From Ochromonas danica (Eukaryota > Sar > Chrysophyceae > Chromulinales > Chromulinaceae): a stretch of 64,000 nucleotides of DNA. The notes under the pieces are model-generated. The model saw only the letters and a list, made by a program, of their open reading frames with translations, ran no database searches and was not told the DNA's origin. The first letter of the stretch is position 1; every line of letters begins with the position of its first letter. This document shows positions 1-64,000 of this stretch, piece by piece. Where the stretch lies: contig VKHL01000035.1 of assembly GCA_015146655.1 (NCBI GenBank), positions 130,423 to 194,422 on the forward strand. The letters run 5' to 3'. The translations under genes were made by a program, and so were the position numbers.

Positions 1-210
1 TTGTCATCTTCTTTTCACTTCTTCTTCACTTCTCCTCCTGCCTAATGTAAGTCATATTGCTAGAAGCACTACCTTGACACTACCTTGACCCTACCTTCCA
101 TCCTTGACACTACTTACTCTCCTCTGTTTGTGTGTGTGTGTCTCTCTCTCTTTCTGCGTGTGTGTGTGTGTATGGGTGGGTATGTGTTATGTGACTGACT
201 ACTACCATAG
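1..210. other. Window edge: intron or 5' flank of the cyclin gene with CT/GT-rich simple sequence
   Basis: No coding segment could be assigned. A pyrimidine-rich stretch with (GT)n and (CT)n runs lies at about 125-177, and an acceptor ending in TAG at 208-210 leads into the first recognisable cyclin exon. The sequence most likely is intron, with the missing N-terminal exon of the cyclin either here in a form I cannot resolve or upstream of the window. Confidence 0.5.
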
Positions 211-1028
211 ACAACAGCTGCCTTAGCTATCACCTATCTTCATGAAGTCATGGACTTCTATCAATGGCAAGAAGTAGCCAGTAATCAGATCACTTGTCTT
301 CTCGCAGCAATACTCTTCCTAGCTTGCAAGACTTCAGAGAGTCATCGTCCTATACGAGACATCTACAACATTGTCAGCTTAGAAAGACATCCTGCCATCT
401 CGGTTGAAGATTTAGACAAGGTAGGTAGTGGAGTTGACAGTCCCCACGCATCACAATAATAATACTACCAGTACTAGTGGTGGTACTGTAGTAGACTACA
501 CTATGTTATATATTTACCACTAATGATGTAATTGTGTTATTGGTGTTGTTATAGGGTTATCGTCTTCGTAAAGAGTTGATTATCTCTACAGAACATCAAA
601 TTCTTCGTGTAATTCGCTTTCAAGTGGAGATTGATTTTCCTCATCAATACTTGCTCAATATTGGTCGTATCTTACGACTTTGTTGTCGACCAGTCCATCT
701 CGCCTGGAAACTTCTCAATGATGCTTATAGTAGTGGAGAGAAGGTAGTTCTAGTTTCTCCTGCTCTTCTTGCTTGTGCTTGTCTCTATTGTGGATTGACT
801 ATCAGCCAGGCTGCTAGACGATCTTCCAAGATGACTGCTGACAATAACAACAACAATCACCACTCTGATGGATATAGTAGAGATGAGGAGAGAGAAATCA
901 AGACTTCTTGGTGGCAAGACTTTGGTATTCGAGATGAAGATCTCATCGAAACTTCAAATAGTCTGCTCTTCATTTGGCAAGAGATCTGTTGTGATCATCC
1001 AAGTGAAACAAGGCCAGATCATACATAG
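211..1028 (+). CDS. CCNQ: Cyclin Q (CCNQ/FAM58-like), N-terminus outside or unresolved
   Basis: Exons 211-420 and 555-1028 (phase-0 intron 421-554, GTAGG...TATAG) give about 227 residues of a cyclin fold. The first exon carries the cyclin-box core (FLACKTSESHRPIRDIYNI), the second continues with LRVIRFQVEIDFPHQYLLN, then a second helical repeat and SWWQDFGI. The pairing of RFQV...PHxYLL with a late WWQ/F motif is the pattern of cyclin Q, the activating partner of CDK10, rather than of cyclins K, T, L or C. An inserted hydrophilic Asn/His/Asp-rich loop lies near residue 160. By family knowledge it would act with a CDK10-type kinase in the nucleus or at the cilium base. The first cyclin-box helix is missing, so the gene starts upstream. 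Confidence 0.8.
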
Positions 1029-1356
1029 GAATAGGAATAGGAAAGTTATTGAGATTATTATTCTTAGGGTTGTTTTCATGTCACTGAAGCAAAAAGCTAT
1101 ATATCTCACTATATATATTGGTGTATTATTACTTATTATCATTATAATTCCATTAAAACAAGTTATTTCCCACCGCTGCTTTGTCGCAGCAGCAGTTGTT
1201 GTTGTCGTTGTAAACAGAGAGATCCAAAAGAGAGTCAGTGACCGAAAGAGCATGACCAGCGAGCTACTGTAGCTGATTGACAGAGAGAGAGAGAGAGAGA
1301 CTCAGTCAGTGTCAAAGTGTTTACTCCACACTGTAGCTGATAGAGAACGAGGCTGG
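1029..1356. other. Intergenic, convergent 3' ends
   Basis: Between two convergent genes. It contains a short (GA)n run around 1281-1300 and GTT/GTC-rich sequence at 1195-1212. Small open frames here look like chance; no RNA or conserved protein was recognised. Confidence 0.5.
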
Positions 1357-1968
1357 TTACTCCACAATCTCCACACTCAATTGGCTATCCAGCAGCTTGG
1401 CCAGTGACTGCAAGCGTTCTGCTGTTCCCTCAAACTCTGAAATTTGCTCTGCCACGTCACTCACTCCAATATATGGTTCATTGGCGGCTTGTGCTTGCTC
1501 TGCTAGGAGGAAGTTCAGTCTAGCTTCACTGTCTTCTAAAGAACTCTCACCAAACTTCACCACTCTTAACAAAGAATGAGGGAGGACTTCTCGTTCAGAG
1601 TAGAACATGATTTTACGAGATTGATTTGCTAGGACAAGTAGATGATCAGCTAATTCCAGAGCATGCATTTCTTTAGGATCCACTTCATTGGTGATGACAG
1701 GCAAAGGTAAGGAAGTGTTGATTAAAGAGGAGGAAGAAGAAGCAGGAGATTTGTTCTTATTTGGAGAAGAATGAATTACTCCTCCTCCTCTTCCAGCACT
1801 GCCAGGCCCAGGGGAGGACTTTTTGTTATTGGACGCTCTGGGTTTGGGGGGAGGAGGAGATGCGAATTTAGATAATAAATTCGTACCACTATTATTATTA
1901 TTGTTATTTTTATACTTGGAGAGGTTTTTACCTCCATTGGCTATCTTTGTCTCAGGTGAGAACATCAT
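1357..1968 (-). CDS. Small protein with disordered N-terminus and helical C-terminal domain, unknown function
   Basis: An intronless frame of 203 residues starting at ATG 1968. Residues 1-95 are low complexity (Asn run, PPPPKPR, Gly/Arg, poly-Ser). Residues 100-203 are predicted helical, acidic and free of Cys, with heptad-like spacing (ISEFEGTAERLQSLAKLLD). The helical C-terminus and small size resemble subunits of BLOC-1/BORC-type complexes, but no diagnostic motif is visible, so this is only a suggestion. It lies convergent to the cyclin gene and divergent from the permease, about 270 bp of shared promoter region away. The frame has normal-looking composition for a coding gene in its second half. 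Confidence 0.55.
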   Translation of the reverse strand: MMFSPETKIANGGKNLSKYKNNNNNNSGTNLLSKFASPPPPKPRASNNKKSSPGPGSAGRGGGVIHSSPNKNKSPASSSSSLINTSLPLPVITNEVDPKEMHALELADHLLVLANQSRKIMFYSEREVLPHSLLRVVKFGESSLEDSEARLNFLLAEQAQAANEPYIGVSDVAEQISEFEGTAERLQSLAKLLDSQLSVEIVE

Positions 1969-2237
1969 GTTGCTTTTTATCTCATAGATCTTCTTTTTCC
2001 CTTCTTTGCAGCACTTGCATCATCATCAGTTCGCAAGACATAAAAACGAGCAACAAACAGTGCGGGTAGAGAAGAAACTGTTTCATTTTTCAACAGAAAC
2101 GTCTACTTGTTTGAGTTATAACTTGCAATTCCCTCTGTGTACAGCAGCACACACCGGACCGACGGCTTGATTGAAGGAACGGAAAGATAAAGAAAGGAAG
2201 ACAAAAGTGCTGTTCCATCATATGAATTCTAACTTAG

Positions 2238-4167
2238 ATGGCGGACTCTTTGAATAGTAAAGAACAAGATGATTCTGATGACTCAGTCTGCTCAAGTGAG
2301 AAAGTGAATAATCAAGAGAGAAGAGTGGGCACTAGATCACTGTGGGAAATCACTCTGTTAGGTGTGTGAAACACTCACTCTTCACTCCATTTGTCTTTCC
2401 TGACTTAATGTTTGTCTCTTGTCTCATATAGGACTTTCTCTTGTCGCAGGCAATCATATTCATTATTGGAATGCCGGGTTACCTGGTGGTATGGTAGACT
2501 TTCTTATTGCAGGACTGGTCATTGGTGGATGTTACCTGTGCCTCATCATGTGCTTGGCAGAGATGACGTCTGCATTACCTTTTGGAGGAGGTCTCTATGG
2601 TATCGTGAGAGTGACTCTTGGACCATATGTAGGGTTCCTAACAGCCTGTTGTGAGATGCTGCAGAGTATTATTTTCGCAGCATCCTTAATCTATCCTGCA
2701 GGTTATGACTTGGCCATATTATTCGGCATGTCTCGATGGTATGCTCTTCCATTCTGGGTATTACTACTGGCCATGGCATTGCTAGTGAATGTGGTGGAAG
2801 TGAAGTACTTCTGGAGAATCAATGTCATCTTAGTAGCTATTGTGGTGTTATTGTTCTGTGTCTACTATGTTGTGTCCATGCCATGTATGGATTGTGATCG
2901 TTATGGTGGAGGTTTGCTAGAAGGCAAAGTGAGTGCTATCAATTGGTTCACGTTTTGGATTGTTCCTTCTTATTTCTTCGACGGCTTGGTGTTGTTGCCC
3001 ATGGCTTGCGGTGATGCTGTTGAGGTAGAGTCAAAACCCTGATGCCAATATTATTGTTAGCCATAATATCTGTGACTATCAAACTCACTGATTGTCATTG
3101 TATCAATATGTGCTGTATTGTTATCTTGTGTGTTGTTGTGTTGTGTTTATTGAAGCCTAGGAAGACTGTTCCAAGAGCATTCCTGTGGACTTTTGGGATA
3201 ACTGCTATCAGTGGAGTATTGTTAATAATCACAGCAGGGTGTAATGCTCCAGGTGTGGCATATTACGCCATTCCCGAGACCAATGCCTTGTATTATGGTT
3301 ATGTGAAGGGTTTGCATATTGATCATCGACTAGCTAGAGTTCTGAGCATTCCCGCCCTCTTCGCTACAGCTTCAGCCTTCACCTATGTTTATGGTATTCA
3401 ACTGCGTTCAATGGCTCAGAGCGGTCTATTTCCCACTCTTCTTAATCATTGCTATGGTCCTGATGAGATTCCCTATGTAGCCTTATTAGTGGGAGCAGGA
3501 TTAGTTCTAGCATGTATGTGTATAGTTCATGCTATTGGAATATCGTTTCTGTTTAATATTCTCACTATCGGACATATAGCTGCTGCTACTGTGAATAGTT
3601 TTCTTTTAATGTCATATTGGCAGATGCAAAAGCGCTTTTCTACTTTACAACGATCTTTCATTCAACCCTTTGGTCTTGGTGCAGTATTCTACTGTCTTAC
3701 TATCTATACTGCCATGTTTATATCATTCGTCATTCTCTATCCTGAGTATCACACGGGTATATGGGTGTTAGTATCATATCTGATTTTAGTATCAATATGG
3801 TATTTTTGTCGAGTTAGATCAACACAACAGTTCTCCATCCAAGAGCAAGGAGTCATGTTTCAAGCTTATGTAATCAATGGTAATGCTAACCTACCCTTTC
3901 TCTCTCTTCTTTTCCTTATTATTGTTAATATTGTTGTTATTGTTGTTGGTTGTATGTAATGGATGATATATGATGTTATTGTGTGCTATCTTGTATATTG
4001 CAATGACAGCGAATTTCTCCCGCCGCAAGAATAAACGATATCCTCCCTCCACATTAACTACACCAAAACTATCTCCTGCTTCAAGTACTTCACATATGGG
4101 ACAACAATATGCAATGATATTGAATAGAGTAGCAAGATCCAGAGAAGACTGCATCATAGAGGAGTGA
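2238..4167 (+). CDS. APC-superfamily amino acid/ethanolamine permease-like transporter
   Basis: Four exons, 2238-2361, 2432-3024, 3156-3879 and 4010-4167, encode 532 residues. After a Ser/Asp/Glu-rich cytosolic start, WEITLLGLSLVAGNHIHYWN begins TM1 with the glycine-rich unwound segment of APC transporters. EMTSALPFGGGLYGIVR, covering the end of TM2 and the start of TM3, matches the APC signature and is closest to the ethanolamine-permease/EAT branch as I remember it. About 12 hydrophobic segments follow; the tail after the last membrane segment is basic (FSRRKNKR). The expected role is proton- or sodium-coupled uptake of an amino acid or amine; the substrate cannot be read from sequence. Introns are short and canonical. 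Another open frame immediately overlaps the stop (see next entry). Confidence 0.82.
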
Positions 4168-4565
4168 AATACACTGTTGCTACCACCCTCCCAACTGAAG
4201 ATAAACTGGGGAGTCGGAATGAAAGCCAACAGGAAAACTATTCCTCCACTGTCACTGGAGAATCAAGACTTCTTCAATCAGTGGAGGGTCAGTGGGAGGA
4301 GAGTCATGAATCAACGATCCCTATCCAAGATAGGACTTCTCTCTTTAGTCTATCCTCCGAATTGGTGGAGTATCAAGTAAGAAGACACCCGGCAGGTCAC
4401 CCCAATAACAATAATAATAATAAAAACAATGCAAAAGACTATCATCGCGTAGCTCCAGACTATGAGTATATGGCAGAAAAAGTGTTTCCTGCTTCTTCTC
4501 CTTCTGCTGCTGCTGTTGAGAACATGTTGGCAGCAGAAGAGAGAAGTGGGCTATCCGTTGAGTAA
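4164..4565 (+). other. Open frame overlapping the permease stop: 3' UTR or alternative last exon
   Basis: 133 codons remain open from a GTG at 4164 to a stop at 4563-4565. The product would be hydrophilic with an Asn run, Glu-rich segments and YEYMAEKVF, like a disordered transporter tail. There is no in-frame ATG near its start, so translation would need splicing from the permease. I saw no strong donor/acceptor pair that joins the two, so 3' UTR is also possible. Confidence 0.3.
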
Positions 4566-4567
4566 TG

Positions 4568-5178
4568 GGGAAAGGATATAGACTCAATCCATGATTCTCT
4601 TATCTTATACTGTAGTGTTCGTTATTATCTTATATTCTATTCATTCATCAATGATCCTTTGTTCATGCTTTGTTATCGTACAGTATATTATTCAACCTAT
4701 TTATTTATTTGTATATACTTATCGTTCATGTCTATAGCATAACTAACATACATGGTGTTATTTATCAGTGATGGTACTGTACTGTACTGTACTGTACTGT
4801 ACTGTACTGTACTGCAGTTTGGGGTGTAATGTATTTTAGGGTTATAAATAGGTTGTAGACCGCAAAGTTGTATTAAAATCACTCGCTGACTATCCGTTGT
4901 CTCGAGTGATTAGATGATTATTAGGATAATGTGAATAGGTCGTAGGCTTGTATCACGTGTGCGTTGCTTTATTATTGAGATAATAAGCGTCTGTATGCAA
5001 ATTATTATGAGTCGAATACTACCTTCCTTCAAGTGTAATATTGCCAATAACACTATTGCGTAACAATGTTCAAAGTGGATTTGTCTTATGATTTTCCTTA
5101 AACGCGATTTTCCTGGACATTGGTGATCATTAACTTAATAGGGTTCTGACATGTCTTCATTCCTCAAAACTGAAAACC
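4568..5178. other. Intergenic with TACTG pentanucleotide repeat
   Basis: AT-rich sequence between two genes on the same strand. It holds a pentanucleotide microsatellite at about 4774-4814 and nothing else I can name. The 5' end of the protease gene lies at the right border. Confidence 0.5.
4774..4814. repeat. Microsatellite (TACTG)n, about 8 copies
   Basis: About eight perfect tandem copies of the pentamer GTACT/TACTG are directly visible. It is flanked by non-repetitive AT-rich DNA. Confidence 0.95.
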
Positions 5179-6673
5179 ATGTCAGTCCTTCGAATCATTC
5201 AGTTTATTTCTCTCTTTTTCAGTATTTCTCTCCCTCTCTTCTCTCAGGCATATTATAGTGATCTTCATCACTCTATCATATCACGAGCATCACATTCTAT
5301 CACACCCTTAGCCTCACCCTCCTCACAGTCATATAGGGTCTTTAAGTTCAAGAACTACCTTCGCTGTTGGGATAAACCATCCAATTATCAAGTCTTCGAT
5401 AATCCCTTTCCAGTGAAGCAACCAAACATTCCCCTCTACCTCACTGCATTCATTGGTCTTCCTTCCTTCCTCTCTGCACTATATCCTTTCTTATTAGATG
5501 ACGTGGCAACACATCAAGACACTCCACATGTCTTGGCTTTGCTTATTGCCAAGCGCTTGGGTCTCTATACAACAGCTTTGGCAGCAGTTCTTCTCATTGC
5601 TGATCGACTATCCAAGGAACCTATTCTACCCTTTGGACAGGTACGAGTTGCTCCCATGCTTATGTTATATCATAATAACGACAATGGTTGCTGTCTAGCG
5701 TCTACAAGGTTTAAACAAAGAATACTTTGGATTGGTGACCAAGTCTCCTGAAGAAGATGAGGTTTACAAGAGTATGGATGCTGTTGTGACAGAGAATCGT
5801 ATGGCATGGGCTTTACCACTGTTGCTGTTGACAGCATTAATAGCCACCACTTTCTTTCTAGTAGCTTCGGTTTCTTCTTCTCTATCCCTTCCTTCTTTAC
5901 CGTTCAATCCTTTACTGCTAGCCAGCTTACCTGCTGTAGCAGTGACATTTGCCTTTGGCAGAGCGGAGATTCAATACTTCCTGAAGTCAATCATCACTCA
6001 GGCGTGGCTATCATCATCATCATTATCAGCTCTTCTTGCTACTGGAATATGTTTCGCAGCATTTTCATTGCCGTCTAATGGAGATGCTTGGGCAGTGCAC
6101 AACATTGCCAATAGCCTTATCGCCGTCTCATTTGCCAGAGCGGTGCCTTTTATCTCCTTCTCAGCACTTTCTTTGGTCGCTGTTGGCCTGGCGATCTACG
6201 ATTCGTTCACTGTTCTAACCAAATTACCTGGGGGATCAGTAAGTATAATGGAAACGGCAGCATCACTGGGACGAAATATTCCTCTGGAAGATGCAAAACT
6301 AGCTCCAGATGCTCTGATAAACTCTGCTTCACTTCCAGCGTGGCGCCCTGGTATGCTTGAGATACAACTGAACCACCAACTTACTGACGGACTGGGGCTG
6401 GGAGATGTCATCTTTCCAGGCTTGCTGATTGCTTGGGCTCTTAGATTTGACAGCTCAAGTTCGGCATCATCGAAGCCCTTGTTCAGTTCGGCTTTGTTCG
6501 GGTATGTGATTGGTCTACTCATGTCTGAGCTATTACCAATCGCATCGACAGGTCAACCAGCATTGTTGTATGTCTTCCCCTCAATTATGCTATGTTTGGT
6601 TGCATGTGGATTGAAAGAAGGAAAGCTGAAAGAGATGTGGTCTTATCCCAACAATAAGGAGAAAAGCCCTTAG
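5179..6673 (+). CDS. Signal peptide peptidase-like intramembrane aspartyl protease with plastid-type presequence
   Basis: Exons 5179-5640 and 5699-6673 (58-nt intron) encode 478 residues. All three hallmarks of the presenilin/SPP clan (family A22) are visible: YD at residues 321-322, GLGD at 387-390 and QPALL around 440-444. The two aspartates are the catalytic pair. Nine or so hydrophobic segments surround them. The first 24 residues form a hydrophobic signal peptide ending SQA followed by YY, then a Ser/His/Arg-rich stretch before the first core membrane helix. That resembles a bipartite plastid presequence, although a simple ER signal is possible. The loop between the catalytic helices (about 60 residues) is longer than in ER SPP. 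SPPs cleave type II membrane segments such as leftover signal peptides. Confidence 0.85.
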
Positions 6674-6963
6674 TTGTATTAATTAGTATTTATGTATTGA
6701 TCCTCAATTCATAAACTAAGCATTTTATCTTAGGGTTTTCAAATAATGATGGAAGCTAAATAAATGAAGGAATAACAAAGAGCAAAACGAGAGCTGGATC
6801 GAGTACATAGTAGAACACACGCAGGTAGAACAACATTGTACAGTACGAGACTGCTCTGCTAACAAGAATAAAATGCCATTAACTAAATTCATTATTAGAA
6901 GGATATGATACAAACACCAATAAAAATAACCACATAAGAGGTTATGAATCAAAAAGATTCGGC
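6674..6963. other. Intergenic between the protease and tRNA-Pro
   Basis: AT-rich; no recognised feature apart from the T-run that serves as Pol III terminator for the minus-strand tRNA at about 6951-6957. Open frames here lack coding character. Confidence 0.5.
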
Positions 6964-7058
6964 GGGGGAATCCGGGAATTTCTTAGCAACGAAGGCTGGG
7001 TTCGAACCCGGGACCTCTCGCACCCAAAGCGAGAATCATACCCCTAGACCAATTCCCC
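6964..7058 (-). tRNA. tRNA-Pro(UGG) with a 23-nt insertion in the T loop
   Basis: Reading the minus strand from 7058: acceptor GGGGAAT pairs 7/7 with ATTCCCC at 6965-6971. The D arm is normal, and the anticodon stem-loop CTCGC-TTTGGGT-GCGAG carries anticodon TGG (Pro). The variable region is AGGTC and the T stem CCGGG pairs 5/5 with CCCGG. The T loop should be TTCGAAT, but 23 extra nucleotides lie between its sixth and seventh bases (about 6977-6999). The B box GGTTCGAAcCC remains intact because the insertion begins with CCC. A T5 terminator follows at about 6951-6957. Apart from the insertion the cloverleaf is perfect, so I favour a functional gene with an ectopic (T-loop) intron over a pseudogene. 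Confidence 0.8.
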
Positions 7059-7156
7059 GCGTTGATTCCTTTACACAGTAGGGTAATAGAAAAGACATCC
7101 CTTGACTTTACCAATCCTTCGTCTCGCATTCAGTCATTTCCATTCTTATTTATCCA

Positions 7157-8033
7157 ATGAGCTCCGTTGTTAAACCTGTTGGTATTGATCTGATTGCAGG
7201 CATTCGTCAATCATGCTCCTTTGTGGTTGATAATGCTTCTAGTGTTCATATTAATGAGACTGCTATCGACAGCCTCATGGCCAGCACTTCTGGTGACTTC
7301 TCCACTCACCTGCAGACATTGATTGAGAAGAAAAACGAATGGGATGCCACGGGATGGCATTACAATGAAGACATTCTCTCTGGTGGAGAGCTCACTGCCC
7401 AGTACATTCTCATTGTGGATGCCTTGAACTTCTGCTTTTGGCCTTGTCCTGGCTTAGAGTATGAGCACTTGGCTATGGGGTTAAAAGAAGCTTTACTGAA
7501 AGACAAGACTGCCTTTGATGCTGCTAATCTCATGGTTGTCACTGAGGTAAGTCAATCATCACACACAGCCTAACACCATACACACACTGTGACTGACTGT
7601 AACTGTGTTGACTATGACTGTGACTATGACTGTGACTGTATGGATGTAACTGTGTTGACTGTGCTGTGGTGATGACGAATGGTATACTTTCTTATCATAA
7701 AAGGAAACAATTTCTCAATGGATTCCTAACTTCACTATACCACAACTTTCTCAACGAGTTGATCGTGTTCGTGAAGTTGGCATTACCTTGGCAGCAGGTA
7801 GGTTACAGTGTACCTCTCTCTCCCTCTCCCCTAGACTACTAATCTGATCTGTGTCTGTGTGTACCTCATATAGAATATGATGGCAAGGTTGCCAATCTTG
7901 TTCGTGCAGCTAATCATAGTGCTGTCAGATTAGTTGACCTTGTTACACGAAGTTTCCCAGGTACTATTACCACTACTACCATTACCACCATGTCACCTTA
8001 TCCTTCTTCTCTCTTGTAACAATGAATGGATGT

Positions 8034-8103
<70 letters not shown>

Positions 8104-8550
8104 GGACCAGGTTTTCGTGACACTGCTATCTATAAAGGACATTTAGTACATTTCTATAAACGTGCACAGATCTTTGTAGCAGATCTATGGGGTGCTTTTG
8201 GTCGTCCAACTGATCCAAATCATCCTTATTTCTTCTATGATATTGATCAAGTTACCATGTTTGCTGATTATCGTGTACCACAAATCTTACAACATATTGG
8301 TGTATTATCTTATTCATCTGGTCTTATGAAGAAAGTACTAGATAAGGAAGAGATTGCCTTTGGTAGTGAAGAAGAGATTGAATTACGTGCAGCTACTATT
8401 ATGGCTGTAGAGAAGATGAAAGCTGTCTTAAATACCAAACGTAATCTTAGACTTACTTCTATTGAATTAGATTGGATTTTGTGGAATTGGGGAGAACAAG
8501 TGAAAGATGATATTGCTCCTCATCATCGTACATTGACTATCTATTACTAA
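7157..8550 (+). CDS. QNG1: Queuosine 5'-phosphate N-glycosylase/hydrolase (queuosine salvage protein)
   Basis: Four exons, 7157-7546, 7704-7797, 7874-7960 and 8111-8550, encode 336 residues, close to the usual length of the DUF2419/C9orf64 family. Recognisable family segments include HYNEDILSGGELTAQYILIVDALNFCFWP near residue 70-98, FPGFRDTAIYKGHLVHFYKRAQIFVADLW after the third intron, and FFYDIDQVTMFADYRVPQIL with LSYSSGL near the C-terminus. The enzyme releases queuine from queuosine 5'-monophosphate so that it can be inserted into tRNA by TGT; eukaryotes cannot make queuine themselves. It acts in the cytosol. Intron 1 holds an imperfect TGACTG-type repeat and intron 3 a long (GT)n microsatellite ending close to its acceptor. 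Confidence 0.92.
8037..8102. repeat. Microsatellite (GT)n, about 32 copies, inside QNG1 intron 3
   Basis: An uninterrupted run of GT dinucleotides ends about 8 bp before the acceptor AG at 8109-8110. It also keeps an open frame into exon 4. Confidence 0.95.
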
Positions 8551-8943
8551 CTGCTGTACTGTTACTACTGCTGTTACTACTGTTACTACAGTAACTACAG
8601 TAACTAGCTATTGGTTAATTAGTTAGTTAGAAGTAGCTACATGTTGATTAAGTTCAGATTGATTGACTAACACTAACTATAACTAACAAAAAGGTTGCAA
8701 ATTGACAAAAATGTCTTTAATGTTTTATCTACTTTAACCGACATTACACAATATCATCATCATCATCATCATCATCATCATCGTCATATCATACCATACT
8801 GTCTTATTTAGGTTAGAATAGAAAGAGAATGTCATCAAGCTTTTCTTTGTTGTTTTAACTTCATATTTCTTACCATGATATACTATCATCGTACTAGTAG
8901 TATTACAGTACAGTGTCAGTGTCAGTGTCAAGTTAGTCTAATG
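8551..8943. other. Intergenic between convergent genes, with TCA and TACTG-like repeats
   Basis: Holds a TACTG/TACAG-rich stretch at 8553-8606 and a (TCA)n run of about ten copies at 8755-8782. No gene seen. Confidence 0.5.
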
Positions 8944-11866
8944 TTAAATAACACAACGAAAAGCTTGTCTACCACGATCTTTATAATAATAATAATTATC
9001 ACTTTTCAAACTACCTTTGGATATCTTATTCATAGTGTTTGTAGTAGTAGTAGATTTAGACTTGGATGCATTATTATTACCATTTCCATCACTAGTAGAA
9101 GGTTGACGTGTTGAAACTAAATAACGTTCCATACGATCAATTCTTCTTTCATCAAATTCACGCATTAAATCTAAATCCCATTCTAATTTTTTATTATCAG
9201 GTAGATTATTACTATCAGCAACAATTTGTAACATATCATCTAAGATAGGTGGATGAAGTTGTAATGGATTAGCTGCAATCCAAATACCATGAAATGATCC
9301 ACGTTGTTGACTTGCTTTATAAAATAAATCAGCTGGCATAGAACGTAAAATTTCAATTTGTTTTGTAAGATAAGCATCTGTAATTACATCATCTAGTTCA
9401 TCTTTCTCAGAGGTTGTATCAATTGTTGTTTCAGATCGTTTCTTATGAAGATTACCACTTTTGGTATTACTACCACTCGATAATCCTCCTCCTACTCCTG
9501 CTGATGATGTCATTCGTTTACCTGTACTAGAAGAACGAGCACGTCGTTCACCTAATGCACTAGTTAGTTTACGTGGCATAGCAATTCCTTCATTATTATC
9601 ACTGTCATAGGGAGTAGATAGACCTGTCGTATCTGTCACACCAGTACCAGAAACAGTGTTGTTGGGATGATTTGATTGTGATTGTGATTGTCCTCCTGCT
9701 AGAATACCACTTGATCGTGCTTTACTCATTCCTTGTGATGCTGCACGACGTGGTTCCAAAGATAAAGTACGAAGAGTTGTTCTAGCAGGACTACGACCTC
9801 TTCGACGTTCTTCTGATTGATCTCGATCTGTCATTAAAGAAGATAATTCTTGTTCACGTACACCACCATATTGTTCTTGTTGTGGATTACCCCAAAAGAT
9901 ATCCAAAAAATCAATTACACCATTAGCAAGACGTGTATGACGACTATCAGAACGTGTAGCAGTTTGTATCATTGATTGCATGGTCTGTTGTAAAAGATTT
10001 CGATGTGTTAGACCTGTAATATGTTTCATTTGAGAACATAATAAATCAAATATTTCTGGTGTAAGAACTTCTGGAGGTCGATTAGGATTTAATGAAGGAG
10101 TTGTTGAATTACCCTGTATCATCCATGATTCTGTTGTTCGAAAACTAATATGAAGTTTTGATTGAATATCATTTTGAATAGATTCCATAGAACCTAATGA
10201 AAATCCTGAGAATGATGATCCATTACTATTATTACTATTGTTATTACTATTACTATTATTGATATTATTGCTAGGATGTAATTGTGCTGAAAGTGCTTTA
10301 GCATAAGCAGACAGTCCATTGTGAGTAGGAGGTGGTCGTGGTGAAGAAGTTGTTGACACAGAAATAGAATCTGATGCTCCACCACTACCACTACCACTAC
10401 CACTACCACCAATACCAATACCACCAATACTACTACCACTAGCACCTGGAGGAAGAGGTGAAGTAGACGAAGAAGTTTCATCATTTGTTTTCATAGCAAT
10501 ATCAATAGCTTTAATTGGACTACTACGAATAATAATTCCATCAGGTTCAAGTTGATATCGATCAGCTTCTAATGCTGAAATAGTTAGACTATCACCACGT
10601 AGAATAATACATGCTGCCCAAACATGCCAATAGATACTATCCCATCCCATCCCACCTGAATGTAATGATTTTAAATAAGAAGTTAATGACCAACCAGGTA
10701 TAGCAGCATGTCTAGAAATTAATCTTCCACGATAATCAATAGATGGTGCAGATTGTCTACAAACTAAAGAAGTGACAAAACTTTCTAAATAGACCCAACC
10801 ACAATATCGACAACATGTCAAAGATGATGCTATTGTACGATTAACTCCTGATGATGATGATGACTTCCCTGATCCTTTCCGAGAGAAATCTAATTCAACT
10901 CGTCGTTTATATAATTTAGTTAAGATTTTATCCTTTTTGTCTTTTACTTCGCACAGTGTTTTAGGATGAGTAAAAGCAGCAATACGATTGATTAATTTCT
11001 CTGAAATACAGGATAGATCAATAGGTAATCGTATAATCTCATTTAAATTTTGTGCAACTTGTTCAATACAAACTTCAACTAATTCATCCATTTGTAGAAA
11101 TTCAGAAGAAATTAAAATGGAAATAATAATATTTTTATCAATCTTGATTAAGGAATGTTTTATATCATGAATATAAGTCATTAACCATTCAAAAATTTCT
11201 ACATCACAATGTACAGAAATATCAATATCATCATATCCATTTTCATTTTCACCAAGAAAACGATCAAAATATTTCATATTTTCAATAAGAATAGAACGAT
11301 TACAACAGAAATCTCTTGTAATTTGTTGATTTTCATCACAAACATGAATAACAACAAGTTCTCCTTGTGAAGAATTCTGTGCTGTAAGTGGTTTCTTCCA
11401 ATAAGGATCATTCTCACGATAGTTTGTCAGACTTACTGCTGGGGCATGATGACTGCTGCTGCCGCTGCTGTGTTGATAGTTACTACCACCTTCACTAGTC
11501 AATCGAGAAGAGGTTGTCTCTATCGCTGTTGTATGTTTCTGAATAGTAGTAGCAGTGGCAGCAGTTGGGGATAGCACTTTGTTGGAAGTAGATGATGGTT
11601 GATAACTGCCACTGGATGGTGATTGTTCATTTTTGAAATTGTTGAGATCTGGATTACTTCGCTCTCGTGCAGCAGCAGCAGCTGCAGCGATGGCATCAAT
11701 GGCAAGATTGGGGTTTACTGCCTCTACATATAGAAGAGGTCAGAGAGGTCAGAGCAGGAAGACATGGTCTATTTGGACAAGAGGAGTATTTAGTGGTTGA
11801 CGACTTACCAAAGCTTTTGCGATATTTCGCACCTTTCACAGTAAGAACATCAGATTGACTTAACAT
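8944..11866 (-). CDS. SANBR-like BTB/POZ domain protein (KIAA1841 family)
   Basis: Exons 11866-11809 and 11723-8944 (85-nt intron) encode 945 residues; ATG 11866 is chosen because the long frame lacks a suitable ATG near its 5' end and the splice restores frame. The BTB domain lies at about residues 130-235, with ITRDFCCNRSILIENMKYFDRFL and the helical segment ILISSEFLQMDELVEVC. A Cys-containing segment (CCRYCGWVYLES) and a conserved hydrophobic stretch follow. The BTB start and the segment after it resemble vertebrate SANBR, a BTB protein implicated as a repressor of class switch recombination. Long Ser/Gly/Asn linkers at residues 370-470 and 630-760 are likely disordered. The ancestral role outside animals is unknown to me; a transcription or chromatin adaptor is an inference. 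It diverges from the zinc-finger gene to its right. Confidence 0.7.
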
Positions 11867-12469
11867 CTTTCATCAGATTCCAAGTGAGTTTGAATAATCT
11901 GTCTCTGCTATTCTATTTTATTCTTCTCATCAACTTGAAAATGATGGTGTCAAGTCAACAACAACTGGAACCCACGCCACCAACAACCGACTGACCGTTT
12001 CTTATTATCACAGAGATCTACAATATTGTACTAGTAGTATATTTGAATATTAGTATAGTACTACAGTGCTAGTGAAATCCTTTCAAAAGACAAATTATGT
12101 TAGGCTAACAAATAAACAAATATAGTATTAGTACATACCAAACATGATATAAAAACAAAACATGGACAAAAAGTTTCGACTGCTGCAGGATTTGAACCTA
12201 CGCGGGCATTGCCCAAGAGATTTCTAGTCTCTCGCCTTAACCGCTCGGCCAAACAGCCACTATGACAACTGGTATACAATCAATTTATAGAAAGGTAGTA
12301 AGTATCGTTCCTAAGAATTTCGCGCACGATATCTTGAACAAGCACATAAGAAGAAGTGGATTGTTGGTTGACAGTCTACTGTATTAGTTACCAGTTGTTT
12401 GCTGCTGTTGTTCTCCTACTGTGATAGATCTCATTTCATTTCATTTCATTTCATCTCACATTTATCATA
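11867..12469. other. Divergent promoter region containing tRNA-Ser
   Basis: Sits between the SANBR-like gene (minus) and the zinc-finger gene (plus). It contains tRNA-Ser(AGA) and, just before the zinc-finger start, five TTTCA pentamers at about 12430-12455. No other feature seen. Confidence 0.6.
12178..12258 (-). tRNA. tRNA-Ser(AGA)
   Basis: Minus-strand sequence from 12258 folds as a class II tRNA: acceptor GGCTGTT/AGCAGTC with two G-U pairs, D arm GCCGAGCGGTTAAGGC, anticodon loop CTAGAAA (anticodon AGA), long variable arm GGGC-AAT-GCCC, and T loop TTCAAAT in the stem GTAGG/CCTGC. A T5 tract at about 12169-12173 ends transcription. There is no intron, in contrast to the tRNA-Pro 5 kb away. 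Confidence 0.93.
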
Positions 12470-15400
12470 ATGGGAGGTGGATCATCTTCTTCCTTTACTT
12501 CTAGTCAACATGCTCCTCTCAAACTATCAGAACAATCTGTTCGTCTCTTCAAATGCTTTGAAGAAGATCTTTGTACTCGTAACATCTCTCCAGAAGAAGC
12601 TCAATCCTTAATGTTTGAGAAATACAGTGAGTTGGTGACAGCTGACAAGAAAGCCAAAGAAGCGGAAGCTGAGGCTGTCAAGGCAGCAGCACGTCACACT
12701 ATCGCCACTACCAAAGCCTCTTCTCCTACTGCTATCATGTCTACTGGTCGTGGGTTTCATGGATCACGTGCTGGTTTATCTAACTCGAGGAGTGAACGAC
12801 TTCTTCCTTCACTTGGAGGTAGTCGAAGACAAAGTTCTCCTGGACCACCTCCACCTGCTGCTACTACTGCTACTGCTGGACGAAGCATGACAGGGAGTCA
12901 GTCCACCAAGTCAATCCATGCTATTACCACACCAAGTGCCAAGAAGAATGGCAGTGGTAGTGGTAATGGTGGTAATGGAGGTGGTAGCATCTTGGGTAGT
13001 GGCACACAACGACTATTCCAACTACCCGATGTTACTCTCCCTAACAATAACAATAACAACAGTAAGAAGAAGAGATCAGCCTCTATTCGAAAAGGCTGGG
13101 GAAGTGATCCAGAAGCTATTAAACGTATTGAAACACGTGCTAAGATCTATGAAGCTTATAACCAACACAGTCGAGAGATCTTTCGCAAGAAACCTACCAC
13201 TCCTAACAATAGCAATAACAGTAACAGCAGTCTGACTGATGATGAGAAAGTACCAACTGCTACCACTACCGCGGCAGTACAAGGTAGTGAAGAAGGTGGT
13301 GGTAGAAGTGGTAATTATCCTTCTCTTGTTCTATTGCCACAGTCTTCTAGTTCTTTGGATACTTTAGATGCAATGGAAGTTAGTACTGATGATGGTGAAG
13401 ATGATGAAGAGTCAATCTCTTCTGTTAAGACAGAATTGTCTACCGCTACCACTGCTATCACCACCACACACACTAGTGCACAACTACCCTCTCGCCCACT
13501 CTCTCCTTCTACCACTACTACTACTACTACTGCCACTACTGTGCGCGGAAAGTCCTCTACTCTACCTCGTCCATTAAGTATCATTCATGAGTATTTCGAT
13601 TGCAAACTTTGTAAGAAATGTTTTCCAAGTAAAGCATTGTTAGAGACTCATTTATCCTATTCTCAATTGCATCGACAGAATCTAATTGATTTAAGAAGGA
13701 AATATAGTCAACTTTATGCTAAAATGGATCGTTTAGATGGATTATTAAGAAAGACATGTGATCAATTCTATTCCATCTTAACATTACAACGTTTACAACG
13801 ACAAGAAATGAAACATTATGCTTCACAACGATCTGGCAGTACTACTAACACTACTGGTAACACTAATAGTACTACTAATAATGCTAACAATACATTATTA
13901 CAACAACAAATGAAAAAAGAAGAAAATCGCTTACGATGGAGAAAAGCAATTCGAAAAGTTTGTCAACAATGTCAAACACGGCGATTTTCACTTGTTTTAC
14001 AACAATTAGAAGAGAATCATCGTCATCGTCTTGATCAAGCAATGGATCCTACAGGATGTCTATTACAAGAAGATCATAAATTCTATTGGAGATGTAAAGC
14101 TAGATTATCTTTTAAATACTTTTATCATGAAGGATATCATTGTATTGAAGTTGTACCACAAGTAATCCCTTCTTCAATCTCTGTAATGGAGTTAATACGT
14201 CATTTAGGAAGAAAGACGGCGAATGATCTACCTGAGGAGGAGCAGCAGCAGGAGGAGGAGAGGGTGGTGGTGGAGGAGGAGGAGGTGAAGGTAGCAGAAC
14301 CTCACAGGGTGCTACTTGGACAGCTTGGCAGAAGACTCTACCTGGACAGCGACATCTTACTCGAAGCTGCACAGCTCGAGGCGAAGAACCACACGATGAA
14401 TGCTACCCTCTACTCCTCCTCCTCCTCCTCTACTACTCTACTACCTCCTCTCTACTCCTCCTCCTCCTCTACTACTCTACTACCTCCTCTCTACTCCTCC
14501 TCCTCCTCTACTCACTTAGGTGAGGATGTAGTGGAGACAGTAGCTGTAGGAGAGATGATGATCAAAGAGAAGGAGGAGGAGCAGGAGGAGGGAGGTAGTA
14601 ATGAAGAAGATGGACCTCAAGTGGATGACAAGGTAACAACAACAACACTACCACTAGCACTAGCCCTCGGAGGTGGTGGTGGTGGTGGTGGAGGAGGAGG
14701 AGTGGGTATTAGTAATCCTCGCAGTCTTCGTATTCGAGGTAACGCTCTTCTGGTAGCCAATCATATCACATCCAGACTACTAGTCGATCATGTCGCTATA
14801 CTAAATGGTAGTAAAGCACCAGAAGATGCTGTCTTCTTTGATGACCGTAACTACCCTTCCTCCTCCTCCTCCTCCTCTACTACTACCACCCCATTGCTAA
14901 CTACCCCTCCTCATGGTCTTCGACCTTGTCAAGTCTCTTCTGAGAGATTGTATAATCGATGGGAAGTCTGTGATAAACTAGATGAACTAGTTCGTTTACA
15001 AGTTGAATTACGTGAAGCAGTCCATAAAGCAGAAAGTATTGCACGTTGTATTAGTGAGAATAGTCAAGCTGTGGGATTGACTACCACTACCTCTACCACC
15101 ACTACCTCTAACACTACCTCTAACACCATGGCAGGTGTAGCAGGTGGAGTGGTGAATGCGACTACCCCTCCTGCTGTTGCACTACCTCCTCCTAGTCTAC
15201 ATGACTATAACACTTCTAACACTACTACTACTACTACTTCTCCTTCTACAGCTACTATTGGGAAAGGTAATCATGGTGCTTTGTCCTTCACTCTTCCTTC
15301 TCTACCCAACACTACCACTACCGCCACTACTGCTACTAGTAGTGCGATTGGTAGTGCTATTGTTAGTAATGGATTGGATGTTGATGCCTTGGCTATGCCT

Positions 15401-15667
15401 ATGAACCATCACAATGACAATCACCACAGTGATGACAGTGATCATAGTGATAGTGATGATGATCATGAAGGACTGACTTTGCCTTTCCTTCCATTAGCCA
15501 CGCCAACTTCTTCTTTGATATTGACTACCGAGCCTCCCCCCTCTCTCACTCTACCTCCTCTTCTACCTCATGCTACTCCCTCTATACCTATACCTGCTAA
15601 CTCTTCTTCTGCTAACTCTTCTTCTGGTAGTTTGAGACCTCATTATAGAGGACCTACTCTTGCTTAA
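12470..15667 (+). CDS. Large low-complexity protein with a C2H2 zinc finger
   Basis: An intronless frame of 1065 residues. The start MGGGSSSS is a plausible N-myristoylation site. A helical segment (residues 15-75) precedes a long disordered part. One C2H2 finger is clear at residues 376-401 (FDCKLCKKCF...LETHLSYSQLH). It is followed by a helical basic region (residues 405-560) with RRKYSQLYAKMDRLDGLL and CQQCQTRRFSLVL, then a Glu-rich patch, three copies of a YSSSSSTTLLPPL unit, a Gly11 run and an Asp/His-rich tail. The finger-plus-helix core is probably the folded, conserved part. I do not recognise a named family; RNA- or nucleic-acid-linked adaptor work is possible but unproven. Confidence 0.7.
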   Translation: MGGGSSSSFTSSQHAPLKLSEQSVRLFKCFEEDLCTRNISPEEAQSLMFEKYSELVTADKKAKEAEAEAVKAAARHTIATTKASSPTAIMSTGRGFHGSRAGLSNSRSERLLPSLGGSRRQSSPGPPPPAATTATAGRSMTGSQSTKSIHAITTPSAKKNGSGSGNGGNGGGSILGSGTQRLFQLPDVTLPNNNNNNSKKKRSASIRKGWGSDPEAIKRIETRAKIYEAYNQHSREIFRKKPTTPNNSNNSNSSLTDDEKVPTATTTAAVQGSEEGGGRSGNYPSLVLLPQSSSSLDTLDAMEVSTDDGEDDEESISSVKTELSTATTAITTTHTSAQLPSRPLSPSTTTTTTTATTVRGKSSTLPRPLSIIHEYFDCKLCKKCFPSKALLETHLSYSQLHRQNLIDLRRKYSQLYAKMDRLDGLLRKTCDQFYSILTLQRLQRQEMKHYASQRSGSTTNTTGNTNSTTNNANNTLLQQQMKKEENRLRWRKAIRKVCQQCQTRRFSLVLQQLEENHRHRLDQAMDPTGCLLQEDHKFYWRCKARLSFKYFYHEGYHCIEVVPQVIPSSISVMELIRHLGRKTANDLPEEEQQQEEERVVVEEEEVKVAEPHRVLLGQLGRRLYLDSDILLEAAQLEAKNHTMNATLYSSSSSSTTLLPPLYSSSSSTTLLPPLYSSSSSTHLGEDVVETVAVGEMMIKEKEEEQEEGGSNEEDGPQVDDKVTTTTLPLALALGGGGGGGGGGGVGISNPRSLRIRGNALLVANHITSRLLVDHVAILNGSKAPEDAVFFDDRNYPSSSSSSSTTTTPLLTTPPHGLRPCQVSSERLYNRWEVCDKLDELVRLQVELREAVHKAESIARCISENSQAVGLTTTTSTTTTSNTTSNTMAGVAGGVVNATTPPAVALPPPSLHDYNTSNTTTTTTSPSTATIGKGNHGALSFTLPSLPNTTTTATTATSSAIGSAIVSNGLDVDALAMPMNHHNDNHHSDDSDHSDSDDDHEGLTLPFLPLATPTSSLILTTEPPPSLTLPPLLPHATPSIPIPANSSSANSSSGSLRPHYRGPTLA
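14404..14513 (+). repeat. Coding minisatellite, three copies of a Ser-rich/LLPP unit
   Basis: Three near-identical copies of a roughly 40-bp unit (CTCCTCC...ACTACTCTACTACCTCCTCT) lie in frame in the zinc-finger gene; the third is truncated. Each encodes YSSSSS(S)TTLLPPL. Confidence 0.9.
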
Positions 15668-17001
15668 ACTATACCAGACAATACCAAACACAAATCAAAC
15701 TATAAACTATAACACTATGATAAGATGATATGATGATATGATGATGATGTGATATGAGAAAAATCAGTTAAAAAATCAAACGAAAATAAAAAAACAAAAA
15801 GCATCACACTATTGTTATCACTATCATCATTATCATTATTAAACTATCTGATGGATTATCGAAATCAACGAACTGCTGCTGTCTTCTAACGAAATGAAGC
15901 AATTTATACCATACTATTCTATATTGTACATTATACTATATTAATGCTGTATTGTATTAGAGATACTATATTATATTATTATTTTTATTACACTATCATC
16001 ACTGTCATCATTGTCTTCCTCGATGAAACAACTCTCTCTCTCTTTCCTCTCTTCACTTTCTCTTTTGAATTGACTCTTTGCTCTACTACCACCATTTGAT
16101 TTGATTTGATTTGATCTGATCTGATTGGTTCATGACATAACATACCCTACCAACAACTGATTGGTGTGGTGATGACCTGCATGATAACTAACAGTACAAG
16201 GTCTACACTATCATTTCTTTCTTCTTCTTCTTTCTTCTTCCTTGTTCTTTCCCTACCTTTTCTTCTTCTTTTCCCTTTCTTTCCTTTGCGATATAACAAT
16301 CTATGAGATTATCTGCAAAAACAATGAGTTTATTCATTGTTTGAATAAAAAGACGACTTTGAGACTTTCTCTTCTTTCCTTCCCTTCGACTCTCTCGCAC
16401 TTCCCTCCCCCCTTGCTTTTGCTTTGCTTTGCCTCAACTGCTGTGGCTGTGGCTCCAAGGGCTTTTCTCTCTTTTCCATTATTTTCTCTCGCAATGATTG
16501 GTTTGCGCACCGTGTCTTATGCTCGTGACTTGTGGAGAACAAACTAAACTGATGGTGATTAAGTTTATTGTCATTAGTGTTGGTTGGTTGGTTCTCTGCT
16601 GGTTGTTGGCATCATCTAACGGACTGCTTCTGCTTTGGCAATGATTAGTTTCTAGTCTTTGCTCTCTCGTACAGTTGCCAAGATTGGCAACAGTACCTCC
16701 CGCCGTGTCTGCTTATACTACTTAGTAAACACTAATTAGTTCCCGGCAACAACTCCTCACATTAGCACGAACAGGTTATGATGTGTACAGTGTTGACATT
16801 AGGCTATGTTACCATCCATAACTAGACTACTACAACTGTTGCATGAAAATAAAGAACACTAGCTACTAGTCTAAAGCACACCAAGAAAGCCAAACATATG
16901 CTATTGAACCGCTAGAAGCAATCGAGGAGACCAGAACGACACGTTGCTCTCAAAGCAATCACCTCAGATGGAAGACTTTCAATATGAAGCTAATGACACG
17001 T
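15668..17001. other. Long intergenic between convergent genes
   Basis: About 1.3 kb. It holds AT-rich 3' flank, a GATTT/GATCT pentamer run at about 16096-16125, and a strongly pyrimidine-rich stretch at 16210-16420 that creates chance open frames on both strands. I find no RNA gene or protein with coding character here. Confidence 0.5.
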
Positions 17002-19559
17002 TTAGAGCTTCTTGGCTGTGCTGGCATCAACATGAATACAAGTACATCCTCCCATTAGCACTTCTGGAAGTTCATCCTCTTCATTGCCTTGCAAACAGAA
17101 GCCAAGGTCCACAACAATGTTCTTGGAATAGCCCATGGCCAAACCAGTGATATTCCTACAGAACAAAAACAATGACAACACCGTGTTGTGTTATACAATG
17201 TATCTCTACTATTACAATAACATTAACATTAATAGAGATGTCATAATGACTCACCTTGCTACACTGGATGAACTAACATCAATATCCAGTTCGAAATAGT
17301 TCTCACCCTATTATAACAGATAACATCATAACAATTAGCCCATACTACCACTAACACACAGAGACACAGAGTGACAGAGTGTTGATAGATATAGTTTACC
17401 TTAAAGTAATGATTCTTGATCTTATTACCAATGAGTGTTGGAGTATCTTTAACTGCCATCTTAATCATCAAATTACCATCCAAAATACGAGGAATGAGTT
17501 TAAATCGATTATTACGCTCTTCATCATCATTTCCATAAAAGAAAGGACGAGCTAGACGTCCAAAAGGAGTATCTGCTTCAATAGCTGCTTTGTCTCCTTT
17601 AAAATAAGCAACAAAGAGAAGGAAAGGTGAGCCTGGGATGAGGATATTCACTACAAAGACCCAAGTAGGATCTCCACGTTGTAATGCAAGATGAACACGA
17701 TTACGTGGATGTGCTGCGATATTCTTTGTTGACTCTGGTACTTCATAGAGATCTGCAGCTAATAGTTTGAACATAGCAGGTGCTGAAGTGACTTTCACTT
17801 TATCAATATTATAAGTTGGTCCACGTACTTTAAAAGTCGAAGCATCTGATTCTGCCCACATAGAATGAGAGATATTAGGAGGTGGAATAGTTGCAATACT
17901 TCCTTCTACTTGACTCTCTGCTTTAGCTGAAGCATTCGCTGCTAAAACATCCATTTTCGGTGCTGGGATAGGATCAAAATGATATTGAACAAAACGTTCT
18001 CCTTCTAATACATCTCGAATATCTAATACTTGTAACATAAACTCTCGTAGAAATTGTTCTTTATAGTTAAAAGCACGCCAAATCCATCCTTTAGGATCCA
18101 TTTGTGCAATTAATGTTAACATAGATTCATTGGCTTCTTCATCTTCTTCATCATTCTTATGATATCCTGTTGACATTTTGTTTTTTGGTGGTGTAATAAT
18201 ATATGAAGCATGTAACTCTCCACGAACATAACCTTCTACAAGTGGACAATCTTCATGGGTAGTAGAGTCTAAGCAAATGATATAACTTCCTTCATGATCA
18301 CGCCAATAGCGAAGCACGACAAAGTCTCGTGGGGCAGTCCATGTTGGCGCTAAGAAGATTGAGCGCAGTTTAACATGAAGGACATCTGTATAGTTATCAA
18401 TATGCGCTACCATACGAATAGACTCTACTAGTCCAGCTTTCAACGTAGAAGAGACATTAGTGAAGTTAGAAATCAACGAAAAGACATCCAAAGCACTAGC
18501 ATTGATAGCAACATTAGCTCGTAGACAAGGAAGCATTGGTTCTTCTAATCGATTATTCTCAGAATAAGTATAATCAGGTTGTAATAGACGAAGACCTTCA
18601 AAGATATCAAAGATCTTCCATTTTGTATTGGTTAACCATTCTTCTACATCATCAATACGAACATCAGGATGAAGTGTTAATATAGGACCACCTGGTCGTC
18701 TACGAGAAGAAGAAATTGGCAAAATTGGTAACCCAGTGACATTGCCTGCAAGATCTTGTATTGCTTGATCAATTGCCTTTACCCAAGCTTCAGCATCTTC
18801 TTGTGTGTCAGTGGCTAACAGGACGTGTCGTTCCTTTCCATCTGACAGAGCACTCATTGCTACTGCACCACCAGTAGCTGCTGCTCCTGCTCCTACAACC
18901 ATCATACCTGCTAATAATCCTATTCCTGCTGTTAATGCACCTACAATAACTCCTCCTACAGCAACAGCAGCAACTTTAGTTCCTGTATGATTCGAAGAGG
19001 ATATCTTCTTAACGGATTTCTTTGCCGTAGTTGATAGAGACGGTGCTATAGGAGTTGAAGGAGAGGAACTAAACCCTACACTCTTACTAGTCCCTTCCCC
19101 ATTAATTCCCCCTAAACCAACAGCACCACTATTAGGTACTGATCCCTCCACTTTGGAAGACTCTAGATGATTCAATTCATCTCTAATAAACTCACTATCT
19201 TCATCTACTTTATAGATTAACTTGAAGATAAACTGTTTCTTCTTACTACGTGTATCAATTTGTACTGATGAAACTTGACAAGAAGGATAAAGTGGAAGAG
19301 AGTTTTTAGGTTCCTAGGAAAGAGAGATTGATAAGGTCAGAACTATTAGGAAACAACAGAGAATACTTACCTCATCATCTTTGTTCAAATAGTAATCTAA
19401 AGTATTCTTTCGTAAAATGAAATATCGTTCATTCCAACTATTAAAACGAATTTTTCTTTTTCTTAATAAACCAGCATGAAGAATATTATTATTATTATCA
19501 ATATCATTATTATTACTGTTACTGTTACTACTATTGTTACTACCACTTGTATTATCCAT
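17002..19559 (-). CDS. PH-START-EDR2 (DUF1336) lipid-binding protein
   Basis: Four exons, 19559-19371, 19313-17400, 17307-17255 and 17155-17002, encode 769 residues. The PH domain starts in exon 1 (HAGLLRKRKIRFNSWNERYF) and ends near residues 223-248 (RHVLLATDTQEDAEAWVKAI). Between these halves lies an insertion with a Ser-rich part and a Gly/Ala-zipper hydrophobic segment at about 177-216. A START-like domain covers about 270-480. The EDR2 C-terminal domain runs from about 540 to the end, with DPTWVFVVNILIPGSP, the small exon GENYFELDID and ITGLAMGYSKNIVVDLGF. Plant EDR2 binds phosphoinositides and lipids and acts at endomembranes in cell-death control. A membrane-tethered lipid sensor or transfer role is inferred here. 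Confidence 0.88.
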
Positions 19560-20417
19560 GACAGAATATATTTTTTATTTATTTATAATAATATGATATA
19601 ATGATGATAATTGGTGATATTGATTGATCTTCTTTCTTCTTCTTGTTGCCTGCCGTCATAGGGAACCTTGTTAAGTTAAGAAACACCTTGACCTGCTGTG
19701 TGAAGAAAGCAATAAAACGGACTTTTCCATCTGGAACAAAAGATGGAAACAAAACTCCACGCAAGCACATTTGTTGGAAGAAGTGAATGTTTTAATATGA
19801 TAAGATTAATACTTTATAAAGAACGCATCGATGAGGGCACGTTCAAGTTAAGTCGTCCTGATGAGTGTAATGAATGATAACATCCTCCGAAAAACAACAC
19901 CTCTTTTCAAACAACTACGTGTTATTTTTAGAATCAAAGGAAATAATAATATGCACGGGAAACATTACAACTACCTTCATTGATTGGTGATCTGATTGTC
20001 ATCAATCCACATGTATTCTTCCGAGATAAACAGAAATCAAGAGATAAGGAACGCGTGTTATCTTGGTACTGTAGATACTTCAGAAAGTCTTGACCAAGAG
20101 AGATCCTTTACATTTGCTCACTGCCACTCAAGCATCAGAGGCCACTTTTATCAATAGCGAAGATTTAAATAACGAAGCCAAAGATCGACGAGCAGCACTA
20201 GCAGTGGTGTGCTTTCTTCTGTGGTCCCATTGTTTCCACACGAAAGACAAAAGTACATTCTTGAGAAGAGTCACAACTCACCTCCTCTCAAGTTCTCATA
20301 GAAAATGAGTAAAGAAACAAACTTATCTATTGAATTCTCATGGGAAAAGAATTCTTCGCAAAAATAAATTGAAAGGGCCATCAATTCATCGTGGACACAG
20401 CCTATATATTAATAGCC
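19560..20417. other. Intergenic, about 860 bp
   Basis: 5' flank of the EDR2-like gene (minus), then DNA downstream of the F-box/LRR gene. Small open frames (for example 20090-20308) have no recognisable features. No RNA gene seen. Confidence 0.45.
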
Positions 20418-21998
20418 TTATCTGATCCACTGATGATATTCATTGTTGAACTCATAAGGAATACTCCATCCAGAAGCTCTGATAGACCCTTTCTTCAGAG
20501 TAGAAGACCACGTCACTTTTTCATTTAACAACAAAGCATCTAACATTTCTTCAGAAACACTCCTAGCCATAGTGAGGTCAACCATGTTCAGATTAGAAAG
20601 CTGCGATATTGCCCCAAGAGTCTCCCATCCACAATCTCTGATGATTAACCTCTCCAACAACTCACACGCCTTGATCAACTCACTCAGCAGCTTATCAGAA
20701 AAGTGGGTGTCTCTCAAGCTCAACTCCATCAGACTATCCACATGCTCTGTGATGGCTGCCAAAGTAGCATCAGTATACCGATTGTCAACTTTTGATAATA
20801 AAAGCAAACTGTTCAAATGGGGAAGATCCTGCAGTAGAGAGATCAAGGATGACTCAAGTGCTAAAGTCTGTAAATGAATCTCGTAAGGTTCCAGTAGAGA
20901 CTTCAGATTCCCCACTGGGTGATTGTAATCATCTCTCAGTCTTAAACTGACTTTCTTGTAGTGCCCTCTTCTCAATGCATGAGATAAACAAATAGCCCAA
21001 TCTTCACTATGACCTTCCACCTTTATTGACACAGAATTTCTCCTTTCCTCTGTCTCAATAATTCTGTCAACACTTCCAAGACTTCCAATAAATACATCCT
21101 GGAGATGTGGACACTGTTCATAGAGTCGCCGCAGAGTCTCTATGCTACATGGTTTACACTGAACGGTTGCTAAACGAGTCAACTTTGGACAGGATGCAGC
21201 AACTGAAACCACAAGATCCTCTGCATTGAAGCTCTTGTCTTCACCACTAACTTCCAGATCCTCCAACATGCCTCCTGATGAAGAGAGATAGGATATCAAG
21301 GAAGGCAACACCAGCAAAGGTTCATATCCCAAAGAGATACTCATTTCCCTCAGACATATCTGATTCTTAATTAGGGTGGATAGTACAATGAAATCTTTGG
21401 AAATACAGAGACCTCGCAAACTAGATGCATGCTTTGCGACAAAATCTCTCACCTTCATTTTAATTTCTTCATTTGGTTGGATAATATGAATAGTAATCTT
21501 GACAAGAGAATTTTCTTTTAATATCTCTATTAATGCTGACAAGACTACATCCCTGTTCGAGTTATTCATGAACACTGTCACTCCCTGTAGATTATGACAA
21601 TGACTCAAAAACACAGAGAGGTTGCTCTTCACATAACTATCATCAGAAGCGTATTCATCGGTACAAGATCTGTCTATCATAATAGATCGAAGAACAGGAC
21701 AGTAGGATTCCATGCCTAACAGTGCTGCAAGATCTTCTGGCACATTCAACTTAATTGGAAAGTCCTCCACAAAGAACACCTTACGAAACAATAGTCACTG
21801 ATAGAATATCTTCAGTTTGCCATTAGAAACGATCCACAAAAACTCAAATATCCTCAGATCAGTCAAAGAAGTCAACCATGCTTCTCGAACTCTCTTCCCC
21901 ACACAAGCTATATCCAAACTTGACCGGTCCTTCCATTCCAACCACTCTGAATATATACTATGAAGAATATCTCTAGGTAGACACCAGACAACACTCAT
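20418..21998 (-). CDS. F-box-like leucine-rich repeat protein, possibly interrupted by one in-frame TGA
   Basis: From ATG 21998 the frame reads an F-box-like start (LPRDILHSIYSEWLEWKDRSSLDIACVGKRVREAW), meets TGA at about 21796-21798, and continues in the same frame for 457 codons of cysteine-type LRRs (for example LMELSLRDTHFSDKLLSELIKACELLERLIIRDC). Substrate recognition in an SCF ubiquitin ligase is the usual role. The TGA may be removed by a 51-nt GT...AG intron that starts at GTTTCT and ends at CGTAAG, which keeps frame and has a TGAC branch-like motif, but its donor is weak. Otherwise the gene is a recent pseudogene or the LRR part starts at a downstream ATG. Upstream lies a (CAA)n repeat in the 5' flank. 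Confidence 0.65.
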
Positions 21999-22001
21999 CG
22001 A

Positions 22002-22011
22002 TAATAATAAT

Positions 22012-22061
<50 letters not shown>

Positions 22062-22062
22062 A
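22002..22062. repeat. Triplet repeat (AAC/AAT)n
   Basis: About 20 triplets, mostly AAC with AAT at both ends, lie just upstream of the F-box/LRR start on its 5' UTR side. They generate spurious poly-Leu, poly-Cys and poly-Tyr frames. Confidence 0.95.
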
Positions 22063-22318
22063 TAATAATAATATCAGTGACTGACTTATTGACAATTGTG
22101 TTGATTGTATTGATTGATTGATTGTTGATTGATTGTTGGGTTGTCTCTAGGTCTTCATCAAAACTCACATTTTGCTCACTAAATCCGACAATTTGCTCTT
22201 CCTGTGGTAACTTAAGAAGAGAGAGAGAGCGGACAGTTTCTTCCACTCGGCTGCTGACTGATATTTGGATCAACAACAACATTAACAGAGAGAACAAGAG
22301 AAAGAAGAAGAAGAAGAA

Positions 22319-24955
22319 ATGAAAAATAGAAGCTTTTCTATGACTTCTTCAGTTCCCAATGGTGGTGGTAGTTTAAGTAATCTACTTCGACAAGAAAGTC
22401 AGAAAAATCTACGAAAACAAACCACCGTTACTACTACTACTACCAACAATACACCTCATAACAACAATACTCATAGTCATAATCACAGTCATAGCATAGT
22501 ACAGCTATCTGAACCATCTGCACTACTACAGCAATTGATGACACCTTCCCGTGGGGGACCTTCCAGTCGACCCAACAGTCCTCTCAACAAGTCTCTGCCC
22601 TATCCCTCCAGCCCCAGTCCCTCTAACCCCAACCCCTCCAACCCTAACCCTAGCTCTAGCCTCAGCCCTAATCGTGCTCCTCAACAACCGAGTCTTCTCT
22701 CTACCAGTATCTCTTTACCTGTCATTCAATCTAAAAAGCAATCTGCTTTTGCTAATACATTAAAACTATACAATCAACCTCAAGATGAGGTCTATAGTCG
22801 ATTAAGTGGTCTTGTAGAGAATGTGAACTCATCTGGTTTATTTTCTGATCGTGTTAGTCCCATGCGTCCTTTATCACTCTGTGTTCGTTGTAGTAAACAT
22901 GCTTCTTTATGTATGGCTTGTGCAGAAGAAGATTGTGTACGTACAGTAACATTTTATCGTAAAACACGTGCAGCAGGTGCAGCAACACTTTTCACCAAAG
23001 CCTTTGTAGAAGCTGGTAATACAAAAGTGATTAAATTTATTGCTTTTCGTTTAATGAAGAATAGTTTTCAAGCACGTAAACGTGAGACATTAAAGAAACG
23101 ATCTGTTGTTGAGAAGTTATTTGGTACTAACCTTGTCTATCTACCTTTTACAGCTTGGAGAAGATATACGAAACAAAATATTATTAAACGTAAAGATAAA
23201 ACTATAACAAAGTTATCAGATCGTATAAAACATTTAGAAGAGATTTTATTAGAACGTGAGATGAAATTAAATAAACAAACACAAGAGATCTTATCATTAC
23301 AAGAGAATGAGAAAGAACTATTACATCAAATAGAAACAAGAGATTCTAAAATAGAAGAATTATATATTCAATTAAAAGAAGAACAATCTCGTGTTATAGC
23401 ATTAAGTACCTTAACAAAACCAATTGAAGCTTATTCAACAACTATGAATTCTTTATTACAAGAGAAATTAATAGAAATTAATCATTATCTTCATATTGCT
23501 GCAACAACTTCTATAGGATATGATTATTCACATATCTTTCAAGATAGTGTCTTAATAGATATGGGGAAAGCAGCTAATGAACGATTAACTTTACCTATTA
23601 CAGCAGGTAGACAAACTACAAAAGCTGCTACTAATAAAACTATGGCATCAACACAACAGATTCTTCTAGATTGGGCAAATACTATTTCTCTTACAGCTGA
23701 TAACTTTATTGAATCTTCTACAGGAAAGTTACTTTCTAATTTCTTACCACCACATCAACCATTAGAATCTTTAAATGATTTAAGAAATGGAAAAGTATTA
23801 ACACGACTTGTTGTTGGTATTATCTATGATCGTACAATGTTAAGAAAAACATTAGAATCACGTAATAAATCACAATCAACTTTACAAACGAAATCATGGA
23901 TTGAACCAAGAATAGATATTGATGATTTAAATGAAATTAAAAAGCAAGAAGGACATACAATGGATTTAATTACATTTATATTGAAAATTGCAAATCGTTC
24001 TTTAGATTTACCAGTTTTTAAACCTTTAGATGTCTTTTCTGGTAAACAAACAACAATCTTAGCACTTGCTATAGGATTATTAAATGCATCCATTCCAACA
24101 ATAAATCGTACAGGGAAAGATGCTGTAGAAAAGTTTATTAGTAAATATTATACTCTAGCAGAGGATATAACACAGTTACAAGGTCAACAAGATGCTATTC
24201 GATCTATCTCTCAAATATCTCATTTCTTCAATCAAGAAGGAGATCATACATTGAGAGGTTCTATGGATTCTCATGATTCTGTTCCTCATGTACAAATATC
24301 ATCTAATTCCGAGGATAGAGCAATTAGATTATCAAAAGAGGAAGAACATCATCAACAAAACCAGAGCATTACAATACATCATAATCACTTGCAGCCAAGT
24401 TCTGCTGGTGATGGAAATGCTCATAACCATGATAGATCTTTAACAAGTCCGGCAGAGGACATGGTATCTACGACTGCGCATAATGGAATCAATACCACAG
24501 AAAAGGAAGACGCTAATCAACCTCATTCTGCTGATGATGCGAAGCAACATGAGAGCTTATTGGTATTTCATCCAATAGACACGTCAGCCATTCAGCTCCC
24601 TGCAGCGATGAAGCAAGAAGTTGAAGCAAAAGTTGCTAGTCATCATCTGCATTCATCTTCTACCACTATCGCAACACCCAGAGCATATACACCTTCATCC
24701 CGTAAACGGAAGTTGATGAAAACAAATGGAAAACAATATAAAGAGCTTTGCTCTGTGTTAGATGAATTTATCAAGAATGAAGAAGATCATAAGACTTTAG
24801 AGTTATCAACCAAGTTACTTGAAATTAGTAACAAACTCTCTGATTTGCAAACTGCTGTCTTCTCACACCGAGATGCTCATGAGAAAGGAATTGCTTTTAC
24901 CACAGAATTAAGACAGTATGTATTGAATACCTTTATCAATTCAACAGTTGGATGA
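22319..24955 (+). CDS. Coiled-coil protein with Cys-rich motif and calponin-homology-like region
   Basis: An intronless frame of 878 residues. Residues 1-160 are Ser/Asn/Pro-rich, including repeated NPNPSNPNPS. A short CxxCxxHxxLCxxC motif follows at about 190-205. Next come basic helices with AFRLMKNSF and PFTAWRRYTK, which look like the tryptophan-bearing helices of axonemal or centriolar coiled-coil proteins. A long coiled coil spans about 295-365. A CH-like domain spans about 455-620 (ILLDWANTISL...LNDLRNGKVLTRLV, then FSGKQTTILALAIGLLN). The tail is again disordered with a final helix. I infer a cytoskeletal or flagellar structural protein; no exact family is recognised. It diverges from the F-box/LRR gene. 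Confidence 0.72.
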   Translation: MKNRSFSMTSSVPNGGGSLSNLLRQESQKNLRKQTTVTTTTTNNTPHNNNTHSHNHSHSIVQLSEPSALLQQLMTPSRGGPSSRPNSPLNKSLPYPSSPSPSNPNPSNPNPSSSLSPNRAPQQPSLLSTSISLPVIQSKKQSAFANTLKLYNQPQDEVYSRLSGLVENVNSSGLFSDRVSPMRPLSLCVRCSKHASLCMACAEEDCVRTVTFYRKTRAAGAATLFTKAFVEAGNTKVIKFIAFRLMKNSFQARKRETLKKRSVVEKLFGTNLVYLPFTAWRRYTKQNIIKRKDKTITKLSDRIKHLEEILLEREMKLNKQTQEILSLQENEKELLHQIETRDSKIEELYIQLKEEQSRVIALSTLTKPIEAYSTTMNSLLQEKLIEINHYLHIAATTSIGYDYSHIFQDSVLIDMGKAANERLTLPITAGRQTTKAATNKTMASTQQILLDWANTISLTADNFIESSTGKLLSNFLPPHQPLESLNDLRNGKVLTRLVVGIIYDRTMLRKTLESRNKSQSTLQTKSWIEPRIDIDDLNEIKKQEGHTMDLITFILKIANRSLDLPVFKPLDVFSGKQTTILALAIGLLNASIPTINRTGKDAVEKFISKYYTLAEDITQLQGQQDAIRSISQISHFFNQEGDHTLRGSMDSHDSVPHVQISSNSEDRAIRLSKEEEHHQQNQSITIHHNHLQPSSAGDGNAHNHDRSLTSPAEDMVSTTAHNGINTTEKEDANQPHSADDAKQHESLLVFHPIDTSAIQLPAAMKQEVEAKVASHHLHSSSTTIATPRAYTPSSRKRKLMKTNGKQYKELCSVLDEFIKNEEDHKTLELSTKLLEISNKLSDLQTAVFSHRDAHEKGIAFTTELRQYVLNTFINSTVG

Positions 24956-25415
24956 TTGATGATGGTGATTTACCAACATGCGAGGCTTAGCTTGTTCTAA
25001 ACTAAACTCCAACACAATAAATACTACACACAGGTTTTTTAATTTAATGATTTACAGAGGCAGAAAAGCAATAACGGATGCATATCTACTTAGCATGCAC
25101 CTTTTGTGGATGGTAAAAAGAATGCTGACATTCCATCACCTCTACAGGGAAACCCAAAATATGGATGTTGTGTACTGTGTCAGAGAATGACAAGCAGACA
25201 ATGTTCAAGAGAACAACCACTTTTTATGCAGAGTGTTATCGGTCAGTACCTATGTACAGCACATGGAAGGAAGAGAAAGGGAAATAACCTCAGGCACTGA
25301 GGCATTGCTTTCAAGGCACCACAAAGTGATCATAGAGAATGAAAGAGTATTGCACACATGCACCACAAAAGGCAAAAACAGAAACAAGCGATAATCAGTT
25401 GATCTTCAGCATTGA
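24956..25415. other. Intergenic with a possible Cys/His-rich terminal exon
   Basis: Between convergent genes. Its only notable content is the plus-strand segment 25094-25300 described separately; the rest shows nothing recognisable. Confidence 0.4.
25094..25300 (+). pseudogene. Possible orphan 3' exon encoding a Cys/His cluster
   Basis: After an acceptor-like TTAG at 25090-25093, 68 codons are open to TGA 25298-25300. The product carries CCVLCQR, then SRQC and YLCTAHGRKRKG, i.e. a C-x2-C ... C ... C-x2-H arrangement that could bind zinc, with a basic end. No start codon or upstream exon was found. It loosely resembles the C-terminal zinc ribbon of piggyBac-type DNA transposases, so a decayed transposase end is one option; chance is another. 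Confidence 0.25.
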
Positions 25416-26888
25416 TCATTGGTCATTCTCTTCACCTTGAACAGGGCATCCCAAAACTTTGGACAGTCTTTCAGTGGTGGTCATCAAGAGTTCTTCAGGA
25501 ACCAAAGTACAATTAGTCATGGCAGTAGAGATATTTAAAGAAGGTATACTTGTCTCCACACGACTCATGGCAGAAACAATACCCGTCTCATTGAAACCAA
25601 TCGTTCGACCACAAAGCTTTATAATCTTCCAACGTTGTGGAGAGCGTGTCAATAGATGAGATGGGAAAGAGTAAATATCATCTTCCTCCATCAACAAAGT
25701 AATTTCACTTCCTTGCTGCCAAAGCCCCCACATAAATGAGGCTTTGTGCAGATAAAGCGGAGGAATAACTTTCGTCAATTTCACCTCTGGCAATATAACG
25801 GAAGAAGACCCTTCCTTTTCAGTATCTGCAATCAATTTCTCCAAAGGGTTGAATCTCGCATCAAACAATAAAAGCTTGGTCTATAAACAAAGACAAGACA
25901 TTATTCACACGAACTAATCTCAATCGAAGATGAGGTTATTGCAACTTACCAATGCTCTAGAGCATTCTTCCCAGCTTTTATCATCATCAACATGGAGTCT
26001 GGCAAGAATAACAGGCTGAGGAAGGAGGCACAGTTTGAATCCATTAGAAGCCAATAAAGGACGAGCACGATCAGTGGACACATTGTCTCCTGATGAGGTT
26101 TCAGGAGGGGCTTCATCATCAACAATAGCAAGAGAAGATTCACCATTATTAGACTGCAACCATTTCACATCAACAAAAGGCACAGAATGATCATCAGCCT
26201 GATCAACATCATCCACAGGAAGTCGAGGCGAAATAGGGTTGATTTTCTTAGAATCTACTGGTCCGCTCTTTCCAGAGTTATTATTGATAGGAAGACATTT
26301 AGCGAGTGGAGTCTTCAAAGCACATGATGAAGAATCAATTTGTTTCTGATTACTTAATCGACAAGCTTCTTCCAAGAGAGCAGAGGCTTTTAATGGATCT
26401 TCGAACGCTTTCAAAATATGACAAGCAGTGTCAACCTTTCGGGCTTCTATTAGAAAGACTTCAGCTTCGAATGTCGATATATGAAATATACTTAAACCTT
26501 GACTAGATAATGCATTAGCAAGGCAGTAAACTGCCCCAGGTATCTCATCAGCTGATCCTTTTGTTTGAATCACGAAAGCTCGCCAAAATCCTTCACTAGA
26601 TGTGAATTCTTCAGGTCGGATCAAGAAACTTAATGTGGCAAATGATTGTGGATCACAAACAATACTTAAGCCATCATCATCCATGAGTAAGCTTCGAAAA
26701 GAGGTAATGTGAGATGGTCGCTCCATTAAATATTTTGACATTATCCACCAGGAGCATTTTGAAACATATTGAGTTGGAACTGACATAATGACAAGATCTC
26801 CAGCAAGTAAAGTGATTTCGAAGGCTCCATTAGATAAGATATCCGCCGATGGACTACCACCATTCGAAGGTTGACGATTTTCTTGCAT
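25416..26888 (-). CDS. CASTOR-like tandem ACT-domain protein
   Basis: Exons 26888-25950 and 25880-25416 (69-nt phase-0 intron) encode 467 residues; ATG 26888 is the first in frame. The N-terminal half has LLMDDDGLSIV, then FWRAFVIQT...IPGAVYCLANALSSQGLSIFHISTFEAEVFLIEARKVDTACHIL, the typical ACT_7 pattern of metazoan CASTOR1/GATSL. The C-terminal half repeats it: WKIIKLCGRTIGFNETGIVSAMSRV...IPSLNISTAMTNCTLVPEEL, matching the GFDETGIVRALS motif of CASTOR. A Ser/Asp-rich linker of about 100 residues separates them. CASTOR1 senses arginine upstream of GATOR2-TORC1. Whether the algal protein binds arginine is unknown; an amino-acid sensor is the inference. Confidence 0.78.
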
Positions 26889-28253
26889 TTTAATAATGAA
26901 TATATCAACCAAGAATAAAGTTCAATTCAATCAATTGAGAATCTGTTTACAAGAAACCGAAAGAGATTTCTTGTTCTTCTTGCTGAATTTGCTGGGAAAA
27001 GAAGAAGCAAGAAGAAGACCCCCTTTGGTTGGTCCGAGGTGGTGAAGCGAAGAGCTGAATCCTCTCTGCTGGCTGTTGTGCTGGCTGCATACAGCACAGC
27101 AGCAGCGGCTCTCTTTGGGGAGGAGGGAGAGAACTTTCTGCGAACGGTCAGCGCCGTTTCTACTCTCCCACACACACTGCACACGCCGTCATCACCACCA
27201 CATCATCATCACCAACCATCCGCACTAGGAGTTATAAATCCTCTTTTCAGAGGTTTGAAATAGTCAATTCCGAGGTTTGAAACAGGGGAACAGACCGCGT
27301 CGGGAAGGTCTTCAACTTCTGTTGGTCTTCAACTTCTCCTGCACTTTTGACGGTGACTTGCGATTTGATGAAAAGCCTCGCTTTCAGAACCTCTTTTAGG
27401 TCAAGCATGCGTCGCGTCTGTTCTCCTAACGCTTGTTAACAAACTTCCAATGGATCAAAACCAATCAATGGGCATTCACCAACAAGGTTTTTGAGAAGTG
27501 ATGATTGGCGAGAAGGCTCTCATAATCCAGATCGGCAACATGCACTCTCCTCAATAATTCTGATCCTGACAAGCAAAAGGAACAGCCTCAAGCGTTTCAA
27601 ATGTTTTCCCAAGGCCTGACCGCATAGCATAGCATAGCATTGCTTGTGCAAGAGCTAGAGCTGCAATGGAGAGGAGTGGAAAAGGGGAAGATTTGACAAA
27701 ACTAACGCTGTTGAGAATGAAACTGTCTTTATATCAAGTTACATGTACGCATGCATTAGACGTAAAGTGCACCACATTAGTTAGCGAGCTTGCTGTTGCT
27801 AAACGACATAATTTTATACCTATTAGTGTATTATTTAAAAGCCTTGGAATTGCCTATTGGAAAGACAGGATTAGCGGGGAGCCAAAAGGATCGCTTACGA
27901 TAAAGAATGTATCGCTGGGTTTACCTTGGGGTTTCTACTCTACCTGTCTTAAACAAAATTAAATAGTGGAGGCTCTTAGAGATAAAGATATCCGCCCCCC
28001 CCCCCCCTCCCCAAACCAGCAGGAGGAATTCTACGTACATTGATAACGAAGAAATAAAGAGAAATCTCTTCAAGTCACTAGAAATAAGGGTTTATAGATG
28101 CGTAATTTGTAATTTGTGCAGCTGGCATGATGCGCGTTTTTGACGCAACCAGACTGTTTTTGTTGGTGGTGCTGCTGTGTGCTGGCGACAAGACAGAGTC
28201 ACATTCGATCACTTTTCCTGGATTTCATTTTACTCCACGGCCAATACGGGGAA
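26889..28253. other. Long gene-poor interval, about 1.36 kb
   Basis: It holds three to four TAGCA pentamers at about 27623-27643, an unassigned plus-strand open frame at 27666-27962 (separate entry) and a poly-C tract at about 27996-28008. The part near 27000-27260 is purine/pyrimidine-mixed and looks like promoter or 5' UTR of the CASTOR-like gene. No RNA gene recognised. Confidence 0.45.
27666..27962 (+). other. Unassigned open frame of 98 codons
   Basis: ATG at 27666 and stop TAA at 27960-27962. The second half (NFIPISVLFKSLGIAYWKDRISGEPKG...) looks more protein-like than the usual chance frames here. No family is recognised and no splice partner was found. It could be a fragment of an organellar, bacterial or mobile-element gene. 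Confidence 0.2.
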
Positions 28254-28529
28254 ATGGAAAGCAATGAGAGCAAGTCTGATGATAATGAGATGCAATCTGT
28301 GCCTTCCAGTCAAACTAATATAAAGGAGACTCAAAAGGAAGTGGATGAGATTTTCAAGCAAGTTCTTCTGGCAAAATTTAAGTTAGCAACTCTAAAGAGG
28401 AAAAGACGATTACTTTTGGAGGAATTACATCGCCAATGTCTTGAAGGAGAATTGGAGCCCAAGAAGCGCTTGAAACCTTTCTTTGACAAATGCAAAAAGA
28501 ACAAAATCAATGTCGTCCAGCCGTCGTAG
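28254..28529 (+). CDS. Small coiled-coil protein, unknown function
   Basis: From ATG 28254, 91 residues: an acidic Ser/Asn-rich start, then a continuous basic amphipathic helix (EVDEIFKQVLLAKFKLATLKRKRRLLLEEL shows heptads), and a Lys-rich tail. The longer frame from 28140 lacks an ATG at its start and reads Cys/Trp-rich, so the downstream ATG is preferred. A leucine-zipper-like or complex-assembly subunit is possible. Convergent to the capping-protein gene. Confidence 0.5.
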   Translation: MESNESKSDDNEMQSVPSSQTNIKETQKEVDEIFKQVLLAKFKLATLKRKRRLLLEELHRQCLEGELEPKKRLKPFFDKCKKNKINVVQPS

Positions 28530-28661
28530 AACTAACACCTTCTATTAATCCTCTTTGATAGATGGGTTTGTATATATAACATTATGAATATAAATAAATA
28601 TGTCTCAATGAGAATCATTGCTGTTATTTAAAGTTAAGTAAATAAGATGCAAGCAAATTAT

Positions 28662-29902
28662 TTATTTTCTCATCTGTCGGGTGAGACGCACGGCATTAAC
28701 ATTCCATTCCATCTTTGACTTCGTAATAGGCATGATTCTACGCATGGATCGGATCGTCTCACTGTTCATGTTTCCATACACATCTTCCAAGCCACCTTGC
28801 AAGGCATTCTCTTCGGCCTATATTTCAGAAGAAGCAACACATATCACAGTCATGACTCGATCTCCAACAGAGAGACAAGGAAGGAACTTACCCGAATACG
28901 CTCGAAGATAACTTTGGCTAAATCTGATTCAGTTGAATATTCCAAAGTTTGAGTGGGAATAATTTTTGTCGACTGCATTTGAAGGTTTCCATCCTCGAAG
29001 TAGTGAACATGGATCTTAATCTCGCCTGTTAAAGTCACTGCGTTGGCTGAAGTTTTCGCTACTGCCCATGTGGACGTCCAACGACCACTCCAAAAGCTTC
29101 GAAGGTTAACCTTTTCACCAGAAACTAGAATAGAGATCACCCCGTCTCGAGCAAAGACACCTGCTGCTGATTGTTCGGCGAGATAATTGGCCTTCACATA
29201 GGTTTCAGAAACAAGTTGCAATTCTTGACGAAGGACCTCTAAACTTTCATCACTTGGGTAAGGCAAACTATCCTCTCTTGTGGTCTAATAGTAAAGATGT
29301 AAGAGGTTGTTGAATATACGGAGAAAGGAAAGCTTACCAGAGTGAGGTGATCCACAGCGAAAGTAGCCTTTGAACTTGGATCATAGTAATGGCTTGCATC
29401 AACCTCTCCTACAGTAGTTAAAACAGCCTATAATGAGAAAAGCAAAGGAGAGATGAAAACAAAGACCCACAGAATATGAAAAACGAGAGAATGGGTATTA
29501 CCTTCCGACCAGAGGGAGTGGTAACAACCTTTCCTGTCTTAATATTAGCAGCACGTGCTATTCCAGCTGCTACAGAGTCAGGAATAATTTTCTCGGGGAT
29601 AATTTTCCTAACATCTATTAAGAACAAAAGCATTATGAGAAGAAAGTCAATAAAAGCCCTGCTGAAACAAAGGGGAAAATTGTTTTACTAACCTGCCAAG
29701 ATCTCATTGAATTGACCAGGAGGACTACTTAAGAGATAATGTTGTGCAATTTGTAACTTCTCTTCCTCAGAGATCTTTATAAGAGGAAAGTTAATGAAGA
29801 AAAAAAAGGGCAAGAACAAATTAGGAAGAAATAATGAATGTTAGTGAAAAGAGAATGCTAATGTTATACCTCTTCAATTAATTCTTCTTCTGCGTCACTC
29901 AT
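28662..29902 (-). CDS. CAPZA: F-actin-capping protein subunit alpha
   Basis: Six exons, 29902-29870, 29774-29693, 29614-29502, 29427-29338, 29284-28892 and 28817-28662, encode 288 residues, the usual length (about 286). Family landmarks are LLSSPPGQFNEILADVRKII near the N-terminus, SHYYDPSSKATFAVDHL in the middle, FWSGRWTSTWAV, IKIHVHYFEDGNLQMQSTKII, and the C-terminal tentacle SMRRIMPITKSKMEWN. The protein pairs with the beta subunit and caps actin barbed ends. All introns are 53-95 nt with consensus ends. The short first exon (MSDAEEELIEE) carries the initiator ATG. It diverges from the first LON gene, with about 260 bp shared upstream DNA. Confidence 0.93.
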
Positions 29903-30163
29903 CACTATTTAAATGGAAAATCTTAACAAGAAGATTGTAGAGTAAGTAATAGAAGGATTGAATCAGACCAACTAATGAAAGGCAAGAAGATCGATCCGAT
30001 CGACCAACAGAGAGAGATCTTCCTTCACACTGTCAACACTGTTGTTTCTTCACGCGTTTTTCAAAACGAAAACTTGTTTCTTCTGCCATAAGATGAACGC
30101 GTTTGTTGCCACATCATTTTGTGTTGGCAAGTCAGCTCTCATATCGTAATAGAAAACAAAGTG

Positions 30164-31319
30164 ATGACATCTTCTTCTGTTTTTCTCTTTTTGCTAATTG
30201 CCACCAGTTCTTATCTTTCAGATGCCTTTAAACGATTATCGACCTATAGTAAAGCTTTAGAAAACCATGTCTTTTGCAGTCATCGACAACATTGGGCTCT
30301 TTCTGCCCAATTACGAAGTGAAGAACTCTCCTTATGGAAGGAGCAAGTCGAATATGTTGATTTAAATGCTCCATTGATTTCTTCTCCTTCGAATACTGTT
30401 CGTACACTCCCACTTTTCCTTCTTGGTAAACCTTTTTTCCCTGAAGGAGGAACTATTCTCAATGTCTTTGAGATGCGCTACAGGTAAGAATTATTGCATG
30501 AAACTAGTAAGATAAGGAATGTTTCATTACACAGTCTGATACTAATTGTTCTCCTAATCTCTTATTGATCTTTAACTGGTGTGTTCTAGACAACTCATGT
30601 ATGATATTGCGAAAAACGATGACGTATTTGGTTACATTCACACCAACGGCGCTACGGGTCAAATTGCACGTATTGGAACCTTATGCAAAGTAGTTGAACG
30701 TCAACTTCTTGAAGATGGTAGACAATATATTGCTTTACAAGGTATTGGGAGATTCCAGGTGAATAAGATTGAGAAGACCTTGCCTTATGTCGTTGCGGAG
30801 GTGGAGACTGGCATTGAAGATGATCCTCCTAAGGAGGACAATGAGAAACTCCTTGAGGAATTAGAACGAAATGTCTATGATGCTGTTAAATATTATGTGA
30901 GGTTAATGCGTACACATAGTAGTAATCGTGATTTGGTGCTACCCATCGCTGTCAAGGCTAATCGACCTACTGTGACAGCCACCGAGAATGGTGAACGAAG
31001 TATTGCAGAACGTCGAACAGCATTCAGCTTTGCACTTTGCAATATGATTCAAATGACTCAAGATCGAGAAGCACAACTCATGTTACAAACTCGAGATACA
31101 AAGAAAAGATTGATGGTTGAGAAGGAAATTCTATCAAAAGCTTCGGAGTTAATTGGAGATCAATTGGTGGCTATGCAGATTATTACTTCTGCACAAAGGG
31201 ATATGATCCAATCAACTACTTTTGGGGATCCTTTTGATAATGATATTTTGCCAAAGGAAACAGAAGAAGTAGTCGAGGATAAAGAGAAAGATGAGTGGGA
31301 TTTGTCTAATATGATGTGA
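30164..31319 (+). CDS. LON substrate-binding-domain protein with plastid presequence (copy 1)
   Basis: Exons 30164-30483 and 30590-31319 encode 349 residues. Residues 1-21 are a signal peptide (VFLFLLIATSSYL) ending SDA|FKRLS, a textbook phenylalanine-at-+1 motif for complex red-derived plastids. The mature part is a PUA-like LON N-terminal domain: LPLFLLGKPFFPEGGTILNVFEMRYRQL, then TGQIARIGTLCKVVERQLLEDGRQYIALQGIGRF. A helical region follows, with LMLQTRDTKKRLMVE, and an acidic C-terminus. No AAA+ ATPase or Ser-Lys protease domain is present, so it is a stand-alone substrate-binding adaptor-like protein, as also found in plant plastids. The next gene is its diverged tandem paralog. Confidence 0.85.
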
Positions 31320-31794
31320 TGTGATACCATCCAAGGCGCGTAATGAACCTGAAGAATCTGCGTTTTATAGGCTGAAAGACTTTCTAGGATCCAATTCTTA
31401 TCCACGCAGAGCTTTTATTATTCTGTGAATAAATGACTTGGCTTACACTGCCAGATTTCGGATTGCTACCGATCATAGCATCAACAGAATATAGATAAGT
31501 TGTCTGTTACAGGACAGGAGCAATGTAAGGTTTAAGGTCAGAAAATGAGAGATCCACGATAGGAATGTCTTCTTTGTATAATATCAGCTCTCCCCGCCTA
31601 ATCTCTTCCAACGCACAAGCGTTTAATCCCTCACACTGAATGAGGATCTTCAAGATATTGAAATCCTTGCTAGAGCAGTAAGTGAATTATCTCATAGAAG
31701 AGGTTATGAATCACAATCCATCTAATCATCATAACATTAGATAGAAGAGGTGACGATTCTTATCAACAAGTTCTCTAACGAAATTAGTGGAAGA
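31320..31794. other. Spacer between the two LON genes
   Basis: 475 bp, no open frame of note on the plus strand and no repeat seen. It presumably carries the 3' end of copy 1 and the promoter of copy 2. Confidence 0.5.
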
Positions 31795-32713
31795 ATGCTT
31801 GCGATTCTGATTGTTCTCTTCTTCGCGAGCATTTCATGTGTGACCACTTTCACTTTCGTTGGTAGCCTGCGATTGAAAAGGATTGATCACTTGAAACTAC
31901 ATAGTACTTCGCGAGAGCTTCCAGACCTTTGGAAGGAGAAAATAGAATGGTTGCAAGAAGAAGATAAACCGAGACCAATACACCCAGAAAACCGCTCTAT
32001 GATCTTCACGTTTTGTTCGTCTCAAGTGGTTTTCCCCACAAGCGTACATATTCTAGATGTCGAAGAGAATGACAGGTGATAAATACTTCACTCGATTTCA
32101 ATGGGAAGGTTGAGTTGATGCTCGCGTTTTGCTTTGAGGCAGGATCGTTTTCGAAAACAAGTCAAAAGTTGGTATTGTTTTCTCTGATCCTAGTACTGGC
32201 TATATTGCTCGTGTCGGAACCATGTGCGAAATTAAGGATCAGCAAAGAGATTATAATAATACCAAAGTACGTCTCACTTTGAAAGGAACTGGACGATTTC
32301 GGATTTATCAATATCATACACTTCTCACAAATACTAATTCTGTTATTCAAACAGAGCTGCAAGACGAAATCAATTCTCACGAACATGCTGTAATAGGATT
32401 AGTAAATGATCTATTGGAGGCCATTAAGTATTATGCTCAATTAACGGGAGAGTTCTTTGGGGATGATGTTGCAATTACTCACTTTCCTTTGTTGCAATGT
32501 TGGGAAGCCTTTGAGTCCTGGAATCCTGCTGTTGAGACCTCAACCTCCTTTAGCTTTCTTGTGGGCAGCTTCCTTCCTCAAGATCCCTTAGTATCGCAGT
32601 TAATGCTACAAACTACTGATTTGGAAGCTCGATTGCGATCTGAACTGTACATCATGAATGAGATCAATTGTCAATTAGACGAAGTTCTTTTCAATATGGG
32701 AATACATTCTTAA
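31795..32713 (+). CDS. LON substrate-binding-domain protein with plastid-type presequence (copy 2, divergent)
   Basis: Exons 31795-32075 and 32143-32713 encode 283 residues. ATG 31795 opens a hydrophobic signal peptide (MLAILIVLFFASISC) followed by TTFTFVGSLRLKR, again an aromatic residue just after the likely cleavage site. The domain is a degenerate version of copy 1: VVFPTSVHILDVEENDRIVF replaces the FPEGG...FEMRYRQL segment, TGYIARVGTMCEIKD and LKGTGRFRI keep the core. The C-terminal helices align with copy 1 (QLMLQTTDLEARLRSE). The intron interrupts the same place in the fold, in the same phase 2, as in copy 1, which indicates tandem duplication. It is shorter and lacks the acidic tail. 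Confidence 0.8.
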
Positions 32714-32841
32714 AACTGAAATGAAAGAGACAATATTGAGGATGATTGAGGAGGTTTTAGATCTTTACATGATAACCAACAAGCCAATGTGTCACAAACA
32801 TTGCTGTTCCTACGCATGCATGTCACACAATAATTGAGGCA

Positions 32842-33882
32842 TTAAATTCCGAGCTGTTCTTTTAAGCTACCTTGCTGAACCATTTCCTTCACAATATCCA
32901 AACCTCCCACCAGCTGTCCCTTGACATAGAGCTGAGGATAAGTGGGCCAATCTGAGTACTCTTTCAACCCTTGACGAACTTCTTCATCTGTAAGAATGTT
33001 GAAAGAAGAATATTCCACTCCACTATCTTTCAAAATGGAGACAATTGTTGAACTAAATCCACAACGAGGAGCATCAGGAGTGCCTTTCATAAAGAGCATA
33101 ACCTGTGCTTGGTTAATGAGATCATGCAATCTCTCTTGGAGCGGCTTAACAGCAGCAGGAGACTGGGCTGCATTTGCAGCATCAATAACATGTTGAATAT
33201 CAAACTGATCAATAAGATTTCCTTGTTGAGCCATTTCCTTCACAATATCTAAACCTCCTACAAGCTGTCCCTTGACATAGAGCTGAGGATAAGTGGGCCA
33301 ATCTGAGTACTCTTTCAACCCTTGACGAACTTCTTCATCTGTTAAGATATCAAAAGAAGCAAAGGGAACATTACTTTGTTGCAACAATTCCACCATTTGA
33401 CGACTAAATCCACAGCGAGGTTGAGCAGGACTGCCTTTCATAAACAACATGACAGGGGCAGTGTAGATCAACTGCTCCAATCGACGATTTAAGACTTCTT
33501 TCTTCTTTTTCTTCTCGTCCTCTTCTGCATTATTGGTAAAACTAGAAACATTAGAGATCTCATTCAAATCTTTGACTAGCTTGGAGACTGTGGATGGTGT
33601 CGCTCCTTCAAACTTGGCGACAATCTTCGAACCAATGCAAGTGAAGAAAGTTGGGACCAGGGTCACACTCAGCTTCTCGCTTAGTTCAGGAACTCCTTCT
33701 GCTTCAATTGTGCGAAACTTGATTGTTGGATACTTTTCTTCAAGTGCTGCGTAGACACTTTGCATTTGACCGTCTCTTCTAGATGGTTCATGCCATTCTG
33801 CCCAAAAGAAAAGAACAAATTTCGTTTCTTTCTCATTTTGAAGACTAATATATTCTTGTAAACTTTTCAACTCAACTGGCAT
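32842..33882 (-). CDS. GRX3: Monothiol glutaredoxin 3 (PICOT): thioredoxin-like plus two CGFS glutaredoxin domains
   Basis: An intronless frame of 346 residues. Residues 1-100 are a thioredoxin-like domain whose active site reads WAEWHEPSRR, without the usual CxxC. Two glutaredoxin domains follow, each with PRCGFS (about residues 155 and 265), the Fe-S ligand cysteine of monothiol glutaredoxins, and each with WPTYPQLYVKGQLVGGLDIVKEM, the glutathione-binding half. Cytosolic GRX3 proteins pass [2Fe-2S] clusters together with BolA and regulate iron homeostasis. The second halves of the two domains are almost identical in DNA (see findings). It diverges from the aldehyde dehydrogenase gene, 394 bp away. 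Confidence 0.94.
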   Translation of the reverse strand: MPVELKSLQEYISLQNEKETKFVLFFWAEWHEPSRRDGQMQSVYAALEEKYPTIKFRTIEAEGVPELSEKLSVTLVPTFFTCIGSKIVAKFEGATPSTVSKLVKDLNEISNVSSFTNNAEEDEKKKKKEVLNRRLEQLIYTAPVMLFMKGSPAQPRCGFSRQMVELLQQSNVPFASFDILTDEEVRQGLKEYSDWPTYPQLYVKGQLVGGLDIVKEMAQQGNLIDQFDIQHVIDAANAAQSPAAVKPLQERLHDLINQAQVMLFMKGTPDAPRCGFSSTIVSILKDSGVEYSSFNILTDEEVRQGLKEYSDWPTYPQLYVKGQLVGGLDIVKEMVQQGSLKEQLGI

Positions 33883-34276
33883 CTTCTTCTTATTCTTCTT
33901 TCTCTATCGTATCTCGATCTTTTGCCAATAAATGTGGTGGAAATGGAATGGACCAAAGAAGAAGAAGTTGAGGCAAGTTCTGAAGGAAGACAATCTAAAG
34001 GAAATACGTAAAGGATAAAAGGAATTCCTTTCATCTGTCTAAAGTCAAAAGTTAGAAGTCAGACACACCACGCATAAGCATAAGTGATAAATTTACAGTT
34101 AAAACTTATAGTTCTTTATACAAAACCCGCCATTGCGAGTTGTGCTGGATCTGTACTAGTATACTGTACGAGTATCATCCACTGTCTCTGTCTGCTGGCT
34201 TGCAAGAAATTGAAGCTGGGCTGTCAGACTTAACTTGATCGTATCGAGTCTACTGTCAACGAGTCTATTATCAAAG
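33883..34276. other. Bidirectional promoter region of GRX3 and the SSADH gene
   Basis: 394 bp between two divergent start codons. No defined motif was recognised; a TTCTTCTT-rich stretch on the GRX3 side probably is 5' UTR. Confidence 0.45.
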
Positions 34277-35854
34277 ATGCTTTCTTCTTCTAGAATCCTC
34301 TCTACTTCTTCTTTTCATCATCTCTCTAGAAGAGAATTAAAGACCATTTCTTCTCAACTACCTAATCATATCACAATTCAACATCCTCATCTTCTTCGTA
34401 ACACACCTTTTATTAATGGTCATTTCCTTGATAATGAGATCTTTCCTACTGAAAGAACCTTTAAAGTCATGAACCCTGCTAATGGCAAGGTCTTAGCTCA
34501 TCTTCCCAGTCTCCATGAGAAAGAGATCGATCAAGCTATCCAATCTGCACACACTGCTTGGAAGACTTGGAAAGAGACTACCGCTTATGAAAGATCAAAA
34601 ATCTTACAGAAAATCTCACATTTGATGACAAAATACTCAGACGATCTCGCTGCTATTATCACTTTAGAAGCAGGTAAACCCACCAGTGAAGCGAAGGGAG
34701 AGATTGGATATGCTATATCCTTTATTGACTTCTATGCTGAAGAAATTAAACGAGTTCATGGGGATACGTTCCCATCTCCTTCACGTAATCGTCGTACTTT
34801 TACTATTAAGCAACCTGTAGGTCCAGTTGGGTTAATTACTCCATGGAATTTCCCCAGTGCTATGATAACACGTAAAGTAGCCCCTGCTTTAGCTGCAGGA
34901 TGTACTGTTGTGTTAAAACCTTCTGAAGAGACACCTCTTTCTGCCTTGGCTATGGCAGCTATCTGTCATGAAGCTGGAGTTCCTCCTGGTGTGCTTAATA
35001 TCATCACAGTGGGTAGAGAAGATGTTACCATGGCAGGTAGTCGTCTTTGTCATTCTCCTCTCATTCGCAAGATTTCCTTTACTGGCTCTACAGTTGTTGG
35101 TAAATGGTTAATGAGAGAAGCTTCTACAACAGTAAAGAAAGTCTCTCTGGAATTGGGTGGAAATGCTGCTTTCATCGTGTTCGATGATGCTGACCTTGAT
35201 ATTGCTGTTCAAGCATTAATGTTATCTAAATTTCGCAATGCTGGTCAAGCTTGTATTGCCTCGAATCGTGTCTTTGTTCAACAAGGTGTTTATAAGAAGT
35301 TTGCTGATCGTCTTTCTGCTGCTGTTGTAGCTAATTTGAGATGTGGATATGGATTTGATGCGGCAACTACTGTTGGTCCCTTGATTAATGCACAAGGTTT
35401 GAATAAAGTTCATAATCAAGTTGAAGATTGTAAGACAAAAGGTGCTAAAGCATTAGTAGGTGGACAACCACATGGTAATTTGAATGCCTTGGGTGGATTC
35501 TTTTATGAGCCAACAGTCTTGGTGGATGTCACGAAAGACATGTTACCATTTACACAAGAAACCTTTGGACCTATTGTTCCACTTATCCCTTTTACAACTG
35601 AAGATGAAGTTGTTGACTTAGCCAATGATACTCCTTTTGGATTATCTGCCTATTTCTGTACGAAAGATCTTCGTCGTGCATTCCACATGGCTGAGAGATT
35701 AGAAGCTGGTATGGTTGGAGTTAATGAAGGTGCCATTAGCTTTGCAGCTGCTCCTTTTGGAGGTGTGAAAGAAAGTGGTTTGGGTAGAGAAGGAGGTGCA
35801 CAAGGATTGGAAGAGTATCTAGAGGAAAAGTACGTGTGCATTGGTGGTCTCTGA
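34277..35854 (+). CDS. Succinate-semialdehyde dehydrogenase (ALDH5 family), probably mitochondrial
   Basis: From ATG 34277, 525 residues, intronless. The first 35 residues (MLSSSRILSTSSFHHLSRRELK) are Ser/Arg-rich and free of acids, like a mitochondrial transit peptide. The ALDH core shows the NAD(P) site PVGPVGLITPWNFP, the glycine loop FTGSTVVGKWL, the general-base motif LELGGNAAF and the catalytic cysteine in FRNAGQACIASNR. Length, the RKVAPALAAGCTVVLKPSEETPLSA segment and AKGEIGYAISFIDFYAEE resemble SSADH most closely. The enzyme oxidises succinate semialdehyde to succinate in the GABA shunt. The frame is also open upstream of the ATG to 34235 but without an ATG. Confidence 0.9.
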   Translation: MLSSSRILSTSSFHHLSRRELKTISSQLPNHITIQHPHLLRNTPFINGHFLDNEIFPTERTFKVMNPANGKVLAHLPSLHEKEIDQAIQSAHTAWKTWKETTAYERSKILQKISHLMTKYSDDLAAIITLEAGKPTSEAKGEIGYAISFIDFYAEEIKRVHGDTFPSPSRNRRTFTIKQPVGPVGLITPWNFPSAMITRKVAPALAAGCTVVLKPSEETPLSALAMAAICHEAGVPPGVLNIITVGREDVTMAGSRLCHSPLIRKISFTGSTVVGKWLMREASTTVKKVSLELGGNAAFIVFDDADLDIAVQALMLSKFRNAGQACIASNRVFVQQGVYKKFADRLSAAVVANLRCGYGFDAATTVGPLINAQGLNKVHNQVEDCKTKGAKALVGGQPHGNLNALGGFFYEPTVLVDVTKDMLPFTQETFGPIVPLIPFTTEDEVVDLANDTPFGLSAYFCTKDLRRAFHMAERLEAGMVGVNEGAISFAAAPFGGVKESGLGREGGAQGLEEYLEEKYVCIGGL

Positions 35855-36716
35855 GGTTTAATATTCCACTCTTTGTGGTCTGTGGCAGATTGATTATTCT
35901 TGTGATTCTGCATGACTTTTAACGTTGTAATTGAATACAAACACCTTTCATTATCATTCTTGTTTGTTGTATATTATCATATTACAGGATATAATGAGAT
36001 CAGAACAGAACAATATTGGTGATATATACCATACCCCCTTTGGTTTGATAAGGGCTGGGTTGATTTACTTGGTGAAGTAGAATACGAATACCAACATTAC
36101 TATCATCATTTTCTACAAATCAGTCACACCCGTCCTACACGCAGGTCGAAAGTCCAGTTTATTCTGCGAAAGTAAAGTACTAAAGTCCACTTTTACGGCC
36201 ACTTTTCCTCTGCGGCCGCTACACGGCATTTTGGATTGCGGTGGAAAAGTACAAAAGTACGAAAGTACGGAAGTGTGAGCAAAACGTTGTTGGAGAAAAT
36301 GGACGAAGACATCTCTCCCCAGAAGATCCTTCCCCTCCCCTTCGACTAAATCCTTATCCCGACGGTCCATGGTCAAGTTTTTTTTTAGAAAGGAGCACTC
36401 TAGCCACTTTTATTGATGCCGAAAGAAAGTGATTCGAAAGTACAAAAGTGGCTGTGCCTTTTGTACTTTAGAACGGACTTTTTTTGGAAATCGGACTTTT
36501 TAGTTTGGCACTTTTTCTGCGTGTTGGACGAGCGACTGTGCGTACGTACATCCCATGGTGGTAAAATACAGTGGTAAAATAGACACGTAGGAAGTGGTAA
36601 AATGGCGCAACGAAGAAGGTCCAACCAAGTGGAAAGCAAAGTGAATCAATCGTTGATTGAGGAGATAGTGAAAGAAAGAAGACAATATCTTCTTCCTATT
36701 CTTTCTCTTTCTATAT
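35855..36716. other. Intergenic with a dense cluster of AAAGTAC/AAAGTCC motifs
   Basis: 862 bp upstream of the TPR-MYND gene. Between about 36160 and 36515 the words AAAGTAC, AAAAGTAC, AAAGTCC and AAAAGTGG occur many times in both orientations, partly as direct repeats (around 36246-36269). A T9 tract lies at about 36378-36386. No gene is visible. Confidence 0.6.
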
Positions 36717-37835
36717 ATGTCAAGTCAAATGGATAGTAATCTTCTTTTAAAGTTAGCCTTAGGATATGAAAAGAAAAGACATTATGAAAAAGCAGAAGAA
36801 ATTTATCAACAAATTCTATTAAAAGACCCACAACATATTGAAACACTATTTGAATATGGTAGTCTTTTAGCAGTTATTAGATCAAATTTTTTAGAAGCTT
36901 CAAAGTTATTAGAACAATGTCTAACTTTACAACCTGATCATAGTAAAGCATTAGGTCTTTATGCTGAAGTTATGGAACATGTTAATCCTTCTTTAGCTAA
37001 AGAGATTCATCAACGTGCATATTATATAGATCATTCTATTCAACGTTTACGTTCTTATGCTTCTTTCTTAGAGAAGATAGGAGAGTTTCAAGAAGCTGAA
37101 AAAGTGTATAAAGAAGGATTAGAACAGGAAAGAGGAGGAGAAGAAGGAGAAGGAAGTAGTAGTAATAGTAGTAGTAGTACTGCTTTATTATGTGCATTAG
37201 CATCTTTATATGAAGATACAGATCGAGATGATGAAGCAATAGGATGTTATCAACAAGCATTAGCAATAGATGGAAACTGCTTTGAAGGAATAGCAGGATA
37301 TGCATTACATCTATTCTATCAAGGAGATGAAAGACATGATCTAACAGCTGCAAAAGAAGCAGTTGAATTATTGGAACGTATCCCACCAGGTGAAAGACAT
37401 GATCTTGAAAGAACTTATCTTTATAGTCAAGCGTTAGTAACAAAATTGGAAGGGTTAGGTGATAGTAGAGATGGACATTGTGCAGAATGTGGTGGAATGG
37501 GTAGTTTACGATGCAAGAAATGTAATAAAGTGTCTTATTGTGGGAAGGAATGTCAAGGAAAGCATTGGCAAAAACACAAAAAAGTCTGTGGAAAAGTGTT
37601 ACCACATCCAAGTGAAGCACCTCTACATAAAGTTTGTCCAGTTTGTCGTATCGATTGTGATTGTCATGGTCCTTTGGCTGGGGAGGCTGCCTTTGGTATC
37701 CATGCAGAGAGTTGCATGCACACGATGCTAAATGTTCAGAATGAAGGAATTGGTTGTCCAGGTAATATGAGATGTATCTATATACTGCAACCGCCTGAGC
37801 AAGGAGGTTTGACGATACAACAGAAGAAAACTTAG
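36717..37835 (+). CDS. TPR protein with MYND zinc finger
   Basis: An intronless frame of 372 residues from ATG 36717. Tetratricopeptide repeats fill residues 8-240 (for example ALGYEKKRHYEKAEEIYQQIL, SLYEDTDRDDEAIGCYQQAL). A MYND finger lies at about 256-292: CAECGGMGSLRCKKC...YCGKECQGKHWQKHKKVC, with all eight metal ligands. A further Cys cluster (VCPVCRIDCDCHG) lies near 308-322. TPR plus MYND suggests a protein-interaction scaffold; no SET domain is present, so it is not a SMYD methyltransferase. The antisense strand has a long open frame that is an artefact of AT-rich codons. Confidence 0.82.
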   Translation: MSSQMDSNLLLKLALGYEKKRHYEKAEEIYQQILLKDPQHIETLFEYGSLLAVIRSNFLEASKLLEQCLTLQPDHSKALGLYAEVMEHVNPSLAKEIHQRAYYIDHSIQRLRSYASFLEKIGEFQEAEKVYKEGLEQERGGEEGEGSSSNSSSSTALLCALASLYEDTDRDDEAIGCYQQALAIDGNCFEGIAGYALHLFYQGDERHDLTAAKEAVELLERIPPGERHDLERTYLYSQALVTKLEGLGDSRDGHCAECGGMGSLRCKKCNKVSYCGKECQGKHWQKHKKVCGKVLPHPSEAPLHKVCPVCRIDCDCHGPLAGEAAFGIHAESCMHTMLNVQNEGIGCPGNMRCIYILQPPEQGGLTIQQKKT

Positions 37836-37905
37836 TAACAACACCGTTTGTACCTTGTAAAATAAACCAATCATGCAATCTTCGCTTCTTGAAACAATCT
37901 AATGA

Positions 37906-40900
37906 CTACTTCCTTCGCACCCGTTTAGCACTATTATTAACCGATGATGGAGCTTTGTTATCTTTATTGTTATAGAATGCCAGTGCTTTGTCCGCAGTGC
38001 CTATTAGGGAAAGTGTAACATATGAGTGAGTCAATAACATGTGAGTGACACACTAACTCTACGAATGATGGAGTTGATTTCTCACCTGAATGAAAAATAT
38101 CCGAATCTGGTTTTCGATGAGCAAAAGAGCCTTGATCGGCTATTGGCTTGGCTAACACCAGTACTTCTAACGCTTGACTGTGAGCCAAAGAAGCTAAAAA
38201 GTTATCTACAGGCATGTTGATAGGTAAATACGACATGATTTTTTCAACACTGCGTCCATTGATAAGATAGGCATGCAAGTTCCAGACATAATTCACTCGT
38301 AAGAAGATTGATTTGATAGGTTGAGATTTAAACTCTTTGCTTTTCCAAGGTAACACTCGTCCTAGATAGCAGATATCCGTTGATTTAGGTAGCCGCTGAA
38401 TAATGTACTGAAGTTCTTCTATTAAGGAATTATGATATATAGTGCGCACATTCATTTGATTTGGTATGTCAGAGAAGTAAGTGGTTAGTGGATTTATTCG
38501 TAAATGAGCATCATCCTCCATGATCAGAAAATAGTCTTTCAGAATATTCTGACTGATATTCCGATAAAAGAGCAAACTTTGAGAAAGCTTCTCTACGATT
38601 GGAGGAAGACCACTGTCTTCATCTTTGCCTTGAACATATAACTTCTCTATAGCTTTCCATATCAACAGATGACTCATTGCACACGCTCGTTCTGTGCTAG
38701 TCAGAGGCACGTCATTATTCTTACTGCATTTGAAGTCAAACTGACAGTTCAATGAAGTATTCCAAGAGGTGCTCACGAGCTTCTCTGGAACTAATGAAGG
38801 ATCTCCTTTGAGACTCATCCCATCCACAGCAGGGAAACGTACAGCTGAAAACTTCCATTTTGCGCACTGAGATAGAGCACGTAGCCATCGATCAGGCCTT
38901 CGGTCCAAGTTAATAACAACTGCCAACGGCCCTCTCATAGAGTACAGTCTGGAAAGCAAGCTCTCTATTATAATATTGCATTGATCATGATTGTAAACAG
39001 AAATGAGGAATTCTCAAACATTATAATAATATAGCAATCACCTGTTCGAAGCAAACGACTGTGATTGCCCAGCACGAAGTGACGACGCTCTTTGATTATT
39101 GAAAGCAATTGGATGTCAACATGCTGCTCCACCAAACGCCAGGGAGCTGGTACGGAGTGAATGATCCTGTCACAGGATAATAGTCAATCATAAGAAAACA
39201 ATAAAAGGCTACCTCTATATGCTCACCTGAGAACCTCTAGTGCGCAGCTTATAATAGAAGTCATGGATTGCTGGCAATGTTGCTCATATAATTGCCGACA
39301 GAGATGAATACACAGTCCTCGCAACTGATAGATGTAGATGAATACATGTTTCTCAACGAGGAACATGGCAATTAATAAAGCCAATTCTTCATAACATTTA
39401 CGAACCTTTTCCACAAGCATGATAACATCAGCAGAGATCATGGGAGTTGTCGACAAATTTGTGTCATTGGAATCAGGCTTTTCTTCTTCTATTTCCATGT
39501 TGAAAATATCATCAATACTATTTATCCCCACATTCTTGTTTTGAGCATTGTCCTTGGTCTCAGGGAGAGTAGCTAAGTTGCAAAATGCTACGTTATACAG
39601 ATAATGAGATGCTATAGCATCCAGGCTTTCAATAACGCATTCCACCTCCTCACTGCGAATGCTACAATAATCTGCAAAGATAGCTAAAGAGTTGAAGAAC
39701 TGACTTTGGCCTTCCATCTGCAATACAGCATGTATCTTTGAGTAGTAATGTTGGTTTGAATAGACAGTGAAATAGTTGTCTAGCTTGCTAACAACTATCC
39801 CATGTAGTACATTTTCATGTGGGAGCAAATGAGGTACCATACTGCGCAGATATTCTCTCATAGAATTCATCTTCGTGAAAACGGCTGCACTTAGGCGTGT
39901 ACCAGTTAGAACGGCTCCTGTGCGAACGCCTACATTAGTATCGTCGAATATGTTCAAAATTTGACTCCATAACTTATTATGCACGAAGGAAAAAGTGTAT
40001 TTTATTGTGTCATATTCTGAAGACGGAGACGAGTTGACCAACACTTTACGCCACAAAACATCCGCAAATTGCTGCGAAGTAAGATGCGGTGAGGCAGGCA
40101 GAGCAGATTCAACCAGTATTGCATGACGAAAAATATCCTTTCCTGTTAGCTGTCCTTCTATTTCATCTCCCCTCTGCAGTATATCCTTGTGACGAACAAC
40201 ATTACGCAAATACGAACCAACTCCACTAATAGAATTGGATAGATTCTGGAAACCAAGAAGTTCCCCTAAAGACAGTGCTTTGCCAGAGAGGGTGAGGTTG
40301 ATAGCATTGTAAATGTCCTTGTAACTCTCCCAAAACCCCTTCCATGTAAAGGAATGTATATCAACTACTGAACAGTCTTCGCCACCAAGCAGTTTGGATA
40401 ATTGCGGATTTCTCTGATTCAGCAACAATGCGAGGTTCTTGATACTATTGTTCTTGCACATCATAGAGTAATTGTCATTCCAGTTCGATAATTCTTTGGA
40501 GAAGACTTGATATTGTGTGCTGAACAAAGATATCAGATGTTTACTGGGATCAGATAGATCTTGTTTACAGCTCATTTGTAAGGCAAGAATGAATCCAGGA
40601 GCAAAGGGTGTCCAAACAAAGTGGGCAATATCATTCAACATTTCTTGCATGGAGCGGTTCCATCCCTAAGGAAAGAGTAAATATTGATAAATTTTCATTG
40701 ACGTAATGCTATCAAAGAAGCGATGTCAAAACTCACCGTTATTTGTCCGATTTGTAGTAAGAGATACAGCTCTACAAAATCATTCAAAGCTTGCCATGCT
40801 ATCCCTCTTTGCAGATCCTCTAGAGTCTCGTTCACACCAACACTTCGCAGCTGGTAATGTTTGCAAGTAAGATTTTCGGGAGCTTTTGCGTCGCCATTTT

Positions 40901-42658
40901 CCTCATCGTCAGTCTTCGAACTATTGCTTGTAGGCGGCTCATTCAACCCATCTTTAACTTCCAACTCCTCCCCAACTTCTTCCAACTCCTCAACTTCTTC
41001 TACCTGTTCGCGTTGGACATTATTTCCAACCGAAGTAATAACTTCCTCTTCATCGATCATCATCCAGGAATCTTCAACGTTTCCTGGATTTTCCTGACCA
41101 CGTGTGGTACTCTTTGTTAAATCAGGAACATTTGTAGAAGTAGCCTTAGGAGATGGGGCACTATTATCTTCATCACTACCTTCTTCATCGCTACTGAAAT
41201 TCATCCAACTTTCCATCTCTGCTCGGCGCTTCTTTTTTTCCTCTTCAACTATAGTTTGAGGTTCAAAAGTTGGAAAAGTTGGGATGGAAAGGGTATTGGA
41301 ATATCCTTCCACAATTCTTGCAATATTTTCCAAGCTTTTGTTCATACCACATAACCAGCCATATAACGGCAAGTAATTTCGTGCTCTGGCTCCAGCTATA
41401 ACACGAGCAGCGATGCTTTTGAACAAATCCAGGCCATATGCTTGGCCACTATTTTGATCATAACATATGGCCATAAATATATCCATAACCAACCGAATTC
41501 TATTTCCCAATGACCCACTTAAAGCCGTTGAATTGCTATTCTCTAACAAGAAGCTATCATACCAAATCTGAAAAGTTGTACCATCAATATCCTGAGAAAG
41601 GTATGATATAATAGACTTTGAAAGGATTGCCACATCAATCGAGATAGCATATTTAGCGACAGTTCGATAGTTATTCTGATCTAATAGAGAAAATAACAAA
41701 GTAGCTCGTTCAGGTCCTTGAGCGTCTTTCAGTCTTGTGGTCATTTCTTGGGAAAAGCCTAGAGTACCTCGTTTGGGATCAAACTTCTCAACCTCGGTCA
41801 ACACCCTAAATCCAGTGGTGTTATCAACACATATCAAAAACGGCAATGACAGATTCTTACTTTGATTCCATTGTAGATACTGGCTTCGATGAGATTGTCT
41901 CTGAAGATAACCTTACTTGTATCTGTGAAGGAATCGATAGCATTTCCTTTTCAAAATTTGATGAAGAATGACTGCCACCTGACTCCGACGACGTCTTCAT
42001 CATATCAGGTCGTGGAGGAATGCGATCGCTCTCCAGAGAATGTGGGAAAGAACTATTACAGTAATATGTGGCAAATATGGTAAGATATGAAAACATGACC
42101 TAACTAAGGAATAACTCACTTGGCGGTCTTCAATGAAGAGGAAGAAGAGGAAGAAGAACAGAAATTCTTTGTGGTAGATGGTATGTCTTTGACTGTGGAA
42201 ACCATTGATTGTGGCTGCTGCTTTTGTTGCTGTGCTCGTTGAGGTTGTTGCTGTGGATTGGAATAATTGCTACTGCTGACACTCTTCAGAAGCTTAGGAA
42301 TAGCACTATCTTCCTTTAACAGACTTTCAACCGGTTTATCATTGTTATCACGATGGTCATAGTCATCCACATGATCATCTCTATCCTCCTCTCTCAACCT
42401 GTACTGCTGCTGAGGGACTAAACGAGTCATACTAGCTGACTGAGTCATACTACTACTACTAGCAGCCACCTTCTCTTTCTTTTCATAGAAGACAATCTTC
42501 TTCTTTAATTCATCATTCTCACTTTTCAACTTTTCATTTTCTTCTTTTAAAACTTGAATTGCTTTATGAGCATTTTTAACAGCAAGCACCATTCGATCTA
42601 ACATCACTTGTTGTTCCGTAGAACCTTTCCCTTCTTGACTTTTCTGACTTCTTTTCAT
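37906..42658 (-). CDS. 1445-residue protein: coiled coil + uncharacterised helical region + C-terminal GT25 glycosyltransferase
   Basis: Seven exons join in frame: 42658-42120, 42052-41861, 41805-40737, 40665-39227, 39166-39042, 38964-38086 and 38000-37906 (4338 nt). Residues 15-60 form a Lys/Glu coiled coil, followed by Ser/Gln-rich linkers. A long helical region without a motif I recognise covers about 245-1120, with an Asp/Glu-rich loop near 440-560. The last 325 residues are a glycosyltransferase family 25 domain: PLAVVINLDRRPDRW at the nucleotide-sugar site, TSTERACAMSHLLIWKAI, and FLIMEDDAHL with the metal-binding acidic motif. The tail ends KRVRRK. Splicing 38965-39041 at the upstream AG keeps both parts in frame; the next AG would end the first protein and free an ATG for GT25. 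GT25 enzymes include collagen galactosyltransferases and LPS galactosyltransferases. No signal peptide is visible at the long N-terminus. Confidence 0.62.
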
Positions 42659-42891
42659 CTTTATACTATTTTCTCAAGGTTCTAAAGAAAAGTTGACTGT
42701 CAATTAGTCTGAATATCATTCAAATTTGTTCTTCTTTCATTTGATGGACTTTTCAGAGAGCAACCCTGAAAATGACCAAGAAAATAGAAAAACTGTTTTC
42801 TAAACAACGTTTCTGAAGATGAAAAACTCCCATTTTATAGTTAAGTTAAGAGGATAATACGGATATCATTCAGTTCATATATGGCAAGAAG

Positions 42892-43618
42892 ATGAAGCAA
42901 GTGCTTATTATCGTACTATCTCTTCTATCCTTATCCTATGCTGCCTACAAGCATGCATTTGTGAAATGCGAGACCACTAAAGGTCCTCTCTTAATTGAAG
43001 TTTATCCAGAATGGGCTCCCATTGGCGCCACACGCTTTCTCGACCTTGTCTACGATCAATTCTATACCAACATTGCCTTTTTCAGATCTGTAGAAGGATT
43101 TCTGACTCAATTTGGTATTTCTGATAATCCTGACAAGCAACATTGGCATTCTGAAAACATTCCTGACGACATCAACCTCAACTTAGGCATTCAGAAGTTT
43201 GATGTTGCCTTTGCAGGCGCTGGCCCAAATACTCGCAGCACGCAGTTGTTTATTGCCTATGAAGATCAAGACCATCTAGGAAAAGAGCCATGGGAGACTC
43301 CTATTGGTAAGCACTGCTTCAGCTCTTCTGTGTATTCTCTTGCTAACCTACTTTATGATGAAAGGGAGGGTGGTTGATGGCGAAGAAACACTATATGCAC
43401 TTTACAAAGGCTATGAAGATATCCCTCCTTTTGGTAATGGTCCTGATCAAGAAAGGATATATCAGGAAGGAAATCACTATATTCGAGAGAATTTCCCTCT
43501 GACTGATTTCCTCCTCTCTTGTGAGTTTGCTGGCTTTGCTGAAGCTGAAGCCGAAGTTGAAGAAAATGAAGAGGATAACGAAACACTAGATGATGTTAAA
43601 GGCCCTATTGACCTCTAG
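42892..43618 (+). CDS. Secretory-pathway cyclophilin-type peptidyl-prolyl isomerase
   Basis: Exons 42892-43306 and 43365-43618 (58-nt intron) encode 222 residues. A signal peptide (MKQVLIIVLSLLSLSYA) precedes a cyclophilin fold: GPLLIEVYPEWAPIGATRFLDLV, then FFRSVEGFLTQFGI, which keeps the catalytic Arg and the GFxxQ of the active site, and STQLFIAYEDQDHLG in place of the usual SQFFI...P.LD. The C-terminus is Glu-rich. The GDGTGG and FAxEF elements of typical cyclophilins are replaced by a shorter HWHSENIPDDIN segment, as in other divergent secreted cyclophilins of algae. It would act in the ER, a plastid compartment or outside the cell; the +1/+2 residues AY leave the plastid open. Confidence 0.85.
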
Positions 43619-43742
43619 ATGACGATTTCTTCTGTTCATCGTACTACCAATTTTCACTATATGTTAAATTAATGCTAGAGCTTTGAACGACGATTCTGTT
43701 GAACACTATTTACACCAGATGCTGGATATTTTCTAGCTACAT

Positions 43743-44216
43743 TCATTGCAATCCTATATTGCGAAAAGGAGCATCCAGAGCAGCTAATGAAGGAGCCATT
43801 TCTTGAACCACTTCCAGCTTCTTTTGATAAACCACAAAGCTACCATGCTTATATCGATAGAGAAAGATAACCTTTTTGACTTTATAGATGCCACGGTGTC
43901 CTAGATCCAGGAAGTCACCATTGGTGGTAGAGGCATCCAACGAGAAAGTGCCCAATTCCACTCCTAAGGTGTCCACGACCAAGAAAGGCAAAGAGTTACG
44001 ATTATCTCCTCTTTTCTTTTGCATTTTATTGTCCAGCGTGGTTCCCATAGAGGTCATTTGGTGGTTGTCCTCGTTCTCTATGAACTTTGAACTTGTCTGA
44101 AGAAGCGTAATACCATTGTTCCATCGGAAAACTGCCTTTCTCGATATCCAACTGTGACTATTCGTATAAAAGAACAAGATGACAATGAGTGCTAAGAAAA
44201 CTCCATCTTGTGTCAT
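43743..44216 (-). CDS. Small protein with signal/plastid-type presequence, unknown function
   Basis: From ATG 44216, 157 residues. The start MTQDGVFLALIVILFFYTNSHS followed by WISRK resembles a signal peptide with an aromatic residue at +1, i.e. a plastid presequence. The C-terminal half (LDLGHRGIYKVKKVIFLYRYKHGSFVVYQKKLEVVQE) looks like a compact beta domain seen in small conserved algal and plant plastid proteins, but I cannot name the family. The upstream TTG extension is not needed. Convergent to the cyclophilin gene. Confidence 0.6.
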   Translation of the reverse strand: MTQDGVFLALIVILFFYTNSHSWISRKAVFRWNNGITLLQTSSKFIENEDNHQMTSMGTTLDNKMQKKRGDNRNSLPFLVVDTLGVELGTFSLDASTTNGDFLDLGHRGIYKVKKVIFLYRYKHGSFVVYQKKLEVVQEMAPSLAALDAPFRNIGLQ

Positions 44217-44849
44217 CTTCTCATCTCCTACTGTTTGAGATGCCAACCAAATCCGAAATCAATCATCCACCAAATCAGAGAACCCAAAAGCTGCTGCTGA
44301 CTCAGTCTGTCAGTGTTTTTCTTTTCTCACCAATTCCTTGGCTTTTCCACCGCGTTTTTTGGTTTTGGCGACGCGAGATTCGGTTCTGTTTCCGTTTCCC
44401 ACAGAGCCGGTAAAAACCGGAAAGAGTGTAACAAAATCTAAATTCAAATAGCTTCACAGAATCGAACGATTCTTGCTCTTTCTTGCACCCAAGTTGTTTT
44501 GAAGCCCATTGATATGGTCCTTAGGAAGCTTTCAGTAGATTACGTGGGTTTCGTGCAAGGGGACCAAAAACAGACTCAACAACCCATGTGAATATGTAGC
44601 AAACCTAACGGAAAATTAGACGTGGAAATGGTCATTTCTGTGGCATGTTTGGTAAGAATGGGTATGACAGGGATAAGAAAGTTCGGAACAGGACTCATTA
44701 CAAAACTCTGTCATCCTTAGCAAACGACAAAGGAACCTTTTGCTCTCTTTTCTATCAATTTCAAACTATCTATACTATGTCATCGTGTATTGACTTACAT
44801 ACAAGACAACAGTACAAACAAAGATGGACAAACAAGAGCGACTATTAGT
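44217..44849. other. Intergenic, about 630 bp
   Basis: 5' flank of the small putative plastid-protein gene and 3' flank of terC. No RNA gene, repeat or coding segment recognised. Confidence 0.45.
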
Positions 44850-46338
44850 CTAACGTTTCGAAGAGTTATCCTCAACAGGAACAGGCTCATCATTACCATC
44901 CCACAAGCTCGCACCTATTCCGACACCTAGTATCCCCAAAACGACAAACAAACTCTCCAGCGGAGTAAGTATTTCAATGTCGAAAGTCTCAAACCCCAAT
45001 TTGGCGGCTATCACGCCCAAGACCAACCCTACCGCCTGTTCAATAATGAAAACACATACGAATTGAAGAGAGATAAAATAATCAAGATAAAGCAATAGTT
45101 TACCTTCTCCAAATATTTCAACTCAGAAACAGCTTTAGACAAAATGCTGTAAAGAGATCGCAGACCACAAATTGCAAATCTACCACAATTTACATTATAC
45201 CACATATGATCCCGATCAAAAGGCCCAACACAAAAAAGAATACTTACATGTTGGAAGTATAGACCACAACAGGATCTTGAGTCACTCCGAAAATCTGCAA
45301 TGCAGGATTATTAGAACCATGAAAAAGAAGGAAAAGGAGGGGAAAGATAGCCTCTTACCGCAGGGACTGAGTCGAAAGCGAAAAGAATATCGCTTAATTC
45401 AACACAAATGACACAGATAAAGAGAGGTGTAGCCATTCGAACACCATTCTCAACTGTGAAGAATCTGCTCAACACAAAGACAACAAATTGCACAATATAG
45501 CCTCAGCAATGATTGCACATATTGAAACGACAAAGAACATACTTGTCTCCATCAAGATTTGGAGTGGTACGAAAGAACTCTTGCGAGAATTTTATTAGAG
45601 GACTCTTTGAGAAATCCTGTGATTCATCATCGGACAAATACAAGAAAGGCGATTAGACCGCTTAAAACACACACCCATTTTCATTCATCATCATACCTCT
45701 TTATCACCCTCTTCATCATTACTTAAAAGGATCTTTAGTGAAGAATAGGCCAATACGGCAGAGAATAATAATAAGACTTGGTGGAATTGTTGAATAGCTA
45801 CAGATCCCATTAATATGAAGAGACCTCGCAAGACCATTGCTCCAAAGATACCATAAGTTAGTACTTTCTGTTGAGCATGATCTTTTACTTTGAAATATTC
45901 AAATAATACCAAGAAAACGAAAAGATTATCAATTGATAAACAAAGTTCTAAAATATATCCTGAACTGAATTCTATGGCAGCGGCAGGCCCTTTTAAAGCA
46001 CCAAGAATAGCAGCAAACCCTGTCGCAGCTCCCATCCAAGACAGTGAGCGAATAAAATCTTGTTTAAGACTGTGTGAATTAGCATCTAAATCTTGTTTGC
46101 TAGAATTCAAGATTGTCTTGGGTGGTGCATTGGGTATTATTCGACGCAATACATTATCATTATTTCTTGAATTGTCAAGCATATTAAGCGTAGTGGGTAG
46201 TTCTCTCCTGGTATAGTGATAATGGCGGTTAGAAAGTGACAAAGGCCTTAAGGTTGTCACCAAACCTGATTGTTGTGATTTCCATGCTTTCACGTTGAGA
46301 ATGGAAAGAAAAGAAAGCAAAAGACAGATCAAATGCAT
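44850..46338 (-). CDS. TerC-family thylakoid membrane protein
   Basis: Six exons, 46338-45697, 45616-45543, 45464-45359, 45294-45248, 45179-45104 and 45035-44850, encode 376 residues. A signal peptide (MHLICLLLSFLSILNVKA) is followed by WKSQQ and a Ser/Arg-rich region, i.e. a bipartite plastid presequence. The TerC domain has its acidic signature motifs in membrane helices: ELCLSIDNLFVFLVLF near residue 135 and ELSDILFAFDSVPA in exon 3, plus FAICGLRSLYSIL. Plant TERC is needed for thylakoid biogenesis and insertion of photosystem proteins; TerC/Alx relatives export manganese. The C-terminal helix ends with a hydrophilic tail. All introns are 63-80 nt with GT...AG ends. Confidence 0.93.
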
Positions 46339-46599
46339 GATCTCTGATATCTTCCGTCAAGAAAGGAAACTACAGAATCTAGGATGATATTGGTTGGTAT
46401 TAGGAGGAGTATACACCTTAATGTTGTTGTTGTTGGCGATGGCGTTGATGATAATGGTCCACTTTGATCAAGATGATGATGAACCAAAATCCTCTGACCT
46501 GGCCCACAAAACTCTCTTATATGGAGTTATAATCCACTCCCGTAGACTCCACTGTCAACAAAACTATTAACTTAAGAAGAGAATGACCTGGCTGATTCC
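46339..46599. promoter_or_regulatory. Divergent promoter region of terC and LRR1, with a possible LRR1 signal-peptide exon
   Basis: 261 bp between divergent starts. It contains ATG 46421 opening 49 codons that begin MLLLLAMALMIMVHF, a convincing signal-peptide core, then an acidic stretch and stop TAA 46568-46570. This could be a first exon of LRR1, whose long frame has no signal peptide of its own; a weak GT donor in GGAGTTATAA and an AG at about 46691-46692 would connect in frame. Confidence 0.35.
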
Positions 46600-49500
46600 A
46601 TGGAATTCCATCTGGTTGGTCTGTCAAATCCAAATGGAAATCCAATGATAACCTTATCCATGAACCAAACAATTCCTATCTATCCTCCATGCCAGGGAGA
46701 TATTGATGTACTCTATAGTATTTATAATGCAACCCATGGTGATCAATGGGAGTTTTTATATGGACAACCATGGAACTTCACGGAAACACATCCCAATCCA
46801 TGCAATGAGAATTGGCAAGGTATTTCTTGTGATGAAAGATGTACAGAAAGTGCTTGTTGGCAAGAAATTATTCATTTGGATATAGAATATATGAACTTGA
46901 TAGGCACTTTACCTTTAGAGATAGGCAACTTTTCTGCTTTGCGTGTATTAGTTATGGAAGACAATTTTGGACTCATTGGCACTATACCAGAGACGATAGG
47001 AAACATTTCAACATTGAATACTTTAGCGTTTTCTGATCTTTCTATAAGTGGAACTATTCCAGATTCGATTGGTAATTTACAAAACTTGACTCAATTATCA
47101 TTTACTTATCTGTTTACTTTATCATCAACGATACCAGAAACACTTTTCTTCTTACCTAATCTTACAGAGTGGCTGTTTGATGGCTTTTATATACATGGAA
47201 GTCTCTCCTCTTCTATCGGCAATTTAACCAAGTTGCAATCTCTTGGATTGTATGGTTTATATTTAACCGGAACACTACCAGAAGAACTAGCCAATATTCC
47301 ATCCCTGCAAAATGTATTAATTATTAGTAATCAATTCTCTGGCTCAATACCTTCTCAACTGATTTGCCAGAACAAGGAGTTGATCAAGCTTCAACTGTCT
47401 AATAATTATTTTACTGGGAGTATTCCCATAACTTCTGAATGTGTTGGTGAAATTTTGGAGAATTTGCAATTCGACGGGAATCTTCTCTCTGGGACTATTC
47501 CACCTGAACTATACTATTTTTCTAATTTAAATTTCCTCAATTTAGGGCATAACACCCTGTCAGGGACTCTTTCAACAAGTATTGGAAACCTCACCCAGTT
47601 GCAACGTTTTTATATAAATAATAATTACCTGAATGGCACCTTACCAACCAACTTCACCTCTTTATATCTTATAAATACCTTGAGCATGGGCTATAACTAT
47701 TTTACTGGAAGTTTGCCTGAGGAACTTACTCACATTCCTTCTATGCAAATGTTGATTGTGAGCTCGTGCTTCTTCACGGGTGTGATACCAGCTGGATTCG
47801 GTTCAAACGAGAATTTTGACTATTTGGATGTGAGTTATAATTTGTTAGAAGGAAGTATTCCTGAAGATTTATACTTTGGGGAATTGCTCACGGGTCTGCT
47901 GGTGTTCAACAATTTCCTCACAGGGACTGTTTCTCATAATATAGGCCATGCAACAGCTATGGCCTTTCTCGATATGAGCAATAACCTACTTTATGGTACC
48001 GTTCCTTCTGAGGTTGCTAACTTACATGGGTTGCTTAATCTTGGTTTGGGGTGGAATGCCTTTGTTGGCGAATTCAATGTGGACTTGTCTCAAATGCTCT
48101 CACTTGGCACGCTGCAACTTGAACATTGTCTTTTTACTGGAGAAGTTTCTCTGAATGCGCAGCAGAACCCGATACTACAATATATAAACATCAGCACGAA
48201 TTACTTTATAGGCAATGTGACAACCCTGTCTTATGCCTACTATGCCTTCGTTATCGATATTTCTTCAAATCTTCTCTCTGGTTCACTTCCAAGCATAGCC
48301 AAAATGTCCAGTATCACTATCTTTTTCGCTCAATCCAATCTTCTTGAGGGATCCATAACTCATTTCTTTGGTAAAACGGTGAATTCGCTCTTAACAAATG
48401 TGGATATTAGTGACAATCTCTTCACAGGCCCATTGCCAAGTCAATTTTTATTAGGATACAAGATATCTCTGGCTTCATTTGCTGCGGTTCAAAATTGTTT
48501 TACAGGTACAATGCCAGAGAGCTTTTGTAATCTCACATCGTTAGAGGTCTTAGCTTTGGATGGCCTGTCCACTGCCAAGTCATGTCGCAATCCCACTTTG
48601 TCGGATGTATTACCTCAAATTCATTCCTATGCTTTAAATAGCCAAGCTATTCATGGTGGCATTCCAAAGTGCTTGTTTGCAATGCCCTATTTAGAGACAT
48701 TACATCTCGCCGGTAATCGTTTGACTGGTAGTATTCCTGTGGAAGAGGAGAGTGATTTAGGCAGGTTTTTAAGTGATATCTCTTTATCACACAATGAACT
48801 AACTGGCACTCTTCCTCCACCATTGCAAGGAGGTAATCGTTGGAGTCGTTTAGATGTGAGTTACAACAAGATTAAAGGAGAGTTAAAAACGGATGATAGC
48901 GGAAACAGTAATACGGAAGGATTTCTTCCAAATGCTTTTATTTACTTAAATATCAATAGGTTTTCGGGACGTATCCCTGGGTTCTATTATGATATGACAG
49001 GGGGAAGTGGAAATGATTCTTCTGGAGGAGAGTTAGATATGTTGAGAGGCAATCTGTTTGCTTGTCCTGAACAGAGTCTGAAAAGTGATGTTCCTGAGGC
49101 TGATCCTTATCATTTACAATATGGATGTGGTTCTGATAATTTGAATGAAGCGCTTATGGCCTGGGTATGCCTTGTCTTCTGCACTTTCGTAGCGATTTAT
49201 TTAGGACTTGTTTGGATGAGACGGCAGATTAAACAAACGACAATGACAGGGAAAGCTGAAGTGACAGACAATGATGACGCAAATAGTACATCACAATCAA
49301 ATTTAGGATTGTCTTCAGAATCAACTCATAAAAGTAGATGTTGGAAGGCATTAGAACAAAGCTTTGTAATATCCGAGCTTTTACAATGGGAACGAGCCAT
49401 GTCTCAATGGTATTCACCAACGAAAGAGAGTCTTGACACTCATTCTACCGACTATAACCTGAAAGAATGGAAAGACGGTCTTGTTGTTTTGTTTGTTGGT

Positions 49501-51438
49501 GACGTTGTTGATGAGGACCTGAAGGATGATATCTTTTGGAAACAAATCTATGAAGCTGGATTGTTCATGAATAAGACACGACGTTTTGTGCTGTGGCTAG
49601 GGATTTATATCATTTGTGTGGGATGTCCCATCTATGGTTGCCTGACATACTTCTGTGGCTCCTATGATAATGAATATGCATGGACTATATCTGCTGCCTA
49701 TCTCTCAGGTGTGAGTGCTTCAGCAGTGTTATTGATCTTCTTTTTCTTTTTGTTCCTGCTATCTATTGTTCCTCTACACAAGTTAACGTCTGGCAGTGAT
49801 GAAAGGAGGGATAAAGAAGAAGAAGTTGGGTTGAGGTTAGACGATGAGAAAGTACAATCACCACAGCAAGAAGAATATAAAAGGGATGATGATAATAGTG
49901 AAATAGACAAAGTTAAGGAAGCATTTAGTCCTTTACACAGGCCAGATGAAGATCCGTTAACAGAAAGCTCTCAATCAACAATACTTTCAAAGTTAGAAAC
50001 TGGAATTCCCCCCTCAACAAGTAATGGAACCAGTGACAGCTCTTCTTTTTATTCAGATTGTCTCCCTCTTACTACATCCGCCATACCCACCCAACAATTG
50101 AGCGAAGAAGAGTTGATGAAGAGGAAGAAGTTAGATTGGAGAGTGATCCTGCTAATGAAGACAGCTGTTGCTGTTTTCAATATCTCCATTGTGTTGTTGG
50201 TTAATGGATCTTATGTCTATGTCTATCTTCAAGTTCAAAGATGGAGTGCAATGATGCTGTCTGTAGCGTTATCAGTCTTTAAAGTATTCTGGAGTATGGT
50301 TGTTCAATTTGCTGTTGTACACTATCTACAACCTTTACAACATCTCTCTTCTAAAACAGGATTAGATGAGAGTAATGTTCATTTTATGAGTAGTCTGATG
50401 TTATTCAATACGATAGTGGCACCTTGTCTTGCTACTCTGGTTGCTAGCTCTGATTGCTTCTATTATGTTTTTGCATCTCCTGCTGAGATCTCTGCTTCAT
50501 ATACTTTCGAACAATGTACTCGGTTTGATAATGTTGGTTGTATGTTGGAAGCGCCAACAACTCGTTCAATTGACTTTGCTCCACCATTCAGCTATTCTTT
50601 TCAATGTAGTTCCGCCATGTTGGTTGATTATGCTTATGTATTTGCTTATAAGTATGTATTGATTGGAGTACTTTATCCTTTGTTGGTAGTTGTAGTTGTT
50701 CTTTATGGAGATAGTAGGACGGAGAGGAAAGAGGAAAGTGGACGACGAAAGGCAGTGTCGGAAACATGGGTTGAAGTCTATTTGTTACCTCCTTTATGGA
50801 GAAGAGAAGATGAAGAGAATTCAGATATGAATGTAGTTTTCTCTTCTGGAGACTATATTATTCGTTTGTCTATGATGATAGGATGTTTACTGACTTATGG
50901 TTCTGTTTTACCTTATCTTTCTTTCTTGATCTGCTTCAGTATCTTGAGCAATACGGTGTTAACTCAGATTGGATGGTTGCGTTCCATTGAATACCATGCC
51001 ATTTTCACTTTTCTGAGAAGAGAAACCATGACACGATATGATAACCATGACAACACTAACAACAGTGATAATAGTCATAGTAGTAATAATGAAATGAAGA
51101 ATGATGACTGTAGTGAGGAAAAGGAAGTCAAAGGTCAAAAGATGAAAGATAAGATGAAAGAGAAAGTGGTTGAATTGGGTAAACAGTGTAGTAGGCTACG
51201 GCATGGCATGAAAGAAGCATCTGGACCTTTGTTAATCTTGTTGCCTCTATTCTATGCTTGCTATCTCTTTGACGTTGCAGGAGATGCCGCGGGAGCTTGG
51301 ATGGCATTATACTTCACAGTGATTTTCTGGAGTGCCTGTATTTTGACATCATTGGTCGTGGCACGATCAGAGATATCAATGTATATGAGGCATGTGTGGA
51401 AATTGTTGAGTAGTGGATGGTCTAAACGACAAGCATGA
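46600..51438 (+). CDS. LRR1: giant leucine-rich-repeat receptor-like membrane protein
   Basis: A single open frame of 1612 residues. An N-terminal cap (VLYSIYNATHGDQWEFL...PWNFTETHPNPCNENWQGISC) leads into plant-type 24-residue LRRs with LxGxIP, covering about residues 85-820. A Cys-bearing end follows (LRGNLFACPEQS...YGCGSDNLN). TM1 lies at about 846-870 (ALMAWVCLVFCTFVAIYLGL). A cytosolic linker of about 120 residues with basic and Ser-rich parts follows, then a polytopic domain of roughly eight to nine helices with a conserved Cys-rich extracellular loop (SSDCFYYVFASPAEISASYTFEQC...FSYSFQCSS). There is no kinase domain. A 2-nt difference from the duplicated tail at 57.6 kb causes an early stop after SKRQA. 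Its signal peptide may lie in an upstream exon. Confidence 0.85.
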   Translation: MEFHLVGLSNPNGNPMITLSMNQTIPIYPPCQGDIDVLYSIYNATHGDQWEFLYGQPWNFTETHPNPCNENWQGISCDERCTESACWQEIIHLDIEYMNLIGTLPLEIGNFSALRVLVMEDNFGLIGTIPETIGNISTLNTLAFSDLSISGTIPDSIGNLQNLTQLSFTYLFTLSSTIPETLFFLPNLTEWLFDGFYIHGSLSSSIGNLTKLQSLGLYGLYLTGTLPEELANIPSLQNVLIISNQFSGSIPSQLICQNKELIKLQLSNNYFTGSIPITSECVGEILENLQFDGNLLSGTIPPELYYFSNLNFLNLGHNTLSGTLSTSIGNLTQLQRFYINNNYLNGTLPTNFTSLYLINTLSMGYNYFTGSLPEELTHIPSMQMLIVSSCFFTGVIPAGFGSNENFDYLDVSYNLLEGSIPEDLYFGELLTGLLVFNNFLTGTVSHNIGHATAMAFLDMSNNLLYGTVPSEVANLHGLLNLGLGWNAFVGEFNVDLSQMLSLGTLQLEHCLFTGEVSLNAQQNPILQYINISTNYFIGNVTTLSYAYYAFVIDISSNLLSGSLPSIAKMSSITIFFAQSNLLEGSITHFFGKTVNSLLTNVDISDNLFTGPLPSQFLLGYKISLASFAAVQNCFTGTMPESFCNLTSLEVLALDGLSTAKSCRNPTLSDVLPQIHSYALNSQAIHGGIPKCLFAMPYLETLHLAGNRLTGSIPVEEESDLGRFLSDISLSHNELTGTLPPPLQGGNRWSRLDVSYNKIKGELKTDDSGNSNTEGFLPNAFIYLNINRFSGRIPGFYYDMTGGSGNDSSGGELDMLRGNLFACPEQSLKSDVPEADPYHLQYGCGSDNLNEALMAWVCLVFCTFVAIYLGLVWMRRQIKQTTMTGKAEVTDNDDANSTSQSNLGLSSESTHKSRCWKALEQSFVISELLQWERAMSQWYSPTKESLDTHSTDYNLKEWKDGLVVLFVGDVVDEDLKDDIFWKQIYEAGLFMNKTRRFVLWLGIYIICVGCPIYGCLTYFCGSYDNEYAWTISAAYLSGVSASAVLLIFFFFLFLLSIVPLHKLTSGSDERRDKEEEVGLRLDDEKVQSPQQEEYKRDDDNSEIDKVKEAFSPLHRPDEDPLTESSQSTILSKLETGIPPSTSNGTSDSSSFYSDCLPLTTSAIPTQQLSEEELMKRKKLDWRVILLMKTAVAVFNISIVLLVNGSYVYVYLQVQRWSAMMLSVALSVFKVFWSMVVQFAVVHYLQPLQHLSSKTGLDESNVHFMSSLMLFNTIVAPCLATLVASSDCFYYVFASPAEISASYTFEQCTRFDNVGCMLEAPTTRSIDFAPPFSYSFQCSSAMLVDYAYVFAYKYVLIGVLYPLLVVVVVLYGDSRTERKEESGRRKAVSETWVEVYLLPPLWRREDEENSDMNVVFSSGDYIIRLSMMIGCLLTYGSVLPYLSFLICFSILSNTVLTQIGWLRSIEYHAIFTFLRRETMTRYDNHDNTNNSDNSHSSNNEMKNDDCSEEKEVKGQKMKDKMKEKVVELGKQCSRLRHGMKEASGPLLILLPLFYACYLFDVAGDAAGAWMALYFTVIFWSACILTSLVVARSEISMYMRHVWKLLSSGWSKRQA

Positions 51439-51998
51439 ACAAGTGAGAAAGACGACAATTGTTCAAACGAGCACTGATGTTGATAAGAAGACAATAGTGG
51501 AGATGGTGGAGGAGAAGACAGTGGTATGAAGCAAAAGGCTTCTAACCTCAACTGCAGTGATCTATGAGATACTTTATGATGATCATATATTTTTTGTAAA
51601 TACACGACGGACGTCTATGTAGACTATGAAAATAATTTCCAGCACGCTACCCTGTTTTGCAATACCTATCTATATGAAATAGCTCGATATTGTATACGTA
51701 TTGTATTTAGTGCTAATAAGGTGCAAACAACCTCTCTATCCTTAATTGCTAGGTTTTGTTGTTTAGTTGGTTATTAATGATTGTATAAAACAGCTAATGA
51801 GCTCCAAGCTGACCAAACATTAGTTAAGTTTTAGTGACTTTAGCATCTAAACAAGCCTGAATTTTGGCACTAATCGCTTCACGATTGGCTTTAATCCATC
51901 GAATACGCTGCAGATAATTCTCAGCACGACTTGTAATGCTGGTGATACTGTCTTATTGGGCGATGGCACGACCCACAAAATAGACCACATTCGACAAG
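51386..51998. repeat. Copy A of a roughly 0.6-kb segmental duplication (LRR tail + kinase 3' end)
   Basis: Near-identical to 57620-58236: the last codons of an LRR gene, its 3' flank, and the 3' end of the APH kinase gene in antisense. Only a handful of differences are visible over the block. Similarity stops abruptly after GACAAGATA. Confidence 0.9.
51830..51998 (-). pseudogene. Truncated copy of the APH kinase gene (3' end only)
   Basis: Matches the last 55 or so codons of the intact kinase gene at 58057-58236, including the C-terminal KIQACLDAKVTKT. One substitution makes a TAA in the frame and the upstream 85% of the gene is absent, so it is a duplication relic. The stretch 51999-52278 beyond it is unrelated to the kinase gene and shows no feature other than the 5' flank of LRR2. 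Confidence 0.88.
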
Positions 51999-52278
51999 AT
52001 ATGAACAGCCATTTTCCATTTTCGCTGATCCACAATGACTTCCTTTGAAAATTGCCTAATCGCCATCAAACAAGACTTAAACTAACGATCATTAACTTCA
52101 GTCATTTGTTTTAACAAGCGCTTTGAGTCTGAGTTCGTCTTGTTTTCAAAAAGAAAGAGACTTTGATAAATCTCGATGTTTTGTCTTCCGAAAGACCAAC
52201 ACTACAGGGTTGAATCTGCTCTGGGGTTGAATCTGTCATGTCATACGATGATAGAGTGATCAGCAGAATTGGAGAAGG

Positions 52279-55200
52279 ATGAGGCGACAACGACAAATCA
52301 GGTTTTCTAGACACCTTCTGGGAAGATTTCTTCTCGTCTTCTTCCTTTCTTGTTCCCTTCATTTCGTTCATTCATGGGGAAATCTCATCAGTCACCCAAA
52401 TCCTTTGCGCCACAAAAATTCACGCCTTCTTTCCTCTGACCAGCTAAAAGAGCAAGAAATCCTCCTCACTGTCACAGGAAATCAGAGCAATCCTGCTCCT
52501 CTCCCAGCAGATGAGTTGGGGGCCTTGCATGACCTCTATAATGCAACTATTGGTGAGTATTGGATCTGGACGGGAGTTCCATGGAATTTCACGGAATCGA
52601 ATCCTGACCCTTGCAGTGAGGGTTGGGAAGGAGTCACTTGCTTTATAGTGTGTGATAACAACAGCAATTGTGAAGAGCATGTCAACAGTATTATTCTATC
52701 GAACAACAACATGAGTGGAAGTTTGCCTGACTCTCTGCAACAGCTGCAACAACTGCGTTATTTGTCCATCTCAAGTAATTTTAAGCTCACGGGATCTATC
52801 CCATCTTCCTTGTCAAACCTCTCTTATTTATCTTCTTTGATCTTGGGAAGCAATGGTTTAAGTGGTTCTATTCCCAGCAGTCTCACAAACGTCAAATCCT
52901 TGGTCTTCTTGGATTTATCTGAGAATGATCTGACAGGCATCTTGCCAACGAACCTCTCCCAACTGACAGGGCTGAGCTATTTCTATATATATTCGAATCA
53001 TCTCTCTGGCTCGATGCCAGGTGATATTGGCGCCTGGTCTCAGTTATCCTATTTGTACGCTTATTCGAACTTGATTTCGGGTGAATTTCCAGAGAGTATT
53101 GCCAATTGCTCACTTCTGAACACCTTTACTGTTTACAATAACTTTATGACTGGTCATCTGCCGCCATCAGTTAGCAAGCTTAAGTCTTTGACCTTTTTAG
53201 ATGCTTCATATAACATGCTCAGTGGACCGATACCTGATGATGTGGGTACAGCATCAGCTATGCTTTGTATGAGCTTGGAAACGAACTTCTTCACGGGTAC
53301 TCTTCCGTCTTCGATTGGCCAATTGAGCGCATTAACATACTTCAGTGTATTTGACAATATACTATGGGGATCGCTTCCCTCCACAATCTACGATCTATCC
53401 AGCATCACAGAAGTTTTGCTCTCCTCAAATACTTTTTCGGGCAGTTTGAGTAGTGCGATAGGTCAATGGACTGCAATGACTTATCTGGATCTGAGCTCTA
53501 ACATATTTACAGGCAATCTTCCTGGTGCGCTTGGTCAGTTGGAGAAGTTGGAGTTCTTTAGTGTAAGCTCGAATGTGTTATCTGGGACTCTTCCAGCAGA
53601 ACTGGGGAACTGGAAGATGTTGGAGGAGCTATACTTGAGCGTGAATTTGTTCGAAGGTACAATTCCTGCTTTTATCGGGAACATGAGTGCATTGAGCTAT
53701 TTATATTGGGAAACCTGCTTACTGACAGGTGCATTACCTTCTGAAATAGCTTCCCTGGAGAATTTACTTGTGTTGAATGTCATTAGCAACTTTCTATCAG
53801 GAACAATACCTGAGTTTATGACCAATATATCCACCTTAGTTGCACTGGCTCTCGGCAATAACCACTTCTATGGTAGTCTTCCAGCGCACTTCGGAAGATT
53901 GACGAAGCTGCAATATTTAACGATCGCTTACAATGGCTTCAGTGGGAGTCTTCCTGCTTCTTTCTCCACACTAAGTAATCTCCAAGCTGCTTCTCTGGCT
54001 TGTAACTTCTTGTCAGGCTCTTTATCTTCCCTTTCCATCCCGTCAAGCCATCTTGACTATTTGAACATCTCTAATAACTACTTCACTGGAGAGACATCGC
54101 CACTGCTATCTTTACAGAATATCTCGATCCTGGACATTTCCTCGAATGGATTGACGGGATCGTTTCAAGTGCATGAGAAAATGCCTAAGCTGGTTTGGTT
54201 GTTCTTACGCGGAAATGAGTTATCAGGTTCCTTGTCAGGGACTTTCACTTCTCTTTCCACTCCTTCTTTGGTTTATTTGGACCTGTCGAACAATCGCTTC
54301 AGCGGTGCATTTCCAGCCTCCGACTTCGCACAATTGACCAAACTGAACACACTGGCAGCAGTAGAAAATTGCTTCACAGGAACGATTTCATCCGACCTTT
54401 GCAAAGCCAGTAAGTTGCAAGTGGCAGCATTGGATGGTCTATCGGCTGCTCCGAGTTGTCGCAGGGCAACGCTCTCTTCGTCTGATGGTACGCTTTCATC
54501 TTGGGTGCCTTCCTACGTCATGGGGAAACATGCAGTTCATGGCAGTTTGCCTTCGTGCTTATTCCAGGAGTTGAATGTGTTAGTTACCCTGCACTTGTCC
54601 GGGAATAGTTTGAAAGGCACGATTCCTGACTTGGCTAAGCATAGTTTGCTTTCTGATCTCTCCCTATCTCACAACGAACTATCGGGAACAGTGCCTGATT
54701 CTGTGCAGAGCAACTCGTGGATCAACCTTGATCTGAGTTTCAACAAGCTCACAGGCATATTGAAGAACAGTATGTCATCCACTGATTGGGCCAATGCTTC
54801 GATCGCTCTGGACATCAATCGTCTTTCTGGCAAGATCCCTAGTGATTACTATCATATAGGGGATGTGGATATGCTGAGAGGCAATATCTTCCAATGTCCG
54901 GACGATGGCAATGATGAAGAGAGTCTGCCTCCCAGTGATCCTTATAACAACCAATATGGCTGTGGTTCGGTGACGTTGAACACGGCTCTGATAATCTGGG
55001 GATCGGTAGTAGTATGTTTGGGAGTGGTGTGTGTTTGCATTGCAGGGTCGATGAAGATGCGCAGTAGTAGACAACGTGAGGATGTTAAGAGTAAGTATAG
55101 CAAGGACATTGCGTGTTGTGGGAAGAGGAAGCAAAATGAGGAGAAAGAAGTATCAGAGGATGTGGGAGAAGGCGAGGACTTGGAGAAGAGAGGTGAGGGA

Positions 55201-57435
55201 GCGACTTCAAAGGATGAAGAGAAAGGGAAATCATCAGCACAGTCAGCGACATGTTGGGATCGGTTCTTGGACAAGGTGGAGATGATGAGGAAGCAGATGG
55301 AGGAGTGGCAGTCTGTCTATGGTGGCGAGAACGGTGAGGTCAAGGAAGCTCTTCGCAGACAAGAAGACACGTATCGCGGAGAAGGCAATCATGTTGACGA
55401 GGCTCATGCCGATTCTCATGCTGATGCTGAAAGGGAGGCTCAGTCAATTAATAATCCCGTAGCTGTCCTTCGAAGTCAAATCGTGATGGTGGGTCAGTTG
55501 TCACGATTTGTTCGACAGTTTAGTAGTGTAGCGATGTTGTTGATCGTATTGCTGGGCGTTCCTCTCTATACCACGCTATCTTATTTCTATGGTAGCTACT
55601 ACTATCAATATGGATGGACGCCGTCAGCAGCATTTCTGTCAGGAGAATCTGCTGCGATAGCGTTGTTGATTCTGTTTCTTGGTATAGCAGCCAGTCTAGC
55701 TTTCTTTATCACATCTCGTGGTTTTTCTTCTTTCTATCACGCTGACGATCAACAGAATGGCCGCCACGTTTCTATAAAGTGGTGGTGGTATGGATGGTCT
55801 GTAGCTTGTGAGAGCAGCGAGAGTTGGCGCTATTTTCTTCGTGTGTTGGTGATCGTAGCGGGAAACACCGCAGTGGTGATGGTTGTAAATGCTGTATATG
55901 TCTATTTCTGCTTGCAAATATCTGTCTTGCAGTCATTCTTCCTGTCTGTGGCCATGACAGGCTTCAAACTAGTGTGGTCTCGCATTTTGTTCTTGGTTCT
56001 TTCTCATTGGATTGCGCGAGTAGGCGAGCGAGGAATAACGAAAGAGGTATCTCACCCTGGCCTCTCTTGTACTGACACAGTTGCTGTAACCAGTGGTGAT
56101 GGAGTGAAGAATAATCTGGCCCGAACGACGAATCGATGGAATTCTGCAACTATTACTATTTACAGCTGTTTGATGTTGTTCAATACAATCGTTGCACCTT
56201 GTTTAGCCACCTTGTTTATTAGTTCTGATTGTTTCTACTATGTCTTCGTATCTCCACCTTATGTCACCGTATCGTATTCATATCCGGTATGTATCACCAT
56301 TGTTGAGAACGCATGTATGAGTACTGCCAGTGTTATCAAAACGTCAGATTTCCAGCCGCCCTTTAGCTATGGGTATCAATGCAGTTCTGCCTTGCTCCAA
56401 GAGTATGGTTATGTGTTCGTGTATAAGTATCTGTTGTTGGGAGTACTGCATCCACTTGTGGTTCTGTTGTTGACCTTTTATCATGATCAGCAGACATCCT
56501 CTGATGAGAGTGAGAGTGAGAATGGGAATGGGAATGATGATGGCGCTGAGAAGAAGAAGAAGGAGGAAGGACCTATGGTGGAAAGGGGAGTTGTTGTTAG
56601 CCGTGAGTTTATTTCTCCTCTGCACATTCGAAGTGGAGATGTTGCGATAGATGCGAATACTACATCTCCCAAGCCGAACGCAATTAGATCTATCAGTTTG
56701 TCATCTACTACAAGTTTGTTGCTTCCTCCTCTTTGGAGGAAGAACATCTCACATGGGATAATGAGCTATTTTCTGGACGAAACGAATTTCGAGCATGTTT
56801 TCTCTGCTGCAGAGTATTCTGTTCGTCTTTCGATGATGATAGGGACTCTTCTAACATATGGCATCGTGTTACCGTATTTGGCTGTTCTGGTTTGCGTGGC
56901 AATAGTGAGCAATACCTATCTGACACAATGGGCGTTGGCGAGGTTTTACCAAATGGCGTGGAAAGCAAGCGAGAACAATCACCATGACCGTTTATCTTCG
57001 TCACTTCGCCTGCATTCCAATGACAGCAAGATGAGCGCTACTGTCCCTGAGTCGGAGTGGAATGCCGATGGCTCAAGGGAAGCCGTGAGACATGTGAAGG
57101 TGGTTTCTTTTTCGTCATCTTGCTCTTCTGTGAGGACCGACAATCAAGCCTTGGTCGTGCAGCACGTTAGCGATGAATGTGAGCAACTGCCAGCAGCCTT
57201 GTTGGTGGCAGCACGACCTCTGTCTGTGTTAATGCTGTTCTTCTTGTCTTGTTTCCTGTTTGATATCGCTGGTGATAAAGGAGGTGCTTGGATTGGATTG
57301 TATTTCGTGTTGGTAATGTGTTTGGTGCCTTTGTTGGCAGTGATTGTGCATCGATTATGGCTGGGTTGGATGGAGAGGCGCAGACTGATGCATGAGGAGG
57401 TTGTGAGAAATCAAGCATCAAGAGAAGGTACTTGA
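52279..57435 (+). CDS. LRR2: giant leucine-rich-repeat receptor-like membrane protein
   Basis: A single open frame of 1718 residues. Signal peptide at about 12-33 (LLGRFLLVFFLSCSLHFVHS). The N-cap is LHDLYNATIGEYWIWTGVPWNFTESNPDPCSEGWEGVTC. LRRs of the LSGSIPSSL type cover about residues 140-860, with occasional irregular repeats. A Cys-containing end (LRGNIFQCPDD...YGCGS) comes before TM1 at about 900-925. The linker (930-1075) is Lys/Glu-rich with a coiled-coil-like part. The polytopic C-terminal domain (about 1085-1690) has eight to nine helices and the loop SSDCFYYVFVSPPYVTVSYSYPVC...FSYGYQCSS shared with LRR1. No kinase or TIR domain is seen. It looks like a surface sensor or adhesin. 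Base use is visibly less AT-rich than in LRR1. Confidence 0.9.
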   Translation: MRRQRQIRFSRHLLGRFLLVFFLSCSLHFVHSWGNLISHPNPLRHKNSRLLSSDQLKEQEILLTVTGNQSNPAPLPADELGALHDLYNATIGEYWIWTGVPWNFTESNPDPCSEGWEGVTCFIVCDNNSNCEEHVNSIILSNNNMSGSLPDSLQQLQQLRYLSISSNFKLTGSIPSSLSNLSYLSSLILGSNGLSGSIPSSLTNVKSLVFLDLSENDLTGILPTNLSQLTGLSYFYIYSNHLSGSMPGDIGAWSQLSYLYAYSNLISGEFPESIANCSLLNTFTVYNNFMTGHLPPSVSKLKSLTFLDASYNMLSGPIPDDVGTASAMLCMSLETNFFTGTLPSSIGQLSALTYFSVFDNILWGSLPSTIYDLSSITEVLLSSNTFSGSLSSAIGQWTAMTYLDLSSNIFTGNLPGALGQLEKLEFFSVSSNVLSGTLPAELGNWKMLEELYLSVNLFEGTIPAFIGNMSALSYLYWETCLLTGALPSEIASLENLLVLNVISNFLSGTIPEFMTNISTLVALALGNNHFYGSLPAHFGRLTKLQYLTIAYNGFSGSLPASFSTLSNLQAASLACNFLSGSLSSLSIPSSHLDYLNISNNYFTGETSPLLSLQNISILDISSNGLTGSFQVHEKMPKLVWLFLRGNELSGSLSGTFTSLSTPSLVYLDLSNNRFSGAFPASDFAQLTKLNTLAAVENCFTGTISSDLCKASKLQVAALDGLSAAPSCRRATLSSSDGTLSSWVPSYVMGKHAVHGSLPSCLFQELNVLVTLHLSGNSLKGTIPDLAKHSLLSDLSLSHNELSGTVPDSVQSNSWINLDLSFNKLTGILKNSMSSTDWANASIALDINRLSGKIPSDYYHIGDVDMLRGNIFQCPDDGNDEESLPPSDPYNNQYGCGSVTLNTALIIWGSVVVCLGVVCVCIAGSMKMRSSRQREDVKSKYSKDIACCGKRKQNEEKEVSEDVGEGEDLEKRGEGATSKDEEKGKSSAQSATCWDRFLDKVEMMRKQMEEWQSVYGGENGEVKEALRRQEDTYRGEGNHVDEAHADSHADAEREAQSINNPVAVLRSQIVMVGQLSRFVRQFSSVAMLLIVLLGVPLYTTLSYFYGSYYYQYGWTPSAAFLSGESAAIALLILFLGIAASLAFFITSRGFSSFYHADDQQNGRHVSIKWWWYGWSVACESSESWRYFLRVLVIVAGNTAVVMVVNAVYVYFCLQISVLQSFFLSVAMTGFKLVWSRILFLVLSHWIARVGERGITKEVSHPGLSCTDTVAVTSGDGVKNNLARTTNRWNSATITIYSCLMLFNTIVAPCLATLFISSDCFYYVFVSPPYVTVSYSYPVCITIVENACMSTASVIKTSDFQPPFSYGYQCSSALLQEYGYVFVYKYLLLGVLHPLVVLLLTFYHDQQTSSDESESENGNGNDDGAEKKKKEEGPMVERGVVVSREFISPLHIRSGDVAIDANTTSPKPNAIRSISLSSTTSLLLPPLWRKNISHGIMSYFLDETNFEHVFSAAEYSVRLSMMIGTLLTYGIVLPYLAVLVCVAIVSNTYLTQWALARFYQMAWKASENNHHDRLSSSLRLHSNDSKMSATVPESEWNADGSREAVRHVKVVSFSSSCSSVRTDNQALVVQHVSDECEQLPAALLVAARPLSVLMLFFLSCFLFDIAGDKGGAWIGLYFVLVMCLVPLLAVIVHRLWLGWMERRRLMHEEVVRNQASREGT

Positions 57436-57619
57436 GAAGCATCAAGCATGCTTCCCCTCCAAGGACGTCAGTCTTCTACCTTAACGGACCATTAAGGAAT
57501 ATTGATTTATAACTTTACCGCTCAACCTGTATCGCAGGCCGAATCTATAATTGGGCATGGGGTAGTCATTCTCCTCGGGAGCAAGCAATGGTATCTGCTC
57601 GGAGTTCGGATTTATATGA
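57436..57619. other. Spacer after LRR2
   Basis: 184 bp between the LRR2 stop and the orphan LRR tail. It has no similarity to the corresponding LRR1 3' coding region apart from its last bases, where a GGAGTTCGGATTTATATGAAG segment begins to resemble LRR1. It probably spans a deletion or recombination junction. Confidence 0.5.
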
Positions 57620-57762
57620 AGTATGTGTGGAATTTGCTGAGTAGTGGATGGTCTAAACGACAAGCAAATGAACAAGTGAGAAAGACGACAATGGTTCAAA
57701 CGAGCACTGATGTTGATAAGAAGACAATAGTGGAGATGGTGGAGGAGAAGACAGTGGTATGA
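57597..57762 (+). pseudogene. Orphan C-terminal tail of an LRR1-type gene
   Basis: Reads IYMKYVWNLLSSGWSKRQANEQVRKTT... to a TGA at 57760-57762. It matches the LRR1 C-terminus (MYMRHVWKLLSSGWSKRQA) and continues 27 residues beyond the LRR1 stop. The rest of the gene is absent here, and LRR2, just upstream, ends with an unrelated tail. It is the relic of another LRR gene removed by recombination. Confidence 0.8.
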
Positions 57763-58236
57763 AGCAAAAGGCTTCTAACCTCAACTGCAGTGATCTATGA
57801 GATACTTTATGATGATCATATATTTTTTGTAAATACACGACGGACGTCTATGTAGACTATGAAAATAATTTCCAGCACGCTACCCTGTTTTGCAATACCT
57901 ATCTATATGAAATAGCTCGATATTGTATACGTATTGTATTTAGTGCTAATAAGGTGCAAACAACCTCTCTATCCTTAATTGCTAGGTTTTGTTGTTTAGT
58001 TGGTTATTAATGATTGTATAAAACAGCTAATGAGCTCCAAGCTGACCAAACATTAGTTAAGTTTTAGTGACTTTAGCATCTAAACAAGCCTGAATTTTGG
58101 CACTAATCGCTTCACGATTGGCTTTAATCCATCGAATACGCTGCAGATAAATCTCAGCACGACTTGTAATGCTGGTGATACTGTCTTCTTGGGCGATGGC
58201 ACGGCCCACAAAATAGACCACATTCGACAAGATACG
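57620..58236. repeat. Copy B of the 0.6-kb segmental duplication
   Basis: Partner of 51386-51998. Here it joins an orphan LRR tail to the intact kinase gene, so this arrangement is closer to the source. Confidence 0.9.
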
Positions 58237-59091
58237 AAGATTAATCAAATCTGGAATTACAGAGACTTCCAATATATTCAATTCGGCATGTTCCATGTAT
58301 CCATCGATAAAATCATTGAAATAGCCTAAGGCACCTTTCTCTCCGGCATATTTACTGAGGCAAATGGCCAACTCCATCGCCCTCCAATCTAATGCACAAA
58401 ATTCAAAATCTAACAATCCACTAATGGCCCCTTCCTGATCCAATACAAGAACATTATCGTAATGAAGATCACCGTGAATTAATTGCTGTGGAAGTTTGAG
58501 AGAAAGTAACTCATGTGAGAGTTTCTCAATGGCCTCCAACTCTTGAATTAGTTCATTCATTGTTGGGCGAACACCATCAAAGTCAGATGATGCAACTCTT
58601 TCCATAAACTTCTCTCTTGTAACTGCATGATGCACTTTATAGATATCATAGTATGGAGGGTTGGGCGATGTCATGTCCAAAGAGACCTTTGCCATGGCTG
58701 TGGTCAGCTCTCCGGAGGCGCGGCCGATTTCTTTTACCAGGGTCAGCTTAGGCAACTTGCCTGGTATAATCTCAAAGAGAGAAGCTTCTGCTCCGGTTGA
58801 TAATAAGACATGTGGGGCAGCACTTTCTAAACTTGGAACAGTTGTCGGAATTTTAAAAGACAGATTCATCTGGCTGAGCTGTTGTAAGATAGCATGCTCA
58901 AATCGTACACGATAAGAATCATTTCCATTGTTATATACGCGTAAAATATACTGATGACCATTGTCAGTCTCAATATAACGAACTACATTATTCACTCCTC
59001 CTGTGGTTGGAGTGAAATGATAAGTATTTGCCACCAAAAACTTGGAAGCTGCTTCTTCAAGCACCTGCGAGCTAAACTCAGTTGAAAACAT
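58057..59091 (-). CDS. APH/choline-kinase-fold phosphotransferase (homoserine kinase type II-like)
   Basis: An intronless frame of 344 residues from ATG 59091. The N-lobe has GGVNNVVRYIETDNGHQYILRVYNN, an ATP-site beta sheet with the lysine replaced by Arg in ILRVY. The catalytic loop is LIHGDLHYDNVLV (HxDxxxxN) and the metal-binding motif is LLDFEFCALDW, as in the PF01636 family of aminoglycoside, homoserine and N-acetylhexosamine kinases. The substrate is unknown; the best guess is a small amino or sugar metabolite. It lacks introns and signal sequence, and is most similar in style to bacterial proteins, so an old transfer is possible. It lies antisense inside the LRR array and its 3' end was copied to 51.8 kb. 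Confidence 0.85.
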   Translation of the reverse strand: MFSTEFSSQVLEEAASKFLVANTYHFTPTTGGVNNVVRYIETDNGHQYILRVYNNGNDSYRVRFEHAILQQLSQMNLSFKIPTTVPSLESAAPHVLLSTGAEASLFEIIPGKLPKLTLVKEIGRASGELTTAMAKVSLDMTSPNPPYYDIYKVHHAVTREKFMERVASSDFDGVRPTMNELIQELEAIEKLSHELLSLKLPQQLIHGDLHYDNVLVLDQEGAISGLLDFEFCALDWRAMELAICLSKYAGEKGALGYFNDFIDGYMEHAELNILEVSVIPDLINLRILSNVVYFVGRAIAQEDSITSITSRAEIYLQRIRWIKANREAISAKIQACLDAKVTKT

Positions 59092-59612
59092 CTAAACAAG
59101 AGAGAAAATTTGATGATGACATAAGGTAGGGGTCAAAAGGTGTTATTGGCATACGTCAGCAGCAAAGCACCCTTTGCTCACCTGAAGATTTCTCTGGAAA
59201 GAGAAAGAAAAGGACCTTCTATTCAATGAGTGAGATAGAAAAGAATGCTTTCGAAAAGCAGTGCAATGAGAGCAACAAATAAAACAAAGCCAAGTTAGAA
59301 GACTTCCCCAAGAAGTCTTTGATAATGTTCTCATTCTCATTCGTTGGCTTTTCTGTCACATTTTAACCCACCAATCCCAAAATTTCCGAAATTACGAAAC
59401 CCAATGAAACCACCCAAAACAACAAAATTCCGAAAACCAGAAATTGCGAAATTGCGAAACTACGAAGTTTATGGTTTCCCAGCACATCAAATCAAATCAA
59501 ATCAATCAACTCAAATCAAGTCCAAGTAAATAACGAAATCCTGAAAACCAGTGATAACAGAGGTGTGAATGAAATACTACTGTATCAACGGCAAGAATCG
59601 ATTGTAAAAGCG
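59092..59612. other. 5' region between the kinase gene and LRR3, with CGAAA-type repeats
   Basis: 521 bp. At about 59383-59468 the word (G/C)CGAAA(A/T) in forms such as CCGAAATTACGAAAC and GCGAAATTGCGAAAC occurs at least seven times; at 59485-59520 ATCAA pentamers follow. This stretch is open in one frame but reads as Lys/Pro/Asn low complexity and is not called a gene. Confidence 0.5.
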
Positions 59613-62600
59613 ATGACGATCTGGCTTGCAAGATTTCTTCTCATCTTCTTCCTTTCTTGTTCCCTTCATCTCATCCATTCATGGGGAAATCTCACCAGTC
59701 ACCCAAATCCTTTGCACCACCAGAATACACACCTTCTTCCCTCTGGCCAGCTAAAAGAGCAAGAAGTCCTCCTCACTGTGACAGGAAATCAGAGCAATCC
59801 TGCTCCTCTCCCAGCGGATGAGTTGGGGGCCTTACATGACCTCTACAGTACAACTCTCGGTGAGTATTGGAACTGGACGGGAGTTCCATGGAATTTCACG
59901 GAATCGAATCCTGACCCTTGCAGTGAGGGTTGGGAAGGAGTGATGTGCAATGCTGTGTGCCATAATTCTAGCAATACCATGGAGAGTTGTGAAGAGCATG
60001 TAGTTGCCATCTTTCTATCAAATAACAACATGAGTGGAAGTTTGCCCGACTCTTTGCAACAGCTGCAACAACTGCGTTATTTGTCCATCTCAAGTAATTT
60101 TAAGCTCACGGGGTCTATCCCATCTTCCTTGTCAAGCCTCTCATACTTGATTTATTTGGTCTTAGACAGCAATGGTTTAAGTGGTTCTATTCCCAGCAGT
60201 CTCACAAACGTCAAATCCTTGGTCTTCTTGGATTTATCTGAGAATGATCTGACAGGCATCTTGCCAACGAACCTCTCCCAACTGACAGGGCTGAGCTATT
60301 TCTATATATATTCGAATCATCTCTCTGGCTCGATGCCAGGTGATATTGGCGCCTGGTCTCAGTTATCCTATTTGTACGCTTATTCGAACTTGATTTCGGG
60401 TGAATTTCCAGAGAGTATTGCCAATTGCTCACTTCTGAACACCTTTACTGTTTACAATAACTTTATGACTGGTCATCTGCCGCCATCAGTTAGCAAGCTT
60501 AAGTCTTTGACCTTTTTAGATGCTTCATATAACATGCTCAGTGGACCGATACCTGATGATGTGGGTACAGCATCAGCTATGCTTTGTATGAGCTTGGAAA
60601 CGAACTTCTTCACGGGTACTCTTCCGTCTTCGATTGGCCAATTGAGCGCATTAACATACTTCAGTGTATTTGACAATATACTATGGGGATCGCTTCCCTC
60701 CACAATCTACGATCTATCCAGTATCGTAGAAGTTTCGCTCTCGACGAATACTTTTTCAGGCAGTTTGAGTAGTGCGATAGGTCAATGGACTGCAATGGCT
60801 TATCTGGATATCAGCGAAAACTATTTTGCAGGCAGTCTTCCTGGTGCGCTTGGTCAGTTGGAGAAGTTGGAAGTTTTGAGTGGAAGCTTAAATGTCCTAT
60901 CTGGGGCTCTTCCAGCAGAACTGGGGAATTGCAAGAGTATAGTGGAGGTGTATCTGAGTGGAAATTGGTTCGATGGCACTATTCCCGCTTCATTTGGCAA
61001 TTTGACTGTATTGAAGTATTTGTATTTGGACGATAGCTTTCTCACAGGTGTATTACCTTCGGAAATGGCTTCACTCCAGAATCTGAACATACTGGCTGTG
61101 GAAAATAACATATTGTCAGGAACAATACCTGATTGTCTCTCCAATATATCTTCTTTACTTGTAATGGGACTAGGGATAAATAACTTTCATGGTAGTCTTC
61201 CTGCGCACTTCGGAAGATTGACGAAGTTGCAATATTTAACGGTCTCTTTCAGTGGCTTCAGTGGGAGTCTTCCTGCTTCTTTCTCCACACTAAGTAATCT
61301 CCAAGCTGCTTCTCTGGCTTGTAACTTCTTGTCAGGCTCTTTATCTTCCCTTTCCATCCCGTCAAGCCATCTTGACTATTTGAACATCTCTAATAACTAC
61401 TTCACTGGAGAGACATCGCCACTGCTATCTTTACAGAATATCTCGATCCTGGACATTTCCTCGAATGGATTGACGGGATCGTTTCAAGTGCATGAGAAAA
61501 TGCCTAAGCTGGTTTGGTTGTTCTTACGCGGAAATGAGTTATCAGGTTCCTTGTCAGGGACTTTCACTTCTCTTTCCACTCCTTCTTTGGTTTATTTGGA
61601 CCTGTCGAACAATCGCTTCAGCGGTGCATTTCCAGCCTCCGACTTCGCACAATTGACCAAACTGAACACACTGGCAGCAGTAGAAAATTGCTTCACAGGA
61701 ACGATTTCATCCGACCTTTGCAAAGCCAGTAAGTTGCAAGTGGCAGCATTGGATGGTCTATCGGCTGCTCCGAGTTGTCGCAGGGCAACGCTCTCTTCGT
61801 CTGATGGTACGCTTTCATCTTGGGTGCCTTCCTACGTCATGGGGAAACATGCAGTTCATGGCAGTTTGCCTTCGTGCTTATTCCAGGAGTTGAATGTGTT
61901 AGTTACCCTGCACTTGTCCGGGAATAGTTTGAAAGGCACGATTCCTGACTTGGCTAAGCATAGTTTGCTTTCTGATCTCTCCCTATCTCACAACGAACTA
62001 TCGGGAACAGTGCCTGATTCTGTGCAGAGCAACTCGTGGATCAACCTTGATCTGAGTTTCAACAAGCTCACAGGCATATTGAAGAACAGTATGTCATCCA
62101 CTGATTGGGCCAATGCTTCGATCGCTCTGGACATCAATCGTCTTTCTGGCAAGATCCCTAGTGATTACTATCATATAGGGGATGTGGATATGCTGAGAGG
62201 CAATATCTTCCAATGTCCGGACGATGGCAATGATGAAGAGAGTCTGCCTCCCAGTGATCCTTATAACAACCAATATGGCTGTGGTTCGGTGACGTTGAAC
62301 ACGGCTCTGATAATCTGGGGATCGGTAGTAGTATGTTTGGGAGTGGTGTGTGTTTGCATTGCAGGGTCGATGAAGATGCGCAGTAGTAGACAACGTGAGG
62401 ATGTTAAGAGTAAGTATAGCAAGGACATTGCGTGTTGTGGGAAGAGGAAGCAAAATGAGGAGAAAGAAGTATCAGAGGATGTGGGAGAAGGCGAGGACTT
62501 GGAGAAGAGAGGTGAGGGAGCGACTTCAAAGGATGAAGAGAAAGGGAAATCATCAGCACAGTCAGCGACATGTTGGGATCGGTTCTTGGACAAGGTGGAG

Positions 62601-64000
62601 ATGATGAGGAAGCAGATGGAGGAGTGGCAGTCTGTCTATGGTGGCGAGAACGACGAGGTCAAAGACGCTCTTCGCAGACAAGACAACACGTATCGCGGAG
62701 AAGATAGCGATGATGAGTATGATGAAGCTGACGCAGACGTTACGTTTCAAGAAGACTCGAATCGTGAAGATGATAGCGATGATGAATATTATGAAGCTGA
62801 TATCAAGAGTTTAGAAGGCGCATATCTTAGAGAGTGCAGTCATGTAGACGAGACTCATGCCGATTCTCGTGTCCAAGCCGATAGGGAGCCTCACTCTATT
62901 AATAATCCCGTAGCTGTCCTTCGAAGTCAAATCGTGATGGTGGGTCAGTTGTCACGATTTGTTCGACAGTTTAGTAGTGTAGCGATGTTGTTGATCGTAT
63001 TGCTGGGCGTTCCTCTCTATACCACGCTATCTTATTTCTATGGTAGCTACTACTATCAATATGGATGGACGCCGTCAGCAGCATTTCTGTCAGGAGAATC
63101 TGCTGCGATAGCGTTGTTGATTCTGTTTCTTGGTATAGCAGCCAGTCTAGCTTTCTTTATCACATCTCGTGGTTTTTCTTCTTTCTATCACGCTGACGAT
63201 CAACAGAATGGCCGCCACGTTTCTATAAAGTGGTGGTGGTATGGATGGTCTGTAGCTTGTGAGAGCAGCGAGAGTTGGCGCTATTTTCTTCGTGTGTTGG
63301 TGATCGTAGCGGGAAACACCGCAGTGGTGATGGTTGTAAATGCTGTATATGTCTATTTCTGCTTGCAAATATCTGTCTTGCAGTCATTCTTCCTGTCTGT
63401 GGCCATGACAGGCTTCAAACTAGTGTGGTCTCGCATTTTGTTCTTGGTTCTTTCTCATTGGATTGCGCGAGTAGGCGAGCGAGGAATAACGAAAGAGGTA
63501 TCTCACCCTGGCCTCTCTTGTACTGACACAGTTGCTGTAACCAGTGGTGATGGAGTGAAGAATAATCTGGCCCGAACGACGAATCGATGGAATTCTGCAA
63601 CTATTACTATTTACAGCTGTTTGATGTTGTTCAATACAATCGTTGCACCTTGTTTAGCCACCTTGTTTATTAGTTCTGATTGTTTCTACTATGTCTTCGT
63701 ATCTCCACCTTATGTCACCGTATCGTATTCATATCCGGTATGTATCACCATTGTTGAGAACGCATGTATGAGTACTGCCAGTGTTATCAAAACGTCAGAT
63801 TTCCAGCCGCCCTTTAGCTATGGGTATCAATGCAGTTCTGCCTTGCTCCAAGAGTATGGCTATGTGTTCGTGTATAAGTATCTGTTGTTGGGAGTACTGC
63901 ATCCACTTGTCGTTCTGTTGTTGACCTTTTATCATGATCAGCAGATGTCCTCTGATGAGAGTGAGAATATTGATGGTGCTGAGAAGAAGGAGGAAGGATC
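59613..64000 (+). CDS. LRR3: giant LRR membrane protein, 3' end beyond the window
   Basis: The frame is open from ATG 59613 to the window end (at least 1462 codons). It starts with a signal peptide (MTIWLARFLLIFFLSCSLHLIHS), then follows LRR2 domain by domain: N-cap, LRRs, Cys-bearing end, TM1 at about 894-918, linker, and the first part of the polytopic domain. Offset to LRR2 is 7319 bp through the LRRs and 7451 bp after a net 132-bp in-frame insertion in the linker. Blocks 60161-60721, 61255-62640 and 62895-63940 are nearly identical to LRR2, while the start, 60722-61254, 62650-62890 and the last 60 bp differ clearly. The linker insertion encodes two related acidic motifs, EDSDDEYDEAD and EDDSDDEYYEAD. 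Confidence 0.88.
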   Translation, partial: MTIWLARFLLIFFLSCSLHLIHSWGNLTSHPNPLHHQNTHLLPSGQLKEQEVLLTVTGNQSNPAPLPADELGALHDLYSTTLGEYWNWTGVPWNFTESNPDPCSEGWEGVMCNAVCHNSSNTMESCEEHVVAIFLSNNNMSGSLPDSLQQLQQLRYLSISSNFKLTGSIPSSLSSLSYLIYLVLDSNGLSGSIPSSLTNVKSLVFLDLSENDLTGILPTNLSQLTGLSYFYIYSNHLSGSMPGDIGAWSQLSYLYAYSNLISGEFPESIANCSLLNTFTVYNNFMTGHLPPSVSKLKSLTFLDASYNMLSGPIPDDVGTASAMLCMSLETNFFTGTLPSSIGQLSALTYFSVFDNILWGSLPSTIYDLSSIVEVSLSTNTFSGSLSSAIGQWTAMAYLDISENYFAGSLPGALGQLEKLEVLSGSLNVLSGALPAELGNCKSIVEVYLSGNWFDGTIPASFGNLTVLKYLYLDDSFLTGVLPSEMASLQNLNILAVENNILSGTIPDCLSNISSLLVMGLGINNFHGSLPAHFGRLTKLQYLTVSFSGFSGSLPASFSTLSNLQAASLACNFLSGSLSSLSIPSSHLDYLNISNNYFTGETSPLLSLQNISILDISSNGLTGSFQVHEKMPKLVWLFLRGNELSGSLSGTFTSLSTPSLVYLDLSNNRFSGAFPASDFAQLTKLNTLAAVENCFTGTISSDLCKASKLQVAALDGLSAAPSCRRATLSSSDGTLSSWVPSYVMGKHAVHGSLPSCLFQELNVLVTLHLSGNSLKGTIPDLAKHSLLSDLSLSHNELSGTVPDSVQSNSWINLDLSFNKLTGILKNSMSSTDWANASIALDINRLSGKIPSDYYHIGDVDMLRGNIFQCPDDGNDEESLPPSDPYNNQYGCGSVTLNTALIIWGSVVVCLGVVCVCIAGSMKMRSSRQREDVKSKYSKDIACCGKRKQNEEKEVSEDVGEGEDLEKRGEGATSKDEEKGKSSAQSATCWDRFLDKVEMMRKQMEEWQSVYGGENDEVKDALRRQDNTYRGEDSDDEYDEADADVTFQEDSNREDDSDDEYYEADIKSLEGAYLRECSHVDETHADSRVQADREPHSINNPVAVLRSQIVMVGQLSRFVRQFSSVAMLLIVLLGVPLYTTLSYFYGSYYYQYGWTPSAAFLSGESAAIALLILFLGIAASLAFFITSRGFSSFYHADDQQNGRHVSIKWWWYGWSVACESSESWRYFLRVLVIVAGNTAVVMVVNAVYVYFCLQISVLQSFFLSVAMTGFKLVWSRILFLVLSHWIARVGERGITKEVSHPGLSCTDTVAVTSGDGVKNNLARTTNRWNSATITIYSCLMLFNTIVAPCLATLFISSDCFYYVFVSPPYVTVSYSYPVCITIVENACMSTASVIKTSDFQPPFSYGYQCSSALLQEYGYVFVYKYLLLGVLHPLVVLLLTFYHDQQMSSDESENIDGAEKKEEG

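Follow-up and report, generated by a model that had tools for sequence, protein, structure and literature searches.

In jawless vertebrates, variable lymphocyte receptors are formed by exchange of LRR-coding blocks, with donor cassettes located near an incomplete gene, and the change is somatic. RPP8 is reportedly a clustered plant R gene with exchange among paralogues, the Cf genes are said to be clustered plant LRR genes combining paralogue exchange with selection at exposed residues, and RHCE and RHD are reportedly paralogues under conversion with a peak of divergence. Human opsins maintain a divergence peak under gene conversion (PMC3924837) and GOT1 paralogues contain highly divergent regions despite conversion (PMC3728101). 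Coffee SH3-CNL comprises clustered LRR genes with sequence exchange between paralogues and selection at exposed residues (PMC3113787), brown-algal LRR-ROCO genes carry each LRR on a separate exon that is shuffled and subject to alternative splicing (PMC11378527), and Tetrahymena LRR genes have 90-bp exons for which ectopic recombination has been proposed, with 1,874 LRR genes in T. thermophila (PMC6564038). Here we describe a cluster of three LRR genes in the window, that is, the whole 64,000-nucleotide stretch of Ochromonas danica DNA analysed, and compare it with these systems.

Gene content and rearrangement of the LRR cluster

LRR1, LRR2 and LRR3 are three large genes arranged in tandem on the plus strand (Table 1). 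LRR2 and LRR3 are close paralogues, and LRR1 shares 31% identity with LRR2 (BLASTP). All three ectodomains consist of plant-type LRRs (Pfam), and the best PDB sequences for LRR2 are FLS2, GSO1 and MIK2, with E-values inflated by the repeats. At E <= 0.001, Pfam returned LRR families alone and no NB-ARC, protein kinase or ROC-COR domain in the three proteins (LRR3 being incomplete), and raising the limit to E 10 for the C-terminal parts of LRR1 and LRR2 brought up neither NB-ARC nor protein kinase. The membrane domain in these C-terminal parts, whose hydrophobic spans were counted with a simple hydropathy scan, received no family name from Pfam (E up to 10) or from PDB sequences; its best Pfam score was to DUF4834 (E 0.001, in LRR1 only and under the family's cut-off), and an AlphaFold2 model based on three sequences had a mean pLDDT of 37.8. 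The LRR1 ORF has no signal-like start within it, and its 3' end sits in a repeat common to the 3' flank of LRR2. The LRR3 frame (59565-63998) is open at the window end, and the 3' part of the gene lies outside the window.

The two copies of this cluster repeat (~0.63 kb) share 98.1% identity. Their inner 457 bp (51461-51917 in copy 1), mostly non-coding flank, are identical; the preceding 82 bp hold 6 mismatches plus a gap of 2 bases, and the following 88 bp hold 4 mismatches. LRR1 and the LRR1-like piece behind LRR2 differ by a 2-base gap, through which the LRR1 frame ends 31 codons earlier. The kinase encoded between LRR2 and LRR3 is homoserine-kinase-like, under NCBIfam cut-offs, with no phage match at 1e-5; the kinase remnant behind LRR1 comprises the last 58 codons only. 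The LRR cluster has undergone rearrangement, and unequal crossing-over or similar events probably joined unrelated flanks within it.

The gene content of the window is eukaryotic-looking, with BTB, START/EDR2_C, signal-peptide peptidase and TPR-MYND proteins. TerC and queuosine-salvage-like genes appear interrupted, seemingly continuing in other frames, and the TerC protein has a signal-like start, which may hint at an alga with complex plastids.

Table 1. Positions of genes, repeats and LRR2/LRR3 blocks in the window
Feature	Position	Strand	Paired LRR3 positions	Description
LRR1	46600..51438	+		Diverged paralogue; ORF of 1612 aa; LRR ectodomain, then ~10 hydrophobic spans
Cluster repeat, copy 1	51379..52005	+		LRR1 3' end, 3' flank and last 58 kinase codons (minus strand)
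LRR2	52279..57435	+		1718 aa; signal-peptide-like start; at least 18 LRRs (simple pattern), then ~9 hydrophobic spans
V1	52324..52848	+	59631-60167	61/525 mismatches (11.6%); 12-bp indel; dS 0.27
C1	52849..53402	+	60168..60721	554 bp identical; nearly eight LRRs
V2	53403..53933	+	60722..61252	121/531 mismatches (22.8%); dS 0.56
C2	53934..55333	+	61253..62652	1400 bp identical; remaining LRRs, first membrane span, linker
V3	55334..55446	+	62653..62897	19/113 mismatches (16.8%); dS 0.26; 132-bp insertion in LRR3
C3	55447..56408	+	62898..63859	962 bp identical; part of membrane domain
Cluster repeat, copy 2	57610..58238	+		LRR1-C-terminus-like piece past LRR2 stop, 3' flank and kinase gene end
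APH-family kinase gene	58057..59091	-		One open frame, between LRR2 and LRR3
LRR3	59613..64000	+		Signal-peptide-like start; putative start at first ATG of open frame

Identical and divergent blocks in LRR2 and LRR3

LRR2 and LRR3 form a mosaic that is real in the given sequence. Change-point segmentation of mismatches over sites set the block borders from V1 to C3, and the exact runs of C1, C2 and C3 amount to 2916 bp altogether. V1 contains the gene start and the N-terminal LRR cap, and V3 is linker. The two indels of the common coding part (12 and 132 bp) are both in-frame, and reading frames remain open across every block boundary seen in either gene. The end of C3 is the sole intermediate stretch: LRR3 mismatches start at 63860 and reach 4 by 63966, within the last 107 bp, so that the segmented block including this end (LRR2 55447-56515) has 4/1069 mismatches; beyond 63966 the match is weaker, and the alignment is uncertain over the last few codons ahead of the window end. 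No alignment between LRR2 and LRR3 is seen upstream of V1. When the window was compared with itself by blastn, matches inside the LRR cluster were confined to those between LRR2 and LRR3, to the repeat in the 3' flanks and to a 53-bp repeat contained in the V3 insertion. LRRs copied from elsewhere within the gene were considered and were not seen in this comparison.

The pattern departs strongly from even divergence. When the 221 mismatches were shuffled 2000 times over the 4226 ungapped sites, the longest run reached at most 234 (mean 110), and at third codon positions only, runs of 483, 320 and 184 codons compare with at most 165 in shuffles. Synonymous differences number 0 at ~670 sites in the identical blocks, compared with 26/115 in V1, 48/122 in V2 and 5/23 in V3, and the values for V1 and V2 differ from each other (p 0.0075). 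Even divergence after one duplication is ruled out by these synonymous and third-position patterns. Since ~670 synonymous sites are unchanged beside blocks with dS of 0.26-0.56, the identity calls for something other than protein constraint, and with constraint excluded, the identical tracts must share a recent origin unless assembly produced them. GC3, tried as a mark of biased conversion, was dropped for want of specificity: it is 0.36-0.52 in LRR2/LRR3 blocks (0.34 in LRR1, 0.12-0.41 in 15 other ORFs) and not clearly higher in the identical than in the variable ones.

Much of the preliminary description of this locus is borne out here. It had reported near-identical blocks alternating with divergent ones, identity that includes synonymous sites, indels that keep the frame and divergence too uneven for a single duplication followed by even change, all of which agree with the exact runs, the synonymous sites and the shuffles. 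Its block coordinates hold within ~15 bp, except that it extended the third block to 63940, past the first mismatches. It had also proposed comparing dS along the genes, with uniform divergence as the contrary outcome; by block, dS is as listed for V1, V2 and V3 and no synonymous change occurs in the C blocks, and divergence is sharply non-uniform by both segmentation and shuffling.

The most divergent block, V2, covers LRR2 residues 375-552, about eight 24-residue LRRs, with mismatches densest at ~53757-53874. Among its repeats, position 8 is changed in 8/8, position 2 in 6/8 and position 10 in 5/7, and positions 11, 13, 15, 16 and 21 are changed in 0/7. Amino-acid changes affect 23/40 exposed xxLxLxx positions versus 35/137 elsewhere (p 0.00025) or 25/77 other non-core positions only (p 0.011), in statistics that treat residues as independent. 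The xxLxLxx set without position 10 is the standard exposed-position set, and with position 10 included, in a class picked after viewing the alignment, the counts are 28/47 versus 30/130 (p 9.8e-6). V2 occupies part of the likely binding domain. None of the three classes of LRR position reaches a dN/dS of 1 in V2 (0.14, 0.40 and 0.49), and synonymous differences are also densest at exposed positions (dS 1.17 versus 0.60 and 0.31). Selection on V2 is therefore unproven, and an old LRR pair without special selection could show this pattern too. Divergence within V2 is uneven lengthwise (equally uneven in 3/5000 site shuffles and 20/5000 codon permutations), as overlapping tracts could leave it; change-point segmentation gave no further split inside the block.

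Candidate explanations of the mosaic

Ectopic (interlocus) gene conversion between tandem neighbours is probably the best explanation of the LRR2/LRR3 mosaic. The two genes would be an old tandem pair whose proteins have several membrane spans besides the LRR ectodomain, and we infer that conversion recently overwrote several tracts of one copy with the other, the process, its recency and its direction included, either in a single patchy event or in a small number of recent events. Older divergence would survive as islands in V1, in V2 with its ~eight central LRRs, and in V3. The V2 island may persist by chance, or, as we infer following a peak-of-divergence model, in part through selection that maintains two distinct binding faces. 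High-identity tracts that include synonymous sites and are bordered by divergent sequence point to conversion, and the cluster repeat pair shows the same form, an identical core with mismatched edges. Against it stands a nearly two-valued divergence, with 3373 bp in four tracts without a difference and then several per cent; had the conversions been of different ages, tracts of 0.5-3% would be expected as well. Such a distribution is also compatible with a single recent event and with an assembly effect. The zero differences in all tracts mean that they may represent one patchy event, and they also leave room for assembly collapse and for a young copy with imports.

An assembly effect is the main alternative, and we regard it as unlikely. 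The copies would truly differ slightly in C1-C3 (for example, by 0.5-2%) and the assembler or polisher would have placed a single consensus twice, or mis-joined the variable blocks, giving boundaries that look absolute. The four long tracts with exactly zero differences are what this predicts, the cluster contains no exact matches sized between 69 and 457 bp (among matches of at least 60 bp), and the tracts exceed short-read length. However, the window contains no N letters, frames are open through each boundary seen, the upstream sequences of LRR2 and LRR3 differ, and C and V blocks would still contrast strongly even after some collapse. The differing upstream sequences likewise make it unlikely that one locus was assembled twice.

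A recent duplication, in which V1, V2 and V3 were brought into a young copy from distant paralogues outside the window, seems more doubtful still. It would make all identical blocks equally young, as their lack of differences suggests, and separate donors would give the unequal synonymous divergence of V1 and V2. Yet the non-homologous upstream sequence and the weaker match past 63966 mean that several replacements would be needed, tblastn found no donor in the window, and divergence varies along V2 instead of being flat. That an old duplication diverged under unequal constraint, with no exchange, has practically no probability: linkers are commonly less conserved than membrane parts and LRR cores, but the unchanged synonymous sites beside divergent blocks and the 457 bp of mostly non-coding flank without change speak against it, and the third-position runs refute it.

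Gene conversion between LRR2 and LRR3 remains the preferred reading, in a role other than that first assigned to it. The preliminary description had proposed gene conversion or unequal crossing-over as the possible driver of a diversification system resembling cassette-based ones. The exchange itself is consistent with the mosaic and with the rearranged tandem cluster, but the visible tracts homogenise LRR2 and LRR3, and conversion as the force that diversifies them is not supported. The visible exchange makes the genes alike, and the divergent blocks are unconverted or come from an unseen donor; conversion would be a diversifying force only if a young copy had received imports. As for cassettes, tblastn of LRR1 and LRR2 (E <= 1e-3) detected no donor LRR fragments in the window outside 46-64 kb. 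LRR2 is a complete gene, and the frame of LRR3 stays open as far as the window reaches, as opposed to the incomplete gene of cassette systems. A cluster with a repeatedly homogenised framework, in which a binding patch of ~eight repeats is swapped or held distinct and recognition would differ between strains or even between cells, is conceivable and has a low probability.

Comparison with described systems

If the tracts are real, the cluster would give a compact example in which the framework is homogenised around a diverging patch on the likely binding face of LRR proteins whose multi-span membrane domain has no family name, and the mosaic would indicate residues important for recognition. 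The extracellular LRR face permits the guess that LRR2 and LRR3 serve to recognise other cells or their products. The mosaic alone does not establish a dedicated diversification system.

Scans by tblastn returned no relatives from viral contigs (alignment A1, 288 pattern matches) or genome contigs (LRR2, 8), the collections being viral and prokaryotic, where absence says little. Literature on microalgae and on assembly artefacts held no closer case among the matches listed.

Variable lymphocyte receptors share with LRR2/LRR3 the general idea of LRR-block exchange and differ in kind, with neither an incomplete gene nor a donor cassette found in the window. Tetrahymena offers another LRR family in a single-celled eukaryote with proposed ectopic recombination, but the repeats of LRR1-LRR3 are not in 90-bp exons and the window contains three genes. 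The brown-algal LRR-ROCO proteins are likewise candidate LRR receptors beyond plants and animals with variable LRR units; in LRR2/LRR3, by contrast, the repeats lie in one open frame, a run of ~eight differs and Pfam showed no ROC-COR.

Plant R-gene clusters also have tandem LRR genes, exchange among paralogues and variation at exposed LRR positions, a likeness at the level of sequence. Unlike plant R genes, LRR1-LRR3 encode no NB-ARC or kinase domain (Pfam) and have a multi-span part of an unnamed family instead, and the dN/dS of V2 is below 1, without demonstrated positive selection. Human red/green opsin genes and Tigriopus GOT1 resemble LRR2/LRR3 in that near-identical tracts flank a shorter divergent segment. 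They differ in that the LRR2/LRR3 tracts have exactly zero differences, the divergent segment is an LRR face, and one sequence represents the locus rather than a population sample. By analogy with plant R-gene clusters and opsin-type divergence peaks, the LRR2/LRR3 mosaic appears to be of a well-known kind, and the pattern looks like what gene conversion between duplicated genes ordinarily leaves behind rather than like a new machine for immune diversification.

Membrane domain and 3' end of the LRR genes

Cysteines are conserved in the multi-span membrane domain of the receptor-like genes LRR1 and LRR2; a Pfam search found no family for this domain, and an AlphaFold2 model of it was of insufficient quality for use. 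Compared with the copy at 57666-57667, in a piece behind the LRR2 stop that translates like the LRR1 C-terminus, LRR1 has a 2-base gap at position 51434, so that its frame stops 31 codons sooner. This gap is either a true frameshift or a sequence error.

Kinase fragment and LRR3 insertion

The 58-codon kinase fragment shares 96.6% protein identity with the APH-family gene, which is homoserine-kinase-like at NCBIfam scores below the cut-offs. The 132-bp in-frame insertion that distinguishes LRR3 from LRR2 encodes an acidic stretch.

Features of the LRR cluster
Feature	Position	Strand	Remark
Multi-span membrane domain, LRR1	49141-51438		
Multi-span membrane domain, LRR2	54976-57432		
58-codon piece of APH-family kinase gene	51827-52000	(-)	behind LRR1
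APH-family, homoserine-kinase-like gene	58057-59091	(-)	between LRR2 and LRR3
Diverged direct repeat (53 bp, 83%)	62679-62731, 62748-62800		spans LRR3 132-bp insertion

Other genes in the window

LON substrate-binding domain matches lie in two adjoining frames (30579-31319 and 32222-32713, the second below the Pfam cut-off). A TG dinucleotide microsatellite (8036-8102) falls within an intron-like stretch of a queuosine-salvage-like gene. A single gene encodes two glutaredoxin domains (32870-33102 and 33221-33453), with 82% DNA identity and an 80-bp exact match.
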